From Actinomycetota bacterium (GTDB taxonomy: Bacteria; Actinomycetota; CADDZG01; JAHWKV01): a DNA stretch of 64,000 nucleotides. Shown here one piece after another: positions 1-64,000 of this stretch (its first letter is position 1; every line of letters begins with the position of its first letter). The notes below the pieces were generated by a model. That model was not told the origin of the DNA. It ran no database searches and saw only the letters and a program-made list of their open reading frames with translations. The translations under genes and the position numbers were made by a program. The stretch lies in assembly GCA_030447305.1 (NCBI GenBank), contig JAUJPC010000002.1:190815-254814 (forward strand), read 5' to 3'.

Positions 1-1
1 C

Positions 2-211
2 TTTGTATTGACGGCTCGAGCGCGGGGCTTCGTTGGCGTGCTGTCCACTCCAATCATGGGGGCGGACCGCCAGCCGCTAGGAGGACTTAATCTGTACTCA
101 CGCTCCGGCGACGGTTTCCCCCGGCTCGATGAATCGCAAGCGGAGATCCTGGCCACGCGGGCGGCATGGATCTTACAGACGACTGGGTCGAGCACTCCAG
201 AATTCGCGTGA
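2..211 (+). CDS. GAF-domain protein, C-terminal part (cut by window edge)
   Basis: The reading frame is already open at base 2 and ends at a TGA, so the start lies outside the window. The visible 69 residues match the last strands and helix of an actinobacterial GAF sensor domain: a GVLSTPI strand, PLGGLNLYS, then a helix with DESQAEILATRAAW. No ANTAR RNA-binding domain follows, so this copy ends with the GAF domain. The next gene is a GAF-ANTAR protein, suggesting a small sensor pair. The ligand cannot be predicted. Confidence 0.6.
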   Translation, partial: FVLTARARGFVGVLSTPIMGADRQPLGGLNLYSRSGDGFPRLDESQAEILATRAAWILQTTGSSTPEFA

Positions 212-334
212 CAGCGCTAGAATCTCGGTGCAAGCGCACTGTTCCGGGGACGGTAGCCGTCTCGCTAAGCGGCGACACCGAGGCTTAGAGCAATCGCTAT
301 AAGTTGCTGCATGGAACTACTTGTTCGGCATGAG

Positions 335-1028
335 ATGCCCTTGACCAGCGAATCCGATCAAATCTGGCTGAGACCTTCGCGGAGATCGCCCGATCCCTTC
401 AGGCAGAGGGATCGGTCCAGCAGACGCTAGAAAAGATCGTCCATTTTGCGGTGGAGACCATCGACGCCTGCCATCATGCCGGAGTGACGCTGATTGAGGC
501 AGGCAAGTTCAAGACTCCGGCATCGAGCGATGAGGTGCCTCCCAAGGTGGATTTCATCCAGTACGAAACTGGGGAGGGGCCGTGCCTGGAAGCCATCCGA
601 GAGCGAGAGATATTCGAGACCTCCGATTTGACGAAGGAGCACCGTTGGCCCAACTTCGCGGCCCGCGCCAATGAGGAGACGGGCGTAGTCAGCATGCTGT
701 CGTTTCGGCTCTTCGTGGAGGGGGACACCATGGGAGCTTTGCACATGTACTCCAAGCAGCAGGCGGCATTTGCCGACAGCGATCGCGCGGTCGGAGCTGT
801 ATTCGCCGCCCATGCGGGTGTCGCTTTGTCCACCGCTATTGAGAGACACCAGCTCACTGAAGCGCTTAAGTCGCGGGATGTGATCGGACAAGCGAAGGGA
901 ATCCTCATGGAACGAGAGAACGTAACGGCGGACGAGGCGTATGAAATCCTTCGACGAAGTTCACAGAACGTGAATACAAGTTGCGAGAGCTCGCGTCGAA
1001 GGTGGTCGAAGCGCAGGCGGACGCTTAG
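335..1028 (+). CDS. GAF and ANTAR domain protein, interrupted by frameshifts
   Basis: A GAF sensor domain (GEGPCLEAI; MGALHMYSK) is followed by an ANTAR domain (SRDVIGQAKGILMER), which in this family binds RNA hairpins to cause antitermination. In the main frame the ANTAR helix collapses into Arg/Ser-rich residues after base 975. A one-base shift at 976-977 restores KLRELASKVVEAQADA and a stop at 1026-1028, exactly as the family ends. At the 5' end, good GAF-type sequence (LAETFAEIARSL, from base 364) runs upstream of the first in-frame start (GTG 451), while the ATG at 335 is in another frame, so a second indel near 358-362 is likely. Either a pseudogene or, more likely, consensus errors. 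Confidence 0.7.
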
Positions 1029-1166
1029 CGGCCACAGTCCTCGCTACGCCTTGTGACTAGGGCTCCACAGCTCTTCTGCTGCTTAACCGAACTTGGCGGC
1101 CCGGCCGCTCCGAAAGCCACGCAACTACTCGAACTCTTAAGGCTGGAAGCCTAGGATCAAGGCCTG

Positions 1167-4100
1167 ATGTCGCCACACATGAGCCGTGAACGAAAGCTCA
1201 TCACGGTCCTATTCGCCGATGTCGTGGATTCCACCGCGATAGCCGAGGAGATGGACCCCGAGGACTGGTCCGCCACGATGAACCGCACCTTCGACCTAAT
1301 GGCCGAGGCGGTCCAAAAATACGAAGGTACGGTCGCTCAGTTTCTCGGCGACGGAATACTTGCCTTCTTCGGCGCTCCGGTGGCACATGAGGACGACGCC
1401 CAGAGAGCGGTCTGGGCGGCTCTGGCGATCCAGGACTCGGTCGCCACGCTTGCCTCCGACGTCAAGACAAGGGAGAAGGTCGACCTCAGGGTCAGAGTCG
1501 GCATCAACACCGGCCCGGTGATCGTCGGACAGGTCGGAAGCATGGAGTCCGGAACCTACTCGGCCATCGGCGACACCCTGAACACTGCGGCTCGGGTTCA
1601 GTCCGCGGCCGAGCCGTCGTCGGTGGCGGTGACAGAGAGCACCTATCGGCTGGTCTCCAAGGTCTTCGATGCTGCCGATCTGGGACAGATCGAGGTCAAA
1701 GGCAAAGCCGCGCCGGTCCACTGCTATCGAATAAGCGGGGTCCGTCCGCCGGGTCCGTTGGCCGAGTCGGCCGCCGCGCTGCACAGTCCGCTCGTCGGAC
1801 GGCAAGAACAACTGGCCGAGCTTCTGCAGCTGGTCTCGGCCGTCCAAAAGGGCCGGGGAGGCGTAGCCTTCCTGATCGGTGAGCCCGGAATTGGGAAGAG
1901 CCGGCTGATTGGAGAGCTCAGGTCGTCGAGCCGGCAGAATGCGCCCGAGCTGCTGTGGCTTGAGGGGCGGGCCCCGTCTTATGGAGGCGGTCTTCCCTAT
2001 GGGCTCATGATCCAGGTCCTACGCTCTATGTTCGGAACCGGCCTCGCAATGGACCCGCGTCAAGCCCGTGAAGCAGTCGCAAAGGGACTGCAGGACCTGC
2101 TGGGTGACTCGTCCGCTGAGGTCTTCCCGTACATCGCCCACATGCTTTCGATCGGGGTGGCGTCGGAGGACGGCGAGCCGGACGACCTCGAGCCGGAGGC
2201 TCTGCAAAAACGCTACGTGGAATCCCTGAGTCTCATACTGAGCTCGGCGGCGAAGACCCGACCCGTGGTGATCGTTTGCGAGGATCTGCACTGGGCCGAC
2301 CCCTCATCGGCTGCCCTGCTTTCAAAGCTCATCAACATTGCCGGACACTCCCGTGTTTTGTTCATATTTTCTTCTCGCAGGGAACCGCGTGCCGCCGGGT
2401 GGAAGCTCCTCTGGGGAGCACGAGAATCCTTTGGGGAGGCTCTGACCGAGATGAGTCTCCGTCCCCTCTCGCCCGAGCACTCTGCCGCTCTCGTCAAGGA
2501 GCTGACCGGCAGCACACCCCCCGACTCGCTCAGCGATTTTCTCGTTGCGGTCACCGAGGGCAACCCTCTGTTCATCGAGGAAATCGTCCGCAGCTATGTC
2601 TTGCCCGCAGATGTAACGGAGAGCAACTGGCAAAACAAGGGGCCGGGATCCTTGTTGGAAGGCGCTCACTCGCTGCACAGCCTGCTTCTGTCGAGCATTG
2701 ACCGTCTGCCCGCCGAGGCCCGCCGACTGCTCAAGCTGGCATCCGTGATTGGGCGGGAGTTTTCGCTCGATGTCCTCACGAGAGTTGTACGGCAGCTGGA
2801 TGAGCCATTTGATGTTTCCCAACAATTGTCGTCGCTGGAGGCAAACGGCGTCGTGGCGGTTGTCAGCGCGTACCCGGAGCTCCAGTATGCGTTTCGGCAT
2901 GCGCTCCTCCACGAGGCGGCTTACGAGTCGCTTCTCAAGTCGGAACGGAAAACCTTGCATGGAGCAATTGGCACCGCGCTGGAAAATGCCTACCGGGAGA
3001 GAACCAACGAGCTGGCCGGGTTGCTGGCTCGCCACTTCGCAGAGAGCGGTGACGACGAGCGGACTCTTGCCTATTCCGTCCTTGCGGCCGACGCAGCCTT
3101 CAGCCGCTACGCAGTCTCCGAGGCCGCCGCCCACTACGCCCGTGCAGTCGAGATTGCGGTCGATCGCCCTCAGGACGAGGACCGCCTCGTTCACCTATTC
3201 GTGCGACTCGGGCGGGCCCGCGAGCTGATTGATCTCTACGACCAAGCGGTCGAAACCTATCAACGGCTGGAGGAGTTGGGCCGGGCACGGAGCAACCAAG
3301 AGCTTGAGCTGGCCGGCCTGGTTGCGGGAGCCACAGCACTGGTGACTCCGGCGGGCCGCCAGGACATCGCCGGGGCGGAACGCTTGGCCGCTCGAGCCCT
3401 CGAGCTAGCGCGAACGACCGGTAACCGCGCCGCTGAAAGCAGGAGTCTGTGGAACCTGATGCTGGCTTACAACTTCTCCGGACGGGACCCGGCTGCGGCG
3501 ATCGGGTTTGGAGAAGAGTCCCTCGCCATAGCGCGCGAGTTGGGCGACCTGGAGCAGGTGGCTTCGACGTCGCTCGACCTCCACTGGGCTTACCTGGCGA
3601 ACGGTCAGATCGATCAGTCGCTCCAGGCGCTCAGCGAGGCGTCGAGGATCTGGGAGCAGACCGGAGACAAGGCCATGCTGGCGGACAGCCTCTCGTGCGC
3701 TTCCGGCCTCAAGCTCCTGCTGGGCGATTTTGAAGGCGTCATAGTCGAGGCAACCAAAGCGCGCTCGCTCAGCGAGCAAGCCGGGAGCCTGTGGGGACAA
3801 TCGTTTAGCCGGCTTTTCCCCGGCTATGCCTACCTCGAGATGGGACATCCGGGCACAGCCATCACAACCATGCAGGAGTGCATACGACTGGCAGACCAAA
3901 GCCTCTCCATCCCGGCCCTGGGCATGCGGGCAGAGCTGGGACTCATCCTTGCGCAACTCGGGACAACTGATGCAGGCTTGACCATGGCTCGGAAGGCCGT
4001 GGAGGAGTCGGAAAGGCGTTCGGGAGCCCTCAAAGCGTGGGCGGTTGGATGTCTCGCGAGGGTCCATGTCTTACGAGGAGAGGTAAGCGAAGCCTCGGCC

Positions 4101-4559
4101 GTTGTGGACCTCGTCGATCCGGATTCGGAGTCCGCCAATCTGGTCCTGCCGATCCCGAACCGGTTTCCGCTCGGCCTGGCGAGAGCAGAAGTTGCCCTTG
4201 CCCGCGGCGATGCAGCATTTTCCCTCTCCTTGAGCGAGTCGCTGGTCGGCGAGCTTCAGCGTTTGCATTTCAAGTTTTGGCTGCCGCAGGCGCTGCTCTT
4301 GCAGGCCCGGAGTACGCAGGCCCTGGGCCGGCTTGACGAAGCTCAGGGGCTGCTAGAGGAGGCTCGTTTGGTGGCCCGGGAGATCGGCTCTCTTTGGAGC
4401 CTTCAGCCGATCATGGCGCTGCTCAGTGAGATAGAGATGGAAAAAGGAAATTCGCCCAGGGCAGACTGGCTGGCGGAGGAGGCAAGGACTCTCGCCGACA
4501 AAATCCGTCGCGACCTTGCCGACGGAACGATTCGGGTAGGCGAGTTTCCTGCGTCTTAG
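1167..4559 (+). CDS. Class III adenylate/guanylate cyclase - AAA ATPase - TPR protein
   Basis: This 1130-residue protein has three parts. Residues about 5-185 form a class III cyclase domain with the metal Asp in LFADVVDST, FLGDGILAFFGAP and IGDTLNTAARV, so catalysis looks intact. Residues about 210-480 form an AAA/NB-ARC-like ATPase with Walker A GEPGIGKSR and Walker B VVIVCEDLHWAD. The remainder is helical repeat sequence of TPR type (ARALELARTTGNRAAES and similar). This architecture is common in actinobacteria and is thought to couple ligand or partner sensing to cyclic nucleotide production; the signal is unknown. It stands alone, about 140 bases after the GAF-ANTAR gene. Product (cAMP or cGMP) is not decidable by eye. 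Confidence 0.9.
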   Translation: MSPHMSRERKLITVLFADVVDSTAIAEEMDPEDWSATMNRTFDLMAEAVQKYEGTVAQFLGDGILAFFGAPVAHEDDAQRAVWAALAIQDSVATLASDVKTREKVDLRVRVGINTGPVIVGQVGSMESGTYSAIGDTLNTAARVQSAAEPSSVAVTESTYRLVSKVFDAADLGQIEVKGKAAPVHCYRISGVRPPGPLAESAAALHSPLVGRQEQLAELLQLVSAVQKGRGGVAFLIGEPGIGKSRLIGELRSSSRQNAPELLWLEGRAPSYGGGLPYGLMIQVLRSMFGTGLAMDPRQAREAVAKGLQDLLGDSSAEVFPYIAHMLSIGVASEDGEPDDLEPEALQKRYVESLSLILSSAAKTRPVVIVCEDLHWADPSSAALLSKLINIAGHSRVLFIFSSRREPRAAGWKLLWGARESFGEALTEMSLRPLSPEHSAALVKELTGSTPPDSLSDFLVAVTEGNPLFIEEIVRSYVLPADVTESNWQNKGPGSLLEGAHSLHSLLLSSIDRLPAEARRLLKLASVIGREFSLDVLTRVVRQLDEPFDVSQQLSSLEANGVVAVVSAYPELQYAFRHALLHEAAYESLLKSERKTLHGAIGTALENAYRERTNELAGLLARHFAESGDDERTLAYSVLAADAAFSRYAVSEAAAHYARAVEIAVDRPQDEDRLVHLFVRLGRARELIDLYDQAVETYQRLEELGRARSNQELELAGLVAGATALVTPAGRQDIAGAERLAARALELARTTGNRAAESRSLWNLMLAYNFSGRDPAAAIGFGEESLAIARELGDLEQVASTSLDLHWAYLANGQIDQSLQALSEASRIWEQTGDKAMLADSLSCASGLKLLLGDFEGVIVEATKARSLSEQAGSLWGQSFSRLFPGYAYLEMGHPGTAITTMQECIRLADQSLSIPALGMRAELGLILAQLGTTDAGLTMARKAVEESERRSGALKAWAVGCLARVHVLRGEVSEASAVVDLVDPDSESANLVLPIPNRFPLGLARAEVALARGDAAFSLSLSESLVGELQRLHFKFWLPQALLLQARSTQALGRLDEAQGLLEEARLVAREIGSLWSLQPIMALLSEIEMEKGNSPRADWLAEEARTLADKIRRDLADGTIRVGEFPAS

Positions 4560-4615
4560 CGCTGCTCGACGACTTGTCAGCCTTGACTGTGTCCCGCGGG
4601 ACGAAACCACCTGTC

Positions 4616-4646
4616 TTGACATACATACCCTAGGGGGGTAGGGTAT
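4616..4646 (+). promoter_or_regulatory. Promoter with embedded CsoR-type copper operator (copy 1)
   Basis: TTGACA (4616-4621) and TAGGGT (4639-4644) are spaced by 17 bases. Between and over them lies an inverted repeat, ATACCC (4625-4630) and GGGTAT (4641-4646), around a G-rich centre. The same arrangement precedes the next ATPase gene at 6871-6900. CsoR repressors bind GC-rich pseudo-palindromes placed over promoters, and a csoR gene lies downstream at 9182. Confidence 0.65.
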
Positions 4647-4677
4647 ATGACAACAGGAACAACGTTGGGAGTTGCGA

Positions 4678-6855
4678 ATGGAAAATCCTCACCCTTCCGT
4701 CGAGTCTACGGCGCCAGATCCCGCCCGCCATTCGAGAAGCGGCGGTCACGATCAGCGCGGTGGGCATGAGCAGCACGGTGGCGGTCATGAGCAGCACGGT
4801 GGCGGTCATGAGCAGCACGGTGGTGGTCATGAGCAGCACGGCGATAACGCCGGCATGTTCCGCCGAAAGTTCTGGTTGAGCTTCGTCCTCACGATTCCGG
4901 TAGTTCTATACAGCCACATGCTCATGATGCTGACCGGATGGAGCCCTCCAGGTTTCCCCGGATCCCACTGGATTCCCCCAGTCCTCGGTACGGCGGTGTT
5001 TCTCTACGGAGGACCGGTCTTCTTAAGTGCAGGCTGGGCTGAAGCTCGGTCTAAAAAGCCGGGAATGATGCTGCTCATCTCGATGGGTTTGCTCGTGGCT
5101 TTCGGGGCCTCGACGGCCACGACGCTCGGTTTCCTCGACGTCGACTTGTGGCCCGAGCTTGCGACGCTCGTAACCATCATGCTGCTTGGTCACTGGATCG
5201 AGATGAGGGCTCTGGGACAGGCTCAAGGAGCGCTCGCTGCGCTTGCCGCACTTCTGCCCGACGAAGCGGAGCGCGTAACGGAGGACGGCGTCGAAACTGT
5301 TGGAGTTAGCGATCTGCGGCCCGCGGACATTGTCCTCGTGCGCTCAGGAGCCCGGGTGCCTGCCGACGGAGTGATTGTCGAGGGGCGAGCCGAGCTTGAC
5401 GAGTCAATGGTGACGGGAGAATCCCGTCCGGTGCTTCGGAAGGTAGGGGACCGGGTGGTTGCCGGCACAGTCGCCACCGACTCATCGGTCAAGGTACGAG
5501 TCGAGGCCGTCGGTGAGGACACCGCTCTTGCAGGTATTCAGCGCCTGGTGGCCGAGGCGCAAGCCTCGCGGTCAAAGGCTCAACTTCTGGCTGATCGCGC
5601 CGCTGCCCTCCTCTTCTATCTTGCAACTGTCTCAGGAGCCGTCACTTTCCTCGTCTGGTCTGCGCTGGGACAGACTGAGGCAGCGTTCGTCAGGACGACA
5701 ACTGTACTGGTGATCGCCTGCCCCCACGCCCTGGGACTCGCAATTCCACTGGTGGTCAGCCTGTCGACTTCAGTCTCGGCGAAAGCAGGAATCCTGATCA
5801 AGGACCGGCTGGCATTGGAGCGAATGAGGACGGTCCAGGTGGTCATTTTCGACAAGACGGGCACGCTGACCAGGGGAGCGCATGTCGTTACCGGCGTGAC
5901 CGGACTTGGGATAACGGACGAGCAGGTCCTTGGACTTGCCGGTGCCGTCGAGGTCGAATCCGAGCACCCCGTTGGTCGGGCCATTGTGACGGCCGCCCGA
6001 CAGAAGGCTGAGTTCTCACCGGCGGAGCGGTTCCGTTCCCTTACCGGGCGCGGAGTTATGGGGCTGGTTGATGGAGTGGAGGTGGCCGTGGGAGGTCCGT
6101 CTCTGCTTCGGGAGCTCAGTGTTGAAGAACCGGCTGAGCTCGCTTCTCAAGTCGAGGAGTGGAAGAACCGCGGAGCCGCTGTTCTGTACCTGATACGAGG
6201 CGGGCGCGTGGTCGGAGCTATTTCGGTCGAGGACGCAGTTCGACCGGAATCATCCCAGGCTGTCGACGCTCTCCACCGACTTGGTTTGAGGGTCGCCATG
6301 ATCACAGGCGACGCCAGACAGGTTGCAGAATCGGTAGCTTCTATCCTGGCTATCGACGAGGTCTTTGCCGAAGTCCTGCCGGAGGACAAGGAGAAGGCAG
6401 TGGCCCAGCTCCAGAGTCGAGGGCTGCAAGTGGCGATGGTGGGGGACGGCGTAAACGACGCTCCAGCTTTGGCCCGAGCCGATGTCGGCATTGCGATAGG
6501 TGCCGGTACGGATGTGGCTATCGAATCTGCCGGTGTTGTTCTGGTGTCCTCGGACCCCCGTGCTGTGACGGGCCTCATCCGGCTCTCCCGGGCGGCTTAC
6601 AGCAAGATGCTGCAGAACCTTGTTTGGGGAGCCGGCTACAACCTGTTTGCCATCCCGCTGGCCGCCGGGGTGTTGTCTTGGGCCGGATTCACGCTGTCAC
6701 CGGCGGTTGGGGCCGTCCTGATGAGTGCTTCGACGGTCATCGTTGCCCTCAATGCACAACTGCTGAGACGCGTGGACCTTACCCGACCAGAGGCCGGTAA
6801 TGAGGGGCAAACCTCGATCGGATCGGTCAAGGAGATGGTGCGCGCGCCGAACTGA
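4678..6855 (+). CDS. copB: Copper-type P1B ATPase, CopB-like, with His-rich N-terminus
   Basis: A heavy-metal P-type ATPase of 725 residues with a CPH membrane motif at C348-P-H ([10 protein letters not shown]), characteristic of the CopB branch rather than the CPC of CopA. It also has TGES (VTGESRP), the phosphorylated Asp392 in DKTGTLT, and GDGVNDAP. The N-terminus has no HMA domain; it carries HEQHGGG repeats that should bind metal. ATG 4678 is chosen because GGGAG (4667-4671) sits six bases upstream; a TTG at 4672 is in frame but has no ribosome site. It probably exports copper from the cytoplasm and is controlled by the operator directly upstream. CopB proteins are variously reported for Cu(I) or Cu(II). 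Confidence 0.9.
4762..4842 (+). repeat. Four tandem 21-bp units coding for HEQHGGG
   Basis: The core CATGAGCAGCACGG begins at 4765, 4786, 4807 and 4828, an exact 21-base period. Variation among units is confined to the codons for Gly, so the repeat is young at DNA level and can change copy number by slippage while staying in frame. Confidence 0.9.
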
Positions 6856-6870
6856 GCCTGGCGCGATTGC

Positions 6871-6900
6871 TTGACTGCTATACCCTAGGGAGGTATGGTA
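6871..6900 (+). promoter_or_regulatory. Promoter with embedded CsoR-type copper operator (copy 2)
   Basis: TTGACT (6871-6876) and TATGGT (6894-6899) are 17 bases apart. ATACCCTAGGG (6880-6890) then AGGTATGGTA repeats the operator seen at 4625-4646, including the shared core ATACCCTAGGG followed by GGTA. Its position also shows that copA must start downstream of base 6900. Confidence 0.65.
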
Positions 6901-6926
6901 GATGCGAGACAGAGATGGAGCTTGCT

Positions 6927-9137
6927 ATGGCATCCACTGAACAAGAGGTTTTCGACTTCAAGGTTGAAGGGATGACGTGCGGTTCCTGTGCCGCCCGGGT
7001 TCAGCGAGCGCTTGAGAAGGTAGAGGGCGTAGAGCAGGCGGACGTGAACTTTGCCACCCATCAGGTAAGAGTAAAAACTGCGACACCCACCGTTGACGGT
7101 TCAGCGCTCAAGGCAGCGGTGGAGCGCTCGGGGTACCGGCTTGCCGCTACGGAGGAGCCGAAGGTCAACAGGCACCCGACAGCCAAGTCACCTCCAGGCA
7201 TGTCCGAGGACAGGGGGACCTACTGGCGCCGAAGGGTCGCGGTGGTCTTCCCGGCGGCAATCTTCATGGTGGTGACCATGTTCATGGGTCACGAGGCGAT
7301 GGGAAATCCGGCACTGCGCTGGACCATGTTCGCAGTTGCAACAGTCGTCCAGTTCTGGGTGGGATGGCCCTTCCTGCGGGAAGCAGCCCGTCGAGCCCGC
7401 CGGCTAACGGCGAACATGGACACTCTGATTGCGATCGGAACTTCGGCGGCCTACCTCTTCAGCGTCTACCAGCTTGTCGAGAACCGCATGGAGCTTTACT
7501 TCGAGACGGCCGTGCTGATCATCGCCTTTCTGTCTCTGGGCCGACACCTCGAGGCCCGTGCCAAGGCGCGGGCAGGTAAGGCAGTTCGTGCGCTGCTTGA
7601 GCTGGGCGCAAAAGAGGCCAGGCTGGTCACCGGCGAAGGCGAGTTTATGGTTCCGGTCGAAGAGGTGCGGGTTGGGCATCTAATCCGCGTCCGGCCTGGT
7701 GAGAAGGTTCCCGTCGACGGCGAGGTGGTGGACGGTGCAAGTGCAGTGGATGAGTCCATGTTCACCGGTGAGAGCGTTCCGGTGGAGAAGGGGCCCGGAG
7801 ATAGGGTTTCAGGGGCGACGGTGAACGCCTCGGGCGTCTTGACTATTAGAGCTACCGCAGTGGGGTCCGATACCGCACTTGCCCACATCATCAAGCTTGT
7901 GGAGGATGCTCAAACCGGCAAGACCGAGGTTCAGCGCCTGGCCGACCGGGTTTCTGCGGTCTTCGTGCCGGTCGTCCTGGGGCTGGCTTTGCTGACGCTT
8001 GGTGCGTGGACCGTTGTTGCAAACGACCCTACCGAAGGTCTGTTGGCGGCCGTCGCCGTCTTGATAATTGCGTGCCCATGCGCACTCGGGCTGGCCACCC
8101 CTACCGCGATTCTGGTCGGTACCGGGCGGGGGGCCGACCTGGGGGTTCTCATTAAGAGCAGCGAGGTCCTGGAGCGCACCCGGACCATCAGCACCGTTCT
8201 TTTTGACAAGACCGGCACGCTTACGCGAGGCCAAATGTCGTTGACCGACGTCCACCCCGCAGGTGCGGCCGGAGAGGAGGTGCTGCGGCTTGCCGGAGCG
8301 GTCGAGGCCAACAGTGAGCACCCAATCGGCGCTGCCATCGCGGCAGCTCAAAGGGACAGGGCACCCTTACTGCCGGTGTCTCAATTTGAAGCTGTCGCCG
8401 GCTACGGCGTTAGATCGACGGTTGAGACGGAAGATGGGCCGATATTCGTGACGGTTGGACGACGGAAGTTCATGGCGGAATCCGGGCTTGTCCTGCCCGA
8501 GGAGATGGAACAAGCAGCGGAGCGCTTCGAGGCGGAAGGGAAAACCTCCGTGTTCGCCGGATGGAGCGGCGAGGTACGTGGGGTAGTGGCAGTTGCGGAC
8601 ACGATCAAGACCGGAGCCGAAGAGGCTGTTCAGTCTCTGAAGAGTATGGGACTGAGCGTCGCAATGATCACCGGCGACAACTGGACTACCGCTCAAGCTA
8701 TAGCGAAAGAGCTTGGGATAGACACAGTGATTGCTGAAGTCTTGCCTCAGGACAAGATCAATGAGGTCGCCCGCCTACAATCCGGCGGCGAAATAGTCGC
8801 CATGGTCGGCGACGGCGTCAACGATGCTCCAGCCCTGGTGCAGGCCGACTTGGGTATTGCAATGGGTACCGGGACGGACGTCGCAATCCAGGCAAGCGAC
8901 TTGGCGCTCATGAATGGAGATCCCCGCACAGTGCCTCTGGCAATCACGCTGTCCAGGCGCACCTATCGCACCATCGTGCAGAACCTGTTCTGGGCCTTCG
9001 GCTACAACGTCATCGCGATCCCGGTTGCTGCCCTCGGCTTGCTCAACCCGATCCTGGCCGGGGCTGCCATGGCCTTTTCAAGCGTTAGCGTGGTCGCCAA
9101 TTCGCTCCGCCTGCTCCGCTTTGGCCGCAGAGACTAA
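6927..9137 (+). CDS. copA: Copper-exporting P1B ATPase CopA
   Basis: A 736-residue Cu(I) exporter. One N-terminal HMA domain carries the metal pair C18 and C21 ([10 protein letters not shown]). The transport motif is C383-P-C385 ([11 protein letters not shown]), the phosphorylated residue is Asp427 (DKTGTLTRG), and GDGVNDAP is present. The frame is open further upstream (to 6867), but that stretch contains the promoter, so I choose ATG 6927, which has GGAG six bases before it. It has its own promoter/operator after copB and is followed by csoR and a blue-copper lipoprotein, giving a complete copper-response module. It moves Cu(I) from the cytoplasm outward. Confidence 0.95.
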
Positions 9138-9181
9138 GTCCAGATTGACGGCCTATCCAGGTCGATGGTGAAGGAGACGAG

Positions 9182-9460
9182 ATGCCAACCTACGGTTACA
9201 GTGACAACAAAGAGGATGTGCTCGCCCGACTCAAAAAGATTGAGGGTCAGGTGCGGGGGCTTTCGAGGATGGTGGACAACGACGTCTACTGCATCGATAT
9301 CCTCACGCAGATCACGGCGGCGAGCAACGGACTCAAGAAGGTTGCCATCGCACTGCTGGATGATCACATTCGCCATTGCGTCGCTGAACCTCCTGAAGGA
9401 TCCAACAAGGACATGGTCCGAGAGGCAACGGCGGCAATAGAGCGGCTTGTCAAGTCATGA
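9182..9460 (+). CDS. csoR: CsoR-family copper-sensing repressor
   Basis: A 92-residue all-helical DUF156 repressor. The Cu(I) ligand triad of CsoR proteins is intact: C37 (VYCIDI), H62 (DDHIRH) and C66 (RHCV), matching the C-H-C pattern that separates copper sensors from formaldehyde or persulfide sensors. It lies 44 bases after copA and is probably cotranscribed with it. The inverted repeats at 4625-4646 and 6880-6900 are its likely targets; copper binding would release it and induce both exporters. Confidence 0.9.
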   Translation: MPTYGYSDNKEDVLARLKKIEGQVRGLSRMVDNDVYCIDILTQITAASNGLKKVAIALLDDHIRHCVAEPPEGSNKDMVREATAAIERLVKS

Positions 9461-9508
9461 ACCCCGGGCAGGCTTTCAACGACAACCGGATCGAAGGAGA
9501 CAAAGCCA

Positions 9509-9976
9509 ATGAAGGTTCTTAACTACAAATCTGCACAAATTATCGGTCTAATGATGACCGTGTTGGGAACGGCTTGTGGAGGAGGAGATCACGGCGGTCA
9601 TGCAGCCGGAGACGCGGCCGGGGGAGATGAGGCAGACCGTGTCGTTGAAGTGGCAATGACCGACAATGCCTTCAACCCCAGCTCGATCACAGTGTCATCC
9701 GGGGAAACTGTGAGGTTCAGGTTCACCAACAAAGGAGCCGTGGCTCACGAAGCCTTTATTGGCGATGCCGAGGAGCAGGCTGAGCACGGCGAATCGATGG
9801 AGTCGGGCGAGCACATGGAAGGCCACGATATGGCCGGCGGGGATGCCCTTGTGCTCGATCCCGGAGAAAAGGGTGACCTGTCATACGCCTTTGAAGAGGC
9901 CGGGGAAATCCTCATCGGCTGTCACCAGCCGGGTCACTACGAGGCGGGAATGAAGTCGACGGTGGCCGTCTCCTAA
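9509..9976 (+). CDS. Blue-copper (cupredoxin) lipoprotein with His/Met-rich loop
   Basis: A 155-residue exported protein. The signal peptide ends in a lipobox (LGTAC, C23). Type 1 copper ligands are visible: H80 (VAHEAF), C138, H143 and M148 in GCHQPGHYEAGM. Between the first His and the Cys is an insert rich in His, Met and Glu (GESMESGEHMEGHDM) that could hold extra copper. It is anchored outside the membrane, downstream of csoR, with GGAG before the ATG. A role in binding or passing on exported copper is inferred from context. Confidence 0.85.
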   Translation: MKVLNYKSAQIIGLMMTVLGTACGGGDHGGHAAGDAAGGDEADRVVEVAMTDNAFNPSSITVSSGETVRFRFTNKGAVAHEAFIGDAEEQAEHGESMESGEHMEGHDMAGGDALVLDPGEKGDLSYAFEEAGEILIGCHQPGHYEAGMKSTVAVS

Positions 9977-10002
9977 AAGACCACCCTTCGCTTCGACGCT
10001 TC

Positions 10003-10470
10003 TTAAGTTCTTGTCAGGCAGTCGGTGCACAGACCTTCAAAGTCAATTCGATGGGCCCTAATCTGGAAGCCCCTGTCATCGGAAGCCTGGCGTGCGGCTT
10101 CGGCGATGGCCCTCTCCAGCTTGGGAGAAGCCTCGACGTCTTCCATGGTGCCGCACGAGGAGCAGACAAGGTGGTGATGGTGGCCGCCCAACTCCTCCGC
10201 CAGTTCAAATCTGCCGAGATCGTCGGCGCCCGAGATCCTGCGGGCTACTTCTGCCTCGCACAAAACCGTCAGGTTGCGATAGGTCGAGCTGATCGAGGCC
10301 CGGTCAACCGTCTGTAATATCTCAGGCGTCGTCAGCGGTCGGTTCGCTTTGGCCAGCGTCTCAACAAGTGCCCTTCGGCTCGAGGTGTAGCGTTGCTCCA
10401 GGGCCGCTAAACGCATGGCCACCTCTCCATGCAGACGGCGGCCGTCGTCGCCGGCTTCAACTTTTTTCAT
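10003..10470 (-). CDS. Fur-family metal regulator, Zur-like
   Basis: A 155-residue Fur-family repressor: winged helix (TTPEILQTVDR; SISSTYRNLTVL), the metal segment GGHHHHLVCSSCG and a second Cys pair CTDC that completes the structural zinc site. The HHHHLVCSSCG form is closest to Zur/FurB proteins, so zinc is the likely effector, though this is not certain. I start it at ATG 10470 (MKKVEAG), which has GGGGAG just upstream. The same frame remains open up to 10713 with a stretch unlike Fur, described separately. It converges on the copper module and diverges from the phosphonate transporter operon. Confidence 0.8.
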   Translation of the reverse strand: MKKVEAGDDGRRLHGEVAMRLAALEQRYTSSRRALVETLAKANRPLTTPEILQTVDRASISSTYRNLTVLCEAEVARRISGADDLGRFELAEELGGHHHHLVCSSCGTMEDVEASPKLERAIAEAARQASDDRGFQIRAHRIDFEGLCTDCLTRT

Positions 10471-10713
10471 GGTCTCCCCGTGGGACGCAAAGTCGCCGCT
10501 TGGCGGTCCGTTCCGTCCAATCATAAACAAGCCGCCCCCCAGTTCCCCATATCCCCACCACGGACACTCGAGCCCGGTCGCCGGCTCCTTCCGGAAGAAG
10601 AGGCCCACCTCGTCGGCTATAGCCAAAAGGGTCGGGTGCTGATCGGTCTGCACCTCTTGAGGAGGCCTAAGGAGATTCATCGTCCGTTCATTTGGCCGTC
10701 GCCTGCTGTACAC
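10471..10713 (-). other. Open N-terminal extension of the Fur frame, possible oxidoreductase remnant
   Basis: The Fur reading frame stays open for a further 81 codons. The segment DEVGLFFRKEPATGLE and GGGLFMIGR vaguely recalls a strand region of FAD-dependent amine or sarcosine oxidases. No Fur protein has such an extension, so this may be a remnant of a lost gene or chance open sequence. It fills most of the gap before the next operon. Confidence 0.25.
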
Positions 10714-10772
10714 CTACCGATCCGGCATGGATGTTTTGATCGGTTCCAGTCGATGAGTTAAAAGGAGGGCGG

Positions 10773-11677
10773 ATGCGAACGACGAAACGTCGTCGTCACC
10801 GTGGTTGGTGGTTTCTGTTGTTGGCTCTGTTGTCCGCGAGTGCCTGCTCCTCCGGCAACTCCGTTGAGTCGAGCGCAGATGAAGGGTCCGTCGTTAGGAT
10901 GGCGGTCACCGACCTGCAGGGTCTCGAAGAGCTGCAGCGTGAGTTCGGCGCATTCGTGGAAGCCTTCGAGGAGTCCACCGGCCTCCAGGTGGAGTTCTAT
11001 CCCGTGAACGACCGCGTGGCAGCCGCCGCAGCTCTTCAAAGCGACCAGGTGGATCTCGTCTTCACCGGACCCGCCGAGTACGTTGTTCTGCGAGAGCGGG
11101 TCGGCGTGGAACCGGTGGTTGCCATCAAGCGGGCCGACTACCACTCCTGCATTTACTCCCGAGCGGATTCCGGGATCACGTCGGTGGGCGACCTCAAGGG
11201 CAAGACCGTGGGAATGAGCGACATCGGGTCCACCAGTGGGCACCTCGGTCCGTCCCAGCTGCTCGTCGACGCAGGCCTCAACCCTCGATCGGACCTCAAG
11301 GTTCTGACGGTCGGTGACGCGGTCCACGAGGCGCTCAAGCGCGGTGACATAGACGCCGTCGGGATCGGATGCCACGACTACGAGGAGTTCATGGAGACCG
11401 ACAACCCTTCCAACTACAAATGTTGAGGGAGGGGGAACAGCTTCCCCCGGACATTGTCGTGGCACGGGAGGGGTACTCGCCCGAGGTGATCGAGAGGATC
11501 CGAACCGCCTTCGAAGAGGACTTCGATGTCCTGCTCGACGCCCTTCTGGAGGGGAAGGACTACCAGAAGTACGAGGGCGCCACGCTTGTCATACCGAACG
11601 ACGAGGACTACGACACGGTCCGTTCCATGTACCGGGCTATCGGGGTAGACGACTTCACCAAGTTCGTGGGCGACTAG
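10773..11677 (+). CDS. phnD: Phosphonate/phosphate-type ABC transporter binding lipoprotein, one frameshift
   Basis: A PhnD/PtxB-like periplasmic binding protein with a lipoprotein signal (LSASAC) and family motifs SGITSVGDLKGKTVG and DIGSTSGHLGPS. The first frame stops at 11424-11426; the second frame resumes with LREGEQLPPDIVVAREG and continues to 11677. Restoring one A to the AAA before TGTTG at about 11421 joins them (NYK-M-LREGE) to give about 301 residues. AAAGGAGGG precedes the ATG. It heads an operon with phnC, phnE and phnM genes. Substrate (phosphonate, phosphite or phosphate) cannot be told from sequence alone; this is the second PhnD in the window and differs clearly from the one at 20143. 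Confidence 0.85.
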
Positions 11678-11680
11678 CCG

Positions 11681-12433
11681 GTGTCGGCGCCTCTGCGAGT
11701 TCGAAATCTGACCAAGAGCTATCAAAGTGGGAAGGCGGTTTTGGCCGGGGTTGACCTCGACGTGCCGACAGGAGAAGTTGTCGCGCTGGTCGGCCCGAAC
11801 GGAGCCGGCAAGTCTACGCTGCTGCGGTCGGTCGTTCGGCTGGTGGAGCCCACTACCGGCACGGTCCACATCGGGCATGCCGACGTAACGGCTGCTCGCA
11901 GGGCGGAGCTGAGGGAGATTCGCCGGCGGGTTGGCTTCGTCTTTCAGAAGTTCCATCTGGTACCGCGTCTCGACGCTCTCTCAAACGTTCTCCATGGAGC
12001 CCTTGGCCGGTCGGGTCCTCGGGGCTGGTGGGCGGCCTCCGCCTCCGACGCCGACCGCTTGGAAGCAATGGCCTGCTTGGAAAGAGTGGGCATGGGGCCG
12101 TTTTCCGGCCAGCGGGCGGATACGCTGTCCGGCGGGCAGCAGCAGCGGGTGGCCATCGCAAGGATGCTGATGCAGCGGCCCGATGTGGTACTGGCCGACG
12201 AACCGGTTGCCAGCCTGGATCCGGCGGCAGGGCTGGCGGTGATGCAGCTGCTGCGTGAGGTGGTGACCGAGCGAGGGCTCACGGTTGTCGTTGCCCTGCA
12301 TCAGCTGGATTTCGCCCGGCGATTCTCGGATCGGATTGTCGGCTTGAGGGATGGAAGGGTGGCCCTCGACGACCAGACCTCCTGCTGTGCGCAGGATCGA
12401 CTCGAGAACCTCTTCTCGGTTGTCGGCGCCTAG
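11681..12433 (+). CDS. phnC: Phosphonate ABC transporter ATPase (PhnC-like)
   Basis: A 250-residue ABC ATPase with Walker A GPNGAGKST, signature LSGGQQQRVAIARML, Walker B VVLADEPVASLDP and the switch His in VALHQLDF. The pattern of RRRVGFVFQKFHLV is typical of PhnC. The GTG start follows the binding-protein stop by three bases. It powers the importer formed with the binding protein upstream and the permease downstream. Confidence 0.9.
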   Translation: MSAPLRVRNLTKSYQSGKAVLAGVDLDVPTGEVVALVGPNGAGKSTLLRSVVRLVEPTTGTVHIGHADVTAARRAELREIRRRVGFVFQKFHLVPRLDALSNVLHGALGRSGPRGWWAASASDADRLEAMACLERVGMGPFSGQRADTLSGGQQQRVAIARMLMQRPDVVLADEPVASLDPAAGLAVMQLLREVVTERGLTVVVALHQLDFARRFSDRIVGLRDGRVALDDQTSCCAQDRLENLFSVVGA

Positions 12434-12473
12434 CTCACCGCCGGTGCCCGCGACCCGGTCACCCGCAGACCTG

Positions 12474-13250
12474 ATGCCTCGACGGCTTCGCAGACCTGGA
12501 GCCTTCGTCTATGTAATCCTCGTCGCGGCGGCGGCCCTGCTGGTTCACGGGTGGAGCTCGGGAGCTAAGCTGGATGTCGCCGGGCTGCCCGAGGGAGCTT
12601 CCAGGCTTCGCGAGTTTCTGGTCCTGGCCGTGCCGCCGGATCTTACCCGGTTGGGTCCAATCCTCAATGCGCTCCTGGTCACCTTCGAGATGGCCCTTCT
12701 GGGCACGATCATCGGAGTCATCCTCAGTGTGCCGCTCGCCGTTGCCGCGGCCCGCAATACGTCACCGCATCCGGCGCTGTACACGGCCGCCCGGGGTGCT
12801 ATCAGTGTGTTTCGCACAATTCCGGACCTTATCTGGGGCATCATCTTCGTGGTTGCCGTGGGCCTGGGCCCCGAAGCTGGGGTTCTGGCCATTGCAGCCG
12901 ATGTCATGGGATTCTGCGGCCGCTTCTTCGCCGAGAGCATCGAAGAGATCGACGCCGGTGTCCTCGACGGTTTACGGGCGACCGGGGCCGGCCGCAGCGC
13001 AGTGGTGGCCGGAGCGGTCCTTCCATCCTCGCTTCCGTCGTTCGTCGCAACCTCGATGTTCGCTCTGGAGTCCTCGACGCGCTCCTCGGTGGTACTCGGG
13101 CTGGTCGGCGCGGGCGGTATCGGAATCGAGTTGACCGTTTCCATGCAGCTTCTTCGCTACGACGAAGCTCTAACAATCATCTTCGCGGTGTTCCTGGTCG
13201 TCATAGCCGTGGAGAGGTTGTCGTCGGTGATCCGCCGGAAGCTGATCTAG
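12474..13250 (+). CDS. phnE: Phosphonate ABC transporter permease (PhnE-like)
   Basis: A polytopic inner-membrane permease of about 258 residues with the EAA-type loop GLRATGAGRSAVVAGAVLP and the closing motif SSVVLGLVGAGGIGIEL that is characteristic of PhnE. I place the start at ATG 12474; a GTG at 12444, just after the phnC stop, is also possible. The frame is open further upstream inside phnC but that part reads as low-complexity sequence. Single-domain, unlike the fused permease at 17612. Confidence 0.88.
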   Translation: MPRRLRRPGAFVYVILVAAAALLVHGWSSGAKLDVAGLPEGASRLREFLVLAVPPDLTRLGPILNALLVTFEMALLGTIIGVILSVPLAVAAARNTSPHPALYTAARGAISVFRTIPDLIWGIIFVVAVGLGPEAGVLAIAADVMGFCGRFFAESIEEIDAGVLDGLRATGAGRSAVVAGAVLPSSLPSFVATSMFALESSTRSSVVLGLVGAGGIGIELTVSMQLLRYDEALTIIFAVFLVVIAVERLSSVIRRKLI

Positions 13251-14443
13251 TGCCTTGTCAGCCGGAAAAATTGACCAAGATCTCGGGCGTAACCCTCGTA
13301 GCCGGCAACCGTAACCAGGAGGAGGTCGTAAATGTCCTCCTGGACGGACAGGGTAGGGTCGAGCGGTTGGAGCCGTCCCGGCTGGACGAGGGAAGATATC
13401 TGGTTCCTCCATTGGTGGACCTGCACTTGGATGTCCTGAGAGAGCGGCGACGCCCTCGCGCTACCGTTGAACTCGGAATCCGCGAAGTCCTGGTCGATCT
13501 GGACGCGGAGTGCGCCGGGTCGGGGATCGGCACGGTCTGCGTTGCCGCCCGTTTCGAGGACGAACCGGCGACCGGCATCCGTCTCGAGGACGCGGTGGAG
13601 GTGTGCCGGGCCGTGGACGAGCTGGCGCCGGTCATGTCGGCCGACTGGCGCATTCATGCCCGGGTCGAAGTCACCGATGACGGGGTGTTGGAGGCTCTGT
13701 CCCAGGCACTGGCGGCCACCGACCGCATTGCGCTGATCTCGGTAATGGAACACTCCTTCGAGAAAAGCCGCTTCGCCAGCGCGGCCGAGCACCGGAGGTT
13801 CTGTGCCCAGGACTGGGGGGTGGCTGAGGACGAGGTTGACGGCATGATGGCCCGAAAGTGCCGGATGGGGTCCTCCAAGGAGCTGCGGCGCGAGCAGGTG
13901 GCGGAACTGGCGGCCTCCAGGGGTATCCCATTGGCCAGCCACGACGATGCGTCGGTCGCTGAGGTCAATCGCTCCCTCGAGCTAGGGTCGACCATCTGCG
14001 AGTTTCCGCTGACCATGCAAGCCGCCCGTCACGCTACGGATTCGGGAATGGTAACGGTGCTGGGAGCACCGAACGCGGTTCGAGGCCGGTCCACCTCGCC
14101 GGGGAATCTCCTGGCCCTCGATGCGGTCCGAGCGGGCGTATGTGGCGCGCTCTGCAGCGACTACCTGCCTCATTCCATGCTGAGAGCGGCCCTTGCCCTT
14201 GCCGCCCAACGAGCCGCTCCCCTCAGCCGGATCGTCGACATGTTGTCCGCCACACCGGCGGCAGTTATTGGATCGCCGCTCACGCCCATCCGGGTAGGAG
14301 CCTTGCTGAATGCGGTGCTGGTGGAACCGATGGGCAGCCTGCCAATTGTGACCGGAGTATGGCGGGGCGGGCGGCAGATCATGGCCAGGGGTGAGGCGGC
14401 TCTTACCCGGCATGGCCCCCTCCCCGCGTCCTCGGGTCTGTAG
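13250..14443 (+). CDS. phnM: Divergent PhnM-like amidohydrolase
   Basis: A 397-residue metal-dependent hydrolase of the PhnM group. PhnM releases pyrophosphate from 5-triphosphoribosyl 1-phosphonate ahead of C-P cleavage. Visible family features are VPPLVDLHLD, LASHDDAS, GAPNAVRG and SDYLPHS. Several are degenerate compared with the second copy at 14454: the usual MDH(T/S)PGQ reads VMEHSFEKS. The GTG start overlaps the phnE stop (TAGTG), so the two are translationally coupled. Being tied to its own PhnDCE set, it may act on a different substrate or may have drifted in function. It converges on phnM of the opposite operon with a 10-base gap. Confidence 0.82.
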   Translation: MPCQPEKLTKISGVTLVAGNRNQEEVVNVLLDGQGRVERLEPSRLDEGRYLVPPLVDLHLDVLRERRRPRATVELGIREVLVDLDAECAGSGIGTVCVAARFEDEPATGIRLEDAVEVCRAVDELAPVMSADWRIHARVEVTDDGVLEALSQALAATDRIALISVMEHSFEKSRFASAAEHRRFCAQDWGVAEDEVDGMMARKCRMGSSKELRREQVAELAASRGIPLASHDDASVAEVNRSLELGSTICEFPLTMQAARHATDSGMVTVLGAPNAVRGRSTSPGNLLALDAVRAGVCGALCSDYLPHSMLRAALALAAQRAAPLSRIVDMLSATPAAVIGSPLTPIRVGALLNAVLVEPMGSLPIVTGVWRGGRQIMARGEAALTRHGPLPASSGL

Positions 14444-14453
14444 GCGCCGGCCC

Positions 14454-15680
14454 TCAGATCGAGCGCAGATCTCCGGCCAGAGCTGCCAGCCATTGAGTGC
14501 TCGCGGGCGCGTCCCAGTCGCGGCCCGTACCCATCACCGGCCGGCCTTCTCGAATGACCAGCTCAACCGCCGGGTGTCCGTCCACGCTGCCGACAATGAC
14601 CAGGTCCGCACGTGTCCCCGCTTCGATGCGACCCCGGTCGTTCAAGCCCACCAGGCGAGCCGGGCCTTCGGTGACCAGGCGAACCGCACGATCCAGCGAG
14701 CACACACCCTCCTGTGCCAGGCTGTACGGGGCAGCCAGCAGCGATGGCAGGTGGTAATCGGAGACCAGCCCGTCGAGCAGCCCGTCGGCCAGGGCCTCCC
14801 TGGCCGACAGACCCCTCATGTGAGAACCTCCCCGGCGTGCGTTCGGGGCCCCCATGACCACCCCGAGCCCGGCCTCCCGGGCCGCCGTGACGCCCTCGGA
14901 GTTGATGGGAAACTCAGATATCGCCACGCCCAGTTCCGCGGCCCGGGCCACCGCGGCGGCGGAATCATCGTCGTGCGACGCCAGGGTGGTACCGGTTGCA
15001 GAAGCCCGGTCGGCCACCCCGGCGCGGCGATCCTCGATCTCCGGCAGAAGGGCCTTTTGCCGGGCCAGGATGTCGGCGAGGTCTTCCTCCGGAGCCCCCA
15101 TCTGACCTGCATAGTAGCGGCGCCAATCCGCTTCCGATGTGAACTGGCCCTGCCCTGGGCTGTGGTCCATGTAGGACATGAGGGCGACGGCCGGGCTGGA
15201 GGAGAGTGCCGTCCCTACCTCGAACTGACGTGCGGTCAGCTCCACTCGAAGATGGATGAAGGTGTCGGCCCGCAGCCGGTTCCTCCAGCGCTCCACCATT
15301 CTTACCAGGCGTACCGCATCCTCGGCGTCGTCCGTTCGGGCAGGGTTGTTGCCGACCCTGCCGCAGACGAAATGGGTGGTGACCCCGTGTGAGATCGCCT
15401 CGGCGTCCACCTGTAGGAGAGCTCCACCCAGCGGCTCGTGGCTCCCCGGCCGCGGCCGCATGCGCTCCTCCAGGCAGTCGGAGTGGAGCTCCACTATGCC
15501 CGGGAGCAGGTCGACGTTGCCCAGGTGGAACCGCTCTATCCCGACTGGGGCGCTTGTACTTACTTCCACTATCGTGGAACCCTCGATGGTGACCCAGCCG
15601 TCGCTCAGCTCCCCGTCGGCAGACAGGACTCTTGACGCATTAAGGGCAAACGGGTCTCGCAACTGTCCGTTCCGGCTCAC
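14454..15680 (-). CDS. phnM: Alpha-D-ribose 1-methylphosphonate 5-triphosphate diphosphatase PhnM
   Basis: A canonical PhnM of 408 residues. It hydrolyses the triphosphate made by PhnI-type chemistry to the 5-phosphoribosyl 1-phosphonate that PhnJ cleaves. Motifs: LLPGIVELHSD, SYMDHSPGQGQF, LASHDDDS, MGAPNARRGGSH and SDYHLPSLL. The GTG start at 15680-15678 overlaps the stop of the transglutaminase-like gene (GTGA). The frame is open upstream but that part lies inside the previous gene. Last gene of the minus-strand phn operon. Confidence 0.93.
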   Translation of the reverse strand: MSRNGQLRDPFALNASRVLSADGELSDGWVTIEGSTIVEVSTSAPVGIERFHLGNVDLLPGIVELHSDCLEERMRPRPGSHEPLGGALLQVDAEAISHGVTTHFVCGRVGNNPARTDDAEDAVRLVRMVERWRNRLRADTFIHLRVELTARQFEVGTALSSSPAVALMSYMDHSPGQGQFTSEADWRRYYAGQMGAPEEDLADILARQKALLPEIEDRRAGVADRASATGTTLASHDDDSAAAVARAAELGVAISEFPINSEGVTAAREAGLGVVMGAPNARRGGSHMRGLSAREALADGLLDGLVSDYHLPSLLAAPYSLAQEGVCSLDRAVRLVTEGPARLVGLNDRGRIEAGTRADLVIVGSVDGHPAVELVIREGRPVMGTGRDWDAPASTQWLAALAGDLRSI

Positions 15681-16342
15681 CCGGCCACCTCCAAGCGATC
15701 CAAACCGCCCGCCGTTGTGCCCGTGGTGAGGGACAGGGCAGCGCACGCCGCGGCCTTGGCCTCGACGCAACGCTCGGCCACCTGGGACAGCCGGGAGGCA
15801 GAGCACCCTGCGAACCGGGAATCGGTTGCGGTAAGCAGCTGGGCCATGGCCAGCCGCACCGGCCGCTCGCCGCCGCGGTGGGAGGCTGGAAACAACGCCA
15901 GATAACGTTCAACCTGCCGGCTCTTTCCCGTGCAGTTTCCCTGGGTCAGATCGATAAAGGGGCCGTCTGCCTGAAGGAAGCAGTGGATGTTGGGCACGAA
16001 GGGCAGGCCTGCTTCGGCAAGTACGGGTTCTACCTCGGGCACCAGCGAAGCGTCCAGGGCGTAGACGCCCCAGACCAGCCCCACCACAAGGTCCAGCTCT
16101 TTCGAGAGGGCAATGAAGGCTGCGTGCTTTGAGGTGCAGTCGCCAAACCCGTCTTCGAACACCCGCAGGTGCCCGGTTCGGCGGCTGGGAGCGTAGGGCA
16201 GGTCCCGCAGCCAGGCAGCCGCGGCGTGCACACTCGTCGATCCTCGGTGGTGAAAAGCCCGGGAGGCCGGCCCGGCGGCGGCATCGATCGAACGATCGGG
16301 CAGTGTCTCGACCTCCTGAAACTCGACCAGCAATCCGTTCAT
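15677..16342 (-). CDS. Transglutaminase-like protein inside the phn operon
   Basis: A 221-residue protein without signal peptide. A Cys-His-Asp series in transglutaminase order is visible: C69 (GFGDCTSKHAAF), H120 (PNIHCFLQ) and D131 (FIDLTQGN). Proteins with a G-C-T/S-S-K-H-A core belong to small transglutaminase-like groups whose substrates are mostly unknown. The C-terminus holds a Cys/Ala-rich helix. Its ATG follows the GNAT-IMPase stop by one base, and its stop overlaps the phnM start, so it is clearly translated with phosphonate genes. It is not a known C-P lyase component. Function (amide hydrolysis, transfer or protein modification) is open. Confidence 0.6.
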   Translation of the reverse strand: MNGLLVEFQEVETLPDRSIDAAAGPASRAFHHRGSTSVHAAAAWLRDLPYAPSRRTGHLRVFEDGFGDCTSKHAAFIALSKELDLVVGLVWGVYALDASLVPEVEPVLAEAGLPFVPNIHCFLQADGPFIDLTQGNCTGKSRQVERYLALFPASHRGGERPVRLAMAQLLTATDSRFAGCSASRLSQVAERCVEAKAAACAALSLTTGTTAGGLDRLEVAG

Positions 16343-16343
16343 C

Positions 16344-17615
16344 TCATCCCCCAGCCAGGATGGGATCGTGAACCCCGGCCGGCTGCAGGCCCATAAGCCT
16401 CACGGCTTCCTCGCGGGAGTGGGCTGCAACGATCCGGTAGATGCGCCGGGGATCGGTGGAGATGAGCGGCAGCCGTCCGGCGATGCCTATGGCGGAAGCT
16501 CCGGCTTCGCGCAACACCGCAGCGGGTCCGGCGAGGTCGTGCGAGTGAACCACGGCGCGGTCCCGCCCGACAAACGCCGCGGCCGATCCGTCGGCGACCC
16601 GGCACAGGTCTGCCGCCGTGCTGCCCGAGATGCGGATGCGGCTGTAACCGGGTAACACCCGGGCCAGGTTTCCGGGCTCCGGACTGGGGACTATGACCAA
16701 ATCTGAGGGCCCCGGCTCCGCCCGGTGCCCGTCGACCCAGGCGCCCTCCCCCCGCAGCGCCCACCAGCGCCGGCCGCTGGTGTGATCGGTCACCATCCCC
16801 GCCAGCGGCTCGCCGTCCTTGACCAACCCGATGGCAGTGGACCAGGGCGGCAGGCCGGCACGCTGGTTGCGGCTGCCGTCAAGGGGATCGAGCGTTATCC
16901 AGGCCTCTCCCGGCTCCGGCAGGCGCCCCCCGATCACTCCCGACTCCTCGCTGATGATGGGAACTCCGAGGCCGGCCAGGCAGGCCACGGCGGCGTTCTC
17001 GGCAGACCAGTCCGGGCCGGTGGTGTGCTCTCCGTCGGCACCGATCCCGGCTGCCGGGTGATTGGATTCGGATAGGGCCAGTGCCACCGCACTCAGCGCC
17101 TGAGCAGCCATTTTGAGGAACTGGTGACCCACCGATTCCCCTGTGGTGCCGTACCCGGCACCCGGTACCGGCCGGTGAAACCGGGCGGCCGGAGCTTCCT
17201 CAACAAATCCCATGGCCCGGTAGAACGCGTGAGCGTCGCTGCGCCAGTGGGAACTTACCAGGGCCAGCGCCGAACATCCCAGCAGAGATGTCGCCTCGTC
17301 GGCGGCCTGCAGCAGTGCCCTGCCGACTCCTCTCCGCCGGGTCTCGGGGTCGATCATCAAAGCGCTCACCCAGGCCTCCCGCCCGCCGCGGAACAGCGAA
17401 AGGTGAGAGCGTAGTTCGATGTAGCCCACCACTTCGCCCGCCACCTGGGCCACCAATGCCCGGACCTCAGGGCTTTGGAGGGTGGCCAGGTACATGGCCT
17501 GAGCCCCGGGGTTTCGGGCGTCCGCTTCGTGGCCGCCCATCTGTTCGGTCAGGCGCAGCACATCGCCGGCATCCCGGGGTTCGGCGGGCCGGACGTTCAC
17601 CTGAAGAACGGTCAT
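16344..17615 (-). CDS. GNAT acetyltransferase fused to an inositol-monophosphatase-family phosphatase
   Basis: Residues about 1-155 are a GNAT N-acetyltransferase (acetyl-CoA loop RRRGVGRALL; AFYRAMGF). Residues about 160-423 are an IMPase/FBPase-family phosphatase with metal ligands in ISEESG, DPLDGSRN (canonical DPLDGTxN) and HDLAGPAAVLREAG. ATG 17615 overlaps the permease stop (ATGA). In known systems PhnO is an aminoalkylphosphonate N-acetyltransferase, and a phosphatase of this fold acts on sugar or nucleotide phosphates. With PhnN and PhnP absent, the phosphatase half could process ribose phosphate products of C-P cleavage; that is inference. Confidence 0.8.
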   Translation of the reverse strand: MTVLQVNVRPAEPRDAGDVLRLTEQMGGHEADARNPGAQAMYLATLQSPEVRALVAQVAGEVVGYIELRSHLSLFRGGREAWVSALMIDPETRRRGVGRALLQAADEATSLLGCSALALVSSHWRSDAHAFYRAMGFVEEAPAARFHRPVPGAGYGTTGESVGHQFLKMAAQALSAVALALSESNHPAAGIGADGEHTTGPDWSAENAAVACLAGLGVPIISEESGVIGGRLPEPGEAWITLDPLDGSRNQRAGLPPWSTAIGLVKDGEPLAGMVTDHTSGRRWWALRGEGAWVDGHRAEPGPSDLVIVPSPEPGNLARVLPGYSRIRISGSTAADLCRVADGSAAAFVGRDRAVVHSHDLAGPAAVLREAGASAIGIAGRLPLISTDPRRIYRIVAAHSREEAVRLMGLQPAGVHDPILAGG

Positions 17616-19330
17616 CGGAGCTGGGTCCTCAACCATCCGGACAGCCGTTCGATGGAGTAAACGCTAACGAATATCAGCATCAGGATGGCTCCGGTAACCT
17701 CCCAACGCAGAACTCGGAGGGAGTTGAAGAGCAGAAATCCGATCCCGCCCCCTCCAACCAACCCAAGGATGGTCGAGGTGCGGATGTTGATGTCCAGCAC
17801 GTACAGCACGTGTCCCGCGACGGCCGGCAGCGCCTGCGGGAGCAGCGAAGTGATCATCTCCTGGGGGCGCGTTGCCCCGGTGGCCATCACCGCCTCCCGG
17901 GGGCCCGGCCGGACCTCCTCCAGGGAGTCGGAGACCAGCTTGGCCAGAAATCCCACACTGTAGATCGACAGGGCGAAGGCCCCCGCCATGGGTCCCAGGC
18001 CGATGGCGGCCACAAAGATGACCGCCAGTATCAGCTCCGGGATTCCGCGCCACACCACCAGCCCGTAGCGAGCCGCGGCGTACACCCACTTGGCGGGGGC
18101 CACATTGCGTGCCGCCATCAGGGCGATGGGGATCGACAGTGCGGCTCCGATGATTGTGGCCACGAAGCCGATGGCAATGGTCTCGACCATGGCCGAGAAG
18201 ATCTGGCCTGCCAGGGCGGCATCGATCTGCGAAGGGATCACCTTTGCGGCCACCCGCCCCAGGTCGGGGAGCGCCCACAGCACCTCCAAGGGTGAGAGCT
18301 GCAGTTCGCCGAATGCGTAAACGATCAAGCCCAGGAACATCGCAAGGTAGGCGGCGGCGGTCAGGCGCTCGCGGGTCCAGGGTGGGCGGAGAGATCCGGA
18401 TGCCGGCCGGCCCTTCGCTGGGGTGGGCTGCGGACCTTGACCGAGCGCCTTCCTTCGAGGCCTCCTGCTACCCAGCCCCATCCAGCCGTGGGAGGGGAGG
18501 ACTACCGCGGCATCGCCCAGAAGGGCTCTGCGGATACGCCCGGAGACCAGCTCGAAGAGGCCGATCATGATCACAATCACAATCACAATCCCCAGTGCTT
18601 GAGGGTAGAGAAGACCTCCAAAGGCGTCTCTCAGGGCGAAGCCGATCCCTCCTGCTCCGACAAATCCGAGCACCACCGAAGTTCTCAGGTTGATATCCAG
18701 CCGGTACAGACAAATGCCGACGAACGAGGGGAGTATCTGCGGCCATACCCCGGCGGTGAAGGCCTGCAGGCGGTTGGCCCCAACCGCCTCGGTGGCATGC
18801 CGGGGGCCTTCGTCGATGTTCTCGATGGCGTCGGCTATCAGCTTTCCGATCATGCCGATTGAGTGAAGCGCGATGGCGATCACGCCGGGCAGCACTCCGA
18901 TGCCCAGAACCCGGACAAAGATGGCGGCAAAGACCAGGTCCGGTATCGCCCGGCAGGCGCTTATGAAGCCGCGGGCTGCGCCGGCGGTCCAGCGGTTGGG
19001 GGAGATGTTGCGGGCGGCCAGACCTCCGAGGGGAATGGATACCGCCGCAGCTAGGGCGGTCCCGACAAACGCCATGAGGAAGGTCTCGAGCGCCAGCTCC
19101 AGGACCCGCCCGCCGTCGATCAGCCGAGGGGGCAGCATGCGTTCCATGAGGTTGCGCACATCGGACACCCCCGCGAGGAGTGAGGTGGGGACCATCCCCA
19201 GGTCGCGCCACGACGCTGCGGTTGCCACGGCCAGGCAGGCACCTGTAACTGCCAGAAGGACGCGCCGCTTGGTCCAGGGGGGCGTCAGAGCAAGCATTCC
19301 CGATGCACCCAAGCGGTTATCCAGACGCAC
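17612..19330 (-). CDS. phnE: Fused double permease of the phosphonate ABC transporter (PhnE1-PhnE2)
   Basis: A 572-residue protein that contains two complete PhnE-type permease units. Unit 1 spans about 30-275 (loop AVGANRLQAFTAGVWPQ; RTSVVLGFVGAGGIGF) and unit 2 about 320-572 (MATGATRPQEMITSLLPQA; RTSTILGLVGGGGIGF). The linker (about 280-315) is rich in Arg, Lys and Pro and should be cytoplasmic. Two fused units would make a pseudo-heterodimeric translocation pore on one chain. GTG 19330 directly follows the phnC stop. No frameshift was noticed across this long gene. Confidence 0.9.
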   Translation of the reverse strand: MRLDNRLGASGMLALTPPWTKRRVLLAVTGACLAVATAASWRDLGMVPTSLLAGVSDVRNLMERMLPPRLIDGGRVLELALETFLMAFVGTALAAAVSIPLGGLAARNISPNRWTAGAARGFISACRAIPDLVFAAIFVRVLGIGVLPGVIAIALHSIGMIGKLIADAIENIDEGPRHATEAVGANRLQAFTAGVWPQILPSFVGICLYRLDINLRTSVVLGFVGAGGIGFALRDAFGGLLYPQALGIVIVIVIMIGLFELVSGRIRRALLGDAAVVLPSHGWMGLGSRRPRRKALGQGPQPTPAKGRPASGSLRPPWTRERLTAAAYLAMFLGLIVYAFGELQLSPLEVLWALPDLGRVAAKVIPSQIDAALAGQIFSAMVETIAIGFVATIIGAALSIPIALMAARNVAPAKWVYAAARYGLVVWRGIPELILAVIFVAAIGLGPMAGAFALSIYSVGFLAKLVSDSLEEVRPGPREAVMATGATRPQEMITSLLPQALPAVAGHVLYVLDINIRTSTILGLVGGGGIGFLLFNSLRVLRWEVTGAILMLIFVSVYSIERLSGWLRTQLR

Positions 19331-20146
19331 TTAACGTGCAGTGATAGCGGCGGCTGGGACCGGAGTGCGGGTGGGGTCGGCCTTGCGTTTGCGGGTCTCG
19401 GTGTCCGAGTAGAAGTCTCGCAGATCCGACTCACGCAGATCCGAGGCCGCCGCGTCCAGCACCAGCCGCCCGTCCCTGAGGCCCACCACCCTCTGGCACC
19501 ACCCGAGGGCCATTTCCACCTGATGCAGGCTGCACAGAACGGTCAGATTGAGCTCGAGGCAGCACCTCAGGAGCACATCCATGACCTGCTTGGAGGTCTC
19601 CGGGTCCAAGGAGGCTACCGGCTCGTCCGCCAGCATCAGGTTGGGGCGCTGCATGAGAGCGCGGGCGATGGCTACCCGCTGCTGCTGGCCACCCGACAGG
19701 GTGTCAGCCCGCTGAAAGGCTCGGTCGGCCAGGCCCACCCGCTCCAGTTGAGCCAGAGCATCCCGGCGCTCGGCAATGGGGTAGCCGATGACTCCGGGCC
19801 GGGGACCCTTCAGGCGGCCCAGGGATCCGGAAAGCACGTTTTCCAGGCAGGTCGACCTGCCGACCAGATGGAACTGCTGGAACACGAACCCGATCCGGCG
19901 TCGCAATGAACGCAGGGCGGCCCCCTTGGCCGAGCCTACGTCGGTCCCCAGTACCTCCACTGCTCCCGCGGTGGGCCGGTGCAGCCCGTTCAAGTGACGC
20001 AGCAGCGTGGACTTGCCGGATCCGGACTCACCTACCAGGGCCACCAACTGGCCCACCGGCACCTCCAGGCTGAAGTCCTGGAGGGCGGCGTGGTCGCCGA
20101 AGTGTTTGGTCAGTCCCTGGACCCTGACCGCGTGAGCGACGCTCAT
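19331..20146 (-). CDS. phnC: Phosphonate ABC transporter ATPase PhnC
   Basis: A 271-residue ABC ATPase: Walker A GESGSGKST, RRRIGFVFQQFHLVGR, signature LSGGQQQRVAIARALM, Walker B LMLADEPVASLDP, switch His in CSLHQVEM. ATG 20146 overlaps the phnD stop (ATGA), so translation is coupled to the binding protein. It energises the fused permease encoded next. Confidence 0.93.
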   Translation of the reverse strand: MSVAHAVRVQGLTKHFGDHAALQDFSLEVPVGQLVALVGESGSGKSTLLRHLNGLHRPTAGAVEVLGTDVGSAKGAALRSLRRRIGFVFQQFHLVGRSTCLENVLSGSLGRLKGPRPGVIGYPIAERRDALAQLERVGLADRAFQRADTLSGGQQQRVAIARALMQRPNLMLADEPVASLDPETSKQVMDVLLRCCLELNLTVLCSLHQVEMALGWCQRVVGLRDGRLVLDAAASDLRESDLRDFYSDTETRKRKADPTRTPVPAAAITAR

Positions 20147-21132
20147 GCTTCCTTGCACTTCTCGGATTTGGTGGACTCACATACGGTCCGGATCCCGTCG
20201 TAGAGTTTATCGTCCGCCTCGGCCCAGCCCCACGCACCTTCGTCGGTGAGCTTGCACTCGCCTTGACAGAAGCCGTTCGCCGACAGGTAGTCGCTGTTGG
20301 CTTTTTCGAGGATCAGGTTCTTTATCTCGTCTCTAAGATCCTCAGGGAGGTCCTGATTGACTGCCAGAGGTGATCCGGGGATTACCTCTGACTTCCAGAG
20401 CACCTCCAGCTCACCTTCCTTGAGTGCCCCATCCTGGATGAGCTCGACATCGACCATGGTGTCGAAGGCAAACCCGGCATCACAGTCGCCGTTCTTGACC
20501 GAGAGAGCTGAGGAGTCGTGGCCGCCGGCAAAAACAGGGGTCAATCCTTTCGCCAGATCCGCCTCGGTGCCGCTCTCGATGACTCCCGCCTCGATGAGAC
20601 CTGCGGAGGGGTATAGAAACCCGGAGGTGGAGCCGGGGTCCACAAAGCAAACCTTTTTGCCGGCGTAGTCCTTAAGGCTGGTAATCCCCGAACCCGGCTT
20701 GGTGATGGCGTAGCTCTGGTAGCCGGGCTTGACCCCCTTCTCTTTGACGATTGCGCCCGCCGGCTCGATCTTGGCACCGTTGTTGCGCGCGATCACGTAG
20801 GAGAACGGCCCGAACTGGGCCAGGTCGACCTTTCCGCTGATCATGCCCTCGATTACTCCGGCGTAGTCGGCGGCCTGGATCATCTCAATCTCAATGCCCA
20901 GCTCTTTCTCCAGCATCTTGATTACCGGTTCATAAGCCTCCTGTAGCGAGGTGGACTGCTCGGCAGGCACTGCCGCGAAAACCAGCTTTTCCGGCCGGCC
21001 CGTGCCGGCCTCTTTTGCCTCGCCGTCGGCTGAAGTGGCCTGGGTGTCGCCTCCGCAGGCGGCTCCGGCCAGAGCAATGACCATCAGGACAAGCAGCCGG
21101 CGTGACGCGCTTAACGGACGTCTTATGGACAT
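20143..21132 (-). CDS. phnD: Phosphonate ABC transporter substrate-binding protein PhnD
   Basis: A 329-residue binding protein with a lipoprotein signal (ALAGAAC) and PhnD features: DLAQFGPFSYVIARNNGA, GITSLKDYAGKKVCFVDPGSTSGFLYPSA and FAGGHDSSALSV. The ATG at 21132 has a perfect AAGGAGG five bases upstream; the frame is open beyond it but that part has no ribosome site. It captures phosphonate outside the membrane for PhnC and the fused PhnE. First gene of the minus-strand phn operon, with a PhnF-like operator about 100 bases upstream. Confidence 0.93.
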   Translation of the reverse strand: MSIRRPLSASRRLLVLMVIALAGAACGGDTQATSADGEAKEAGTGRPEKLVFAAVPAEQSTSLQEAYEPVIKMLEKELGIEIEMIQAADYAGVIEGMISGKVDLAQFGPFSYVIARNNGAKIEPAGAIVKEKGVKPGYQSYAITKPGSGITSLKDYAGKKVCFVDPGSTSGFLYPSAGLIEAGVIESGTEADLAKGLTPVFAGGHDSSALSVKNGDCDAGFAFDTMVDVELIQDGALKEGELEVLWKSEVIPGSPLAVNQDLPEDLRDEIKNLILEKANSDYLSANGFCQGECKLTDEGAWGWAEADDKLYDGIRTVCESTKSEKCKEA

Positions 21133-21227
21133 TGAATCCTCCTTATGGGCTTTGTTCCTCGGACGATAGCGAAGCAATGTGGTCTCCCCGTGACCGGACC
21201 GCGTACGGAATGTGAACTGCTTAAGAA

Positions 21228-21243
21228 GGTTGTATGAACAACC
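21228..21243. promoter_or_regulatory. Probable PhnF operator, copy 1
   Basis: GGTTGT (21228-21233), spacer ATGA, ACAACC (21238-21243): a perfect inverted repeat. Its core GTTGT-N4-ACAAC is identical in arms and spacing to the repeat at 21880-21897 before phnF. It sits between divergent phnD and the GNAT gene. Confidence 0.6.
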
Positions 21244-21300
21244 CGGGCCCGGAGTAAGGACCGGTTGCGCCTGCCTCCACGCCGTGGTTTGGTTGCCCGG

Positions 21301-21908
21301 ATGGAACATTCAAGGGTCACCCAGCTGAAGGGATGGTCGGGCGCTTCGGGCGGCGGCCCGGATCAGTGGACCGTCCAACCGGCTGGGCCCATTGATGCCC
21401 CGCACCTTGCGCGCCTGCGGTGGGAGTTCCGGTGTGAAGTCGCCGGGAACGAGGGTGTGGTCGAAGAGGCAGCCAGGTTCCTGATCCGGTGCAGTGACTG
21501 GATGACCGCCAGGCTGGCCGAGCCCGGTTCCTGGCGGGCCTGGTGCGGGTGGGCAGGTGGAAATCCGGTGGGGACGGCCTGGGCCCAGATGATTGAGAAG
21601 ATTCCTAATCCGGTTGACGAGATGGAGCTGCTTGGCTACGTGAGCAGCGTGTATGTGAAGCCGGGACACCGCGGCCGGGGATTAGGCCGGGCCCTTACCG
21701 CTGCCGCCGTGGACTGGTGCCGGCGTTCCGGCGCGGCGGAGTAATACTTTGGCCGACCCCCGCCTCCCGGTCGATGTACTCGCAGTCCGAGTTCCAGGCC
21801 GCCGGTGACATCTTCCGGCGGGTATTTCTTTCCAACCCCCAGCCCCTGGTCGAACAGCAGCATAGTCCCCCGTCCGGTCAAGTTGTCAAGACAACTTCAC
21901 TGTCGTAA
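21301..21908 (+). CDS. GNAT N-acetyltransferase, one frameshift
   Basis: A GNAT acyltransferase with a PhnO-like place in the cluster. The acetyl-CoA loop is GHRGRGLGRALTAAAVDW. The first frame ends at a TAA (21742-21744) right after CRRSGAAE; in another frame the family C-terminus continues as VILWPTPASRSMYSQSEF and ends at 21908. Restoring one G (GGAGTA to GGAGGTA) joins the two as AAE-VILWPT. The start at ATG 21301 is uncertain. It sits between the two PhnF-like operators and ends ten bases before phnF, so it probably belongs to the phosphonate regulon. Substrate unknown. Confidence 0.65.
21880..21897. promoter_or_regulatory. Probable PhnF operator, copy 2 (autoregulatory)
   Basis: AAGTTGTC (21880-21887), AA, GACAACTT (21890-21897): a perfect 8-bp inverted repeat ending 20 bases before the phnF start. 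GntR/HutC-type repressors bind palindromes of this size. It lies within the 3' end of the GNAT gene. Confidence 0.7.
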
Positions 21909-21917
21909 GGTGAGGCC

Positions 21918-22628
21918 ATGACAGTTACCTACCAGGCCCTGGCCGACGAGCTGGCAACGTCCCTGATTCGGCAGGATCCCGGTTCACGGGTCGTATCGGA
22001 GAATGAGCTGAGCCGCCTTCACGCGGTCAGCCGGCTCACCGCGAGAGCGGCCCTCCAGGAGTTGGAACGACGCCACCTGGTGCGTCGGGTCCGCGGCTCC
22101 GGAACCTTTGTTGCGCGGCGGGTGGAGTACCGAATCGCCGCCGACATGCCTCCCAGCTTCCAGGCCACGGTCCGCCGCTCCGGCGGGATGCCCAGTATGC
22201 GGCTGGTCGATAGCCGTGCGGTGGCGCCACCGCCGGCCATCCGCACCGGGTTGAAGCTCAGCCCCGCCGCCAAGACATTGCGCCTGACCCGGCTAGGATC
22301 CGTCGACGGTCTGCTGGCCAGTCACACCACCACCTGGTTGCCGCTCGGCCTCGCACCCACCCTGGCCGATCGCCTGGGAGGAGCAGCCTCTTTGATGCAG
22401 GAGCTCACCGATCTGGGGTTCGATCCGCGGCGCCGCTGGTACCGGGCGGAGATGGATGTTGTTCCCGTCCATATCGCGGAGGAGCTGGAGATAGAGGGAC
22501 GTCCACTGGTCTGGCACACGACCGGGCTGAACGGCGACGGTCCAAACGGCAGGCTGCTGGAGATGACCGAAGCGTGGATGCGGCCGGACGTGTTTCAGGT
22601 CCGGCTCGAGCTCGGCTCGGCACCATGA
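21918..22628 (+). CDS. phnF: GntR/HutC-family transcriptional regulator PhnF
   Basis: A 236-residue repressor. The N-terminal winged helix has SENELSRLHAVSRLTARAALQELE and RVRGSGTFV, typical of GntR proteins. The C-terminal part is a UTRA-type effector domain of the HutC/PhnF branch (LLASHTTTWLP; EMTEAWMRPDVFQV). It heads the phnG-L operon and its stop overlaps the phnG start (ATGA). The inverted repeats at 21228 and 21880 are its likely binding sites. Effector unknown; phosphonates or a pathway intermediate are candidates. Confidence 0.9.
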   Translation: MTVTYQALADELATSLIRQDPGSRVVSENELSRLHAVSRLTARAALQELERRHLVRRVRGSGTFVARRVEYRIAADMPPSFQATVRRSGGMPSMRLVDSRAVAPPPAIRTGLKLSPAAKTLRLTRLGSVDGLLASHTTTWLPLGLAPTLADRLGGAASLMQELTDLGFDPRRRWYRAEMDVVPVHIAEELEIEGRPLVWHTTGLNGDGPNGRLLEMTEAWMRPDVFQVRLELGSAP

Positions 22629-23053
22629 CGCAAACTCTCTCCGCGGAACGACGGGCCGAGCTGCTTTCGGTGGCCGATCGCGATCCGCTCATCGCTTTGG
22701 CCGAACGGTGCATCTCATCCTCTTCCCCCGAGGTCACTCTGCCTCCCGAGGTGGGCACGATTGCGATGGTTGTCAGGGAACCCATAGTCCACGATCAGCT
22801 GATCCTCGCCGACATCCTCGTGACCCGTGCCGAGGTGTCGTGGGAAGGGACCAGCGGATGGGCTATGCGGCTGGGGAACGATCGCGTCGCCACTCTGGCC
22901 GCGGCAGTTTGCGACGCCGAGGCACAGGCCGGCCGGCCCCTCTGCCGTGAAGTCGAAGACCTGTGCCGGGCAGCCGCTTCCGGCGAGGCATCGTCCATGG
23001 AAGCGCAGTGGGCCGAGCTGGCACCAACCGTCGTCAGTTTCGAGGAGATGTGA
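22625..23053 (+). CDS. phnG: C-P lyase subunit PhnG
   Basis: A 142-residue subunit of the C-P lyase core complex PhnGHIJ, which with PhnI attaches phosphonate to the ribose of ATP with loss of adenine. Family features: RRAELLSVADRDPLIALAE at the N-terminus, VREPIVHDQLILADILVTRAEV in the middle, and MRLGNDRVATLAAAVCDAE near the end. ATG 22625 overlaps the phnF stop. Confidence 0.93.
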   Translation: MTQTLSAERRAELLSVADRDPLIALAERCISSSSPEVTLPPEVGTIAMVVREPIVHDQLILADILVTRAEVSWEGTSGWAMRLGNDRVATLAAAVCDAEAQAGRPLCREVEDLCRAAASGEASSMEAQWAELAPTVVSFEEM

Positions 23054-23058
23054 GGGCA

Positions 23059-23646
23059 ATGTCCACTATCAAGATATCGACCCGGCTTGGACCTTCCGCC
23101 ACCCACAGTATCTTCCGGACAATTCTGAAGGCACTGGCGAACCCGGGCCGCGTTTTGGAGCTGGATACTCCGCCGGAGTTTCCTCCTGCCGCTCTTCTGC
23201 CACTTGTGCTGTCCGACTTCACCTGCACTGTGGCGCTCGTTGGAGAAGGCGCGGCCGAGGCCGAGGTCTGGCTGGCTGCTGCAACCGGGGCCATCATGGC
23301 TCCGCCCGCCATGGCCGATCAGGTGGTGGTTCTGGACCCGACCGCAGCTTCGCCCCTTCTGATCGAGGATCTGAGAAGGGGCACGTCCCTGGCGCCCGAA
23401 GAGGGAGCGCGCCTGGCTCTGGCGGTCTCGGAGTTGGAGTCGGGGCCGCTTCGACTGAGATTGAGCGGGCCGGGCGTCCGCAACCATATGGACCTGGCTT
23501 TGGCCGGGCCGTCGGCGGCTGCCTTCAGTGCGCTGAGACGAGTCAATGCGGCGTTTCCAATGGGCATCGACACCTGGCTGTTTGCGCCGGACGGACGCAT
23601 CGCCGCACTCTCGCGAAGCACCCAAATAATCGTGGAAGACATCTAG
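23059..23646 (+). CDS. phnH: C-P lyase subunit PhnH
   Basis: A 195-residue subunit of the core complex; PhnH forms the outer subunits of the symmetric PhnGHIJ assembly. It starts with the family segment HSIFRTILKALANPGRV and has PLRLRLSGPGV and FPMGIDTWLFAPDGRIAALS near the end. ATG 23059 is preceded by GAGGG and lies five bases after the phnG stop. The stop directly abuts the phnI start. Confidence 0.92.
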   Translation: MSTIKISTRLGPSATHSIFRTILKALANPGRVLELDTPPEFPPAALLPLVLSDFTCTVALVGEGAAEAEVWLAAATGAIMAPPAMADQVVVLDPTAASPLLIEDLRRGTSLAPEEGARLALAVSELESGPLRLRLSGPGVRNHMDLALAGPSAAAFSALRRVNAAFPMGIDTWLFAPDGRIAALSRSTQIIVEDI

Positions 23647-24855
23647 ATGGGATACGTCGCCGCCAAGGGAGGCCTGGAGGCCATCCTGGCCGCCGAAGAT
23701 CTGGTTCGCCGGTCGAGGCTGTCGGGGTCGAGCCCCCTTCTTGGTATCGACCAGCTTCAGGAGAGGGCCCGTCTGGCGGTGGACCGGGTCATGGGGGAAG
23801 CGGGTCTGTGGGCACCTGAGCTGGCGGCCCGGGCATTCAGGCAGGCCGAGGGCGACGTCGTAGAGGCCGCCCACCTCCTTCGGGCGTTTCGCACGAACCT
23901 ACCGAGGTTCGCGATGACATCCGTAGTCGCCGCCGACGAGATGGTTCCTCTCAGGCGGATAGTGCCCGCCTACCGGACTCCGCCGGGCCCCCAGCTGCTG
24001 GGCCGGACGTCCGACTACACCGGCCGCCTGCTGGACCTGTCACCCGAGGCTCCGAGCAGCGAGCTCGAAGATGAAGGCCGCTCCTCCAACGCTACTGGAG
24101 CGGCCGCGACCAACGGCACGGGATCGACAGCCTCCGGGAATCCTGGTGGCGGCGAAGGAGGACTGACAACGCACCGCCGCCTCTACGAGCTGTTGCGGGA
24201 TCTGGACCTGGTCGTCGACCGTAGGCGTGACATCGCAGCAGGCGACGATCCTGAGCCCTACGACATCACCCGTCTCCCGGTACGTCCAGGCGTTCCTCGT
24301 TCGGCCCGCCTGGCGGTAATGGCCCGGGCGGAGACCGGCGCCCTGGTGAACCTGTGGTACCGCAACATCCTGGGAACCGACATGCACCTGCACGAGGTAA
24401 CGCTTGGAGAGGTTCGCCACGGTCTTCTGCCGCTCCCGGTGATCCATCCGCACACCGGCCGGCCTGTGGTTGTGGGCCGTATTCGAGCCACCGAGGCAGA
24501 GGCTATCGAGGACCTGAGTGGGGAGGGACGCGACCGCAGCCGGTTCGACGTCGGTTACGGAGTCTGCGTGGGGCACAACGAGCGCAAGGCGATCGCCATG
24601 GCGAACCTCGACATTGCGGTGGAGCTTGACGCCGGTAAGGGTTCGTTGGAGCAGACCGTTCTCATGACCACCGACGCTCTGGATTCCTCCGGCTTTCTGG
24701 AACACCTCAAGCTGCCGCACTACGTGACGTTTCGATCGATGGTCGAACGCAAGCTGGCCGTTCGGGAGGCTGCTGCCCAAAAGGTCGGCGACGACCATGA
24801 AGCCGCTCCGATGGATCGGGCGCCCGACGCGGTTCTGGCGGGCGAGCCGGCATGA
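23647..24855 (+). CDS. phnI: C-P lyase subunit PhnI
   Basis: A 402-residue PhnI, the nucleosidase subunit that works with PhnG, PhnH and PhnL to make ribose 1-phosphonate 5-triphosphate from ATP and phosphonate. It opens with MGYVAAKGGLEAI, the family hallmark, and has DITRLPVRPGVPRSARL, EVTLGEVRHGLLPLPV, YGVCVGHNERKAIAMA and LPHYVTFRSMV. A Gly/Asn/Ser-rich linker lies near residues 135-175 and looks like a species-specific loop. The stop overlaps phnJ (ATGA). Confidence 0.95.
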   Translation: MGYVAAKGGLEAILAAEDLVRRSRLSGSSPLLGIDQLQERARLAVDRVMGEAGLWAPELAARAFRQAEGDVVEAAHLLRAFRTNLPRFAMTSVVAADEMVPLRRIVPAYRTPPGPQLLGRTSDYTGRLLDLSPEAPSSELEDEGRSSNATGAAATNGTGSTASGNPGGGEGGLTTHRRLYELLRDLDLVVDRRRDIAAGDDPEPYDITRLPVRPGVPRSARLAVMARAETGALVNLWYRNILGTDMHLHEVTLGEVRHGLLPLPVIHPHTGRPVVVGRIRATEAEAIEDLSGEGRDRSRFDVGYGVCVGHNERKAIAMANLDIAVELDAGKGSLEQTVLMTTDALDSSGFLEHLKLPHYVTFRSMVERKLAVREAAAQKVGDDHEAAPMDRAPDAVLAGEPA

Positions 24856-25733
24856 GCCTGAACGCACTCCTGGAAGACACGGGATCGGCGGACAACGGCT
24901 ATGGATCCGGCATCATGGACGAGCACACCAAGCGGGACATCCGCCGGGCTCTTCTGAGCGCGGTCGCCGTCCCCGGGTATCAGGTGCCCTTCGGGTCGCG
25001 GGAGATGCCGGTGGCAAGGGGTTGGGGATCGGGAGGACTGCAGATAACCCTCGCTATCGTCGGGGACGCCGATGTGGTGAAGGTTATCGACCAGGGCGAC
25101 GATGCAGGGGTCAATGCAACCAACCTGCGCCGGCTGATTGTTGGGTCCACCGGCGCCGCCGAGACCACGGTCACCGCTGAGGCGTCGATCATCCAGACCC
25201 GCCACCGGATTCCGGAGGAGCCCCTGAAGTCCGATCAGATTCTGGTCCTTCAGGTGCCGGTGCCTGAGCCCCTTCGGGGCGTCGAGCGCGATATGCGGGA
25301 GCTTCGCCGCATGCACGCCGAGGACGACTACGCCCGCCTGTGGGTGAGCCTGTACGAGGACAAGGTGCGCAACGGCGTGATAACCCGGACCACCGGGTAT
25401 CCGTGCATGATCGGCGGTCGCTACGTCATGGCGACCACGCCGATTCCACGCTGGGACTGCCCGAAGCTGCACCAGGCCCATCACCTGTCCCTGTTCGGCG
25501 CCGGCCGGGAGAAGCGCATCTATGCCGTGCCGCCCTACACCGATGTCGAGCCGGTCACCTTCGACGACGTGCCGTTCGAGGTGGAGCGTTCACCCGGGCG
25601 ATGTGACAGATGCGGTGCCGTCGGTTGGACAGAGTCCTTCCTGATCGAGGTTCCCAACTCCCGCACCTGGGTTTGTTCGGACACCGATTACTGCGCCCGG
25701 AGGCGCTTGAAGGACCGCCGGGTGAAGGCGTGA
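24852..25733 (+). CDS. phnJ: Carbon-phosphorus lyase PhnJ
   Basis: The radical SAM enzyme that breaks the C-P bond of 5-phosphoribosyl 1-phosphonate, releasing the alkane and a ribose cyclic phosphate. The 293-residue protein keeps the iron-sulfur Cys set C251, C254, C275 and C281 (C-x2-C-x20-C-x5-C), close to the E. coli spacing. The conserved VPGYQVPFGSREMP with Gly42 matches the glycine proposed to carry a radical. Start ATG overlaps phnI; the end overlaps phnK (GTGA). Presence of an intact PhnJ means the cluster is catalytically credible. Confidence 0.96.
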   Translation: MSLNALLEDTGSADNGYGSGIMDEHTKRDIRRALLSAVAVPGYQVPFGSREMPVARGWGSGGLQITLAIVGDADVVKVIDQGDDAGVNATNLRRLIVGSTGAAETTVTAEASIIQTRHRIPEEPLKSDQILVLQVPVPEPLRGVERDMRELRRMHAEDDYARLWVSLYEDKVRNGVITRTTGYPCMIGGRYVMATTPIPRWDCPKLHQAHHLSLFGAGREKRIYAVPPYTDVEPVTFDDVPFEVERSPGRCDRCGAVGWTESFLIEVPNSRTWVCSDTDYCARRRLKDRRVKA

Positions 25734-26509
25734 GGGAAACGGAAACCTGGGCACTTTCGGTCCAGGGTCTGACCAAGAGCTATGGCGGCCGTTTGGCGGT
25801 GGACGATGTTTCGTTCAATGTGGCGCCCGGAGAGGCGTTGGGGATAGTAGGAGAGTCCGGTTCCGGCAAGACCTCGGTGCTTCGGTGCTTGGCGGGAGAT
25901 CTCGACGAGGATTCCGGCCGGGCCTATATGAGCGGCCTCGACGGAGGGCAGACCAATATCTTCTCACTCACCCCCGCCGAGCGGCGGGCTCTCAGGGTGA
26001 GCCGGCTCGCAATGGTCTATCAGGATCCCGCGCTTGGTTTGGATCTAGGAATCAGCGCAGGGGGCAACGTGGCAGAGCGGCTGACCGCGGCGGGCTGGAG
26101 GTCGTTCGGGGCGATCCGGCAGCGGGCTGCCCATCTGCTGGAGCGCACGGAGGTTCCCCGGGAGCGTATGGATGACCTGGTCTCCACCTTTTCCGGGGGC
26201 ATGCGGCAAAGGGTCCAGCTGGCCAAGGCGCTGGCTACCAACCCTCCCGTGCTGCTGCTGGACGAGCCCACCACCGGGCTGGATGCCTCGGTGGCGGCCG
26301 GCGTCCTGGATCTCATCCGCGACCTTCTGGCAGAGTTCAGACTGGCTGCCGTTGTCGTGTCGCACGACTTTTCGGTCATCGAGCTCCTGACCCGGCGGGT
26401 CATGGTGATGCACAACGGCCGCGTGGTGGAAACCGGTCTGACCGACCAGCTTCTCGCCGATCCCCAGGACGCCTACAGCCAGCGGCTGGTCGCCGCGGCA
26501 AGGAGCTAG
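25730..26509 (+). CDS. phnK: C-P lyase ABC-type ATPase PhnK
   Basis: A 259-residue ABC ATPase without permease partner. In E. coli, PhnK docks on PhnJ in the core complex. Features: Walker A GESGSGKTS, QDPALGLD, FSGGMRQRVQLAKALA, LLLDEPTTGLDASV and VVVSHDFSVIELL. The GTG start at 25730 overlaps the phnJ stop; an upstream in-frame start would lie deep in phnJ. Confidence 0.94.
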   Translation: MRETETWALSVQGLTKSYGGRLAVDDVSFNVAPGEALGIVGESGSGKTSVLRCLAGDLDEDSGRAYMSGLDGGQTNIFSLTPAERRALRVSRLAMVYQDPALGLDLGISAGGNVAERLTAAGWRSFGAIRQRAAHLLERTEVPRERMDDLVSTFSGGMRQRVQLAKALATNPPVLLLDEPTTGLDASVAAGVLDLIRDLLAEFRLAAVVVSHDFSVIELLTRRVMVMHNGRVVETGLTDQLLADPQDAYSQRLVAAARS

Positions 26510-26511
26510 CC

Positions 26512-27249
26512 ATGCCCGTTGGGCTGCTCCAGATTCGGGGACTGAGCAAAGTGTTCGTCCTGCACAACATCGCAGAGCGCCGGGTGGTCGCGCTGGATGG
26601 AGTGGACATCGATGTTCCGGAGGGTGAGCACGTTGCTCTGGCCGGCGACAGTGGGGCCGGAAAGTCCACCCTGCTCCGTTGCGTTTACCGTACGTGCGTG
26701 CCGACGTCGGGTTCCATCCGGTTCGGCGGTATTGAGTTGACAAGCCTCTCCGACTCGCAGATGGCCGACCTGCGGGAGGTGCACATCGGGTACGTTTCGC
26801 AGTTCTTGAGAGCGGAGCCCCGCCGCGGCGTGGTCGATGTAGTCGCCCGCTCCGGCATGCGGGGAGGCCTCGACCCCGAGGCCGCATCCGAAGCGGCAGG
26901 TGATGCGCTGCGCCGGGTCGGCATCACCGAGCCGCTGTGGGACACCTACCCGTCGTTGCTGTCGGGCGGGGAGAAACAAAGGGTCGGCCTGGCGGCCGCC
27001 ATCGTGCGTGCTCCCAAGTTGCTGCTTCTCGACGAGCCGGTGGCCTCACTGGACCCAGCCAATCGGGAGTCGGTCCTTGACCTCATCGCCTCGCTGCGCG
27101 AGCGGGGGGTGACCGTGCTCTCGGTCTTCCACGACACCGGAGCCATCGCCCGCCTGGCGGACCGGGTCGTGCTGCTGAGGAGCGGTCGCATCGTGGAGCA
27201 GGGCCCCGCGGAACATATTCTGCCGCTCCTGGCTGCGGTGCCGGCTTGA
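26512..27249 (+). CDS. phnL: C-P lyase ABC-type ATPase PhnL
   Basis: A 245-residue ABC ATPase of the PhnL group, which associates with PhnK on the C-P lyase core. The N-terminal segment LSKVFVLHNIAERRVVALDG is typical. Walker A GDSGAGKST, IGYVSQFLRAEPRRG, LLSGGEKQRVGLAAA, LLLDEPVASLDP. Its stop overlaps the start of the HD-MOSC gene (TTGA). Confidence 0.94.
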   Translation: MPVGLLQIRGLSKVFVLHNIAERRVVALDGVDIDVPEGEHVALAGDSGAGKSTLLRCVYRTCVPTSGSIRFGGIELTSLSDSQMADLREVHIGYVSQFLRAEPRRGVVDVVARSGMRGGLDPEAASEAAGDALRRVGITEPLWDTYPSLLSGGEKQRVGLAAAIVRAPKLLLLDEPVASLDPANRESVLDLIASLRERGVTVLSVFHDTGAIARLADRVVLLRSGRIVEQGPAEHILPLLAAVPA

Positions 27250-28376
27250 GCAATCCCGCCGGAGTCTCCGGGGAGGTCTCGATTGAGGATGTCCTTCGGG
27301 AGATCGTGGCCGCGTTGAAGGCTGTAGAGCATCTCCCCTATAACACCGAAGCGGTGGATCAGCTACAGCACGCCCTGCAGAGCGCCGCCCTGGCTCGCGC
27401 GGCCGGCGCCGACTCCGCCACGGTGGTGGCCGCGCTTCTCCACGACATCGGCCGCTCCCCCTTGGTTTCAGGCGATGATGCGCACCACGACGAGGTGGCC
27501 GAGGCGTGGATGGCGAACCGGGTGGGGGCTCGAGCCGCCTGGCTGGCCGGGCAGCACGTGGCTGCCAAGCGGTATTTGAGGGCGGCCGATCCCGCTTATC
27601 CGGTGTCGCCGACCTCCGAGCGGACGCTGGCCGAGCAGGGAGGACCGATGACCGAGGCCGAGGTGGCTGAGTTCCTCAGGCACCCCTGGTGGCGGGAGGC
27701 CGCCGAGCTGAGAAGGTGGGACGACGCCGCAAAGGATCCAACCCGGCAAGTTCCCGGGTTGGAGGAGTACGAGGAAGACCTGAGGGTGATGATCCGCTCG
27801 ACTCTGGTCGTGCCAGAGAACCCCCTGCACCTGACTTTCAGCGAGCTGATGGCCGGTCTGGACGAGGTACGAAAGTCGCCGCTCGACCGAGGAACTGTGG
27901 AGCTGGTCGTGCGCCGGCCCCAGGACGGCGAAAGGGAGGTCCTGCCGGAGGCCATGCTAACCGTGGACGAGGGAATCGTGGGAGACAACTGGAAGACACG
28001 TGGAAGCTCCCAAACCGCCGATGGAGGATCGCACCCTCTAAAGCAGCTGACGGTTATGGGCTCTCGCGCCATCGCTCTGATTGCAGCGGAAAAGGATCGC
28101 TGGCAGCTCTCCGGCGACCAGCTTTTCGTCGATTTTGACCTCAGTGTTGACAATCTGCCATCCGGTAGCAGACTCAAGCTGAATGATGCGGTCATTGAGA
28201 TAACGCCGTCTCCCCACACCGGGTGCATGAAGTTCATCAACCGGTTCGGTGCCGAGGCGTTCCGGTTCGTTAACACCGCCGAGGGGAAAAGACTGCGGCT
28301 TCGAGGGGCGAACGCGGTAATCGTCGTCCCCGGCACGGTTCGAGCAGGCGACCCTGTCGAAAAACTAGGTGTTTAG
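27246..28376 (+). CDS. HD-domain (PhnZ/TIGR03276-like) protein fused to a MOSC domain
   Basis: Residues about 10-185 form an HD domain like the phosphonate-associated HD oxygenases. Y32-x2-E35, H42, H66-D67, H80/H81, H104 and D159/D160 are present in the order known for PhnZ, the di-iron enzyme that oxidises 2-amino-1-hydroxyethylphosphonate. Residues about 205-376 form a MOSC domain with the conserved Cys327 (PHTGCMKF); MOSC domains carry sulfur or bind molybdenum cofactor adducts in other proteins. The TTG start overlaps the phnL stop. I know of no described role for this combination. No break in the frame was found between the domains. Confidence 0.75.
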   Translation: MSNPAGVSGEVSIEDVLREIVAALKAVEHLPYNTEAVDQLQHALQSAALARAAGADSATVVAALLHDIGRSPLVSGDDAHHDEVAEAWMANRVGARAAWLAGQHVAAKRYLRAADPAYPVSPTSERTLAEQGGPMTEAEVAEFLRHPWWREAAELRRWDDAAKDPTRQVPGLEEYEEDLRVMIRSTLVVPENPLHLTFSELMAGLDEVRKSPLDRGTVELVVRRPQDGEREVLPEAMLTVDEGIVGDNWKTRGSSQTADGGSHPLKQLTVMGSRAIALIAAEKDRWQLSGDQLFVDFDLSVDNLPSGSRLKLNDAVIEITPSPHTGCMKFINRFGAEAFRFVNTAEGKRLRLRGANAVIVVPGTVRAGDPVEKLGV

Positions 28377-28424
28377 GGGAGGTCTTTAGAGCCGCCCGGC
28401 CGAATGCCGGTACCCGTCCAAGGC

Positions 28425-29114
28425 TCAGGCACTCCCGACGAGGGGAGCCAGCCTTTGAATCCTTTTGTCCAGGAGGTCGGCAGCCGCCTCGAATGCGTTG
28501 GGTTCGGCTGCCGCCACCGGGTCCGGGATAGACCAGTGAAGATGCGCCCGGTCCCCTCCGCCTCGCAGTTCTTCGTGGGCACGGTCACAGACGGTGATAA
28601 GTAGGTCCGTGGAAAGCCGATCGGGGATCGGAGCCGGTCGGACGTCGACGAGGCTCAGCCCCCGCCGCTCGGCCGCCGTCACCGCCCCGGCGTAAACCCG
28701 CTCCCTAGGCTGGGTGCCGCCGCTGCAGGCTGGTACCTCCACGCCGGTGTCGTTCCAAAGGGCAGCAGCGATCTGAGAGCGGGCCGCATTCTCCGTGCAG
28801 ACGAAAATCACCCGCCCTGCCCGCAGAACGCCTCCCATGCCAAGATCTTCGAGCGTTGCCGGGACCAGTCGCACGTAGCGGCGACGACGATCCCCCTGCG
28901 ACTCCGAACGCTCGATCAACTTAAGCCTGGCGAGGACGTGCAGGTGATGAGCGAGCAGGTTCGAATCCATTCCCAGCGTGGCTCGCAATTCGGAGGGGGA
29001 GCGGTCGGACAGCACCAGCTCATCAATTATGGCGAGTCGATGAGGTTCCGCGAGTGCCGCATGGATCCCCGCACGTCTGAGAGTCCTGTCACCGAGAATT
29101 GACTCAATCATCAT
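28425..29114 (-). CDS. ArsR-type regulator fused to a low-molecular-weight phosphatase/arsenate reductase domain
   Basis: Residues about 1-95 form an ArsR winged helix (SPSELRATLGMDSNLLAHHLHVL). Residues about 100-229 form an LMW-phosphatase/ArsC domain with the P-loop C106-TENAA-R112-S and an Asp-Pro near the end (SIPDPVAA). Such fusions occur in actinobacterial ars loci. Whether the enzyme part reduces arsenate or only senses it is unknown. It diverges from arsC with only 42 bases between, so the start-codon palindrome (29103-29118) probably controls both. Confidence 0.85.
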   Translation of the reverse strand: MMIESILGDRTLRRAGIHAALAEPHRLAIIDELVLSDRSPSELRATLGMDSNLLAHHLHVLARLKLIERSESQGDRRRRYVRLVPATLEDLGMGGVLRAGRVIFVCTENAARSQIAAALWNDTGVEVPACSGGTQPRERVYAGAVTAAERRGLSLVDVRPAPIPDRLSTDLLITVCDRAHEELRGGGDRAHLHWSIPDPVAAAEPNAFEAAADLLDKRIQRLAPLVGSA

Positions 29115-29118
29115 TGAG
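29103..29118. promoter_or_regulatory. Inverted repeat over the start of the ArsR-ArsC fusion
   Basis: CTCAAT (29103-29108), CATC, ATTGAG (29113-29118) is a perfect 6-bp inverted repeat covering both possible ATG codons of the minus-strand gene, in the 42-base divergent gap to arsC. Likely ArsR-type operator. Confidence 0.5.
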
Positions 29119-29156
29119 ATAGATTATACGAGGACCAACGGACAGGAGGAGGTTCT

Positions 29157-29849
29157 GTGACGGATCTTGACGAGCTTTCGGTTGAACAGACGCTGGCGCT
29201 TAGAACAGCGGCGGTAACACTTCAGCGTGACTTTGAAGGAGTCTTCGGCAAGGAGACCATCGAGCTCTTCCTTCAAACCAGCTTCGATCAGTTCGCCGGC
29301 AAGGCCACAGTTAGAAACTTCATTCCGCTGCTGGCGGAGCGCTTCGCCCGGCAACGCTTAAAGGCACTGGCAAAGGTCGAAGGCCGCTCGGATGACGGCT
29401 TGCCGATAGTGCTTTTTCTTTGCACCCATAACGCCGGCCGCTCGCAGATGGCGCTCGGGTGGTTCAATGCGCTGGCCGGCGAACACGCCACAGCATGGTC
29501 TGGAGGCTCCGAGCCTGGAGATGACCTCAACCCCGCCGCAGTCGACGCGATGCGGGAGGCCGGCATCGACATCGCAAAGGAGTTCCCCAAGCCGTGGACC
29601 GAGGAGATTCTCAAAGCCGCCGACGTGGTTGTGACCATGGGTTGTGGGGATGCCTGTCCCGTGTTCCCCGGAAAACGCTACGAGGATTGGGCGCTCGAGG
29701 ATCCGGCAGGCAAGTCGTTGGAAGAGGTCCGGCCGATTCGTGACGAGATCCGCAGGCGCGTACGCAAGCTTCTTGAGGAACTGGAGATTCCGGTCAGCCA
29801 GACCGGGGACCAGGACAGAGTCGACCCGTCGTCATCAGGAATTGGTTGA
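29157..29849 (+). CDS. arsC: Arsenate reductase, mycothiol-type, with N-terminal three-helix domain
   Basis: A 230-residue protein. An N-terminal helical domain (1-75; VFGKETIELFLQTSFDQF) precedes a LMW-phosphatase-like ArsC domain with P-loop C89-THNAG-R95-SQ and the segment VTMGCGDACPVFPGKRYEDW. This layout is known from actinobacterial arsenate-mycothiol transferases and related ArsC. The GTG start follows AGGAGGAGG by four bases. It converts arsenate to arsenite in the cytoplasm, feeding export and ArsM. Convergent with arsR. Confidence 0.9.
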   Translation: MTDLDELSVEQTLALRTAAVTLQRDFEGVFGKETIELFLQTSFDQFAGKATVRNFIPLLAERFARQRLKALAKVEGRSDDGLPIVLFLCTHNAGRSQMALGWFNALAGEHATAWSGGSEPGDDLNPAAVDAMREAGIDIAKEFPKPWTEEILKAADVVVTMGCGDACPVFPGKRYEDWALEDPAGKSLEEVRPIRDEIRRRVRKLLEELEIPVSQTGDQDRVDPSSSGIG

Positions 29850-29853
29850 CACA

Positions 29854-30213
29854 TTAACCTTTTGAGGGTGGCCCCAGGGCCGCCGTGAGTGCTTTAAGCC
29901 GGCCCGGCACTGCCCAGTACCAGACCCACGAACCTCGACGCTGCCGGTCCACCAACCCGGCTTCGTACAGCACCTTCAGGTGGTGGCTGACCGTGGGTTG
30001 GGAGCGTCCGAGTGGCTCAACCAACGAGCAGGCACAAACCTGACCCGGCTGAGAGGCGATGAGAGCAAAAAGCCGTAATCGTGCGGGATCTGCCAGGGCC
30101 GCAAAGCCCTGGGCGAGCTGGACCGCCTCCGATTCCTGGAGTGCGGAGGTAAGCTCGGCCGCGCGGCACGCGTCGACCACCTCGCCCGGCTGCCCATTTG
30201 TTGGGATGTTCAT
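29854..30213 (-). CDS. arsR: ArsR-family arsenite-responsive repressor
   Basis: A 119-residue winged-helix repressor. The arsenite-site motif is V-C60-A-C62-SLVEPLGRSQPTVSHHLKVL in the helix before the recognition helix, as in classical ArsR. It diverges from the MIP channel gene; two near-identical operator-like repeats in opposite orientation lie between them (30222 and 30257). Confidence 0.92.
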   Translation of the reverse strand: MNIPTNGQPGEVVDACRAAELTSALQESEAVQLAQGFAALADPARLRLFALIASQPGQVCACSLVEPLGRSQPTVSHHLKVLYEAGLVDRQRRGSWVWYWAVPGRLKALTAALGPPSKG

Positions 30214-30221
30214 ATAACCAT

Positions 30222-30237
30222 ATTGACGCCCGTCGAT
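30222..30237. promoter_or_regulatory. ArsR operator-like repeat, copy 1
   Basis: ATTGACGCCCGTCGAT is an imperfect palindrome. Its reverse-orientation partner at 30257-30272 matches it at 13 of 16 positions. It lies just before the arsR start. Confidence 0.6.
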
Positions 30238-30256
30238 CTTAAGGGCAAGATGCTAT

Positions 30257-30272
30257 ATCGACATTCGTCAAT
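30257..30272. promoter_or_regulatory. ArsR operator-like repeat, copy 2
   Basis: ATCGACATTCGTCAAT; its reverse complement ATTGACGAATGTCGAT differs from copy 1 only in the three central bases. Located 54 bases before the MIP channel start, so the pair can serve both divergent promoters. Confidence 0.6.
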
Positions 30273-30325
30273 GTGGGAGGTCCTGCATTCCTGCTCAAGC
30301 GATAGGTCCGTCGATAGGCAAGCGC

Positions 30326-31021
30326 ATGCTCGCCGAGTTTTTGGGCGCGGCAATGCTGCTGATTGCGATCATCGGTTCAGGAATTATGGCGTCGCGGCTT
30401 TCGCCCGATGACGTCGGCCTGCAGCTCTTGGAGAACGCCGCCGCGACCGCGGCTGCCTTGGTGGCAATCATCCTCGCGGTTGGACCCGTCTCAGGCGCAC
30501 ATCTGAACCCGGTCGTCACCCTGGCAGACATGGTCTTCGGCGGGCTGAGCCGGCGGGACGCCGGCGCTTACGTTGTTGCTCAGCTGCTGGGAGGGGCCTT
30601 CGGAGCGGTGGTTGCCAACCTCATGTTTGACCTGCCTGCCATCGAGCTTTCCGTCAGGTCCCGTAGCTCCGGTGCTCTCTGGCTGGCCGAGAGCGTTGCC
30701 ACCTTCGGCCTGCTGCTGGTGGTCTTCGGGGTGGTGCGTTCGGGCAGGTCTTCGGTGGCGCCGTTCGCGGTTGGCTCATACATCGGGGCGGCGTACTTCT
30801 TCACCGCCTCCACCAGCTTTGCCAACCCTGCGGTCACGCTTTCCCGTACCCTCTCCGACACCTTTGCGGGAATCTCACCGTCGTCGGTCCCGGGCTTCGT
30901 GGTTGCGCAGCTAATAGGGGCCGGTCTGGCGGTACTGGTCGTCCTAATCCTCTACCCCAGCATCGGCGAAGTTGCATCGGCGGTTGTAGTTCCCAGCGCA
31001 GCGACCAGTGAGAAGGAGTGA
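30326..31021 (+). CDS. MIP-family channel (aquaglyceroporin-like) in the ars locus
   Basis: A 231-residue channel with two half-helix motifs, AHLNPVVT and FANPAVTLS, and six predicted membrane segments. MIP channels in ars operons (AqpS type) let arsenite leave the cell after arsenate reduction. No upstream in-frame start exists, so ATG 30326 is used. It is followed eight bases later by arsM. Confidence 0.88.
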   Translation: MLAEFLGAAMLLIAIIGSGIMASRLSPDDVGLQLLENAAATAAALVAIILAVGPVSGAHLNPVVTLADMVFGGLSRRDAGAYVVAQLLGGAFGAVVANLMFDLPAIELSVRSRSSGALWLAESVATFGLLLVVFGVVRSGRSSVAPFAVGSYIGAAYFFTASTSFANPAVTLSRTLSDTFAGISPSSVPGFVVAQLIGAGLAVLVVLILYPSIGEVASAVVVPSAATSEKE

Positions 31022-31028
31022 TGGTGAG

Positions 31029-31772
31029 ATGGAAGACTCACAGCGGGTGACAGAAGCAGTACGCAGCCGGTACGCGGAGCTCGCCGTGGTGGCTGATAGC
31101 GGGGGAGTGAGCTGCTGCGGTGAGGACAAGGAGGCATGTTTCGGCCCTGTCGCTTACGCCGAGGAGGAGCTGGCCGGCCTTCCGGCCGCTGCAACCAGAG
31201 CCTCGCTGGGCTGCGGGAACCCGATTGCGGTAGCGGACCTGCATGAGGGCGAGACCGTGCTGGACCTGGGTTCGGGGGGCGGTATCGACGTTTTGCTGTC
31301 CGCCACGCGGGTTGGTATCGGGGGCAAGGCTTATGGGTTGGACATGACCGACGAGATGCTGCAGCTTGCGCGCAAGAATGCGGAAGATGCCGGCGTGGAA
31401 AACGTCGAGTTTTTGAAAGGCCAAATAGAGGCGATTCCGCTTCCCGACGAGTCGGTTGACGTGATCCTGTCCAACTGCGTGATCAACCTCTCGTCTGACA
31501 AGGCCCGGGTTTTATCGGAAGCAGCCAGGGTTCTGCGTCCGGGGGGACGATTTGCGGTCACCGACGTGATCGCCGACGACGACATGGATGAGCCGACCCG
31601 CAAGGATATGCAGCAGTGGACGGGCTGTGTCGCCGGCGCGCTGACCAGGGCCGAGTTCGTTGGCCTGCTGGAGAAGGCAGGGCTGGAAAAGCCGGAGATC
31701 GTGGAGACCCATAGAGTGCACCATAGCGCGGGCTCCGCAATCATTCGTGCCCGCAAGCCGGCGAAGGCTTAA
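31029..31772 (+). CDS. arsM: Arsenite S-adenosylmethionine methyltransferase ArsM
   Basis: A 247-residue class I methyltransferase. SAM loop VLDLGSGGGIDVLL and the ArsM arsenic-binding cysteines C62 (LGCGNP), C150 (SNCVINLS) and C200 (WTGCVAGAL) are all present; the 50-residue gap between the last two equals that of characterised ArsM. N-terminal Cys29-Cys30 may take part in thiol exchange. It methylates arsenite to volatile or less retained forms. ATG 31029 is chosen over a GTG at 31008 that overlaps the channel gene. Confidence 0.93.
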   Translation: MEDSQRVTEAVRSRYAELAVVADSGGVSCCGEDKEACFGPVAYAEEELAGLPAAATRASLGCGNPIAVADLHEGETVLDLGSGGGIDVLLSATRVGIGGKAYGLDMTDEMLQLARKNAEDAGVENVEFLKGQIEAIPLPDESVDVILSNCVINLSSDKARVLSEAARVLRPGGRFAVTDVIADDDMDEPTRKDMQQWTGCVAGALTRAEFVGLLEKAGLEKPEIVETHRVHHSAGSAIIRARKPAKA

Positions 31773-31821
31773 CCACATGTAGGACCTTCGCCGACCACGG
31801 TGGCATGAGGTTCTTAATGAC

Positions 31822-33078
31822 ATGACGGAGCCCGATAGCCGGCTGGCTCGGCGGCTCGGCATTTTCGACGCAGTCGTCATCGGACTCGGATCGATGATCG
31901 GCGCTGGGGTTTTTGCCGCTGTGGGGCCTGCCGCCGAGGTGGCAGGTAGCGGGTTGCTGATTGGTCTGCTGATTGCGGCAGTCATTGCCTACTGTAATGC
32001 TGCCTCGTCGGCGCAACTGGCGGCCGTGTTTCCGCAATCGGGAGGCACCTATGTATACGGCCGGGAGCAGCTCGGTGAATTCTGGGGGTTCCTGGCCGGC
32101 TGGGGATTCGTGTTTGGTAAGACAGCCAGCTGTGCCGCGATGGCTCTAACCTTCGGCACCTATGCCGACCCGGCTCTGGCGCGCCCGCTGGCAGTTACTT
32201 CCGTCATTGGCGTGACGTTGGTTAACTACTTAGGGATCCGCCAGACTGCTTGGCTGACCCGGGCCATCGTTGCAGTTGTGCTAGCCGCGTTGGCGATGGT
32301 CGTCACAGCAGCGCTGGCCGGGGGCACCGCATCGCCGGACCGGTTTGGTCACATCTTTGCTGGCGGACCGTCCGGCATCATGCAATCCGCTGGGCTGATG
32401 TTCTTTGCATTTGCCGGCTACGCCCGCATAGCTACCCTGGGGGAGGAGGTCCGTGAGCCTGCTCGAAACATTCCCCGGGCTATTTCGCTGGCCCTCGGCA
32501 TAACGTTCGGCGTGTATGCAGTGGTGGCTGGAACGGCCTTGGCCGCAGTCGGCCCGCAGACGCTCGCAGAAGCGGCAGCGCCGCTGGACGCAGTGGTACG
32601 GCCCGGCAGACTAGAAGGGCTGACTCCGGCGGTTCGGATCGGTGGTGCGCTGGCCTCGCTGGGGGTTCTGCTCTCGCTGTTGGCCGGCATAAGCCGCACC
32701 GCGTTCGCTATGGCGCATGACGGCCAGCTGCCGAGGTGGCTTGGTGCCGTCCATCCCCACCATCGGGTTCCTCACCGGGCAGCACTGTCGGCAGGCTTGC
32801 TCATTACGGCCGTGGTCTTGTTAGCAGACTTGCGGGGAGCAATCGGATTCAGCTCCTTCGCCGTCCTGGTCTACTATGCGATCGCAAACGCATCTGCTTG
32901 GATGCTTCCGGCCGATAAGAGGCGATGGCCTCACTGGATGAGCCTGTTCGGCGTCGCTGGGTGTTTGATTCTGGCCCTTACTCTGCCCTGGACGAGCGTC
33001 GTTATGGGTGGCGCGATGCTCGCCACCGGTGGGCTGCTGTGGAGGGTCAAACGCCGAGCAACCTCTTTTTCGCAATGA
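31822..33078 (+). CDS. APC-superfamily amino acid permease
   Basis: A 418-residue membrane transporter with about twelve hydrophobic segments. It begins with the APC signature GIFDAVVIGLGSMIGAGVFA and has FFAFAGYARIATLGEEV, typical of the family. It lies 50 bases after arsM in the same direction. Substrate is unknown; its place after arsM could mean uptake of an amino acid or thiol precursor linked to arsenic stress, which is inference. Confidence 0.85.
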   Translation: MTEPDSRLARRLGIFDAVVIGLGSMIGAGVFAAVGPAAEVAGSGLLIGLLIAAVIAYCNAASSAQLAAVFPQSGGTYVYGREQLGEFWGFLAGWGFVFGKTASCAAMALTFGTYADPALARPLAVTSVIGVTLVNYLGIRQTAWLTRAIVAVVLAALAMVVTAALAGGTASPDRFGHIFAGGPSGIMQSAGLMFFAFAGYARIATLGEEVREPARNIPRAISLALGITFGVYAVVAGTALAAVGPQTLAEAAAPLDAVVRPGRLEGLTPAVRIGGALASLGVLLSLLAGISRTAFAMAHDGQLPRWLGAVHPHHRVPHRAALSAGLLITAVVLLADLRGAIGFSSFAVLVYYAIANASAWMLPADKRRWPHWMSLFGVAGCLILALTLPWTSVVMGGAMLATGGLLWRVKRRATSFSQ

Positions 33079-33135
33079 CTCGAAAGGAGTCAGCTTCCCT
33101 GGGTTCAAAGGGCCCCTCGCCGAGCCGGCCTATCG

Positions 33136-33576
33136 TTAGACGCAAAGTTCGGGAGAAAAATCTCGGTGCCCTCGTCCGGGCTGGCAGCGGTACGTGCGCA
33201 CGTCATTGGTTACCAACCAGCCACCGTCCACTCTCTTGTCGAGCACCAGCTCGTGGCGGGTATCCCTGACCGAGTCGTCTCGTTGTCCGAGGATGGTGAC
33301 GGTCGCAGTTGCTTTCTGGTCGGACGTCTTGCAGATGATGACCTCCACGCGGTCGGCGTCCCCCTCAACCCCGGGACGTGCGACGGTTATGTCACCTGCA
33401 ACGGCGGCCGCAGCATCTTGAAGCTCCCGTTCGGGTTCCAGGCAGGAGCGAGCTGCCACGGCAGGCGGGGTACCCGCCGACGGCTCTGGCTGACGACTTT
33501 CCGAATCACCAGCGCAAGCCATAAGAACGGATAGCGCTGCACATAGGACGACGTACCTCATCCGGCCATGGTTCAC
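33136..33576 (-). CDS. Small secreted lipoprotein, unknown function
   Basis: A 146-residue protein with a lipoprotein signal (LSVLMAC) followed by a Ser/Pro/Glu linker. The mature part has four cysteines (SCLEPE, IICKTS, YRCQPG, ELCV), which could form two disulfides outside the cell, and a mixed beta pattern. No family recognised. It converges on the APC permease and is followed upstream by the anti-sigma gene in the same direction. Confidence 0.6.
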   Translation of the reverse strand: MNHGRMRYVVLCAALSVLMACAGDSESRQPEPSAGTPPAVAARSCLEPERELQDAAAAVAGDITVARPGVEGDADRVEVIICKTSDQKATATVTILGQRDDSVRDTRHELVLDKRVDGGWLVTNDVRTYRCQPGRGHRDFSPELCV

Positions 33577-33636
33577 TATTTCTTCCGCTCTGAAAACTTC
33601 GCCAAGAGCTGATCCCGGGTTTTCTATGCCCCACCC

Positions 33637-35024
33637 TCAACGGAGTGAGCCGACAACCTCAAGCAGGTCGGCCCTGTCCAGGTCTCCCGAGACGGTCACC
33701 ACCAGATCGTCGGCGATTACCCAGACATGGGGCACGGCAAGCGGCTCTATGAGCAGCTCACCCTGATGCCCTGCCAGCGCGCCGGACGAAATCGTTATCC
33801 GCTCCGGACGGTCGATGAAACCCTCGCCGCTGGCCAACGGGTCGTCCCATATGGAAGGGTCATCTCCCACCGGCCGCGAGGTCACGATGAACTGATCCAG
33901 CCCCCTGCGGTACGACTGGGAAACCACCATGCCCACCGGAGGGTTCCCCGCTTCGGGTCCAGTAGGACTGCCCTGCCTGGAGACCGCCACCTCCGCCAAC
34001 TCGAAACCGGCGGGAAGCTCAGTGGGAACCAGTGGCTGGTAGCCCACAATTCCTCCGACCTCCTCCAGTGGGACTCGCCGGAACCCAAAGTCCTGCTCAA
34101 AAACCTCCATACCCGGGGGGAACGTCAGCGTGAAGGCGTCGGCCGGGACCCCGGTGTTCAGCTTTAGGTCCTCCACGCGGGTCTCGCGCACAACTCTCCT
34201 TGGCGAGTGGCGACGATGCGCACTGGAAAGCCAGTCTGCCGGTCGACAGTGACCTCGAGATGATCGGGCGAATGTTCGGGAGCTATCAAATTGACCCTGA
34301 TGTCGGTGTCCAGGAGCCAGGCCGGCCGTCCCCGGTACCGGATCTCTTCTACGCGCCCCCCTTCGCCCGCGGCTAGAGCCCTGACCACCGAGCCGAGGCT
34401 GAGATCGAGAATCTGCAGCGACGGCCCACGGTCGGGCGGGCCGGGCGCCAAGCCGGTGCGCTCGGATGCGAACAGCTGGTCACTGTCTCCGAGGCTCTCG
34501 GAGACGTTCAGGGAACGCTCGACGTTTCGGGTAACGTCGTAAGCCAGGTCGTCCGGGCGGCTGATTCCGGTCAGTCTAAAGTCGCCAGCCGCGGTCAGCG
34601 CGAAGGACCAGCTTCGTTCACCTGGTCCAAAAGCACCTTGCTCCGCCGAGTTCACGATGAGCCGGCCGCTCACATCCTCCGTGGATGCAAACGCCTGCGC
34701 GACCGCCGCCCGCACCTCAGAAGCGGTTGCCACTCGGGGTTTAACCCCGGTGGGCTCGATGTTGACGAGCACCATCACCGCAGCTATCAGCGCGGCAGCG
34801 CAACCGAATGCGAGCCGGCGCCCTCTGCTTCGGCGGCGCGTCGCCCTTCGTCGATGGGGAGCCTGGGAGGGTCCCGTGGGAGCCGGTCTGCACCCGTGCG
34901 AGGCCTCCCTATTAAGCTCGGCAACAAGGGCATCGCGGAAGCCCGGACGGTGCTCGGGGATGTCCAGCTCCCGAAGCGCCGCCCTCAGGGCCTCGTTGCC
35001 GCCCTTAGGGAACCGTCGTCTCAC
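33637..35024 (-). CDS. Membrane anti-sigma factor with RseB/MucB-like outer domain, one frameshift
   Basis: Residues 1-70 form a cytoplasmic part (ALRELDIPEHRPGFRDALVAEL), then one membrane helix (LAFGCAAALIAAVMVLV) and a long outer domain resembling RseB/lipoprotein-carrier folds (TVDRQTGFPVRIVATRQGE). The frame stops at 34164, but the domain clearly continues in another frame from RETRVEDLKLNTGV to 33637. Restoring one G (TTGTG to TTGGTG) near 34188 joins them. GTG 35024 overlaps the stop of the ECF sigma gene, the usual order for a sigma/anti-sigma pair. It should hold the sigma factor at the membrane until an envelope signal. Confidence 0.75.
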
Positions 35025-35582
35025 CGTCCATCCCTTTCTTCCGTTCGATTTCCCAGGGAAACCCGAAGGGCAGACCGGGCTCGCGACAGGCGGGAACCCA
35101 CGGTCCCCTGGGGAATGCCTAGGATCAGGCTGGCCTCCCGATAATCCATGCCTTCGGCGTCGACCAGCAGGACGATGGCTCGCTGCTCCACCGGCAAGGA
35201 CGCCAGTGCCTGCGCCAGGTCATGCCTCTCGGCGGCGACATCTGAGGGGTCGGAGTCGATGCCGGCTTGACCAGCCTCCTCGTTCAGAGGAAGAAGCCTG
35301 GTGCGGCTGCGTCGGCGGAGCTGGTCCATGCAGACGTTGTAAGGGATCCGGTAAAGCCAGGCCCCGAACGGGGATTTTGCCGGAGAACGAACCCAGCGAC
35401 CGAAAGGCCTTGAGGTAGGTCTCCTGGAGCGCATCGTCCATCTGGTCCCGGTCCCCGAGGAGACGGTAGGCGAGCCCGCGCAGCCCCCGGTCGAACTGGT
35501 CGATCATCCGGCAGAACTCCTCAACCTGCTCTGTCCCGGATTTTTGGTCCCATTCCTGACGTGGCTCGAACGAGGCCATCAT
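35021..35582 (-). CDS. ECF RNA polymerase sigma factor, one frameshift
   Basis: Region 2 is in one frame (DDALQETYLKAFRSLGSFSGK) and region 4 in another (ALASLPVEQRAIVLLVDAEG; YREASLILGIPQGTVGSRLSR). The switch is at a run of four A near 35378: with three A the text reads SGK-SPFGAWLYRIPYNVCMD, exactly as in this family. This is the one case where the run is too long. Start ATG 35582 is provisional; an adjacent ATG at 35579 is equally possible. Coupled to the anti-sigma gene by GTGA overlap. Confidence 0.8.
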
Positions 35583-35866
35583 CCTTTTCTCACTGAAAAC
35601 GGACCCGTAGATACTGCGATGCGCCTGATCTGACGGAAGGTCCAAACGCCTGACCCCGGATCACCCATGCGCCCTAAGTGCACTAGCCTTTTCCTGCGTT
35701 ACGGCCCAACTGCGCCAAAAAGGCAAGCTCGACATAGGTTTAGACGCCGAGCAGCACTCATTCCTTCAACCAATGTTCGAAATGTGGGACCGGTCGAGCG
35801 CTTTGTGCGACAGCGACGCAAATAAGACAGCAAATCCCGCAGCAACAGAGAAGGTATCGGTTCGGC

Positions 35867-36394
35867 TCAGGCTGGCCGATCTGCAGCTTCGGCCGGATTC
35901 CCCCGAAGGGGGCCAGAATCAAGCCGGCGTTCGGGCCACCTCCGCTTCATGTATCGGCGTTCCGATCGAACGATTAGGGCGAACCCCAGGATCATGGGCA
36001 CCTGTAGGAACACAATCGCATTGAGAGCGGCGCTGGGAAGAGGGAGCCGGTCAAAGAACTGGGCCACGAAAGTCAAGACCAACATCAGGTAAGAGAGCTG
36101 GGCGAGGCGGAGGTGCCTGATTCGCCAACCGTCTTGCGGCCGCCGCAGCCGTGCGGCCACAACTGCAGCCAAGAGGACGATGGTGGTTGCGACGGTCACG
36201 ACGTGAAACACGCTCGGTCCGTCCCAAAACTCCTGGATCGCGAGAGAGCTCGAGGGCATTACGGCCATTGCCGCAACGTAAACTCGTCCGAGGACCCGAT
36301 GCCGGGCTGTGCCCTTGGCGAGCGACATTACTACCAGACCCGCCAACATCGCCGCCGACCCCCTCAGAACATTTATGAGAATCATCCAGTTCAT
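35867..36394 (-). CDS. DUF2306-type membrane protein
   Basis: A 175-residue protein with about four membrane helices. KGTARHRVLGRVYVAAM resembles the conserved His-containing loop of DUF2306 proteins, whose function is unknown (a heme-related role has been suggested for His-rich relatives, not shown here). It stands upstream of the sigma gene by about 280 bases; no gene was recognised in the gap 35583-35866. Confidence 0.65.
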   Translation of the reverse strand: MNWMILINVLRGSAAMLAGLVVMSLAKGTARHRVLGRVYVAAMAVMPSSSLAIQEFWDGPSVFHVVTVATTIVLLAAVVAARLRRPQDGWRIRHLRLAQLSYLMLVLTFVAQFFDRLPLPSAALNAIVFLQVPMILGFALIVRSERRYMKRRWPERRLDSGPLRGNPAEAADRPA

Positions 36395-36413
36395 CCCAGT
36401 TCTTGGCGCCGTC

Positions 36414-37038
36414 TTAGCGCCGGACGCCTTCCACGACTATCTCAACCCGCCGGTTCTGTTCTCGTCCGGTGGGATTGTCGGATCCGTCGGGGTTTTCGTT
36501 GGGCGCTATGGGGTCCTTTTCTCCCAGACCGGTTGTCTTCAGCCGGGCCGCGTCCATTTCCGGCTTGCCGGTTAGGTAGTTTTTGACCGCATCCGCTCTG
36601 CGCTGAGAAAGGTCCAAGTTGTAGGCATCGGTTCCCCTGGAGTCGGTGTAACCCCGAATCGAGACGGGGGCGGAGGAGTAGAACTTCAAAACCTCGGCGA
36701 TCTGGTCCAGCTGCGCCGCTGCCTCCGGCTTGAGATCCGCTTTGTCGAACTCGAACAGCACCCTTTCGGGGAGACTGATCACGGTTCCTTCGGACGTTTG
36801 AGTTGCTTCAGGTCCGAAAGGATCTCCCCAACTCGGATCTCGACCGATGTCTGCTGGGGCTGACCCCCGATCTCTACCTCGGTGGTGGGAAGCCCGGGGC
36901 TGATCTCCACGACCGTCTCCGGCGGGCCGGTGAACGCAGCGTTTTGGCTGGATTCCTCATTGCCGGCACATCCGACCAGAGCTGCCAGCAGAAATGTCGC
37001 TATGACACTAACCGCTTGACCCGGCCGGGTCCGGCCAT
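36414..37038 (-). CDS. OmpA-family lipoprotein, two frameshifts
   Basis: The C-terminal OmpA domain (VLFEFDKADLKPEAAAQLDQ; RGYTDSRGTD; NLDLSQRRADAVKNYL; NRRVEIVVEG) binds peptidoglycan. It is separated from its lipoprotein N-terminus (LLAALVGC then DLKQLKR) by a shift near 36797: restoring one T gives KR-SEGTVISLPERVLF, the usual family text. A second shift near 37007 would join the signal peptide to an ATG at 37038 (MAGPGRVKRLV) that overlaps the stop of the upstream lipoprotein (TGATG). Both inferred repairs are one base. Confidence 0.65.
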
Positions 37039-37645
37039 CAGCGCTGGACAGGGATGTTCGGAAACTCAAACGATGGCCTGGTGGTCTTGTCGTACTCACC
37101 TTTCAAGTCGACGCTCTCGTCGGTGCCGTAGGTGTTTATGTATAGCCGCAGCGTCTTGGCCTTGGATCGATGGGTCCCAAGAAAGCCAGAGTACCGGTAA
37201 GCGTTGCCCCTGGATCGACCCTCAAAGTGGTGTTGGTGGCCGGTTTCACAAAGTTGTACTGGTTGTTGAGATCGTCGGCAAGGTGGGCACCCTCGTTGCT
37301 TCGACCCGCCAGCTCGATGCTTTCGGTGAACCCGTTGATCACCTCCACGTCGATATTGATCGAGGTCGGCCCGTACCCTATCTGCTTTAGCCGGAAAACG
37401 GTCCCGTTCGGATGGCGCAGCTCGGTGTCGAGCTCCGTCGCCTTGGGCAGGTCCTCAGAGGCTGCCGGCCTCGTGGTCGGTGACGATTCCGTTTCCGATG
37501 GTTCGGCCACGGTGGCCGTGGTTTCAGGGTTGTCGTCCCGGGCCGAGGTGTCCCCTCCGCAGACGACCGCTAACAGGCCAGCCGGGACCGTTGCTGCGAC
37601 CCGTACCCGCCATTTGCGTCGCATGGCGAGCATGCTAGCAAACAA
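37038..37645 (-). CDS. Secreted lipoprotein with Thr/Glu-rich linker, one frameshift
   Basis: The N-terminus has a signal sequence (PAGLLAVVC) and a Thr/Ser/Glu-rich linker, then a beta-rich domain (GTVFRLKQIGYGPTSINIDV). The main frame stops at 37136, but restoring one T near 37165 (GATCC to GATTCC) continues it as DSKAKTLRLYINTYG, DLKGEYDKTTRPSFEFP and a stop at 37038-37040. The restored stop then overlaps the start of the OmpA gene, which supports the repair. No family recognised. Confidence 0.6.
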
Positions 37646-37701
37646 AGGCCGGTGGGTTAAACGCGAGCACCCTCGATCTTTCAGTCAGTCCGGCTCTCCA
37701 G

Positions 37702-38292
37702 CTATTTCTGCGTGGCTGGTTCCGCCAGGATGCGATCGCAGAGGTCAAGGCAGTCGTTGCAAATGCGGGCGTAGGGTCCTCTCTGAAACTTGCGCCTCTT
37801 GGTGGTGGACGAGAGAAACGCAAGACCGATGATCATATGGTCGACCTTCCTGGTTCGCTGACCGCAGAAGTCACACTTGGCCTTCTCGTCTATAACGTTT
37901 TCTGATAGTTCGGCCCATTCATTTCTTCTGGACTCGCGGTTCGCCATCGCCTCGTGTGCCAGAGCGATGCAGCGGTCGCAGATGAAAACTCCCGGTCCGG
38001 CAATTAGCTTCTGAACCTGGTTTTGTGGTTGACCACAGAAGGTGCAGACATGAAGCCCGCCGGCCTCTTCCTTGAAAACGACCTTTCCCGCCACTGCCTC
38101 GACGATCTGATGCACGCGCTGGTGGCTCAGTCCAAGGGCATCGGCGATCTCCCTGAGGCTTGCGCCGGATGCGTGAAGACGCCGAATGGCGTGCTGATAG
38201 CTCGCTCTCGCCCGGTCTGCCTCGAATTCGAGCTCGATCAGACGATCACGGGTCTGTTGTGCCTCCCTCAGCGTGGCTTCATCGACGGTCAT
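37702..38292 (-). CDS. Regulator with HTH and two ClpX-type C4 zinc fingers
   Basis: A 196-residue protein. A coiled N-terminal helix (1-40) leads to a helix-turn-helix, [22 protein letters not shown] (43-65 region). Two ClpX-type zinc fingers follow: C83, C86, C105, C108 and C140, C143, C178, C181. In ClpX this finger binds partners or adaptors; here there is no ATPase. ATG 38292 is preferred over an ATG at 38304 because a perfect palindrome (38293-38314) lies directly upstream and covers the latter. The palindrome suggests autorepression. A DNA-binding protein with paired ClpX fingers may link transcription to proteolysis or thiol/zinc state; this is inference. Confidence 0.75.
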
Positions 38293-38314
38293 GTCGTCTA
38301 CCATAGTAGACGAC
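38293..38314. promoter_or_regulatory. Perfect 9-bp palindrome before the ClpX-finger regulator
   Basis: GTCGTCTAC (38293-38301), CATA, GTAGACGAC (38306-38314). It abuts the ATG at 38292. Strong candidate for an autoregulatory operator. Confidence 0.65.
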
Positions 38315-38618
38315 TCCACAGGGCTGGTCAACGCGTTGGCCCGGTCAGATTCTTTCCACCGTGGCTGCCGTTCCAAGTCTGTAGATTGCCAGTAAGCGCT
38401 ATGTCGACACCGCGAACACTTGGATTTCTCATCCGCTGCGGTAGGCTTGTCCGACGGCTCCATGCCAGCGAACTCAAGGCATCGTGTTCCGGGCTGCCGT
38501 TAATTCACACAGTCGCCACCGTCATGCAACAGGACGGAAACCTGTCCCAGGCATACTGTTTCCAACAGCCGCAGGCTCGGGGGTAAGGGTGACGCCTAAC
38601 TTTGAACGGAGAAACCCT

Positions 38619-39092
38619 ATGAAAATACAGCCTGTCGTCATGCCGGCGATAAAGACAATCGCTTTAGTGGCTCACGACAATCGAAAAAGGGAGATGATCG
38701 ACTGGGCTAGTTGGAACAAGCCCATCCTCGGTCAGCACCTGCTATGTGCTACCGGCACCACCGGATCTTTGCTCGAATCCGAAGTGGGTCTGTCTGTTAC
38801 TAGGTTCAGGAGCGGTCCGCTTGGAGGTGATCAGCAGATAGGAGCGGGGATCACTGAGGGTCACATCGACTTCGTGGTGTTCTTCTGGGACCCTCTCGAA
38901 TCGCACTCGCATGATGTTGACGTGAAGGCGCTGCTGCGAATCGCGGCGGTCTACAACATTCCCATCGCCTGCAACCGGTCTTCAGCAGACTTCATGGTCA
39001 CGTCCCCTTTGATGGGCGGCGAGTATGTGAGGCTCGCCTTTGACTATGAGTCGGTGGTGTCCCCGGCAGAAGAGTCCGGAGTACGACTCTAA
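38619..39092 (+). CDS. mgsA: Methylglyoxal synthase
   Basis: A 157-residue enzyme converting dihydroxyacetone phosphate to methylglyoxal and phosphate. Motifs KTIALVAHDNRK, CATGTTG, SGPLGGDQQIGA, FFWDPL and NIPIACNRSSADF are all typical and the phosphate loop is intact. The frame is open upstream to 38484 but that part is not family-like, so ATG 38619 is chosen. The reaction frees phosphate from glycolysis, which fits a phosphate-poor lifestyle. Convergent with the Gly-rich gene, with a hairpin between. Confidence 0.95.
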   Translation: MKIQPVVMPAIKTIALVAHDNRKREMIDWASWNKPILGQHLLCATGTTGSLLESEVGLSVTRFRSGPLGGDQQIGAGITEGHIDFVVFFWDPLESHSHDVDVKALLRIAAVYNIPIACNRSSADFMVTSPLMGGEYVRLAFDYESVVSPAEESGVRL

Positions 39093-39118
39093 TCACAATG
39101 GCTATACGTAGCGCAGGA

Positions 39119-39138
39119 GGCGGCCAAAAAGGGCCGCC
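39119..39138. terminator. Hairpin between mgsA and the Gly-rich gene
   Basis: GGCGGCC (39119-39125), AAAAAG, GGCCGCC (39132-39138). A 7-bp GC-rich stem placed between convergent genes, so it can end both transcripts. No U-rich tail. Confidence 0.6.
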
Positions 39139-39173
39139 CCCTGTAATCGTTTACTCCGTTATTGCCGAACTCA

Positions 39174-39892
39174 TTATCCGGCGCCCACGCCTCCACTTGA
39201 GGCGGTGCTTCCGGCAGAACCACTGGAACCACCGCTGCCGGCAGCCCCGCTGTTACCCCCGTCTCCACCGAAACCGCCCCCGCAAGCAACCCGCGCCTCG
39301 TCCTCGGCGTCCACCTCCTCGGTGTATCCACCGCTTGTAGCCGGCCCACCGTTTCCGGGGCCTCCATTGCCTGCGGTCGCCGGACCTGAGGCGCCCCCAT
39401 AACAACCCTTGCCCTCGGCGGCGTTCTCATCGCCCTTGACGTCGCCTGTTTGGGCATAGGCGTTGCAGGTACCGGGGCCACCGTTTCCGCCGGGGCCCCC
39501 GCCGCCGTTGCTGCCACCGAGGGCGGCGCCGGCATAATCACCGCTACCTCCGGCGGCACCGCCACCCCCACCGTCACCACCGGTGCCACCACCGGTGCCA
39601 CCTAGCCGGACGATGCTGCACCGCCGTCACCGCCGTCACCGCTGCCGCCGGTGGCGTCGCCCGTATCGCCACCGGGACCTCCAGCGCCGCCGTCCCCACT
39701 CTCACCGCCCGTTCCGCCGTCACCGCTGGCGGCGCCGGCGGAAGCTTCGCCCGAGGTTAGGTTGAATTCTTGGACACAGTGGACTGATGCGTTGTCTGCT
39801 GCGCAATTTATGTCGGCCGAGGCGTTCGCCACGACGAGTATGGCCGCAGTCAGGGCAACTACTAATACGGCTGCGAGCTTTCCGATTCTCAT
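39174..39892 (-). CDS. Gly-rich exported protein (PGRS-like), one frameshift
   Basis: ATG 39892 with AAAGGA upstream starts a signal peptide (AAVLVVALTAAILVVANASA) and a short mature head (CAADNASVHCVQEF), followed by Gly/Asp/Ala/Ser-rich sequence. The frame stops at 39602, but the same low-complexity composition goes on in another frame (GGTGGGTGGDGG, GGGGPGGNGGPGTC, AAGSGGSSGSAG) to a TAA at 39174-39176. One base lost near 39605 explains this. Four scattered cysteines might cross-link it. Looks like a cell-surface or matrix protein; function unknown. Gly-rich coding DNA is prone to both real indels and sequencing errors. Confidence 0.6.
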
Positions 39893-40575
39893 TCTGTTCC
39901 TTTCATCTCTTTGATGAGGTGCTTTCCCATCGTGCAAAGGCGGATGGATCAACGGCTATTGGTGAGGGCTCGCCACAGGCTCTTACTGGAAGGATTCCGA
40001 TCGGGTAATGAGATGCAGGTAGAAGATCGAATCTAGCCAAGTCAGCGGCGTCTTAGGTGTCGTCGTCATGAACACCAGAAGAACGTTAGGAGAATCCAAT
40101 CCCGGCAAGTTAGCCCGCGCGGGGACGGCGGGCGTTGCTCGGTGAGGCAGCTCGAGCTTGAACGGGGAACGAGTCAGAGCCCCTCCGAGTGTCGAGGACT
40201 ACCGCTCTGAGAGCAGCCCTGGGTTTAGGTAGATCGTTTGGAGGAGCTCAACCGTCGCCCGCTCGGTGGCCTTTACAACCTGCTCGGCGTCTACCAGGAG
40301 AGTCACGATCTCCGGCCGGTCATGGCCCCCCTCATAACGGAAAAGGATGTCTGGCTGCCGGCGGCACTCGTTCCCCGCTTCTTGGCTTTGGGCCCCCAGC
40401 GAGTCCGGGATCAATCTGGCGGCTTCCGAGTTGTCGAGACCATTCCGAGTGGAGGCCGCAGGAAGACTCATTCCGTAATCGGAGCGTATCTCGGACTCGA
40501 AAGCCATAATCGCAACCTAGCAGGCGAGGATTAACGCGGTCTTAAGGGGATACGTCCAGTATCGGAATAAATTCC
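39893..40575. other. Region without a convincing gene
   Basis: Between the Gly-rich gene and the phosphoesterase gene lie about 680 bases. Two overlapping frames of about 100 codons (40199-40507 minus, 40238-40534 plus) are open, but neither resembles a known family and neither has a clear ribosome site. The minus-strand frame has a more protein-like composition (EIVTLLVDAEQVVKATERA) and could be a small unknown gene. Confidence 0.3.
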
Positions 40576-42741
40576 CTATGCCCTGAGTAGCTTGAGGGAC
40601 TTCAGCCAGCGATCAGATTTGGTCTTCGGGCCTGCACGTCGCCCGCCGGTTGCCTCCGGTCCCTTTTGAAGCGAGTTCGTATGGGTGGCCTCCGTTTGGA
40701 GGCTTGCGGCAAGCACGATTCCTTCCCGTCCCGGCACCAAAAGGTTAAGACCTGCCTCGACCGGCTGTCCGGTTACGGCCACAGGAAGGGATGCAACCAG
40801 CACCGGCTCCCAGTGGAACGGATCAAGCCTCCACCACTCTCCCGTAACCGTGATCAAGTGCAGGAAACCTCCCACCGCCAGTGCCGCAGAGGCGAAAGAA
40901 GGAGTGCCGGCTCTGTTGGTGAACGGCTCAGTCGTCCGGGGCAGGCGATGATCCCTTAGCAACCACCCGGTTCGGGAGTCGAGGATGTGAATCACGGCAT
41001 CGCCAGTGACGACCAAGGCTAGTTCGTCGATGATTACCGGTGTTGCGCCGGATGCCGGACCGTCCAAGGTGGTACTCCACGCAACCCTGCCGGTGGTCAC
41101 CTCGAATCGCTCGACCACGGCGCCGTCCCGAACGATCAGTGCCGTGCCGTCGTCGAGCGGCGCAGGGCTGGATCTGGGGGTCGCCATGCCAGCGCCGTCG
41201 CTCCCCTGGATCGCCCCGTCCAGCGGGTTCAAGACCGTCAAACCCTGGTACTGCCCGGCCAGCGGCAGCACCGCGAAGCCGCCGCACATGCGGCCGCTCG
41301 GGTGCAGGTGATGGATATCGGCGTTATCGACATGTTGCGTCCACCGCACCCGGCCGTCGGTGCACTTGAGGCAACGAACCAAGCCGGGACCCTCCGTAAT
41401 GAGCCCGCCGTCTGCGGTCAGCACCGGCGTGCTGGTTACCCAGGTGCACGCGGGATCGGCAGCCTCGATCATCCAGGTGAGCCGGCCATCGTCAACCCGG
41501 ACCACGAGTCCGCCGACGGTTTGCAGAAACACCGAACCTTCAGGGTGCACAGCGGCGGCGGCTGCAACGGGCTGCGGTGAGTCCCAGGACCAACGCAGCT
41601 TGCCGGTTTGGTCATCCAGGAGTGCGAGAGTCCCCCCAGCCTGATCATGGTCCGCAGTGGTCGCAATGATGCCGTCCGGGTGGGTCGCCAGCTGCAGGCT
41701 GGAGGCAGCGGAAGCCACTCTGGTCTGGAAACTCCACTTGGGAGGTGACGCTCTGAACCGTGGCGGCGCCGTCCCGGCGGACAGAATTGTGTGGTTGACC
41801 AACTCGTCTGTGTCCCATTCGACGACGCGCATCTGAGGAGGCGACCAGTCCCGTCCGTCGACGATGGCCGGTCCGGTGGACAGGTGAAGAGTTCCGCTGG
41901 CTCTGATTCCCCTGGAAGCATGCCGGTGGCCGGATAGTACTGCTGCCAGTCGCATGGAGGGGATCTGCCGCTTCAATGACTGAAGGAATGTGCCATTCGG
42001 CTGCTCGTGGGAGAGCAGAACGACCGGATATCCCGGAGGAAGCAGAGCAAGATCGGCGGCCAGCCACCTCAACTGCGCCGCGTGGTCAAGACCGGTCCTA
42101 GCGCTGAACCAGTCCAATGCAACCAGATGCATTCCCCCAAAGTGCATCGACCACCAACGTGGTCCGACGATCTCCTCCCAGCGGCTGAAGGTTCCGGTCC
42201 CCAGCTCCCTGTCGTGGACGGGAACGTCGGTCGGCTGTGGATCACCCTGGTGACCGTAGTGATCGTGATTCCCGGGGAGCAGCCGGAACGGCACACCAAT
42301 TCCGGTCAGCTCCTTGACAGCCGCCTTGAGTTCGGCGACGGTTCCGCGGTCGGTGACGTCCCCGGTGACCACAATGAGGCCGGCCCGGCTGTTTCGAATC
42401 CCGCCGGACAGCGGATGCAGAACCCCCTTTCCCATAAGGGAGCCGGGGCCTGGCGTCTCGCTGTGGGTCAAGTGCAGGTCGGTAATGTGGGCTATGCGTG
42501 TGTTGTTTGTCTTCCCGACGGGTGAAAGAACGAAATTGTGCGGTTCGGAGTCCCGCCTTCGCCCCCAGCGGCCACACGTCCATCCCGGAGGGGGGCAGAC
42601 CCACACGAAAGGGCCCCAACCAGGGAGATCAAAGCGCCCATCCGCCCCGGTGGCTTGTGCGGAAAGGCAGTCTGAGATCACTGCACCGGCAATGGGTGTG
42701 CCCGACGAGTCTCGCACGCAGCCGGTCAACTGGCTTTTCAC
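40576..42741 (-). CDS. Calcineurin-like phosphoesterase fused to a PQQ-type beta-propeller
   Basis: A 721-residue protein in three parts. Residues 1-75 resemble a carboxypeptidase-regulatory beta-sandwich (GCVRDSSGTPIAGAVISDC). Residues about 80-330 form a metallophosphoesterase with all metal motifs: DLHLTH, GDVTDRG, GNHDHYG, LLSHEQ and GHRH. Residues about 340-690 are a PQQ/WD-like propeller with repeats such as LLDDQTGKLRWSWDSPQP and TDGRVRWTQHV. No signal peptide was seen. It sits close to phoX in the same direction, suggesting a role in phosphate-ester metabolism; substrate unknown. Confidence 0.85.
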   Translation of the reverse strand: MKSQLTGCVRDSSGTPIAGAVISDCLSAQATGADGRFDLPGWGPFVWVCPPPGWTCGRWGRRRDSEPHNFVLSPVGKTNNTRIAHITDLHLTHSETPGPGSLMGKGVLHPLSGGIRNSRAGLIVVTGDVTDRGTVAELKAAVKELTGIGVPFRLLPGNHDHYGHQGDPQPTDVPVHDRELGTGTFSRWEEIVGPRWWSMHFGGMHLVALDWFSARTGLDHAAQLRWLAADLALLPPGYPVVLLSHEQPNGTFLQSLKRQIPSMRLAAVLSGHRHASRGIRASGTLHLSTGPAIVDGRDWSPPQMRVVEWDTDELVNHTILSAGTAPPRFRASPPKWSFQTRVASAASSLQLATHPDGIIATTADHDQAGGTLALLDDQTGKLRWSWDSPQPVAAAAAVHPEGSVFLQTVGGLVVRVDDGRLTWMIEAADPACTWVTSTPVLTADGGLITEGPGLVRCLKCTDGRVRWTQHVDNADIHHLHPSGRMCGGFAVLPLAGQYQGLTVLNPLDGAIQGSDGAGMATPRSSPAPLDDGTALIVRDGAVVERFEVTTGRVAWSTTLDGPASGATPVIIDELALVVTGDAVIHILDSRTGWLLRDHRLPRTTEPFTNRAGTPSFASAALAVGGFLHLITVTGEWWRLDPFHWEPVLVASLPVAVTGQPVEAGLNLLVPGREGIVLAASLQTEATHTNSLQKGPEATGGRRAGPKTKSDRWLKSLKLLRA

Positions 42742-42914
42742 ATGTTGAAAATTAACCCCCAGCGGGGCGGTCTGGGTGCCCTTTTGAGCGAAGTTAACCC
42801 CTCGTTGGAGAAGAGTTCACGGCCCGTTCAGCAACCGAGTTCGCCAGCTTGAGCAAGCCGTATTGACGCAGTCCTCCCCAACAGGGTGCTGCATGGGCGG
42901 CAGATCGGCCACGG

Positions 42915-44504
42915 CTAAACCAAGGGCATCCCGAGCCGGTCGAGGGCCGCTGCCTCCAGCGGGCTGATTCCCAGTTGGTCGGCAGCCTGCGACAGCTCCC
43001 CGGAGATGCGGGGACCCAGGTGGGCCGGCGGCAGAGCCGCTGCCATCCGCCGTGCCCCTGCAGCGGTGCGCTGGGGAAACGGTCCCCAGATGGCGAAGGT
43101 GTGACCGGGGGTCTGAATGTTGACGAAGAAGGTTCTGCCGTCCGGCGAGAAGCAGGGGCCTGCAAACTCCGAGTGCTCTCCTGGTTCGCCGCCGGGAACC
43201 GGCAGGCGGTTGTTGGCGAACTGGTAGACCTCACCCTCGGGAGTGATTCCCATCACCCTATTGCCGCCGTCGCCGTCTTCAGCGAACCACAGGTCGCCCC
43301 ACGGGGTGATGGTGATGTTGTCAGGGCTCTCCATCTTGTTGGCGTCCGTGCCTTCGTAGAACAGCTCGAGTGTGTCCGAGCCGGGTGCCGTCTCAGTCTC
43401 CGGGCCTGGCGTCAGCCGGAAGATCTGGCCCAGCCGGTTCTTTCCCCCGGCGGTGTCGTCGAACCAGAAGGCACCTCCTTCGAAGCGGCACCCCTCCAGA
43501 CGGTTGAAGCGGGCAGCCTCCAGCCGCTCGGCGTCCTCGTGCGGCTCCTGAGGGTTGACGTCGACCCAAACTATCCGAAAGTCCTCGCGGCCGGGACGCA
43601 CCACGTCCAGGTCTGAGTGAGGCTTTTCGTCGACCTTCATCACCTGCAGCTTGCCGCCCGCCTGGAGCGCTCCCGGGCGCTTCGCCCGGTCGTTTGGAAG
43701 GTAGCGATACAGGTAGCTCACCCTGGTTTCTCCCGGTGAGGGGGTACCTCCGTCCTCGGGCTCCTCCGAGTCCACGTTCTCTGGAACGAACGGAACCTCG
43801 TCCTTCGGATCGTCGGGGATGAAGCCGCGGAAGTCGTCCTCGGTGAGGTAAACGATGCCGGTCCGGGGATCGACGGCAATCGCCTCGTGCGAGAAGAAGC
43901 CCATGTCAAGGATCGGCGTCTTTGACAGGTCGTTTTCGGCGTCGTCGTGCATTACCTCGAAGGCGTAGCCGTGCCCCGGAGAGCCGGGGGCGGGGGCGTC
44001 CCGGGTCTCCTCGCAGGTCACCCAGGTGCCCCACGGCGTCTCGCCACCGGCACAGTTGGTGCTGCTGCCCGAGCTGGTGACGAAGCTGCGGACCTCCGTC
44101 CGGTTCGGATCGACCACGATGCCGGTGGTGCCGCCCGGCGCCGACGAGTAGCGGTTGCGGCCCGGCACCGGCGGGCCTTCGTCGTCCGGAGCCAGCTCGT
44201 GGTTGCGCACCAGCACCACGGCGCTACCCGGGCCGGCGAAGGCTGCCATGCCGTCGTGGGCGCCGGGGACTGCTGTCCCATCGGCCAGCTTGGCCCCCTC
44301 CATGGAGAGCACCCGATACTGAAAGCCCTTCGGAAGGTCGAGGATGCCGCCGGGGTCCTTAACCAGCTCCCCGAAGGGGGATGCCGATGCTGCCGGCCGG
44401 GCTGATTCGCCGCTTCCCCTGGAACATGCGGGGCCGAGCAGGGCCACTCCCCCGATAGTCAGAGCGCCGCGTCCCAAGAACTGCCTTCGGGTGAATGTGG
44501 CCAT
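42915..44504 (-). CDS. phoX: PhoX-family alkaline phosphatase with Tat signal
   Basis: A 529-residue DUF839/PhoX protein. The N-terminus is a twin-arginine signal (TRRQFLGRGALTIGG) with a possible lipobox Cys (LLGPAC). Family motifs include LPKGFQYRVLS, VRNHELAPDD, GGTTGIVVDP, WGTWVTCEETRD, MGFFSHEAIAVDP and SPDNITITPWGDLWFAEDG. PhoX enzymes are folded, calcium/iron-dependent phosphatases exported by Tat that release phosphate from organic esters. With the phn genes it suggests a strong organic-phosphorus scavenging ability. Confidence 0.9.
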   Translation of the reverse strand: MATFTRRQFLGRGALTIGGVALLGPACSRGSGESARPAASASPFGELVKDPGGILDLPKGFQYRVLSMEGAKLADGTAVPGAHDGMAAFAGPGSAVVLVRNHELAPDDEGPPVPGRNRYSSAPGGTTGIVVDPNRTEVRSFVTSSGSSTNCAGGETPWGTWVTCEETRDAPAPGSPGHGYAFEVMHDDAENDLSKTPILDMGFFSHEAIAVDPRTGIVYLTEDDFRGFIPDDPKDEVPFVPENVDSEEPEDGGTPSPGETRVSYLYRYLPNDRAKRPGALQAGGKLQVMKVDEKPHSDLDVVRPGREDFRIVWVDVNPQEPHEDAERLEAARFNRLEGCRFEGGAFWFDDTAGGKNRLGQIFRLTPGPETETAPGSDTLELFYEGTDANKMESPDNITITPWGDLWFAEDGDGGNRVMGITPEGEVYQFANNRLPVPGGEPGEHSEFAGPCFSPDGRTFFVNIQTPGHTFAIWGPFPQRTAAGARRMAAALPPAHLGPRISGELSQAADQLGISPLEAAALDRLGMPLV

Positions 44505-44675
44505 AGCTGTACCCCCAGTCGTCTAGCACTGCCGCTTGCCGACCGAGTATTGGCAAGGCTCGTAAACGAAGGCTTTACGCAAGTTGAACGGGCCATGAAT
44601 TCAGGGAGGGCGTCGATCAAAAGTCCTTCGGGCTCAGCGCCCTAAGGTGCGGAGCGAGCTGCAGCGCCGAACGAC

Positions 44676-44924
44676 TTACTGAGATCGCCAGCGGAAAACC
44701 GAGAACACGTCGGAGAAGTCATCGGTCCAAACCCGCGATCCCGGCGTGGTCACGATCGTGACATGAGGGCGCTCCGTCGAGGTCAGCTGTCCCAAGGCTT
44801 CAAGATCCGTTTCACGAGGAATCGCCTCGTGGCCGAGTTTGGTTACAACTTCCGCTACCTCGTGAACCCTGCGCAGGTGCCCGTCGGCGATCAATATCCG
44901 GAGCCGCTCTGTGTCTTCAAGCAT
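44676..44924 (-). CDS. Truncated response-regulator-like receiver fragment
   Basis: An 82-residue reading frame: LRILIADGHLRRVHEVAEVV then LGHEAI and RPHVTIV follow the first half of a receiver domain of the type found in actinobacterial ANTAR or response regulators. The acidic pair is replaced by ADG, the phosphorylation strand is weak, and the second half of the domain is missing. Either a remnant or a frameshifted gene. It diverges from the SpoIIE phosphatase gene. Confidence 0.4.
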   Translation of the reverse strand: MLEDTERLRILIADGHLRRVHEVAEVVTKLGHEAIPRETDLEALGQLTSTERPHVTIVTTPGSRVWTDDFSDVFSVFRWRSQ

Positions 44925-45094
44925 GACTTCGGGGCATTGGGGCAACTCGCTTCTCTTTAGGGCTGCGACATGTAGAATAGGCAAACCGTATGGTCCGAGC
45001 AAACGGCCAATGCGGGTTGTTCACCCCAGCCCCCGGCTCCCGGCGACCATCAAGTCCAAGCAGCGTCCGGCCATCCAGGCCGAGAGGGTGACAC

Positions 45095-46081
45095 TTGAAA
45101 TCCAAGCGCCTGCCATTCGAATTTCAGATCGCAACTTCCCATCCACATGGCTCCCGGCGAGCTCGTCGCCAGCTTTCTGTACAGGCTGGGCCTTTCCTGG
45201 ACGCTCGACCGGCTGACTGGAAAACCTCGCTTGGCTCAGTCGACTTAGTACTCAACCCGTCGCCCGTGAGGACCGTCGATTCGCAGGCAGTTTCATCTCC
45301 CGATGAAAGCCGTATACCCTCCGCGGTTCCCTGCATACCCGGGCTTGATATCGCCGCCGGCGCACTGCTGGGCACGGCCTCTAACGGTGCGGGCCCGGGA
45401 GGCGACTTCCTGGACGTTTTCAAGCTCAACGGTGGCTTCGGTATTTCGGTCGGAGCGGTCGCCGGAAGGGGACTAACGACCGCAGCGCTGGCCAAGGTGG
45501 CCAAGTTCACGCTGCAGGCGGAGGCCTTCCGGGACTCAGGTTCGCCCAACCCGGACGGTCTTCGGGCTCCCTCGGTCGATCTCACCATGCGGAGCGCCGG
45601 CGCCCTTTTGTCCCAGAGCCTTCGACGCCAAGCCGATCTCTCCCTGCTTTACGCGTACTACGAGCCACACGAGCGCTCCCTGACCTTTTGCAACTGCTCC
45701 CGCTGGCCGCCGGCGCTTCTGCACAACGGTGCGGTGAGCTTCTTGGAGGAGCGGCAGTCCCAGATCGGCCAGCAGTGGCACCGCCAATATCCTCCGGTTC
45801 AGCTGGCCCTGTCGCCCGGCGATGTCTTTGTTGCCTACACCGATGGCCTGCCCGAGGCCCGGCGAGGCAGGGGGACTCTGGGAGTCGGCCCGGTTCGGCG
45901 GGTCCTGCAGGATCACCCAGGGGACAGCGCAGGGGAGCTGATCCGGCACCTGCTTGCACTGCCCGGCGGCTTTTGCGGGGATGCGCAGCCGGCGAATGAT
46001 GCGGTGGTGCTGGTCGCAAAAGTAGGCAACAAAGACAAGCAGCCCGAAAATCACTCCCACGACACAACGTCGATCTATTGA
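45095..46081 (+). CDS. SpoIIE/PP2C-type serine phosphatase
   Basis: A 328-residue protein whose C-terminal 230 residues form a SpoIIE-type PP2C domain: GGDFLDVFKLNGG, VGAVAGRGLTTAALAKVAKF, VFVAYTDGLPEAR and NDAVVLVAKV hold the metal Asp residues. The first 75 residues have no recognised domain. Such phosphatases usually act on anti-anti-sigma factors in stress signalling. The TTG start follows GAGAGGGTG. Its stop overlaps the next gene (TTGA). Confidence 0.8.
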   Translation: MKSKRLPFEFQIATSHPHGSRRARRQLSVQAGPFLDARPADWKTSLGSVDLVLNPSPVRTVDSQAVSSPDESRIPSAVPCIPGLDIAAGALLGTASNGAGPGGDFLDVFKLNGGFGISVGAVAGRGLTTAALAKVAKFTLQAEAFRDSGSPNPDGLRAPSVDLTMRSAGALLSQSLRRQADLSLLYAYYEPHERSLTFCNCSRWPPALLHNGAVSFLEERQSQIGQQWHRQYPPVQLALSPGDVFVAYTDGLPEARRGRGTLGVGPVRRVLQDHPGDSAGELIRHLLALPGGFCGDAQPANDAVVLVAKVGNKDKQPENHSHDTTSIY

Positions 46082-46446
46082 AGCCCGGCGGCAGAACGGA
46101 CAATGTAAAGAACGAGGTAGTTGCCCGCGAAACGAACGAGTGGATTCGGGCTACCGCTCAGAGCTTTGGGTTTGGCGAAGCGCCCGCCAGATACATCTGC
46201 GAATGTAGTGCTCCCCACTGCCCGTCAATCGTGACTTTGCCCCTGGCGGCTTACGAGCTGGCCCGGATAGATGGACGGCAGTTCGTCATCTGCACTAACC
46301 ATGAGAATCCAGAGCTTGACTACGTCATATGGCAAGGCGAGGACTTCGCAATAGTGCAGATGCTGCCGGGACCGCCGTCCAGGGTCGCCCGCGATAGCGA
46401 TCCGAGGATAAGTGGACGGACCGCAGCCGGCGACCTGTTCCCCTAA
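46078..46446 (+). CDS. Small conserved actinobacterial protein with Cys-rich centre
   Basis: A 122-residue protein. VARETNEWIRATAQSFG, a CECSAPHCPS cluster (C-x-C-x4-C) and FVICTNHENPELDYVIWQ recall a small conserved group often found beside signalling genes, with no known function. The Cys set could bind a metal. It is translationally coupled to the SpoIIE phosphatase, so it may modulate that pathway. Confidence 0.6.
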   Translation: MKPGGRTDNVKNEVVARETNEWIRATAQSFGFGEAPARYICECSAPHCPSIVTLPLAAYELARIDGRQFVICTNHENPELDYVIWQGEDFAIVQMLPGPPSRVARDSDPRISGRTAAGDLFP

Positions 46447-46551
46447 AAATAGGCGTCTCATCCTTAGGCTCCAGGAACCCCGTCAACTCTGCTGACGCTC
46501 GGGCACCTTTCCTCGAGCGTCTTGTACGCTGGTTCAGTTCTCGGGACTCAA

Positions 46552-48326
46552 TTAACTTTCTAATCCATCCCCACCATGCCGGCGGCAAGGCGCGGCCAAA
46601 AAAGCTCTAAGGCGTAGCCGAAGGCTGGGAGACGCTTCGGTGCCGTCGCGGTCGCCCATGTTGGAGGTCGACCTCGGCGAAGGCGACGGCGACTCAGAAA
46701 CTCCATCTTCTTCTTCCTCCTCGGAGATGGGGTCAGGATCCGCAGCTTCTGCCTCAGGCGCCACGGGCGGTGCCCCCCGCAACTCTTCCTGGCGGTCCTC
46801 AGTCAGGCTCGGCCGGCCGGTATCGATCTCCTTCACCGCCTCAACCGCCTCTTCGGCGTTCCAACGCTCATTGGGCTGGATAGGCCGGTACTCGCCGTTC
46901 GGCCACAGGACGTACGCAGCGAAGCCGAGTGCTGCGACCGCCACCATGCCCAATGCCAGACCCAAAGCCGGCCTCTTCGAGTACAGGTTCGCGATTCCCT
47001 TGCCGAAACGCTTGAGGACGTTGAAGGCAGTGACCGACATTCCTCCTACAGGCAGCACAAGCATCAGGGACTGGATGCCGCCCACCGCAGCCTTGGCGAT
47101 GTCGCCACCGGACATTGCCTTGGAAATCTCCCTACGCTGTACGAACAAAGAGTCCCAGGTGGTAGCCAGCACGCGGGGGGCGCTGATGATCATCATGGTG
47201 AACAGCCCTAGCAGCACCGGGATGACGAGCAGCACCCACACCGTCACCACCTTGCGGACCCAGGGCTTGAGTTCCCTGACCTTCCTTGGCGTCTCCCGAT
47301 TCGGTATGAGGGACGACAAAGCCGGCTTGATCCGTCCGAAAAGGTCCGGTACTCCGGTGGAATCCGCCATGACGAAGTAACCGTCCAGCCGGAGGAAAGG
47401 AATGAAGTTGTAGATGATCAGCAGGTGCTGAATCATAATCAAGGTCAGGATGGGCTCGAAGCCGGTCAGGAAGTAGACCCCGCCTACGGCCAGCGAGAAG
47501 ATGGCGTTGAAGTAGACGCCCCCCAGGTCGGTGCGCACTTTGCCCGCTCTTCCAAGGCCGTAGACCTCCGTGACGTCGGTGAAGAACGCCGGCCAGATGA
47601 TGTAGATCCCGAACCCAATCTTGCCGGGTGTGGCCCCGCTGTACTTACAGGCGGTGGCGTGGCCCAGCTCGTGCCAGCCCACCGACAGTATTAACAAGGC
47701 GTAGAGCAGCAGCATGGTGAGAGGCTGATAAAGCGTGTCCCGCAGGCCCTGGCCGACTCCGTGGATTCCGAAGTACCAGATGTCGAGGGCCACGAGCCCG
47801 GCCAGCACGGCAAGAATCACCGGAGGCCAGAACAACGGCCGAAGGAGGCCGGCGATCACATTGACTGCCCGATCCGGGACGATAGTGCACCGCAGCTTAA
47901 GAGCGAGTAGCGGGTCGGGCTTCTTCAGCCGGGGCAGCTTGCCGTCCGGGCCGGGAACGATTCCGTCCGGGTGCAGGTTCTTGTCTATCAGAGTCTTGAC
48001 GTTGTCGGCACTCACTTTGCGGCCGTACTGCTCGCTCACACGCTCGGCGATCTCCTCCAGGCTCCGGCGCCCATCGATTTGCTCGACCAGCAGGTACATG
48101 AGCTTGGTCAGCTGGATAATCTGCCCGTCACCCCGCCGGATCAGGTAGCGACCCTCCTTGAAACCGGACCCCTCGTCCTCGCCCATAAGCTCCACGCCAT
48201 CGCGAGGCTAGGTGGGGGTTGAGCGCCAGATCCCCGTCCAGAGCTGAAGGGTGGCTCACCGTCGTTTGATGGACCGGTCGACACGTCGATCTGGACTGTG
48301 GGCTCCTCCGGGGGAAACATCTTCAT
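46552..48326 (-). CDS. PqqD-like domain fused to M50-type membrane zinc peptidase, one frameshift near start
   Basis: The N-terminal 90 residues look like a PqqD/RiPP-recognition winged fold (GRYLIRRGDGQIIQLTKLMY; RRSLEEIAERVSEQYGRKV). A multi-pass membrane region follows with the zinc motif HELGHATACKYSG and a second ligand region FLRLDGYFVMAD, as in site-2/M50 peptidases of peptide export systems. The tail is acidic and disordered. The main frame can only start at GTG 48195, but restoring one G near 48201 joins it to an upstream frame from 48326 (MKMFPPEEP) as PPPSLA-DGVELMGEDEG, the family-like N-terminus. Substrate unknown; see the small gene at 48448. Confidence 0.75.
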
Positions 48327-48406
48327 GGTGGGCTGCTCGCCGGATGCCGTCTTACCGGGGGGCTGGTCTTCTGAAATGCCGGGCCTCCGCTTTCAAAGTC
48401 AAAAGA

Positions 48407-48427
48407 GGCGGCCCCTAGTGGGCCGCC
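48407..48427 (-). terminator. Rho-independent terminator
   Basis: On the minus strand GGCGGCCC, ACTAG, GGGCCGCC is followed by TCTTTTG. An 8-bp perfect stem with a T tract, 21 bases after the small gene at 48448. It resembles the hairpin at 39119. Confidence 0.8.
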
Positions 48428-48447
48428 CCCTTCAGATACTCCTTTTG

Positions 48448-48705
48448 CTAACTCTTGTTCGGTATATCGACTCCACTCGGTGCCCGTTTTGGATCGTCGG
48501 TGCCGCTTGGGGTATCCCCCGAAGATGTCTTCCCGCTCCGCTGGACGATGGAAACGCGCTGGCTTGAAGAGACGTGGTTTACGGCGCCTTTCGGCTCCCC
48601 CACATTAGCGGCGACAGCTGCGGAGATTTTTCCCGCGACGTTTACCCCGGAATGCTCCTTCGGGTCAGGCGTAATGGTCTTGTTGACTACTTTTCTGATC
48701 CGCAT
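48448..48705 (-). CDS. Small Ser/Gly/Asn-rich protein next to the PqqD-M50 peptidase
   Basis: An 85-residue protein with a basic N-terminus (MRIRKVVNK) and a VNVAGKISAAVAANVGEP / HVSSSQRVSIVQRSG core, then a Ser/Thr/Pro/Asp tail. No family is recognised with confidence, but the composition is that of a natural small protein and it has its own terminator. It runs in the same direction as the peptidase gene just downstream, where PqqD-M50 systems often keep their peptide substrate. GGAGGG lies 12 bases before the ATG, rather far. Confidence 0.5.
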   Translation of the reverse strand: MRIRKVVNKTITPDPKEHSGVNVAGKISAAVAANVGEPKGAVNHVSSSQRVSIVQRSGKTSSGDTPSGTDDPKRAPSGVDIPNKS

Positions 48706-48886
48706 AGCATCTCAATTCCCTCCAGAAGTGTTCGCCAAACTCCGCAGACTGCGACTTTGGTCGCTCTTTGACCTGCCGGTAACTGGCAGGAAACCCCATC
48801 GTTACTTTGCGCCAATAGGTTAAGCCTCGGAGCGGCGTAAGCCCATTCAAGGCAGCACACGCTGAACGACAGCCAGGAGGTGGCGG

Positions 48887-49745
48887 ATGGACGGGTCAAC
48901 GAAGCTCGGTCTGACACAGGCGGGACTGCCCGCGGTGACATCAACGGAGAACGGCACCCCGCTCGTCGGGCCGGTCGAGCCGATTAGGACTGTTCCGATC
49001 GACTACGTACGTCCACCGGAACTGCTCGAGGACGTCATCACGGCCGCGTCGCTAAAGGCAGGACTATCGGTGAAGGATCTGGTGATACGGGGCTTTCTAG
49101 CAGGAGCATTCCTGGGGTTCGCGACGATCCTTGCCTTCACGGTTCGCAGCCAAGGTCTGCCGACGATTGTTGATGCTCTCATCTTTCCGGCCGGATTCGT
49201 GCTGCTGGTCCTGCTTGGGTTTGAGCTCGTCACCGGCAACTTCGCGATCCTGCCGGTCGGCGTGGCCGCCAAGCATGTTTCTGTTCGAGGTCTTCTTCGG
49301 ACTGGCGTCCGTCGCTCTCACCAACTTCGGCTCCATGGATGGGGGGCCGGTGGCAGAAATCATCAAGAAGGCGTCCATTGCCAAGACGGCTACCTATAGC
49401 GATCTCGGGGCATCCGGCTGGATGCTGGCCTTTGTGAAAGGCGTGCTGGCGAACTGGATGGTGACCGTCGGCGCCATGATGCTCTTCGTTTCCCGCTCGA
49501 CTACCGGCAAAGTTGTGACGATGTGGCTGCCGATCATGATCTTTTTCGCGCTTGGATATGAGCACTCGGTGGTCAATATGTTCGTTTTGCCGGCAGGCAT
49601 TATCCTCGGAGCCCCCGTGACAATTGCGGACTGGTGGGTTTGGAACCAGATTCCCGTCACGCTGGGCAATATTTTCGCCGGCTCGGTCCTCACCGGACTT
49701 GCGCTTTATCTGACGCACAAGCCGAGGAAGTCTGCCGTCGTCTAG
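48887..49745 (+). CDS. Formate/nitrite-family channel, disrupted by an internal deletion
   Basis: The first frame gives an FNT N-terminus (PPELLEDVITAASLKAGL; FPAGFVLLVLLGFELVTGNF; VSVRGLLR), the second the rest (VFFGLASVALTNFG; GGPVAEIIKK; FVKGVLANWMVTVG; FALGYEHSVVNMFVLPAG). The bases at 49289-49300 (GTCTTCTTCGGA) can be read both ways, as GLLR or as VFFG. The expected third membrane helix (an NW..V.LGN segment) is absent. A deletion between two copies of that short sequence would explain both facts. As it stands the channel should not fold; it could also be an assembly collapse. Confidence 0.75.
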
Positions 49746-49842
49746 GCCCTCGGGCCGGCAACTTTGCCGATGCCATGGTTCGCTGCAATCGAAGGAGGGA
49801 ATCCCTCCCCCGGAGTAGACGAACAGCCATGGAGAGGGTGGG

Positions 49843-50076
49843 ATGGAAAAAGAGATTCACGTCGTCCCGGAGACTGAAGACACCTGGGTGGTCGAGGCAG
49901 GCGAGGCCGGAATCGGATCACTTCACGAGACGAAAGAGGACGCTCTTGCAGAGGCTCGAGAGCTTGCCGTCGAAGAGAACCAGGCGGTCGTGGTTCACGG
50001 CGCAGATGGACAGATCAGGGAGCGAGAGGATCCCGACCTCCTGCGGTTGGAACTAGAAGAGGATTCAGCTGAATGA
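49843..50076 (+). CDS. DUF2188 protein
   Basis: A 77-residue acidic protein: HVVPETEDTWVVEAGEAG, TKEDALAEARELAVEE and VVHGADGQIRERED follow the DUF2188 pattern of a short beta-sheet plus helix. Function unknown; common in actinobacteria as a stand-alone stress-related gene. Its stop is followed by the convergent multicopper oxidase gene. Confidence 0.8.
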   Translation: MEKEIHVVPETEDTWVVEAGEAGIGSLHETKEDALAEARELAVEENQAVVVHGADGQIREREDPDLLRLELEEDSAE

Positions 50077-50097
50077 ACTAGCCATCGTCTGGGCGGC

Positions 50098-51454
50098 TTA
50101 CTTGTGGGCCGATCCATCAAGAACGGCGAACAGGCCCATCATCCCCAGGTCTTCGTGTTCGACGATGTGACAGTGGTACATAACGGTGCCCGTAAAGCCG
50201 GTGAAGGGGACAAGGATCTCAACCCGGTCTCCTTGGCCGAGGTTGACCGTGTCTCGCCACATTCGCCCGGGTTCCGGATTCTCATTTCGGCTGAGCACCA
50301 CGAAGGGAAAAATGTGGAGGTGGAAGGGATGATCCATGTCCGCCTCATTTACCAGCTCCCAATCTCGATAGAACCGGCCCTGCATTCAAAGTCGATACGG
50401 TTGGGATCAAACTGCCGGCTGTTGATGAGAAACCGCATGCCCCCGTGATGCATGTCCTCTGAAAGGACAAGTCTCCGGCGGGCGGTTGCCTCCGCCGGGC
50501 TGGGAAAAGTGACTGCCTGGATTGTTGGGGAGGACGCAACCGGAGGTGAAGCGGTCCGCGCCACGACGTAGCAAGAGCCAGAGCTTCTGCGTTTCCGAGA
50601 CGAGCTTCCCCTACGTGATGGCTCGCCGTAGCACCATTGGCCATCCCACTCATGTCGGCTCCGCGATCGTAGGGAAGGGCAACAAGGCCATGGTCGCCCG
50701 CCCCTTCAAAGTGAACTGCTACGTCGGCCCGCTCGCCGGGGGCCAGCAAGACAGAGTCAACCGGCTCGGGCTTCTCGGCAAAACCGACACCGGCACCCAG
50801 ATAGTTCATGACCTGTCCCTGTACCTGGAGTCGTAGATATCGGGCATTGCATGCGTTGATGAGCCGTAACCGGACGCTTCTTCCCGAAGTGTCGATGCGT
50901 GGAGTTCTCTCGCCATTGACCAGGATGAGATCGCCCTCCTTGCCATTGACCCAGTCTCCTGCGGTATGAGGAGCGGGGCGTCCATCCGCAATGGCAAGAT
51001 CCTTGACGACAAGCGTGTGCTGTTCGACGGGGGCTCCCGACGCCCGCGGGCCTGCAGGTTCGACAATCAAAGGACCCGCCAATCCGGCAAAAAGCTGGGG
51101 ACCAACTGAGCCATGACCATGCGGGTGATACCAGTAGGTGCCTGCCGATCCTTTTTGCACCTGGAATTCGTAGTCGCGGCTTTCGCCCCCGTTCACCAGG
51201 ACTCGGGGGTCGTCGACCTGCGGCGGAATTGAAAGCCCGTGTAAATGAAGATTTGTGGGTTCGCCCATTCGATTAACCAGCCGGACCCGGACATGCTCCC
51301 CCTCGAACATCCGCAGAGTCGGGCCTGGAAACTGGCCGTTGTAAGCGAGCAGCTCAATCTCTTGCCCGGCTACTGTCGTTGATGTGGGCGCCGCCTCGAG
51401 GATGATCTCCCGCATTTCCCAATGTTGGCAGGTTGGGAAGTTAAAAGGTGGCAT
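50098..51454 (-). CDS. Multicopper oxidase, two frameshifts
   Basis: A three-domain cuproxidase with all copper motifs, spread over three frames: NLHLHG and WYHPHGHGS (first frame), then HPFHLHIFPF and YHCHIVEHEDLGMMG (third frame). Frame one leaves near 50560 and is restored by one G (TGGCG to TGGGCG, giving ARTASPPVASS). Frame two leaves near 50362 and is restored by one T (ATTGGG to ATTTGGG, giving AGSIEIWELVNEADMDHPF). Start is uncertain: ATG 51454 or ATG 51415; no signal peptide is seen in either. Such enzymes oxidise Cu(I) or organic donors with oxygen. It diverges from trpB2. Confidence 0.8.
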
Positions 51455-51496
51455 CAGCTGATAGCTTCTGCTGCGACCGAGTAAGGAGCGAAGCTC

Positions 51497-52804
51497 ATGC
51501 CCTCTGAGTCCACCCATTTCACTCTCGACGAGAGCCAGATTCCGACCGCCTGGTTCAACGTCATCCCGTCGATGCCCACGCCTCCGTCACCCCCGATACA
51601 CCCCGGCACCAAGCAGCCGATCGGGCCGCACGATCTTGCACCGCTCTTCCCGATGGGGCTCATTCTGCAGGAGGTGACCACCGACGAGTGGATCGAGATC
51701 CCGGGTCCGGTGCTCGACCTCTACCGTCGCTACCGGCCAACGCCGCTGATCAGGGCCCGCGGCCTGGAAAAGGCGCTGGGGACCCCGGCGCGCATCTACT
51801 ACAAGTACGAAGGGGTCTCGCCCGCAGGCTCCCACAAGGCCAACACTGCGATCGCTCAGGCCTACTACAACCAGGCCGAGGGCGTTTCCAGACTCGCCTC
51901 GGAGACCGGTGCCGGTCAGTGGGGCAGCGCAATCGCTATGGCTTGCTCCTTCTTCGGCCTCGAGTGCCGGGTCTACATGGTCCGGGCCTCCTACGACCAG
52001 AGGCCCGGCCGCCGGGCGATGATGCAGACCTGGGGAGCAGCGGTTTGGCCATCTCCATCGCCGGACACCGCAGTTGGCCAGAAAATCCTCGCGGAAGACC
52101 CCAACTCACCGGGTTCTTTAGGGATCGCGATCTCCGAGGCGGTTGAGGATGCCCCCAAGAGGGAGGACACGAAGTACTGCCTCGGCAGCGTGCTCAACCA
52201 CGTGCTACTGCACCAAACGGTGATCGGCCTGGAGGCCAGGGCCCAGATGGAGAAGGCGGACGACTTCCCGGACGTCATCATCGGCTGCGTGGGCGGCGGG
52301 TCAAACTACGCCGGGTTGGCATATCCGTTCATCCCGGACAAGGTGCGTGACGGTAAGCAGATCAGGTTCATCGCCGCCGAGCCGTCGGCCTGCCCAACGC
52401 TTACCGAGGGGACCTTCGAGTATGACTTCGGGGATACCGCCCAGACCACGCCGTTGCTGGAGATGTTCACCCTGGGCCACGGCTTCATCCCTCCGCCCAT
52501 TCACTCGGGAGGGCTGCGCTACCACGGTGACGCCCCCAGCCTCAGCCGCCTGGTGAAGGACGGCGTGATCGAGGCCGTCGCCTACCCGCAGACCAAGGTA
52601 TTCGAGTCGGCCGTGCAGTTTGCCCGAGCGGAGGGGATCATTCCGGCGCCCGAGTCATCCCATGCGATCCGGACCGCCATGGATGAGGCGCTGGCGTGCA
52701 GGGAGACCGGAAGGGAGTCGGCGATCCTGTTCGGGCTGTCGGGTCACGGACTGCTCGACCTCTCGGCCTACGACAGGTACTTCGCCGGCGATCTGATCGA
52801 CTGA
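51497..52804 (+). CDS. trpB: TrpB2-type tryptophan synthase beta-like protein
   Basis: A 435-residue PLP enzyme of the TrpB2 group, longer than standard TrpB and without a TrpA partner here. PLP Lys in [11 protein letters not shown], glycine-rich phosphate loop [22 protein letters not shown], and the C-terminal [12 protein letters not shown]. TrpB2 makes tryptophan from indole and serine (or phosphoserine in some lineages). Its ATG lies 42 bases from the divergent oxidase start. Confidence 0.92.
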
Positions 52805-52847
52805 GGCACCAGTTGCGAGAAGGCCTATCCTCCGGCCCTCTCTGCTC

Positions 52848-54249
52848 TCACCGCAGCACCTTGCCGCGAAGCCGCTGCAGGCCGTCGTATGCGGCGTACT
52901 TGTAGGCCTCGCTCAGCGTCGGGACGTTGTAGGTCGACTGGATGAAGTGATCGATGGGGAGTTTGGCCTGGACGGCAACCTGTCCGTGAGAGATAAGCTC
53001 GGCGGCGATGTCGCCCAGAATGTGAACCCCCAGCAGGGTCCGGTCATCGCTTCGAAACACCAGCTTCACCAGGCCCTCGGTGGCTCCGGAGATGTTTGCC
53101 TGGCGTTCCTCTTAAACCATCCCCGACCCACCTCGTAGTCGATGTTCTGCGCGGAAGCCGCCTCTTCGGTCAATCCAACCATTGCGACTTCGGGGATCGA
53201 GTACACGCCGAAGGGAGCGAGGTGGTTGACCACGTTCTCGTAGGGGGTGTCGAAAGCATGGACTGCTGCAACCCGCCCTTGTTCCATCGAAACCGATGCC
53301 AAGGCCGGCGGCCCGATTAGTCCCCGGCCGCGTAGATACCTTCGGCGGTAGTGCGGTACTGGTCGTCGACCAGGATCCGGTTCCGGGGGTCCACCTGGAT
53401 GCCGGTCTCCTCCAGGCCCAGGCCTTCGCTGTTGCCGGCCCGTCCGGCTGCCACTAGGACTTGCTCGGGACGAAGGGTCCGGCCGCTCGGCAGGTCGACC
53501 CTCAAGCCTTCCGAGTCCCTTTCCACGTGGGCCCTTCCCGCGTTCAGCAGGACGTGCATGCCCATCTGCCGGAATAGCTCAGCCAACAGGTTGGACATCT
53601 CGGAGTCGAGGAAGGGCAGCAGGCGTTCGGCTCCATCCACGAGGTACACCTCGGCGCCCAGGGTGGTGAAGATCGATGCGTACTCGCAACCGACCGCCCC
53701 GGCTCCGATCACAACCGTGGAGCGCACCGGCCGGTCCACCTTCACGATCTCCTCCGAGTCGTAGACGTCGGGGTCGTCGAAGGGGATCCCCGGAGGGTGG
53801 TAGGGGCGGGAACCGGTGGCGATGAGGATGCGCTCTGCCTGCAGCATCCGCTCGGACCCGTCGGCGGTTTTCACTATCACCCGCCGGCCCGGAGCCAGGC
53901 GGCCCTGTCCGCAGATCAGGTCGATCCCGTGCCGATCGAGGTTTGCTTTCACCGTATCGCTCATGGCCTTGATGACCTCCGCAGTGCGGCATCTAAGCAT
54001 CTCCACGGTTAGGTCAGGTTTGAGCTCCAGGTGAACCCCGTACACATCCCGGCGGCGAAATCCGGTGAGGTAGAGAGCAGTTTCCCGAAGTGTCTTGGTC
54101 GGGATGCCGGCGTTCGTGATGGGTGAGCCGCCCGGAATCGGCTGACGCTCCACGATCGGAACCCGCTTGTCGAAGTAGGCGGCCAGGGCAGCCGCCTTCT
54201 CACCGGCGGGCCCCGATCCGATGACTACGAAGTCGAAATGCTCAACCAT
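52848..54249 (-). CDS. sthA: Soluble pyridine nucleotide transhydrogenase SthA-like, two frameshifts
   Basis: A flavoprotein disulfide-reductase family member. FAD motif VVIGSGPAGEKAA, GGSPITNAGIPTKTLRETA in place of the redox Cys pair (as in SthA, which lacks it), NAD(P) motif VVIGAGAVGCEYAS, and dimerisation domain YSIPEVAMVGLTEEAA / TYNVPTLSEAYKYAAYDGL. The frame breaks at about 53318 (GD-x-IGPPALASVS; one base restores it) and about 53100 (NAR-ANISGATEGLVKL; CAGGCA to CAGGGCA). Rejoined length is about 467 residues, normal for SthA. It would interconvert NADPH and NADH. Confidence 0.85.
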
Positions 54250-54279
54250 GAGCACTCAATCTAACCCGCAACTCCGCTT

Positions 54280-55320
54280 CTATTCCGCGGGATCCAGCGA
54301 CTTGCGGGCCGGTCCGTGAAACACTTCGCCGTCGAACCGGTAGCGGGAGCCGTGGCAGGGGCAGTCCCAGGACTTGTCCGAGTCGTTCCAGTCCACAGTG
54401 CAGCCCATGTGCTGGCAGCGGGGGGACAGCTTGTGTACGGAGCCGTCCTCCTCTATGTACACCGCCAGCTTCTTGCCTTCGACCATCACCAGGCCGCCGT
54501 GGCCGGGGGTGAGGTCGGCCAGCGACCGGTCGGTGGTCTTGGCGATGAGCAGGTCTCTGCCGGCTTCATGGGCAAGCTGCACCGGAACCGACGACAGTAC
54601 GTAGCGCCGGGTCCCCACCATACCCTTGTTGCCCACGACGATTAGGTCCCCGGCGCCGCCTTCGGCCAGCTCGGCTATCTTGTTTGCCGGAGGCCCCTCC
54701 TCCACGAGCCGGGTCTCCACCGGAACCCAGTCCGGCTTAGCGGCTTTCGCCCGCTCCAGGACGATGGCGCCGACAAGGGGGTCACCGGCCACGTACAACA
54801 CCGTCACCTTGGTCTCGAGCATCATGCCCAGGTCGAAGGCCTTTCGGACGGCCTCGGAGGCCGTTGAGGACCCGTCGGTACCGGCAACTATTCCTTCGTA
54901 GACCCGCTCCTTAGCCGCCGGCTCCTCCTCGCCGGTCGTCCGGACAATCAGCACATCGCAGGGGGCGTTGTGGGCCGCCCTCTCTGCGACCCCTCCAAGG
55001 CGTAGCCGGCGCTCCTTTCCCATCCCGACGCTGCCGACAACTATGAGATCGGCGGCGTTGGCGGCCGCGACCTCGCAAAGAACCGGCCCAGGCTCTCCTC
55101 GCGGCGACGCAAGCTCGATCTCCACTCCGTGGGCCCTCACAGCCGATCCGACCTCATCGAGGATCTCCTCGGCCGACTCATCGAAAATCTGGTCAGGCAC
55201 CTTTGCGCAGACCACTATCAGCTTGCTGCCGACGACACCGGCGAGACGGGCAGCCTTGTCGACGGCTCTGGCCGCGGTGGCCGAGCCGTCGGTGCCCACG
55301 ACAATCGTCCGATAACCCAC
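54280..55320 (-). CDS. Tandem UspA domains fused to a Rieske [2Fe-2S] domain
   Basis: Residues 1-128 and about 138-268 are two UspA domains (YRTIVVGTDGSATAARAV; EGIVAGTDGSSTASEAV; each ends with the G-x2-G-x9-G nucleotide loop region, e.g. VVGSVGMGKERR and VVGNKGMVGTRR). Residues about 272-346 are a Rieske domain with C302-x-H304 (RCQHMGC) and C320-x2-H323 (DCPCHGS). All cluster ligands are present. No membrane segment or signal. A cytoplasmic ATP-binding stress protein carrying an electron-transfer cluster is unusual. It follows the cupredoxin membrane protein gene by four bases. Confidence 0.88.
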   Translation of the reverse strand: MGYRTIVVGTDGSATAARAVDKAARLAGVVGSKLIVVCAKVPDQIFDESAEEILDEVGSAVRAHGVEIELASPRGEPGPVLCEVAAANAADLIVVGSVGMGKERRLRLGGVAERAAHNAPCDVLIVRTTGEEEPAAKERVYEGIVAGTDGSSTASEAVRKAFDLGMMLETKVTVLYVAGDPLVGAIVLERAKAAKPDWVPVETRLVEEGPPANKIAELAEGGAGDLIVVGNKGMVGTRRYVLSSVPVQLAHEAGRDLLIAKTTDRSLADLTPGHGGLVMVEGKKLAVYIEEDGSVHKLSPRCQHMGCTVDWNDSDKSWDCPCHGSRYRFDGEVFHGPARKSLDPAE

Positions 55321-55323
55321 GAG

Positions 55324-56109
55324 TTAGCGCGCCACCATCGTCCCGGTCATCTGTTGGGGATGCACATCGCAGACGAACCTGTAGGCACCCGGTTGCAGGG
55401 CCGGAACCGCATAGGTAACCGACTCCGGTCCGGAGAAGGTCTCCCCGGTGAAGATCGTCTTGCCTGCCTGATCGGAGATCGAAACGTTGTGGGGCACCCC
55501 CGAAGCCTGGTTGTCGAATGACAGCTGAAACGGACGGGATGCCGGGACGGTCAGCCGGTCCGAGTTGAAGGACAGCTCCGAGGCGGCAAGCGACGGTGTC
55601 GCGGTTGCCGCCGTCGGGGACGCCGGTAGCTGGGGCGCCATGCCCAGGGTGGGCTTGAAGAGCATCAGGTAAAGAATCAGCACCAGACCGCCAAACCCCA
55701 AGCCTGCGATCGTAAGCTGGCGGGAGCGAAGGACCTCGGCGTACTGCTCGGAGCTGACCGCCTCGCTGCCGTCCACCATGGCGTCGGTGATGAAACGGAG
55801 CCGCCGGTAGTAGGGCCGGGCCACCGAGTACATCGCTCCGCTCACGACCAGCAGGAGGACAATCGAGGCCCAGATCCAGCCGTACCCCCACAGGTTGCCT
55901 ACGAACGCTCCGGCCACTCCTCCGATGAGTAGCAGACCCATAGCCGGATAGAAGGCTGATATTGATGCGCTGGACACCTGGAGCAGGGCCTGCACCCGCT
56001 TGGGGTCGCGCTCCTTTCTAAGACGGAACGCTACGGCAACCGAAACGCCGTGGGATATGAGGAACCCGAAGACTCCCAGAAGGTGAAGGAATACCCACCA
56101 CTGGTACAA
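55324..56109 (-). CDS. Four-helix membrane protein with C-terminal cupredoxin domain
   Basis: A 261-residue protein. Residues 1-165 contain four membrane helices (WVFLHLLGVFGFLISHGVSV; IGGVAGAFVGNLWGYGWIW; VLLLVVSGAMYSV; GLGFGGLVLILYLMLF), similar to DUF2269-type proteins. After a Pro/Ala/Thr linker, residues about 180-261 form a cupredoxin with type 1 copper ligands H (VPHNVS) and C-x2-H-x4-M (CDVHPQQM). The copper domain should face outward. It probably passes electrons with the Rieske proteins nearby. Confidence 0.8.
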   Translation of the reverse strand: MYQWWVFLHLLGVFGFLISHGVSVAVAFRLRKERDPKRVQALLQVSSASISAFYPAMGLLLIGGVAGAFVGNLWGYGWIWASIVLLLVVSGAMYSVARPYYRRLRFITDAMVDGSEAVSSEQYAEVLRSRQLTIAGLGFGGLVLILYLMLFKPTLGMAPQLPASPTAATATPSLAASELSFNSDRLTVPASRPFQLSFDNQASGVPHNVSISDQAGKTIFTGETFSGPESVTYAVPALQPGAYRFVCDVHPQQMTGTMVAR

Positions 56110-56158
56110 GCCTATCCCCGCCGCCGTGTCAGATTCTTAGCCGCTCCCGCTATGGGTA

Positions 56159-56908
56159 TCACGTCCACCCCCCCATCGCCCACCGCAAGGCCAATCTACC
56201 CCGGAGCTCGACTATCCGGTAACGGCTGGTCACGCGGAAGCCACCGGGGTCCTCATTCCCCGATCGCAGAATCTCGAGAGCCTTCGCGCTCACGTCGTCC
56301 AGCGTTCCGGTGGCTTCGAGGGCCGGCCTCATTGCGACGCTCATCGGATGGTCCGCCTGGTTGGCGAAGTACTCCTCGGGCGAGGGCGCCACGAACTGAA
56401 TCTCGGCCTCGTGGAAGCCGGCGGATACCCCGTGCCGGTCGGCCAGAGCCTGTACGGCCGAAGCGTCGTGCCACTCAAACTCGGGAGCCTGACGGGAGGA
56501 GCCGGTTGCAGCCGAAACCGCCCGGACAAGCATACTCACCATCTCGTCGATGGGACCGCCGGGCAACCACAGCGTGAAGAATGCCCTGCCCCCGGGCTTC
56601 AGGACCCGTACCATCTCGGCGAACGCCTTCTCCCGGTCGGCTGCGAACACCAGACCGAAGATGGACAGTACGAGATCGAAGGATGTGTCCGCAAAGTCGA
56701 GCTGCTGGGCATCTCCGACGGTGAACGACACCTGCAGCCCCTCGTGGCGGGCCCTTTGACGGGCCACCTCGATCAGCCTCGGCGCCTGATCGACGCCGGT
56801 TGCCGAAGCGCCGAATCGGGCTGCAAGGATCGCGGCGTTTCCCGTGCCGCAGGCAATATCCAGCACCCGCTCACCGCGCAGCGGGTTCGCCATGGAGACG
56901 GTGCGCAT
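56159..56908 (-). CDS. Class I SAM-dependent methyltransferase
   Basis: A 249-residue enzyme with SAM motifs VLDIACGTGNAAILAAR, GVDQAP, GDAQQLDFADTSFDLVLS and VLKPGGRAFFTLWLP, close to UbiE-like families. Family-like coding sequence continues upstream without a start codon (LLSNWGLGRYEFTAAELEPVA, up to about 56984), just after the Rieske gene stop. So either translation begins at a CTG there, a base has been lost, or ATG 56908 is the true start. Substrate unknown. Confidence 0.8.
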   Translation of the reverse strand: MRTVSMANPLRGERVLDIACGTGNAAILAARFGASATGVDQAPRLIEVARQRARHEGLQVSFTVGDAQQLDFADTSFDLVLSIFGLVFAADREKAFAEMVRVLKPGGRAFFTLWLPGGPIDEMVSMLVRAVSAATGSSRQAPEFEWHDASAVQALADRHGVSAGFHEAEIQFVAPSPEEYFANQADHPMSVAMRPALEATGTLDDVSAKALEILRSGNEDPGGFRVTSRYRIVELRGRLALRWAMGGWT

Positions 56909-56991
56909 GGCGACCGGCTCGAGCTCGGCCGCAGTGAACTCGTAGCGCCCAAGTCCCCAGTTAGACAGAAGCCCCCTCTGCAGCTATACGG

Positions 56992-57843
56992 TCAGTTTCC
57001 TCTCACCGTTCGTACTTCGATTTTGCCACCGTTCACCCGCGCTTCAAACTGCGGCTGCGGGGCACTGGCGGGGCCGTGAACCACCTCGCCGGTGCACAGG
57101 TTGAACTCGCTCAGATGCCATGGGCAGACCACCGTGTTGCGCTCGCCGTTGATGGTGCCCTCGTTGAGCGGTCCGCCCCGATGGGAGCACTTGTTGGAGA
57201 TGGCGCAGACTCCACCTGTGCCCCGGTAAAGCAGCACGTCGACGTCGCCGGCCCGGCCGATGACAGGAGTGCCGGGCCTCAGGTCGGTCTCCTCAAGCAC
57301 CGGCGTCCACTCGTCGGGCAGCCGGTCGAAGGCCATGCGGTCCACCCCGGCGCCGATTCGGTACGCCAGATGCCCTCCCAGGTATCCGGAGCTCGCCAGG
57401 AAGGTGGTTCCAATGAGGGTAAGGACCTTGCCTTTGCGGCTGTCCCCTCGCCGCCGGGCAGTGTAGGAGCCGCTGAAGGCGGTCAGGGCTGCCACGTTGC
57501 CCACCGCATGCACCAGTCCTACTCGGCGCTCGGCGCCGATGGAGTCCACCCAGTCGGCAAGGCCGGCGGCAGCAGTGGGCACCGCCGACAAAATGCCAAG
57601 CCCGGTCAGTGTCTGGGCGGATCTCTCATACCGGCGGCCGAATAGATCGAGGGTCACTGCCGAGGTCCAGAATGCGATTGCGGCGTCAGTAAGCATCGGG
57701 TGAACCGGGTGGCCAAGCCATTTGCCGGTGAGAAGGTCCTTGACGGGCCCGTGCGGAACGAGCTTGGAACCAACCTTGGTGCCCGCCTCGGCCGCCCGGT
57801 CCAGGAACTCCGCGTCTTCAATCTTCTCGAGGATGCCGGGCAT
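56992..57843 (-). CDS. DUF2231 membrane domain fused to a Rieske domain
   Basis: A 283-residue protein. The first 175 residues form a DUF2231 membrane unit (GKWLGHPVHPMLTDAAIAFW, with conserved His residues, and about four helices). Residues about 185-283 form a Rieske domain with C-x-H (KCSHRGGPL) and C-x2-H (VVCPWHLSEF). ATG 57843 has AGGAG six bases upstream; an in-frame TTG two codons earlier is less likely. DUF2231-Rieske proteins are known in actinobacteria but poorly characterised; the His residues may bind heme. Confidence 0.88.
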   Translation of the reverse strand: MPGILEKIEDAEFLDRAAEAGTKVGSKLVPHGPVKDLLTGKWLGHPVHPMLTDAAIAFWTSAVTLDLFGRRYERSAQTLTGLGILSAVPTAAAGLADWVDSIGAERRVGLVHAVGNVAALTAFSGSYTARRRGDSRKGKVLTLIGTTFLASSGYLGGHLAYRIGAGVDRMAFDRLPDEWTPVLEETDLRPGTPVIGRAGDVDVLLYRGTGGVCAISNKCSHRGGPLNEGTINGERNTVVCPWHLSEFNLCTGEVVHGPASAPQPQFEARVNGGKIEVRTVRGN

Positions 57844-57992
57844 CTCCAACTCCTTTGAGTCTAGGTTCGGGTTTTGTTACCCAGGGAGCCCGGTGCCGTA
57901 ACAAGAGCGGTGACGTCGGCAAGAGGCGGTTTGTCTGCCGCCGTGACCGGCTACGGACGGCATTCGGAGGCGGCGGTTAGCAGCCATCCCGG

Positions 57993-58838
57993 CTAGGCCG
58001 GCGCGCCTCCAAGGTCGAGGACCCGGCCCTCGGTCGCCGCTTCCACTTCAATGCCTGACCCCAGGCCGTCGACTATCCGGTTCAGCTCCTCGTCGGTTCG
58101 GCCCGGGTCGTGATGGAACAGCAACAGACGTTTCGCCGCGCATACCTCCGCCAGGCCGACCGCGTAGTCGATGGTCGAGTGGCCAAATTCCGACCGGCTG
58201 GCGAACTCGGCCACCGTGTACTGAGCGTCGTGCACCATGAGGTCAACCCCTTCGCAGAGGGCGTAGGCAGCCTCGTGGTACTCGCCGTGCCCGTCGGGGC
58301 CGGGACCGAGCTGGATCGGGTGGTGATCCGACAGATAGGCCAGAGTGGAAACGCCATCGGACACCCGAAACCCGAAGGTCCGCCCTCCCTTATGGGGGAT
58401 CTCCACAGCGGTCACCTGGAACTCTTCGATGCCGTGTACGCCTTCCTCCAGCTCACCGACACGCCAGTCGCCTCGAAGCTCATTCATCCGGACGGGGAAG
58501 TGCGGTGGTGACATGAATCTTGCCATCAGCTCTTCCGGCTTCCCTCCCTGGGCCGGCATCAACAACCGCACCCGGGCGTCCGGGCGATCCCCGGCTGAGA
58601 AAAACGGTAGACCGTGGGTGTGGTCCCAGTGGAGGTGGCTAAGCAGGATCGTTCCTCGGAACGGACTTCCGTCCAGCACCTGGGTGAGGTTGCGGAGGCC
58701 CGTTCCCCCATCCAGCACCAGCTTGGGGCGCTTGCTGCGCTTTGCAAGCGCGATGCAGGAGGTGTTTCCCCCGTAGCGCACGTACTCCGGTCCCGGGGCC
58801 GGCGTACTGCCCCGAACCCCGCAGACGATTACCTGCAA
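57993..58838 (-). CDS. Metallo-beta-lactamase-fold hydrolase
   Basis: A 281-residue protein with MBL metal motifs HLHWDHTHG, VHDAQYT, FGHSTIDYAV and LLLFHHDP, in the branch of RNase Z/PhnP-like and cyclic phosphodiesterase-like hydrolases (it begins VCGVRGSTPAPGPEYVRYGG). The next gene upstream is a cyclic-nucleotide-binding protein, four bases away, and a cyclase lies 2 kb further, so a cyclic-nucleotide phosphodiesterase role is a reasonable guess. A PhnP role is not supported by position. Confidence 0.85.
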   Translation of the reverse strand: MQVIVCGVRGSTPAPGPEYVRYGGNTSCIALAKRSKRPKLVLDGGTGLRNLTQVLDGSPFRGTILLSHLHWDHTHGLPFFSAGDRPDARVRLLMPAQGGKPEELMARFMSPPHFPVRMNELRGDWRVGELEEGVHGIEEFQVTAVEIPHKGGRTFGFRVSDGVSTLAYLSDHHPIQLGPGPDGHGEYHEAAYALCEGVDLMVHDAQYTVAEFASRSEFGHSTIDYAVGLAEVCAAKRLLLFHHDPGRTDEELNRIVDGLGSGIEVEAATEGRVLDLGGAPA

Positions 58839-58842
58839 GCGG

Positions 58843-59847
58843 TCAACCTATTTTCTCCTCACGCTTGTGCGACTCGGCCAGCTGCTTCAGGACTGCCGGC
58901 TCGATCCGGTCTCCCGGCACCGCGGCAACCCGGCAGTCGGTCACTGCAAACAGGGTGGAGGTCCGATATCCCTTCTCGACCACTGCTCGCTCACCGAGGA
59001 TCGCCCCCGGACCGACCTCTGCCAGGCGATCACCGTCGACGTCGATGCGAAGCACCCCGTCGAGCAGCAGAAACAGCTCCTGCCCCGGGTCACCCTGCTT
59101 GACCAGGGCCTCGCCCTTGGACAGCTTCCTGAACTCCGGCTTCGCACCGCCCTTCATGATCCTGGTCGACAGCTCTCTTTCGAGGGCACTTTCCACTGCG
59201 GTCACCAGAGCCGGCGACTCCTCGTCGCCCCATGGGGTGTGCTTCCCGAAAGCCTCCCGAAGCCAGTCCTCGAAGTGGATCAGTCCGGACTTGGCGGCCA
59301 GCTGCCCCTTCTCGTCGTAGATCCAGTGCCGGGGGAACTTGCTGGCCCCGAGCACCTCATGCCTGGACACGCCGTCGGCCGAAATCGTAAGCGACAGGGT
59401 CGTCCATGCCAAAGGCGCCGAGAACTGAACGTAAGGCTTCCTCCGAACTCTGCGAGGAGCCGGGACTCCCGTGCGGCCGCCTGCAGTCTGGACGAATCGC
59501 ACCGAGTCCCCCCTGACCTCCGGAGTGCGCTGTAGATCGGGCAGGGCCACCGCCGGCACGCTGACGCCTGCGGGGCCCAGGCGAACGTTCGTTGCGCCGA
59601 TGTACCCCTTGCCCGAGTATCCGTACGAGGTGATCTTGCCGTCCTCCGCCTCTATCCAGGCCTTCAGGTGGTTGGCGAACCGGAACCGGTCCTGGTCCCG
59701 AAGTCCGACGATGTCGTCGATGGTCTCCGGTGGGGGAGCGTCATAGTGGGTCACGCCGAGGTCGAACGGGGCCCTCATGAACTTGACGCCCTGGATGGCT
59801 TCCGAAGGGATCCAGCTGAGCGATGTGACCGACGACTCTACACGCAC
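58843..59847 (-). CDS. Protein with C-terminal cyclic-nucleotide-binding domain
   Basis: A 334-residue protein. Residues about 230-334 form a cNMP-binding domain: VKQGDPGQELFLLLDGVLRI, VGPGAILGERAVV (phosphate-binding cassette with GER) and YRTSTLFAVTDCRVAAVPG. Residues 1-225 are a beta-rich region of unknown family. No HTH is present, so it is not a CRP-type activator. The MBL hydrolase directly follows it. Confidence 0.8.
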   Translation of the reverse strand: MRVESSVTSLSWIPSEAIQGVKFMRAPFDLGVTHYDAPPPETIDDIVGLRDQDRFRFANHLKAWIEAEDGKITSYGYSGKGYIGATNVRLGPAGVSVPAVALPDLQRTPEVRGDSVRFVQTAGGRTGVPAPRRVRRKPYVQFSAPLAWTTLSLTISADGVSRHEVLGASKFPRHWIYDEKGQLAAKSGLIHFEDWLREAFGKHTPWGDEESPALVTAVESALERELSTRIMKGGAKPEFRKLSKGEALVKQGDPGQELFLLLDGVLRIDVDGDRLAEVGPGAILGERAVVEKGYRTSTLFAVTDCRVAAVPGDRIEPAVLKQLAESHKREEKIG

Positions 59848-59894
59848 GCCTGCCTCCTTTGATTACTCGACTTGTGAGGTTACCCAACAAACGC

Positions 59895-60656
59895 CTACCC
59901 GACGACCAGATCGCCTTCCATGCCCGGGTCGTGCGGCTTGCAGTAGAAGCGGTACTCGCCGGCATCTGCGTCGAAGCGGATCTGCCTTGACTGGCCCGGC
60001 GCGATGCTCACGTCTACCCCCAGCTCGTCCACCGTGAAGGTGTGCCGGACGGAGTCGTTGTTGGTGAGGTACAGGCTGACCTCGCCGTTCTCCGCGCTGA
60101 TGGTTTGCGGACCGAACGCGAAATCCTCCATCTCAACGACCGTGCTTCCGGCGGCCGGGGCATCGCTTGTGATCATCCCCCTGGCCACCATGGAGGCTCC
60201 CACCGAGGTGACGACCAGAGCCACTGCCACGCCGCCCAGAACCTTGGGAAGTGCAGAGATCCTGGTCCGGCCGCGGGCAGCCCTGAAAGCAGGAATCGTT
60301 GCCGTCACTGCAAGCAGCCCTCCCACCGTTAACATCGATACAGGAACAAAGTCTGCGGGGGACTCGGGATGCATCAGGGCGTCGGGAATGAATCCGGCGT
60401 TCATGACCAGGAGGGCAAGACTGACGACTCCCAGCCAGACGATACCTACCTTGCGGGCAAAGCGAAGAAGCACCAGGCCGACCAGCGGCGGCACGATCAG
60501 TATGGTGAAGAACGGGTTGAACCCGTCGATCAAGATCGGCAGCACCGGCGAGAGCAGAAGGATCGCCCCGCCAAGAGCCATTAGCTTTATCCAGTCGAAC
60601 CCGCCGGTATGCGGTGTCGCCGTCCCTTCCAACTTCGCTGCTTCCTGGGTCTGCAT
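59895..60656 (-). CDS. Membrane protein with C-terminal cupredoxin domain
   Basis: A 253-residue protein with four to five membrane helices in the first 155 residues (LGGAILLLSPVLPILI; FTILIVPPLVGLVLL; VVSLALLVMNAGFI; VALVVTSVGASM) and a cupredoxin domain after it. Copper ligands: H in VRHTFTVDELG, then C-x2-H-x4-M in YCKPHDPGM. Organised like the protein at 55324 but with no clear similarity in the membrane part. Confidence 0.82.
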   Translation of the reverse strand: MQTQEAAKLEGTATPHTGGFDWIKLMALGGAILLLSPVLPILIDGFNPFFTILIVPPLVGLVLLRFARKVGIVWLGVVSLALLVMNAGFIPDALMHPESPADFVPVSMLTVGGLLAVTATIPAFRAARGRTRISALPKVLGGVAVALVVTSVGASMVARGMITSDAPAAGSTVVEMEDFAFGPQTISAENGEVSLYLTNNDSVRHTFTVDELGVDVSIAPGQSRQIRFDADAGEYRFYCKPHDPGMEGDLVVG

Positions 60657-60846
60657 GACCCCTCCTTTCGGTGCCGCCGTAGAACTGCTCTCCGGCCGCT
60701 TCGCAAGTCCACGTTGTGAAAGCTATGCCGGTGGGAGCGCCTGCAACAGCAGGCAGGCCGGTCAAAGCCTAGGTGGGCCAGCATCCCTAAGTTTTGGGGT
60801 GGCGGCCTTCCTTGACCCGGCGGACGCCGTGAGGCCCAATTAACCA

Positions 60847-62187
60847 ATGACCGAGCTATCGCCGGAGAAGAAAAAGATCACCGTGTTTCTGGCGGAGGAC
60901 AACCTTTTCGTGAGGGAAGGGGTGCGGGCGCTGCTCTCCTTCGAGAGCGACCTGGAGGTTGTCGGTACGGCCGCCGACTACGACGAGCTCATTGCAGGCG
61001 TCCAGGCCACCGATCCGCAGGTGTTGGTCACCGACATCCGCATGCCTCCGACCTTCCAAACCGAGGGTATCGACGCGGCGAAGGAGGTGCGTAAGCGCCA
61101 CCGGGGCACAGGAGTCGTGATCCTGTCGCAGTACGACGATCCGAACTACGCCATCTCGCTGCTCAGCGAGGGGGCGGAGGGGTACGCCTACCTTCTGAAG
61201 GACCGGGTGGCGGAGGGTGACCAGCTCGCTCAGGCGATTCGCGAGGTGGCTTCCGGCGGTTCCAAGCTCGACCCCAAGATCGTGGAGGCACTGATCACTC
61301 CCGTTACTGGAGATGGTGACTTAAGCCGCAAGGAGGAGGAGATGCTCCGCCTCGTTGCCGAAGGCAGGCCCATCAAGCGGATAGCCGCTGCCTTCCGGAC
61401 CACCCCCGCCGATGTGTCCGATTCCATCGAGCGGTTATTCCTCAAGATTGCCCAGGGCGCCAGCTCCGGGGCGAGCGGCGCTTTGCAGCGGCTGAAGATG
61501 CTGCACCAGGCCATCGTCCAGCTGGATGAGCAGGGTGAGTCCATGAGCCGGCTGCTCCCGGGCGGCGTCGCCGAGAAGCTGCGCCGTGAGGGGCGAAAGG
61601 TGGGGGAGACCGAGAAGCTGACCGTTACCGTTCTGATGTCGGACATCCGCGGCTATTCAACAATCGCCGAGGATACGGACCCGAGTTTGCTCGCCGGCCA
61701 GCTCAACATCCACCGGATTGAGATGAACAAGGCGGTTACCGCGAGCGGCGGGAACGTCTGGCAGTTTGTTGGCGACGCCGTGATGGCCGTTTTCGGAGCA
61801 CCCATACCCCAGGAGGACCACGCCGACCGGTCACTGGCTACGGCGCTGGCGATGCATCGTGCCCAACAGGAGATCAACCGAAGGTGGAAGTCGGAGGGTC
61901 TGGCACCGTTCGAGCTGGGCATCGGACTCAGCACAGGGGAGGTGGCGGCTGCCCTCCTGGGATCCGACGAGCATCTGGAGTACTCGCTGGTGGGAGACAC
62001 GGTGAACCTTGCCCAACGCCTACAGCAGTGGGCCGCACCCGGCCAGATAGTGCTGTCGGACGCTACGTACAGGTGCCTGGAGACGCCGGTTCCGGCGCAG
62101 GAGCTGGCGCCGGCTCCGGTCAAGGGGAGGAGTGCGCCGGTTCTGGCATACAAGTTGTCGGCGATGACCGAGAGGAGTGAGCTGTGA
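60847..62187 (+). CDS. Response regulator: receiver - degenerate HTH - class III cyclase
   Basis: Residues about 10-130 form a receiver domain with acidic pair in FLAEDNLFVREG, phospho-Asp in VLVTDIRMPP, and YLLKDRV. Residues about 155-205 resemble a LuxR-type HTH (LSRKEEEMLRLVAEGRPIKRIA), perhaps now a linker. Residues about 255-440 form a class III cyclase with SDIRGYS, FVGDAVMAVFGAP and LVGDTVNLAQRL, so metal Asp residues are intact. Phosphorylation would control cAMP or cGMP synthesis. Its partner kinase could be the gene running off the right edge. It overlaps the next gene (GTGA). Confidence 0.88.
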   Translation: MTELSPEKKKITVFLAEDNLFVREGVRALLSFESDLEVVGTAADYDELIAGVQATDPQVLVTDIRMPPTFQTEGIDAAKEVRKRHRGTGVVILSQYDDPNYAISLLSEGAEGYAYLLKDRVAEGDQLAQAIREVASGGSKLDPKIVEALITPVTGDGDLSRKEEEMLRLVAEGRPIKRIAAAFRTTPADVSDSIERLFLKIAQGASSGASGALQRLKMLHQAIVQLDEQGESMSRLLPGGVAEKLRREGRKVGETEKLTVTVLMSDIRGYSTIAEDTDPSLLAGQLNIHRIEMNKAVTASGGNVWQFVGDAVMAVFGAPIPQEDHADRSLATALAMHRAQQEINRRWKSEGLAPFELGIGLSTGEVAAALLGSDEHLEYSLVGDTVNLAQRLQQWAAPGQIVLSDATYRCLETPVPAQELAPAPVKGRSAPVLAYKLSAMTERSEL

Positions 62188-63464
62188 TCGGGCGGGACAG
62201 AAGAATCTTCACAACGACGACGGTGGCGGTGCTTCTCGGCTTCCTGGCGGTCGCCTGCGGAGGCGGAGATGACTCCGGTCCCCAGGAGCGGACGATCAGG
62301 GTGGACTTCAGCCACGACGAGTTCGGAAGCTACTTCCTCGAGTACTACCCGAGGAAGGTAACCCTGCGGCCGGGCGACACTGCAGTGTTCAAGCAGACCT
62401 GGACCGGTGAGCCGCACAGCGTAACGATGGGCTCCCTGGTGGACAACCTGGTGAAGCTGGTCGATCCCTACATCGAGCAGATGAAGGAGGGCAAGCCTCT
62501 TCCCGAGGAGGAGCCACCCGAGGTCGAGGAGGCCACCAGGCCGCTTCCCTTCATGTTCGGCGACGACTTCGAGGATGTGAACCAGCTTGCCGCTCAACCA
62601 TGCTACATCGAGACGGGCGACCTGCCCGCCGATATCAAGCAGCCCTGCGAGCAGCAGACCCAGCCCGATTTCAAGGGCACCGAGACCTACTACAACAGCG
62701 GCTTCATCCCGTACGAGGGCCCCGGAGGTAACGAGTTCCGCGTGCCGCTGTCCGATGACATCAAGCCGGGTACCTACTACTATTACTGCAACTACCACGG
62801 GTCACTCATGAGCGGTGCCATCAACGTGGTGGGCAAGGGCGCCTCCATTCCTTCTCAGGACGACATCAACAAGCAGGCCCGGGAGGAGATCGAGTTCGCC
62901 GCCAAGCCTCTGCGCAGGGAGCTAGATAAAGCTCAAAAAGGTGAGCTGGACGTACCCGAGGAAGAGGCGACATTCCTGAAGCAGTCCGGCCACATCAAGC
63001 CGGGGACCAACTTCTTCCGGGGCAACCTCTCAGGCCTCTACGCGGAAGAGTCGTTCGTCGGCGGAATAGACGAGTTTATTCCCAAGGAGATCTCGGCCAG
63101 GGCCGGGCAGAAAGTCACCTGGATCAACCTTGGATTGCACACCATCAGCTTCAACGTTCCCCGCTACTTCCCGATCATCTCGGTGGAGGACGATGGGACG
63201 GTGGTTTACAACCCGCGTATCACTCCGGCCGCGGGAGGCCCACCTCAGCCGCCACCACCGTTCGGAGGTGAAGAGGAGCCTCAAGGCCCCCCGGAACCGG
63301 TGAAGATCGATGCGGGGACCTGGAGCGGGGAGGGGTTCTACTCCTCGGGCCTGATAGGGGCAGCCCCCTACCTGGAGTACAGCATCACCTTCTCCAGGCC
63401 CGGAACCTACAAGTATGCCTGCCTGATCCATCCGCCTATGACCGGCACCGTGGTCGTGAAGTAG
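62184..63464 (+). CDS. Lipoprotein with two cupredoxin domains
   Basis: A 426-residue exported lipoprotein (lipobox FLAVAC). Domain 1 (about 35-225) has H in GEPHSVTMG and C-x2-H-x3-M in YCNYHGSLM. Domain 2 (about 265-426) has H in LGLHTISF and C-x2-H-x3-M in ACLIHPPM. Long insertions separate the ligand strands, including a Pro/Gly-rich loop (GGPPQPPPPFGG). GTG start overlaps the cyclase stop, so a signalling enzyme and an outer-face copper protein are made together. Confidence 0.85.
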   Translation: MIGRDRRIFTTTTVAVLLGFLAVACGGGDDSGPQERTIRVDFSHDEFGSYFLEYYPRKVTLRPGDTAVFKQTWTGEPHSVTMGSLVDNLVKLVDPYIEQMKEGKPLPEEEPPEVEEATRPLPFMFGDDFEDVNQLAAQPCYIETGDLPADIKQPCEQQTQPDFKGTETYYNSGFIPYEGPGGNEFRVPLSDDIKPGTYYYYCNYHGSLMSGAINVVGKGASIPSQDDINKQAREEIEFAAKPLRRELDKAQKGELDVPEEEATFLKQSGHIKPGTNFFRGNLSGLYAEESFVGGIDEFIPKEISARAGQKVTWINLGLHTISFNVPRYFPIISVEDDGTVVYNPRITPAAGGPPQPPPPFGGEEEPQGPPEPVKIDAGTWSGEGFYSSGLIGAAPYLEYSITFSRPGTYKYACLIHPPMTGTVVVK

Positions 63465-63481
63465 CGAACCAGGCCGGGAAG

Positions 63482-64000
63482 ATGACGATCGAAGTGACCG
63501 AGACCCAGCGGACCTCGAAGGAGGCCCCTGCCGGGGCGCCTTCGGGGCCGCGTCACCGGTTTTCCCCCTCCGACCTGCTGTTCACCGGATTCTTCGCCGG
63601 ACTGGTTCTTGCCTCCCTCCTCGTGATGAGCTTCGGAGTAACCGCGGTCGTCGCCGGGTATTCCGAGCCTCTTCACGAACGGTTGCATGACATCGGGTTC
63701 GGAGAGGGCATGGTGGCGCGGGTGGCGCAGGGCATGGCCGACGCCGCCCACGACCCCCATCCGCCGGCCGGCCTTGCGATCGACTACCTGTTCAGCGCCT
63801 TCAACCTGACGCTGGCGGCGGTCCTCCTGCGGCTGAGGCCTCGCGACTGGACCGCCCGGCTGCTGGCCATCGGCATGGTCGGTACCGCCGCGGTGTTCAA
63901 CCTCCAGGCGGCCGGCGTCTATCACGCCATGCCCAAGACCGTCCTGGAAAGCTCGCTGTTCTCCGCTCACAGGCTGATCGCCGGCGGCGCGTACTTTTGC
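63482..64000 (+). CDS. Membrane protein, possibly sensor N-terminus (cut by window edge)
   Basis: An ATG at 63482 (GGGAAG just before) opens a frame with no stop to the window end, 173 codons. After a 35-residue hydrophilic head, it has a membrane helix (FTGFFAGLVLASLLVMSFGV), an extracellular loop with several His, and further helices (YLFSAFNLTLAAVLLRL; LLAIGMVGTAAVFNL). The pattern resembles N-terminal sensor regions of actinobacterial histidine kinases, but no kinase motif lies inside the window. It follows the cupredoxin lipoprotein by 17 bases. Confidence 0.65.
   Translation, partial: MTIEVTETQRTSKEAPAGAPSGPRHRFSPSDLLFTGFFAGLVLASLLVMSFGVTAVVAGYSEPLHERLHDIGFGEGMVARVAQGMADAAHDPHPPAGLAIDYLFSAFNLTLAAVLLRLRPRDWTARLLAIGMVGTAAVFNLQAAGVYHAMPKTVLESSLFSAHRLIAGGAYFC

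Follow-up and report, generated by a model that had tools for sequence, protein, structure and literature searches.

An HD domain of the PhnZ/TmpB oxygenase type, encoded at the end of a C-P lyase operon in an Actinomycetota bacterium, appears from its sequence to belong to a recurrent, little-described subclade of actinobacterial C-P lyase accessory proteins. It is joined in one reading frame to a MOSC domain, a combination that is so far unique and whose functional meaning is doubtful. The DNA analyzed, termed the window, is a 64-kb stretch of assembly GCA_030447305.1 (contig JAUJPC010000002.1, positions 190,815–254,814), and coordinates of its features are those of the window.

The fused reading frame and its gene cluster

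The original prediction of a single HD/MOSC frame that follows phnL and opens with a TTG codon is borne out by a stop-free frame of 376 residues (Table 1). Reads with a stop between the two domains had been named as one result that would overturn it; the frame in the assembly is continuous across the junction. The TTG codon at 27246–27248 overlaps the phnL stop codon, TGA at 27247–27249, in the four nucleotides TTGA. This overlap suggests that the HD-MOSC protein is made together with the C-P lyase. The TTG is not preceded by an evident Shine-Dalgarno sequence, and after position 28376 no terminator exceeds the strength expected by chance. The last helix of the HD half ends at residue 188, and about five codons separate it from the start of the MOSC half near the codon of Leu194 (CTG), the point at which homologous stand-alone genes begin in the alignment.

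Table 1. Positions of genes, domains and individual residues in the window
Feature	Position	Strand	Remarks
phnM1	14454..15806	-	TIGR02318 E 1.4e-94
GNAT acetyltransferase + inositol-monophosphatase-like (IMP) fusion	16344..17636	-	partners accompany Arg70 HD genes elsewhere
phnF-like GntR regulator	21918..22628	+	TIGR02325 E 4.9e-16
phnG	22574..23053	+	start approximate
phnH	22963..23646	+	start approximate
phnI	23647..24855	+	
phnJ, C-P lyase radical SAM subunit	24852..25733	+	PF06007 392 bits
phnK	25655..26509	+	start approximate
phnL	26512..27249	+	TIGR02324 E 9e-60
Fused HD-oxygenase-like/MOSC protein	27246..28376	+	376 aa, TTG start, single stop-free frame
HD half, PhnZ/TmpB-type domain	27246..27815	+	helices are residues 13-188
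Y32-x-x-E35, YxxE substrate latch (PhnZ Y24/E27)	27339..27350	+	alignment
H42, di-iron ligand (PhnZ H34)	27369..27371	+	alignment
H66-D67, HD pair (PhnZ H58-D59)	27441..27446	+	alignment
R70, replaces PhnZ His62, subclade marker	27453..27455	+	alignment
H81, di-iron ligand (PhnZ H80)	27486..27488	+	alignment
H104, di-iron ligand (PhnZ H104)	27555..27557	+	alignment; K108 follows (HVAAK)
D159, di-iron ligand (PhnZ D161)	27720..27722	+	alignment
In-frame internal ATG (M182)	27789..27791	+	AG-rich upstream; 12 codons before MOSC start
MOSC half (YuaD/YiiM-like)	27825..28376	+	residues ~194-376; Pfam MOSC, AF2 model
Cys327, invariant MOSC cysteine	28224..28226	+	16/16 homologues in alignment

On the forward strand, the genes that precede the fused frame have the order phnF-G-H-I-J-K-L; diverging from them on the opposite strand are phnE-C-D, the GNAT-IMP fusion, and phnM1. 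No further phn gene lies 3' of the fused frame in the stretch examined. A transglutaminase-like protein (15677–16342, reverse strand; Pfam E 0.035, no NCBIfam match) is encoded between phnM1 and the GNAT-IMP gene. Further out, phnD, phnC, and phnE occur a second time, accompanied by a separate phnM, at 10773–14443 on the forward strand, and an equivalent phnM2/E2/C2/D2 set adjoins the C-P lyase operon of Nocardia puris (locus L034). Directly after the C-P lyase cluster, the region 28425–31772 encodes low-molecular-weight phosphatases of the arsenate reductase type and a methyltransferase and resembles an arsenic island; its first gene (28425–29114) joins such a phosphatase to an ArsR-like regulator. 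The operon in the window includes no PhnY*/TmpA hydroxylase; one PhyH protein is encoded elsewhere in the genome.

The HD half and the Arg70 subclade

The HD half retains both the ligand set H...HD...H...H...D and the YxxE loop of the PhnZ/TmpB oxygenases, the motif and the role of the loop having been described for these enzymes (PMC8177086). In a MAFFT alignment of the domain with PhnZ, TmpB, and more than 50 relatives, 17 columns are invariant in 49 rows, and these include every di-iron ligand. The residues listed in the original prediction (Y32, E35, H42, H66-D67, and H104) are all present, and, where that list gave alternatives, the ligands are H81 rather than H80 and D159 rather than D160. 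Equivalents of Lys108, Ser126, Gln133, and Arg158 of PhnZ are likewise retained, and the sole consistent departure from the PhnZ site is the replacement of His62 by Arg70.

Searches by sequence and by structure agree on the family. Against the PDB, the HD half matches PhnZ with an E value of 6.7e-22 and TmpB with 3e-14, and the NCBIfam models matched are Phn-HD (TIGR03276, 6.6e-42), PhnZ1 (3e-33), and TmpB (4e-27). The scores fall under the curated cut-offs of all three models; for TIGR03276 the score is 143–145 bits versus a cut-off of 214.6. With the same model, an IMP-HD protein of the Arg70 subclade from Nocardia scores 146 bits and two fusion proteins of the His type score 206–211. The two halves of the protein were modelled separately with AlphaFold (AF2), and the HD model (pLDDT 94) superimposes on PhnZ in Foldseek with a TM score of 0.85. 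The top ten PDB matches are all PhnZ or TmpB (TM 0.82–0.85), and the next match has an E value of 0.07. An assignment to some unrelated family of HD hydrolases, which the original prediction would have accepted as its refutation, fails because the ligands, the profiles, and the fold are all those of PhnZ/TmpB; the comparison with PhnZ that it had proposed shows a conserved site with Arg70 as its one consistent departure.

PhnZ is the (R)-1-hydroxy-2-aminoethylphosphonate oxygenase. The HD half has the fold of PhnZ (PDB 4N71/4MLM) and is about 33% identical to it but differs in the Arg70 substitution, in the fusion to MOSC, and in its location in a C-P lyase operon without PhnY*. It also has the oxygenase family and residues in common with TmpB and the PhnZ1 of G. 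maris (NF049941, NF052439), but its scores are well below the curated cut-offs for these proteins and no TmpA/PhnY-type hydroxylase adjoins it, whereas many HD relatives (L048, L071, L076, L080) do adjoin one. Arg70 probably changes the HD pocket at its substrate end and may favor compounds that bear an additional negative group.

Genes for HD proteins of the Arg70 type adjoin or end the C-P lyase genes in Streptomyces, Nocardia, Pseudonocardia, Amycolatopsis, Nonomuraea, and the genomes G197 and G446; nearly all of the Arg70 HD genes in these genomes share a cluster with genes for C-P lyase. The usual order in most of these actinomycetes is phnF-G-H-I-J-K-L-M-IMP-HD. In the tree, the HD half pairs with that of G197 (L066; support 99/94) in a six-row clade that has arginine throughout (97/90), and the enclosing clade of 17 rows (100/99) has arginine in 15. 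The Arg70 HD proteins of the actinobacterial C-P lyase operons (L033–L035, L045, L054, L066, L124) thus share subclade, operon type, and arginine with that of the window; they stand alone or are fused to IMP and never to MOSC. In N. puris, IMP and HD form a single frame of 459 residues (L034, 7155–8534, forward strand), and in G446 a PhnM-GNAT-IMP frame of 822 residues (L124, 10453–12921, reverse strand) is followed by the HD gene. Fusions of the types GNAT-IMP, PhnM-GNAT-IMP, and IMP-HD therefore tie HD, IMP, GNAT, and PhnM to one pathway. The IMP protein could act on a ribose bisphosphate of the C-P lyase pathway; a literature search joining IMP with a C-P lyase operon returned no paper.

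The arginine is not exclusive to C-P lyase loci, as three genomes (L125–L127) carry an Arg70 HD gene with no C-P lyase in the stretch examined. In L125 (8654–12891, reverse strand) and L127 (9734–13074, reverse strand), it accompanies genes for a PhnA phosphonoacetate hydrolase and an aldehyde dehydrogenase-like protein, and L125 also carries a Rieske oxygenase related to glycine betaine monooxygenase. Many HD relatives of the His type adjoin genes for a PhyH hydroxylase (PhnY*-like) or for PhnX or an FAD oxidase; the Arg-type C-P lyase clusters yielded no PhyH gene.

The MOSC half and the origin of the fusion

The MOSC domain and its cysteine at position 327, both foreseen in the original prediction, are confirmed, the cysteine being conserved in all 16 homologues aligned and belonging to 25 invariant columns. 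Residues 194–376 align from end to end with stand-alone proteins of 170–190 residues at 44–57% identity (up to 60% in tblastn). The match to Pfam PF03473, at 20.1–20.5 bits (E 5e-4 to 7e-4), is below the gathering threshold of 22.7, but all 16 homologues match Pfam MOSC at E ≤ 0.1, the best at 6e-10; no NCBIfam model names this subfamily. The model (pLDDT 95) has the MOSC fold, with Foldseek TM scores of 0.66 to YuaD, 0.54 to YiiM, and 0.42 to human mARC1. The fold and the invariant cysteine are common to Bacillus subtilis YuaD and Escherichia coli YiiM (PDB 1ORU, 5YHI). Unlike YiiM, the domain ends in β-strands and lacks the C-terminal three-helix bundle, and it is attached to a putative HD oxygenase, whereas YuaD-type proteins, by published description, consist of the MOSC domain alone (PMC10637980). 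In mARC, YcbX, and YiiM, Moco is used near the invariant cysteine in the reduction of N-hydroxylated compounds (PMC5818509, PMC10637980). Because MoaA is present in the genome, the host probably makes Moco. The MOSC half is a complete YuaD/YiiM-like domain and is probably able to bind Moco through Cys327.

No phn genes were seen beside the stand-alone relatives, about 50–58% identical to the MOSC half, at the loci examined. The neighbors of 21 such MOSC genes include no recurrent phosphonate-related partner, the only widely common neighbors being response regulator genes at five loci. When the surroundings of other phn clusters were searched for MOSC genes (by tblastn for the type found in the window and by a regular expression for the YiiM type), only L066 of G197 gave one, a YiiM-like gene directly after phnM (17340–17844, forward strand) with an apparent frame change inside.

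The combination of HD and MOSC domains had been called unfamiliar in the original prediction, and no other example was found; the search that it had proposed, for the same two-domain order beside phnL, yielded no second case. The search covered 396 genomes of the phylum, 24 of the class, and 39, 299, and 395 of three other classes, more than 1,000 in all, in samples that overlap and of which the larger score the best few candidates per genome. A pattern scan of 84,980 species genomes found no HD-MOSC fusion besides that of the window, none was found in 72,556 plasmid records, and a literature search for PhnZ with MOSC gave no relevant paper. Some profile matches to MOSC genes, in G412, G507, G509, G799, and G798, seemed to extend back to query residues 151–175, but the three of these loci that were examined (L133–L135) have no HD domain by tblastn. 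Fusions of PhnZ-type domains to other partners do occur. A PhnX-like HAD phosphatase is joined to HD in L073 (5383–6597, reverse strand; 404 residues), and a PhnY*-like PhyH hydroxylase in L074 (9766–11403, reverse strand; 545 residues), a bacterial counterpart of PhoF, the fungal PhnY-PhnZ fusion. The PhnZ-type domain is part of a fusion in PhoF and L074 as in the window, but their partner is a substrate-making hydroxylase and here it is MOSC.

The simplest reading, for which the evidence is moderate, is that a C-P lyase/HD island was imported and its last gene fused in frame with a MOSC gene already resident in the genome, because none of the other 23 members of the class has C-P lyase (phnJ occurs in one of 24, the genome of the window), the MOSC half groups with MOSC proteins that stand alone in two order-mates (G006 and G007; 85/77), and base composition changes near the HD-MOSC junction. 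GC and GC3 are 0.679 and 0.81 in the HD part versus 0.600 and 0.69 in the MOSC part, a shift of about 2.5 sigma by a rough estimate; the phn genes are mostly at 0.64–0.68, and several other genes of the window are at 0.60–0.63. The fusion probably arose as a chance local event where the imported cluster ends. Several points weigh against regarding the MOSC half as a passenger: the support for the order-mate grouping is moderate, the size of the compositional shift is a rough estimate, phnD1, which is inside the island, has a GC content of 0.595, three genomes of the same genus have neither the HD nor the MOSC half, and in G197, whose HD protein is sister to that of the window, phnM is immediately followed by a MOSC gene of another kind.

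Proposed function and alternatives

We lean slightly toward a reading in which the HD half is an oxidative, C-P-cleaving accessory of C-P lyase and the MOSC half is a passenger. A phosphonate that already carries an α-hydroxyl would bind to the di-iron site of the HD half, the YxxE loop would swing away, O2 would bind to the second iron, and the C-P bond would be cleaved oxidatively to give phosphate and a carboxylate. At the end of the operon, the HD protein would serve hydroxyphosphonates beside the C-P lyase, with the GNAT and IMP proteins as partners, and the MOSC half would be a folded, Moco-capable passenger. The first part of this reading, the proposal in the original prediction of a phosphonate-type di-iron oxygenase that would provide a second, oxidative route to C-P cleavage, is well supported by the ligands, the YxxE loop, the predicted fold, and the operon context in many genomes. 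Against it are the loss of His62, the lack of PhnY*/TmpA in the operon, and the scores below the curated cut-offs; the IMP neighbors and the lack of PhnP also leave room for a phosphodiesterase role.

Such a role is the basis of an alternative in which the Arg70 HD proteins are hydrolases that open 5-phosphoribosyl-1,2-cyclic phosphate instead of PhnP, after which IMP would take off a phosphate and so replace the chemistry of PhnN. The host genome has no PhnP (TIGR03307) above the cut-off of 272 bits, the best score being 32.6; in the C-P lyase clusters seen, Arg70 HD genes never occur with PHP-type genes, which are found in L107–L112; and the fusion of IMP to HD in Nocardia and the lack of a hydroxylase partner in these operons point the same way. 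The missing PhnP and the six PHP clusters without Arg70 HD make this a serious rival. The mutual exclusion of HD and PHP is a weak argument, confounded with lineage, because five further C-P lyase clusters (L103–L106 and L113) have neither. Retention of all PhnZ ligands and of the substrate-site residues, including YxxE, together with the presence of Arg70 HD genes in PhnA clusters without C-P lyase within 20 kb (L125, L127), also argues against this role, and we judge it improbable. It is unlikely, too, that the protein is truly bifunctional, its MOSC half binding Moco and reducing an N-oxygenated phosphonate or something that the HD half forms, whether main product or by-product. Both halves are complete with their active-site residues, the host probably makes Moco, YiiM, YcbX, and mARC reduce N-hydroxylated compounds (PMC5818509, PMC10637980), and the YiiM-like gene of G197 follows phnM; but the fusion was found only once, the MOSC homologues were not seen beside phn genes, the fused protein has no electron transfer domain, and the G197 gene belongs to another subfamily. 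The proposal of a functional role for the MOSC half in phosphonate degradation is not supported: its relatives stand alone without phn neighbors, its nearest kin in the tree belong to members of the order that have no C-P lyase, and base composition changes close to the junction. Least probable of all is a fusion that is unused or unreal, either because a stop codon was lost in sequencing or assembly or because two proteins are made. The gene is known from one assembly, and a free MOSC protein could start at the internal ATG, which has an AG-rich upstream sequence and is 12 codons from the start of the domain. Opposing this are the continuous frame at the junction, the short spacing between the last HD helix and MOSC, and the quality of the assembly (seven contigs, 98% complete).

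Descriptions of phosphonate use generally treat C-P lyase and oxidative cleavage of the PhnZ type as two distinct routes. In the window and in many actinomycetes, C-P lyase and a PhnZ-type protein are encoded together without a dedicated hydroxylase; therefore, either the cells use hydroxyphosphonates supplied externally, hydroxymethylphosphonate for example, or the HD subclade performs another step of the C-P lyase pathway. It is a speculative and rather improbable extension that Arg70 HD, IMP, and GNAT form an unrecognized accessory module with a new substrate or step and that the HD-MOSC chimera combines a C-P oxygenase and a Moco reductase acting on the same class of compound. With the HD half as a putative oxygenase and the MOSC half as its passenger, the HD-MOSC protein would exemplify the fusion of an imported operon to a resident gene, and the change from histidine to arginine would offer a handle on substrate specificity in the PhnZ family.
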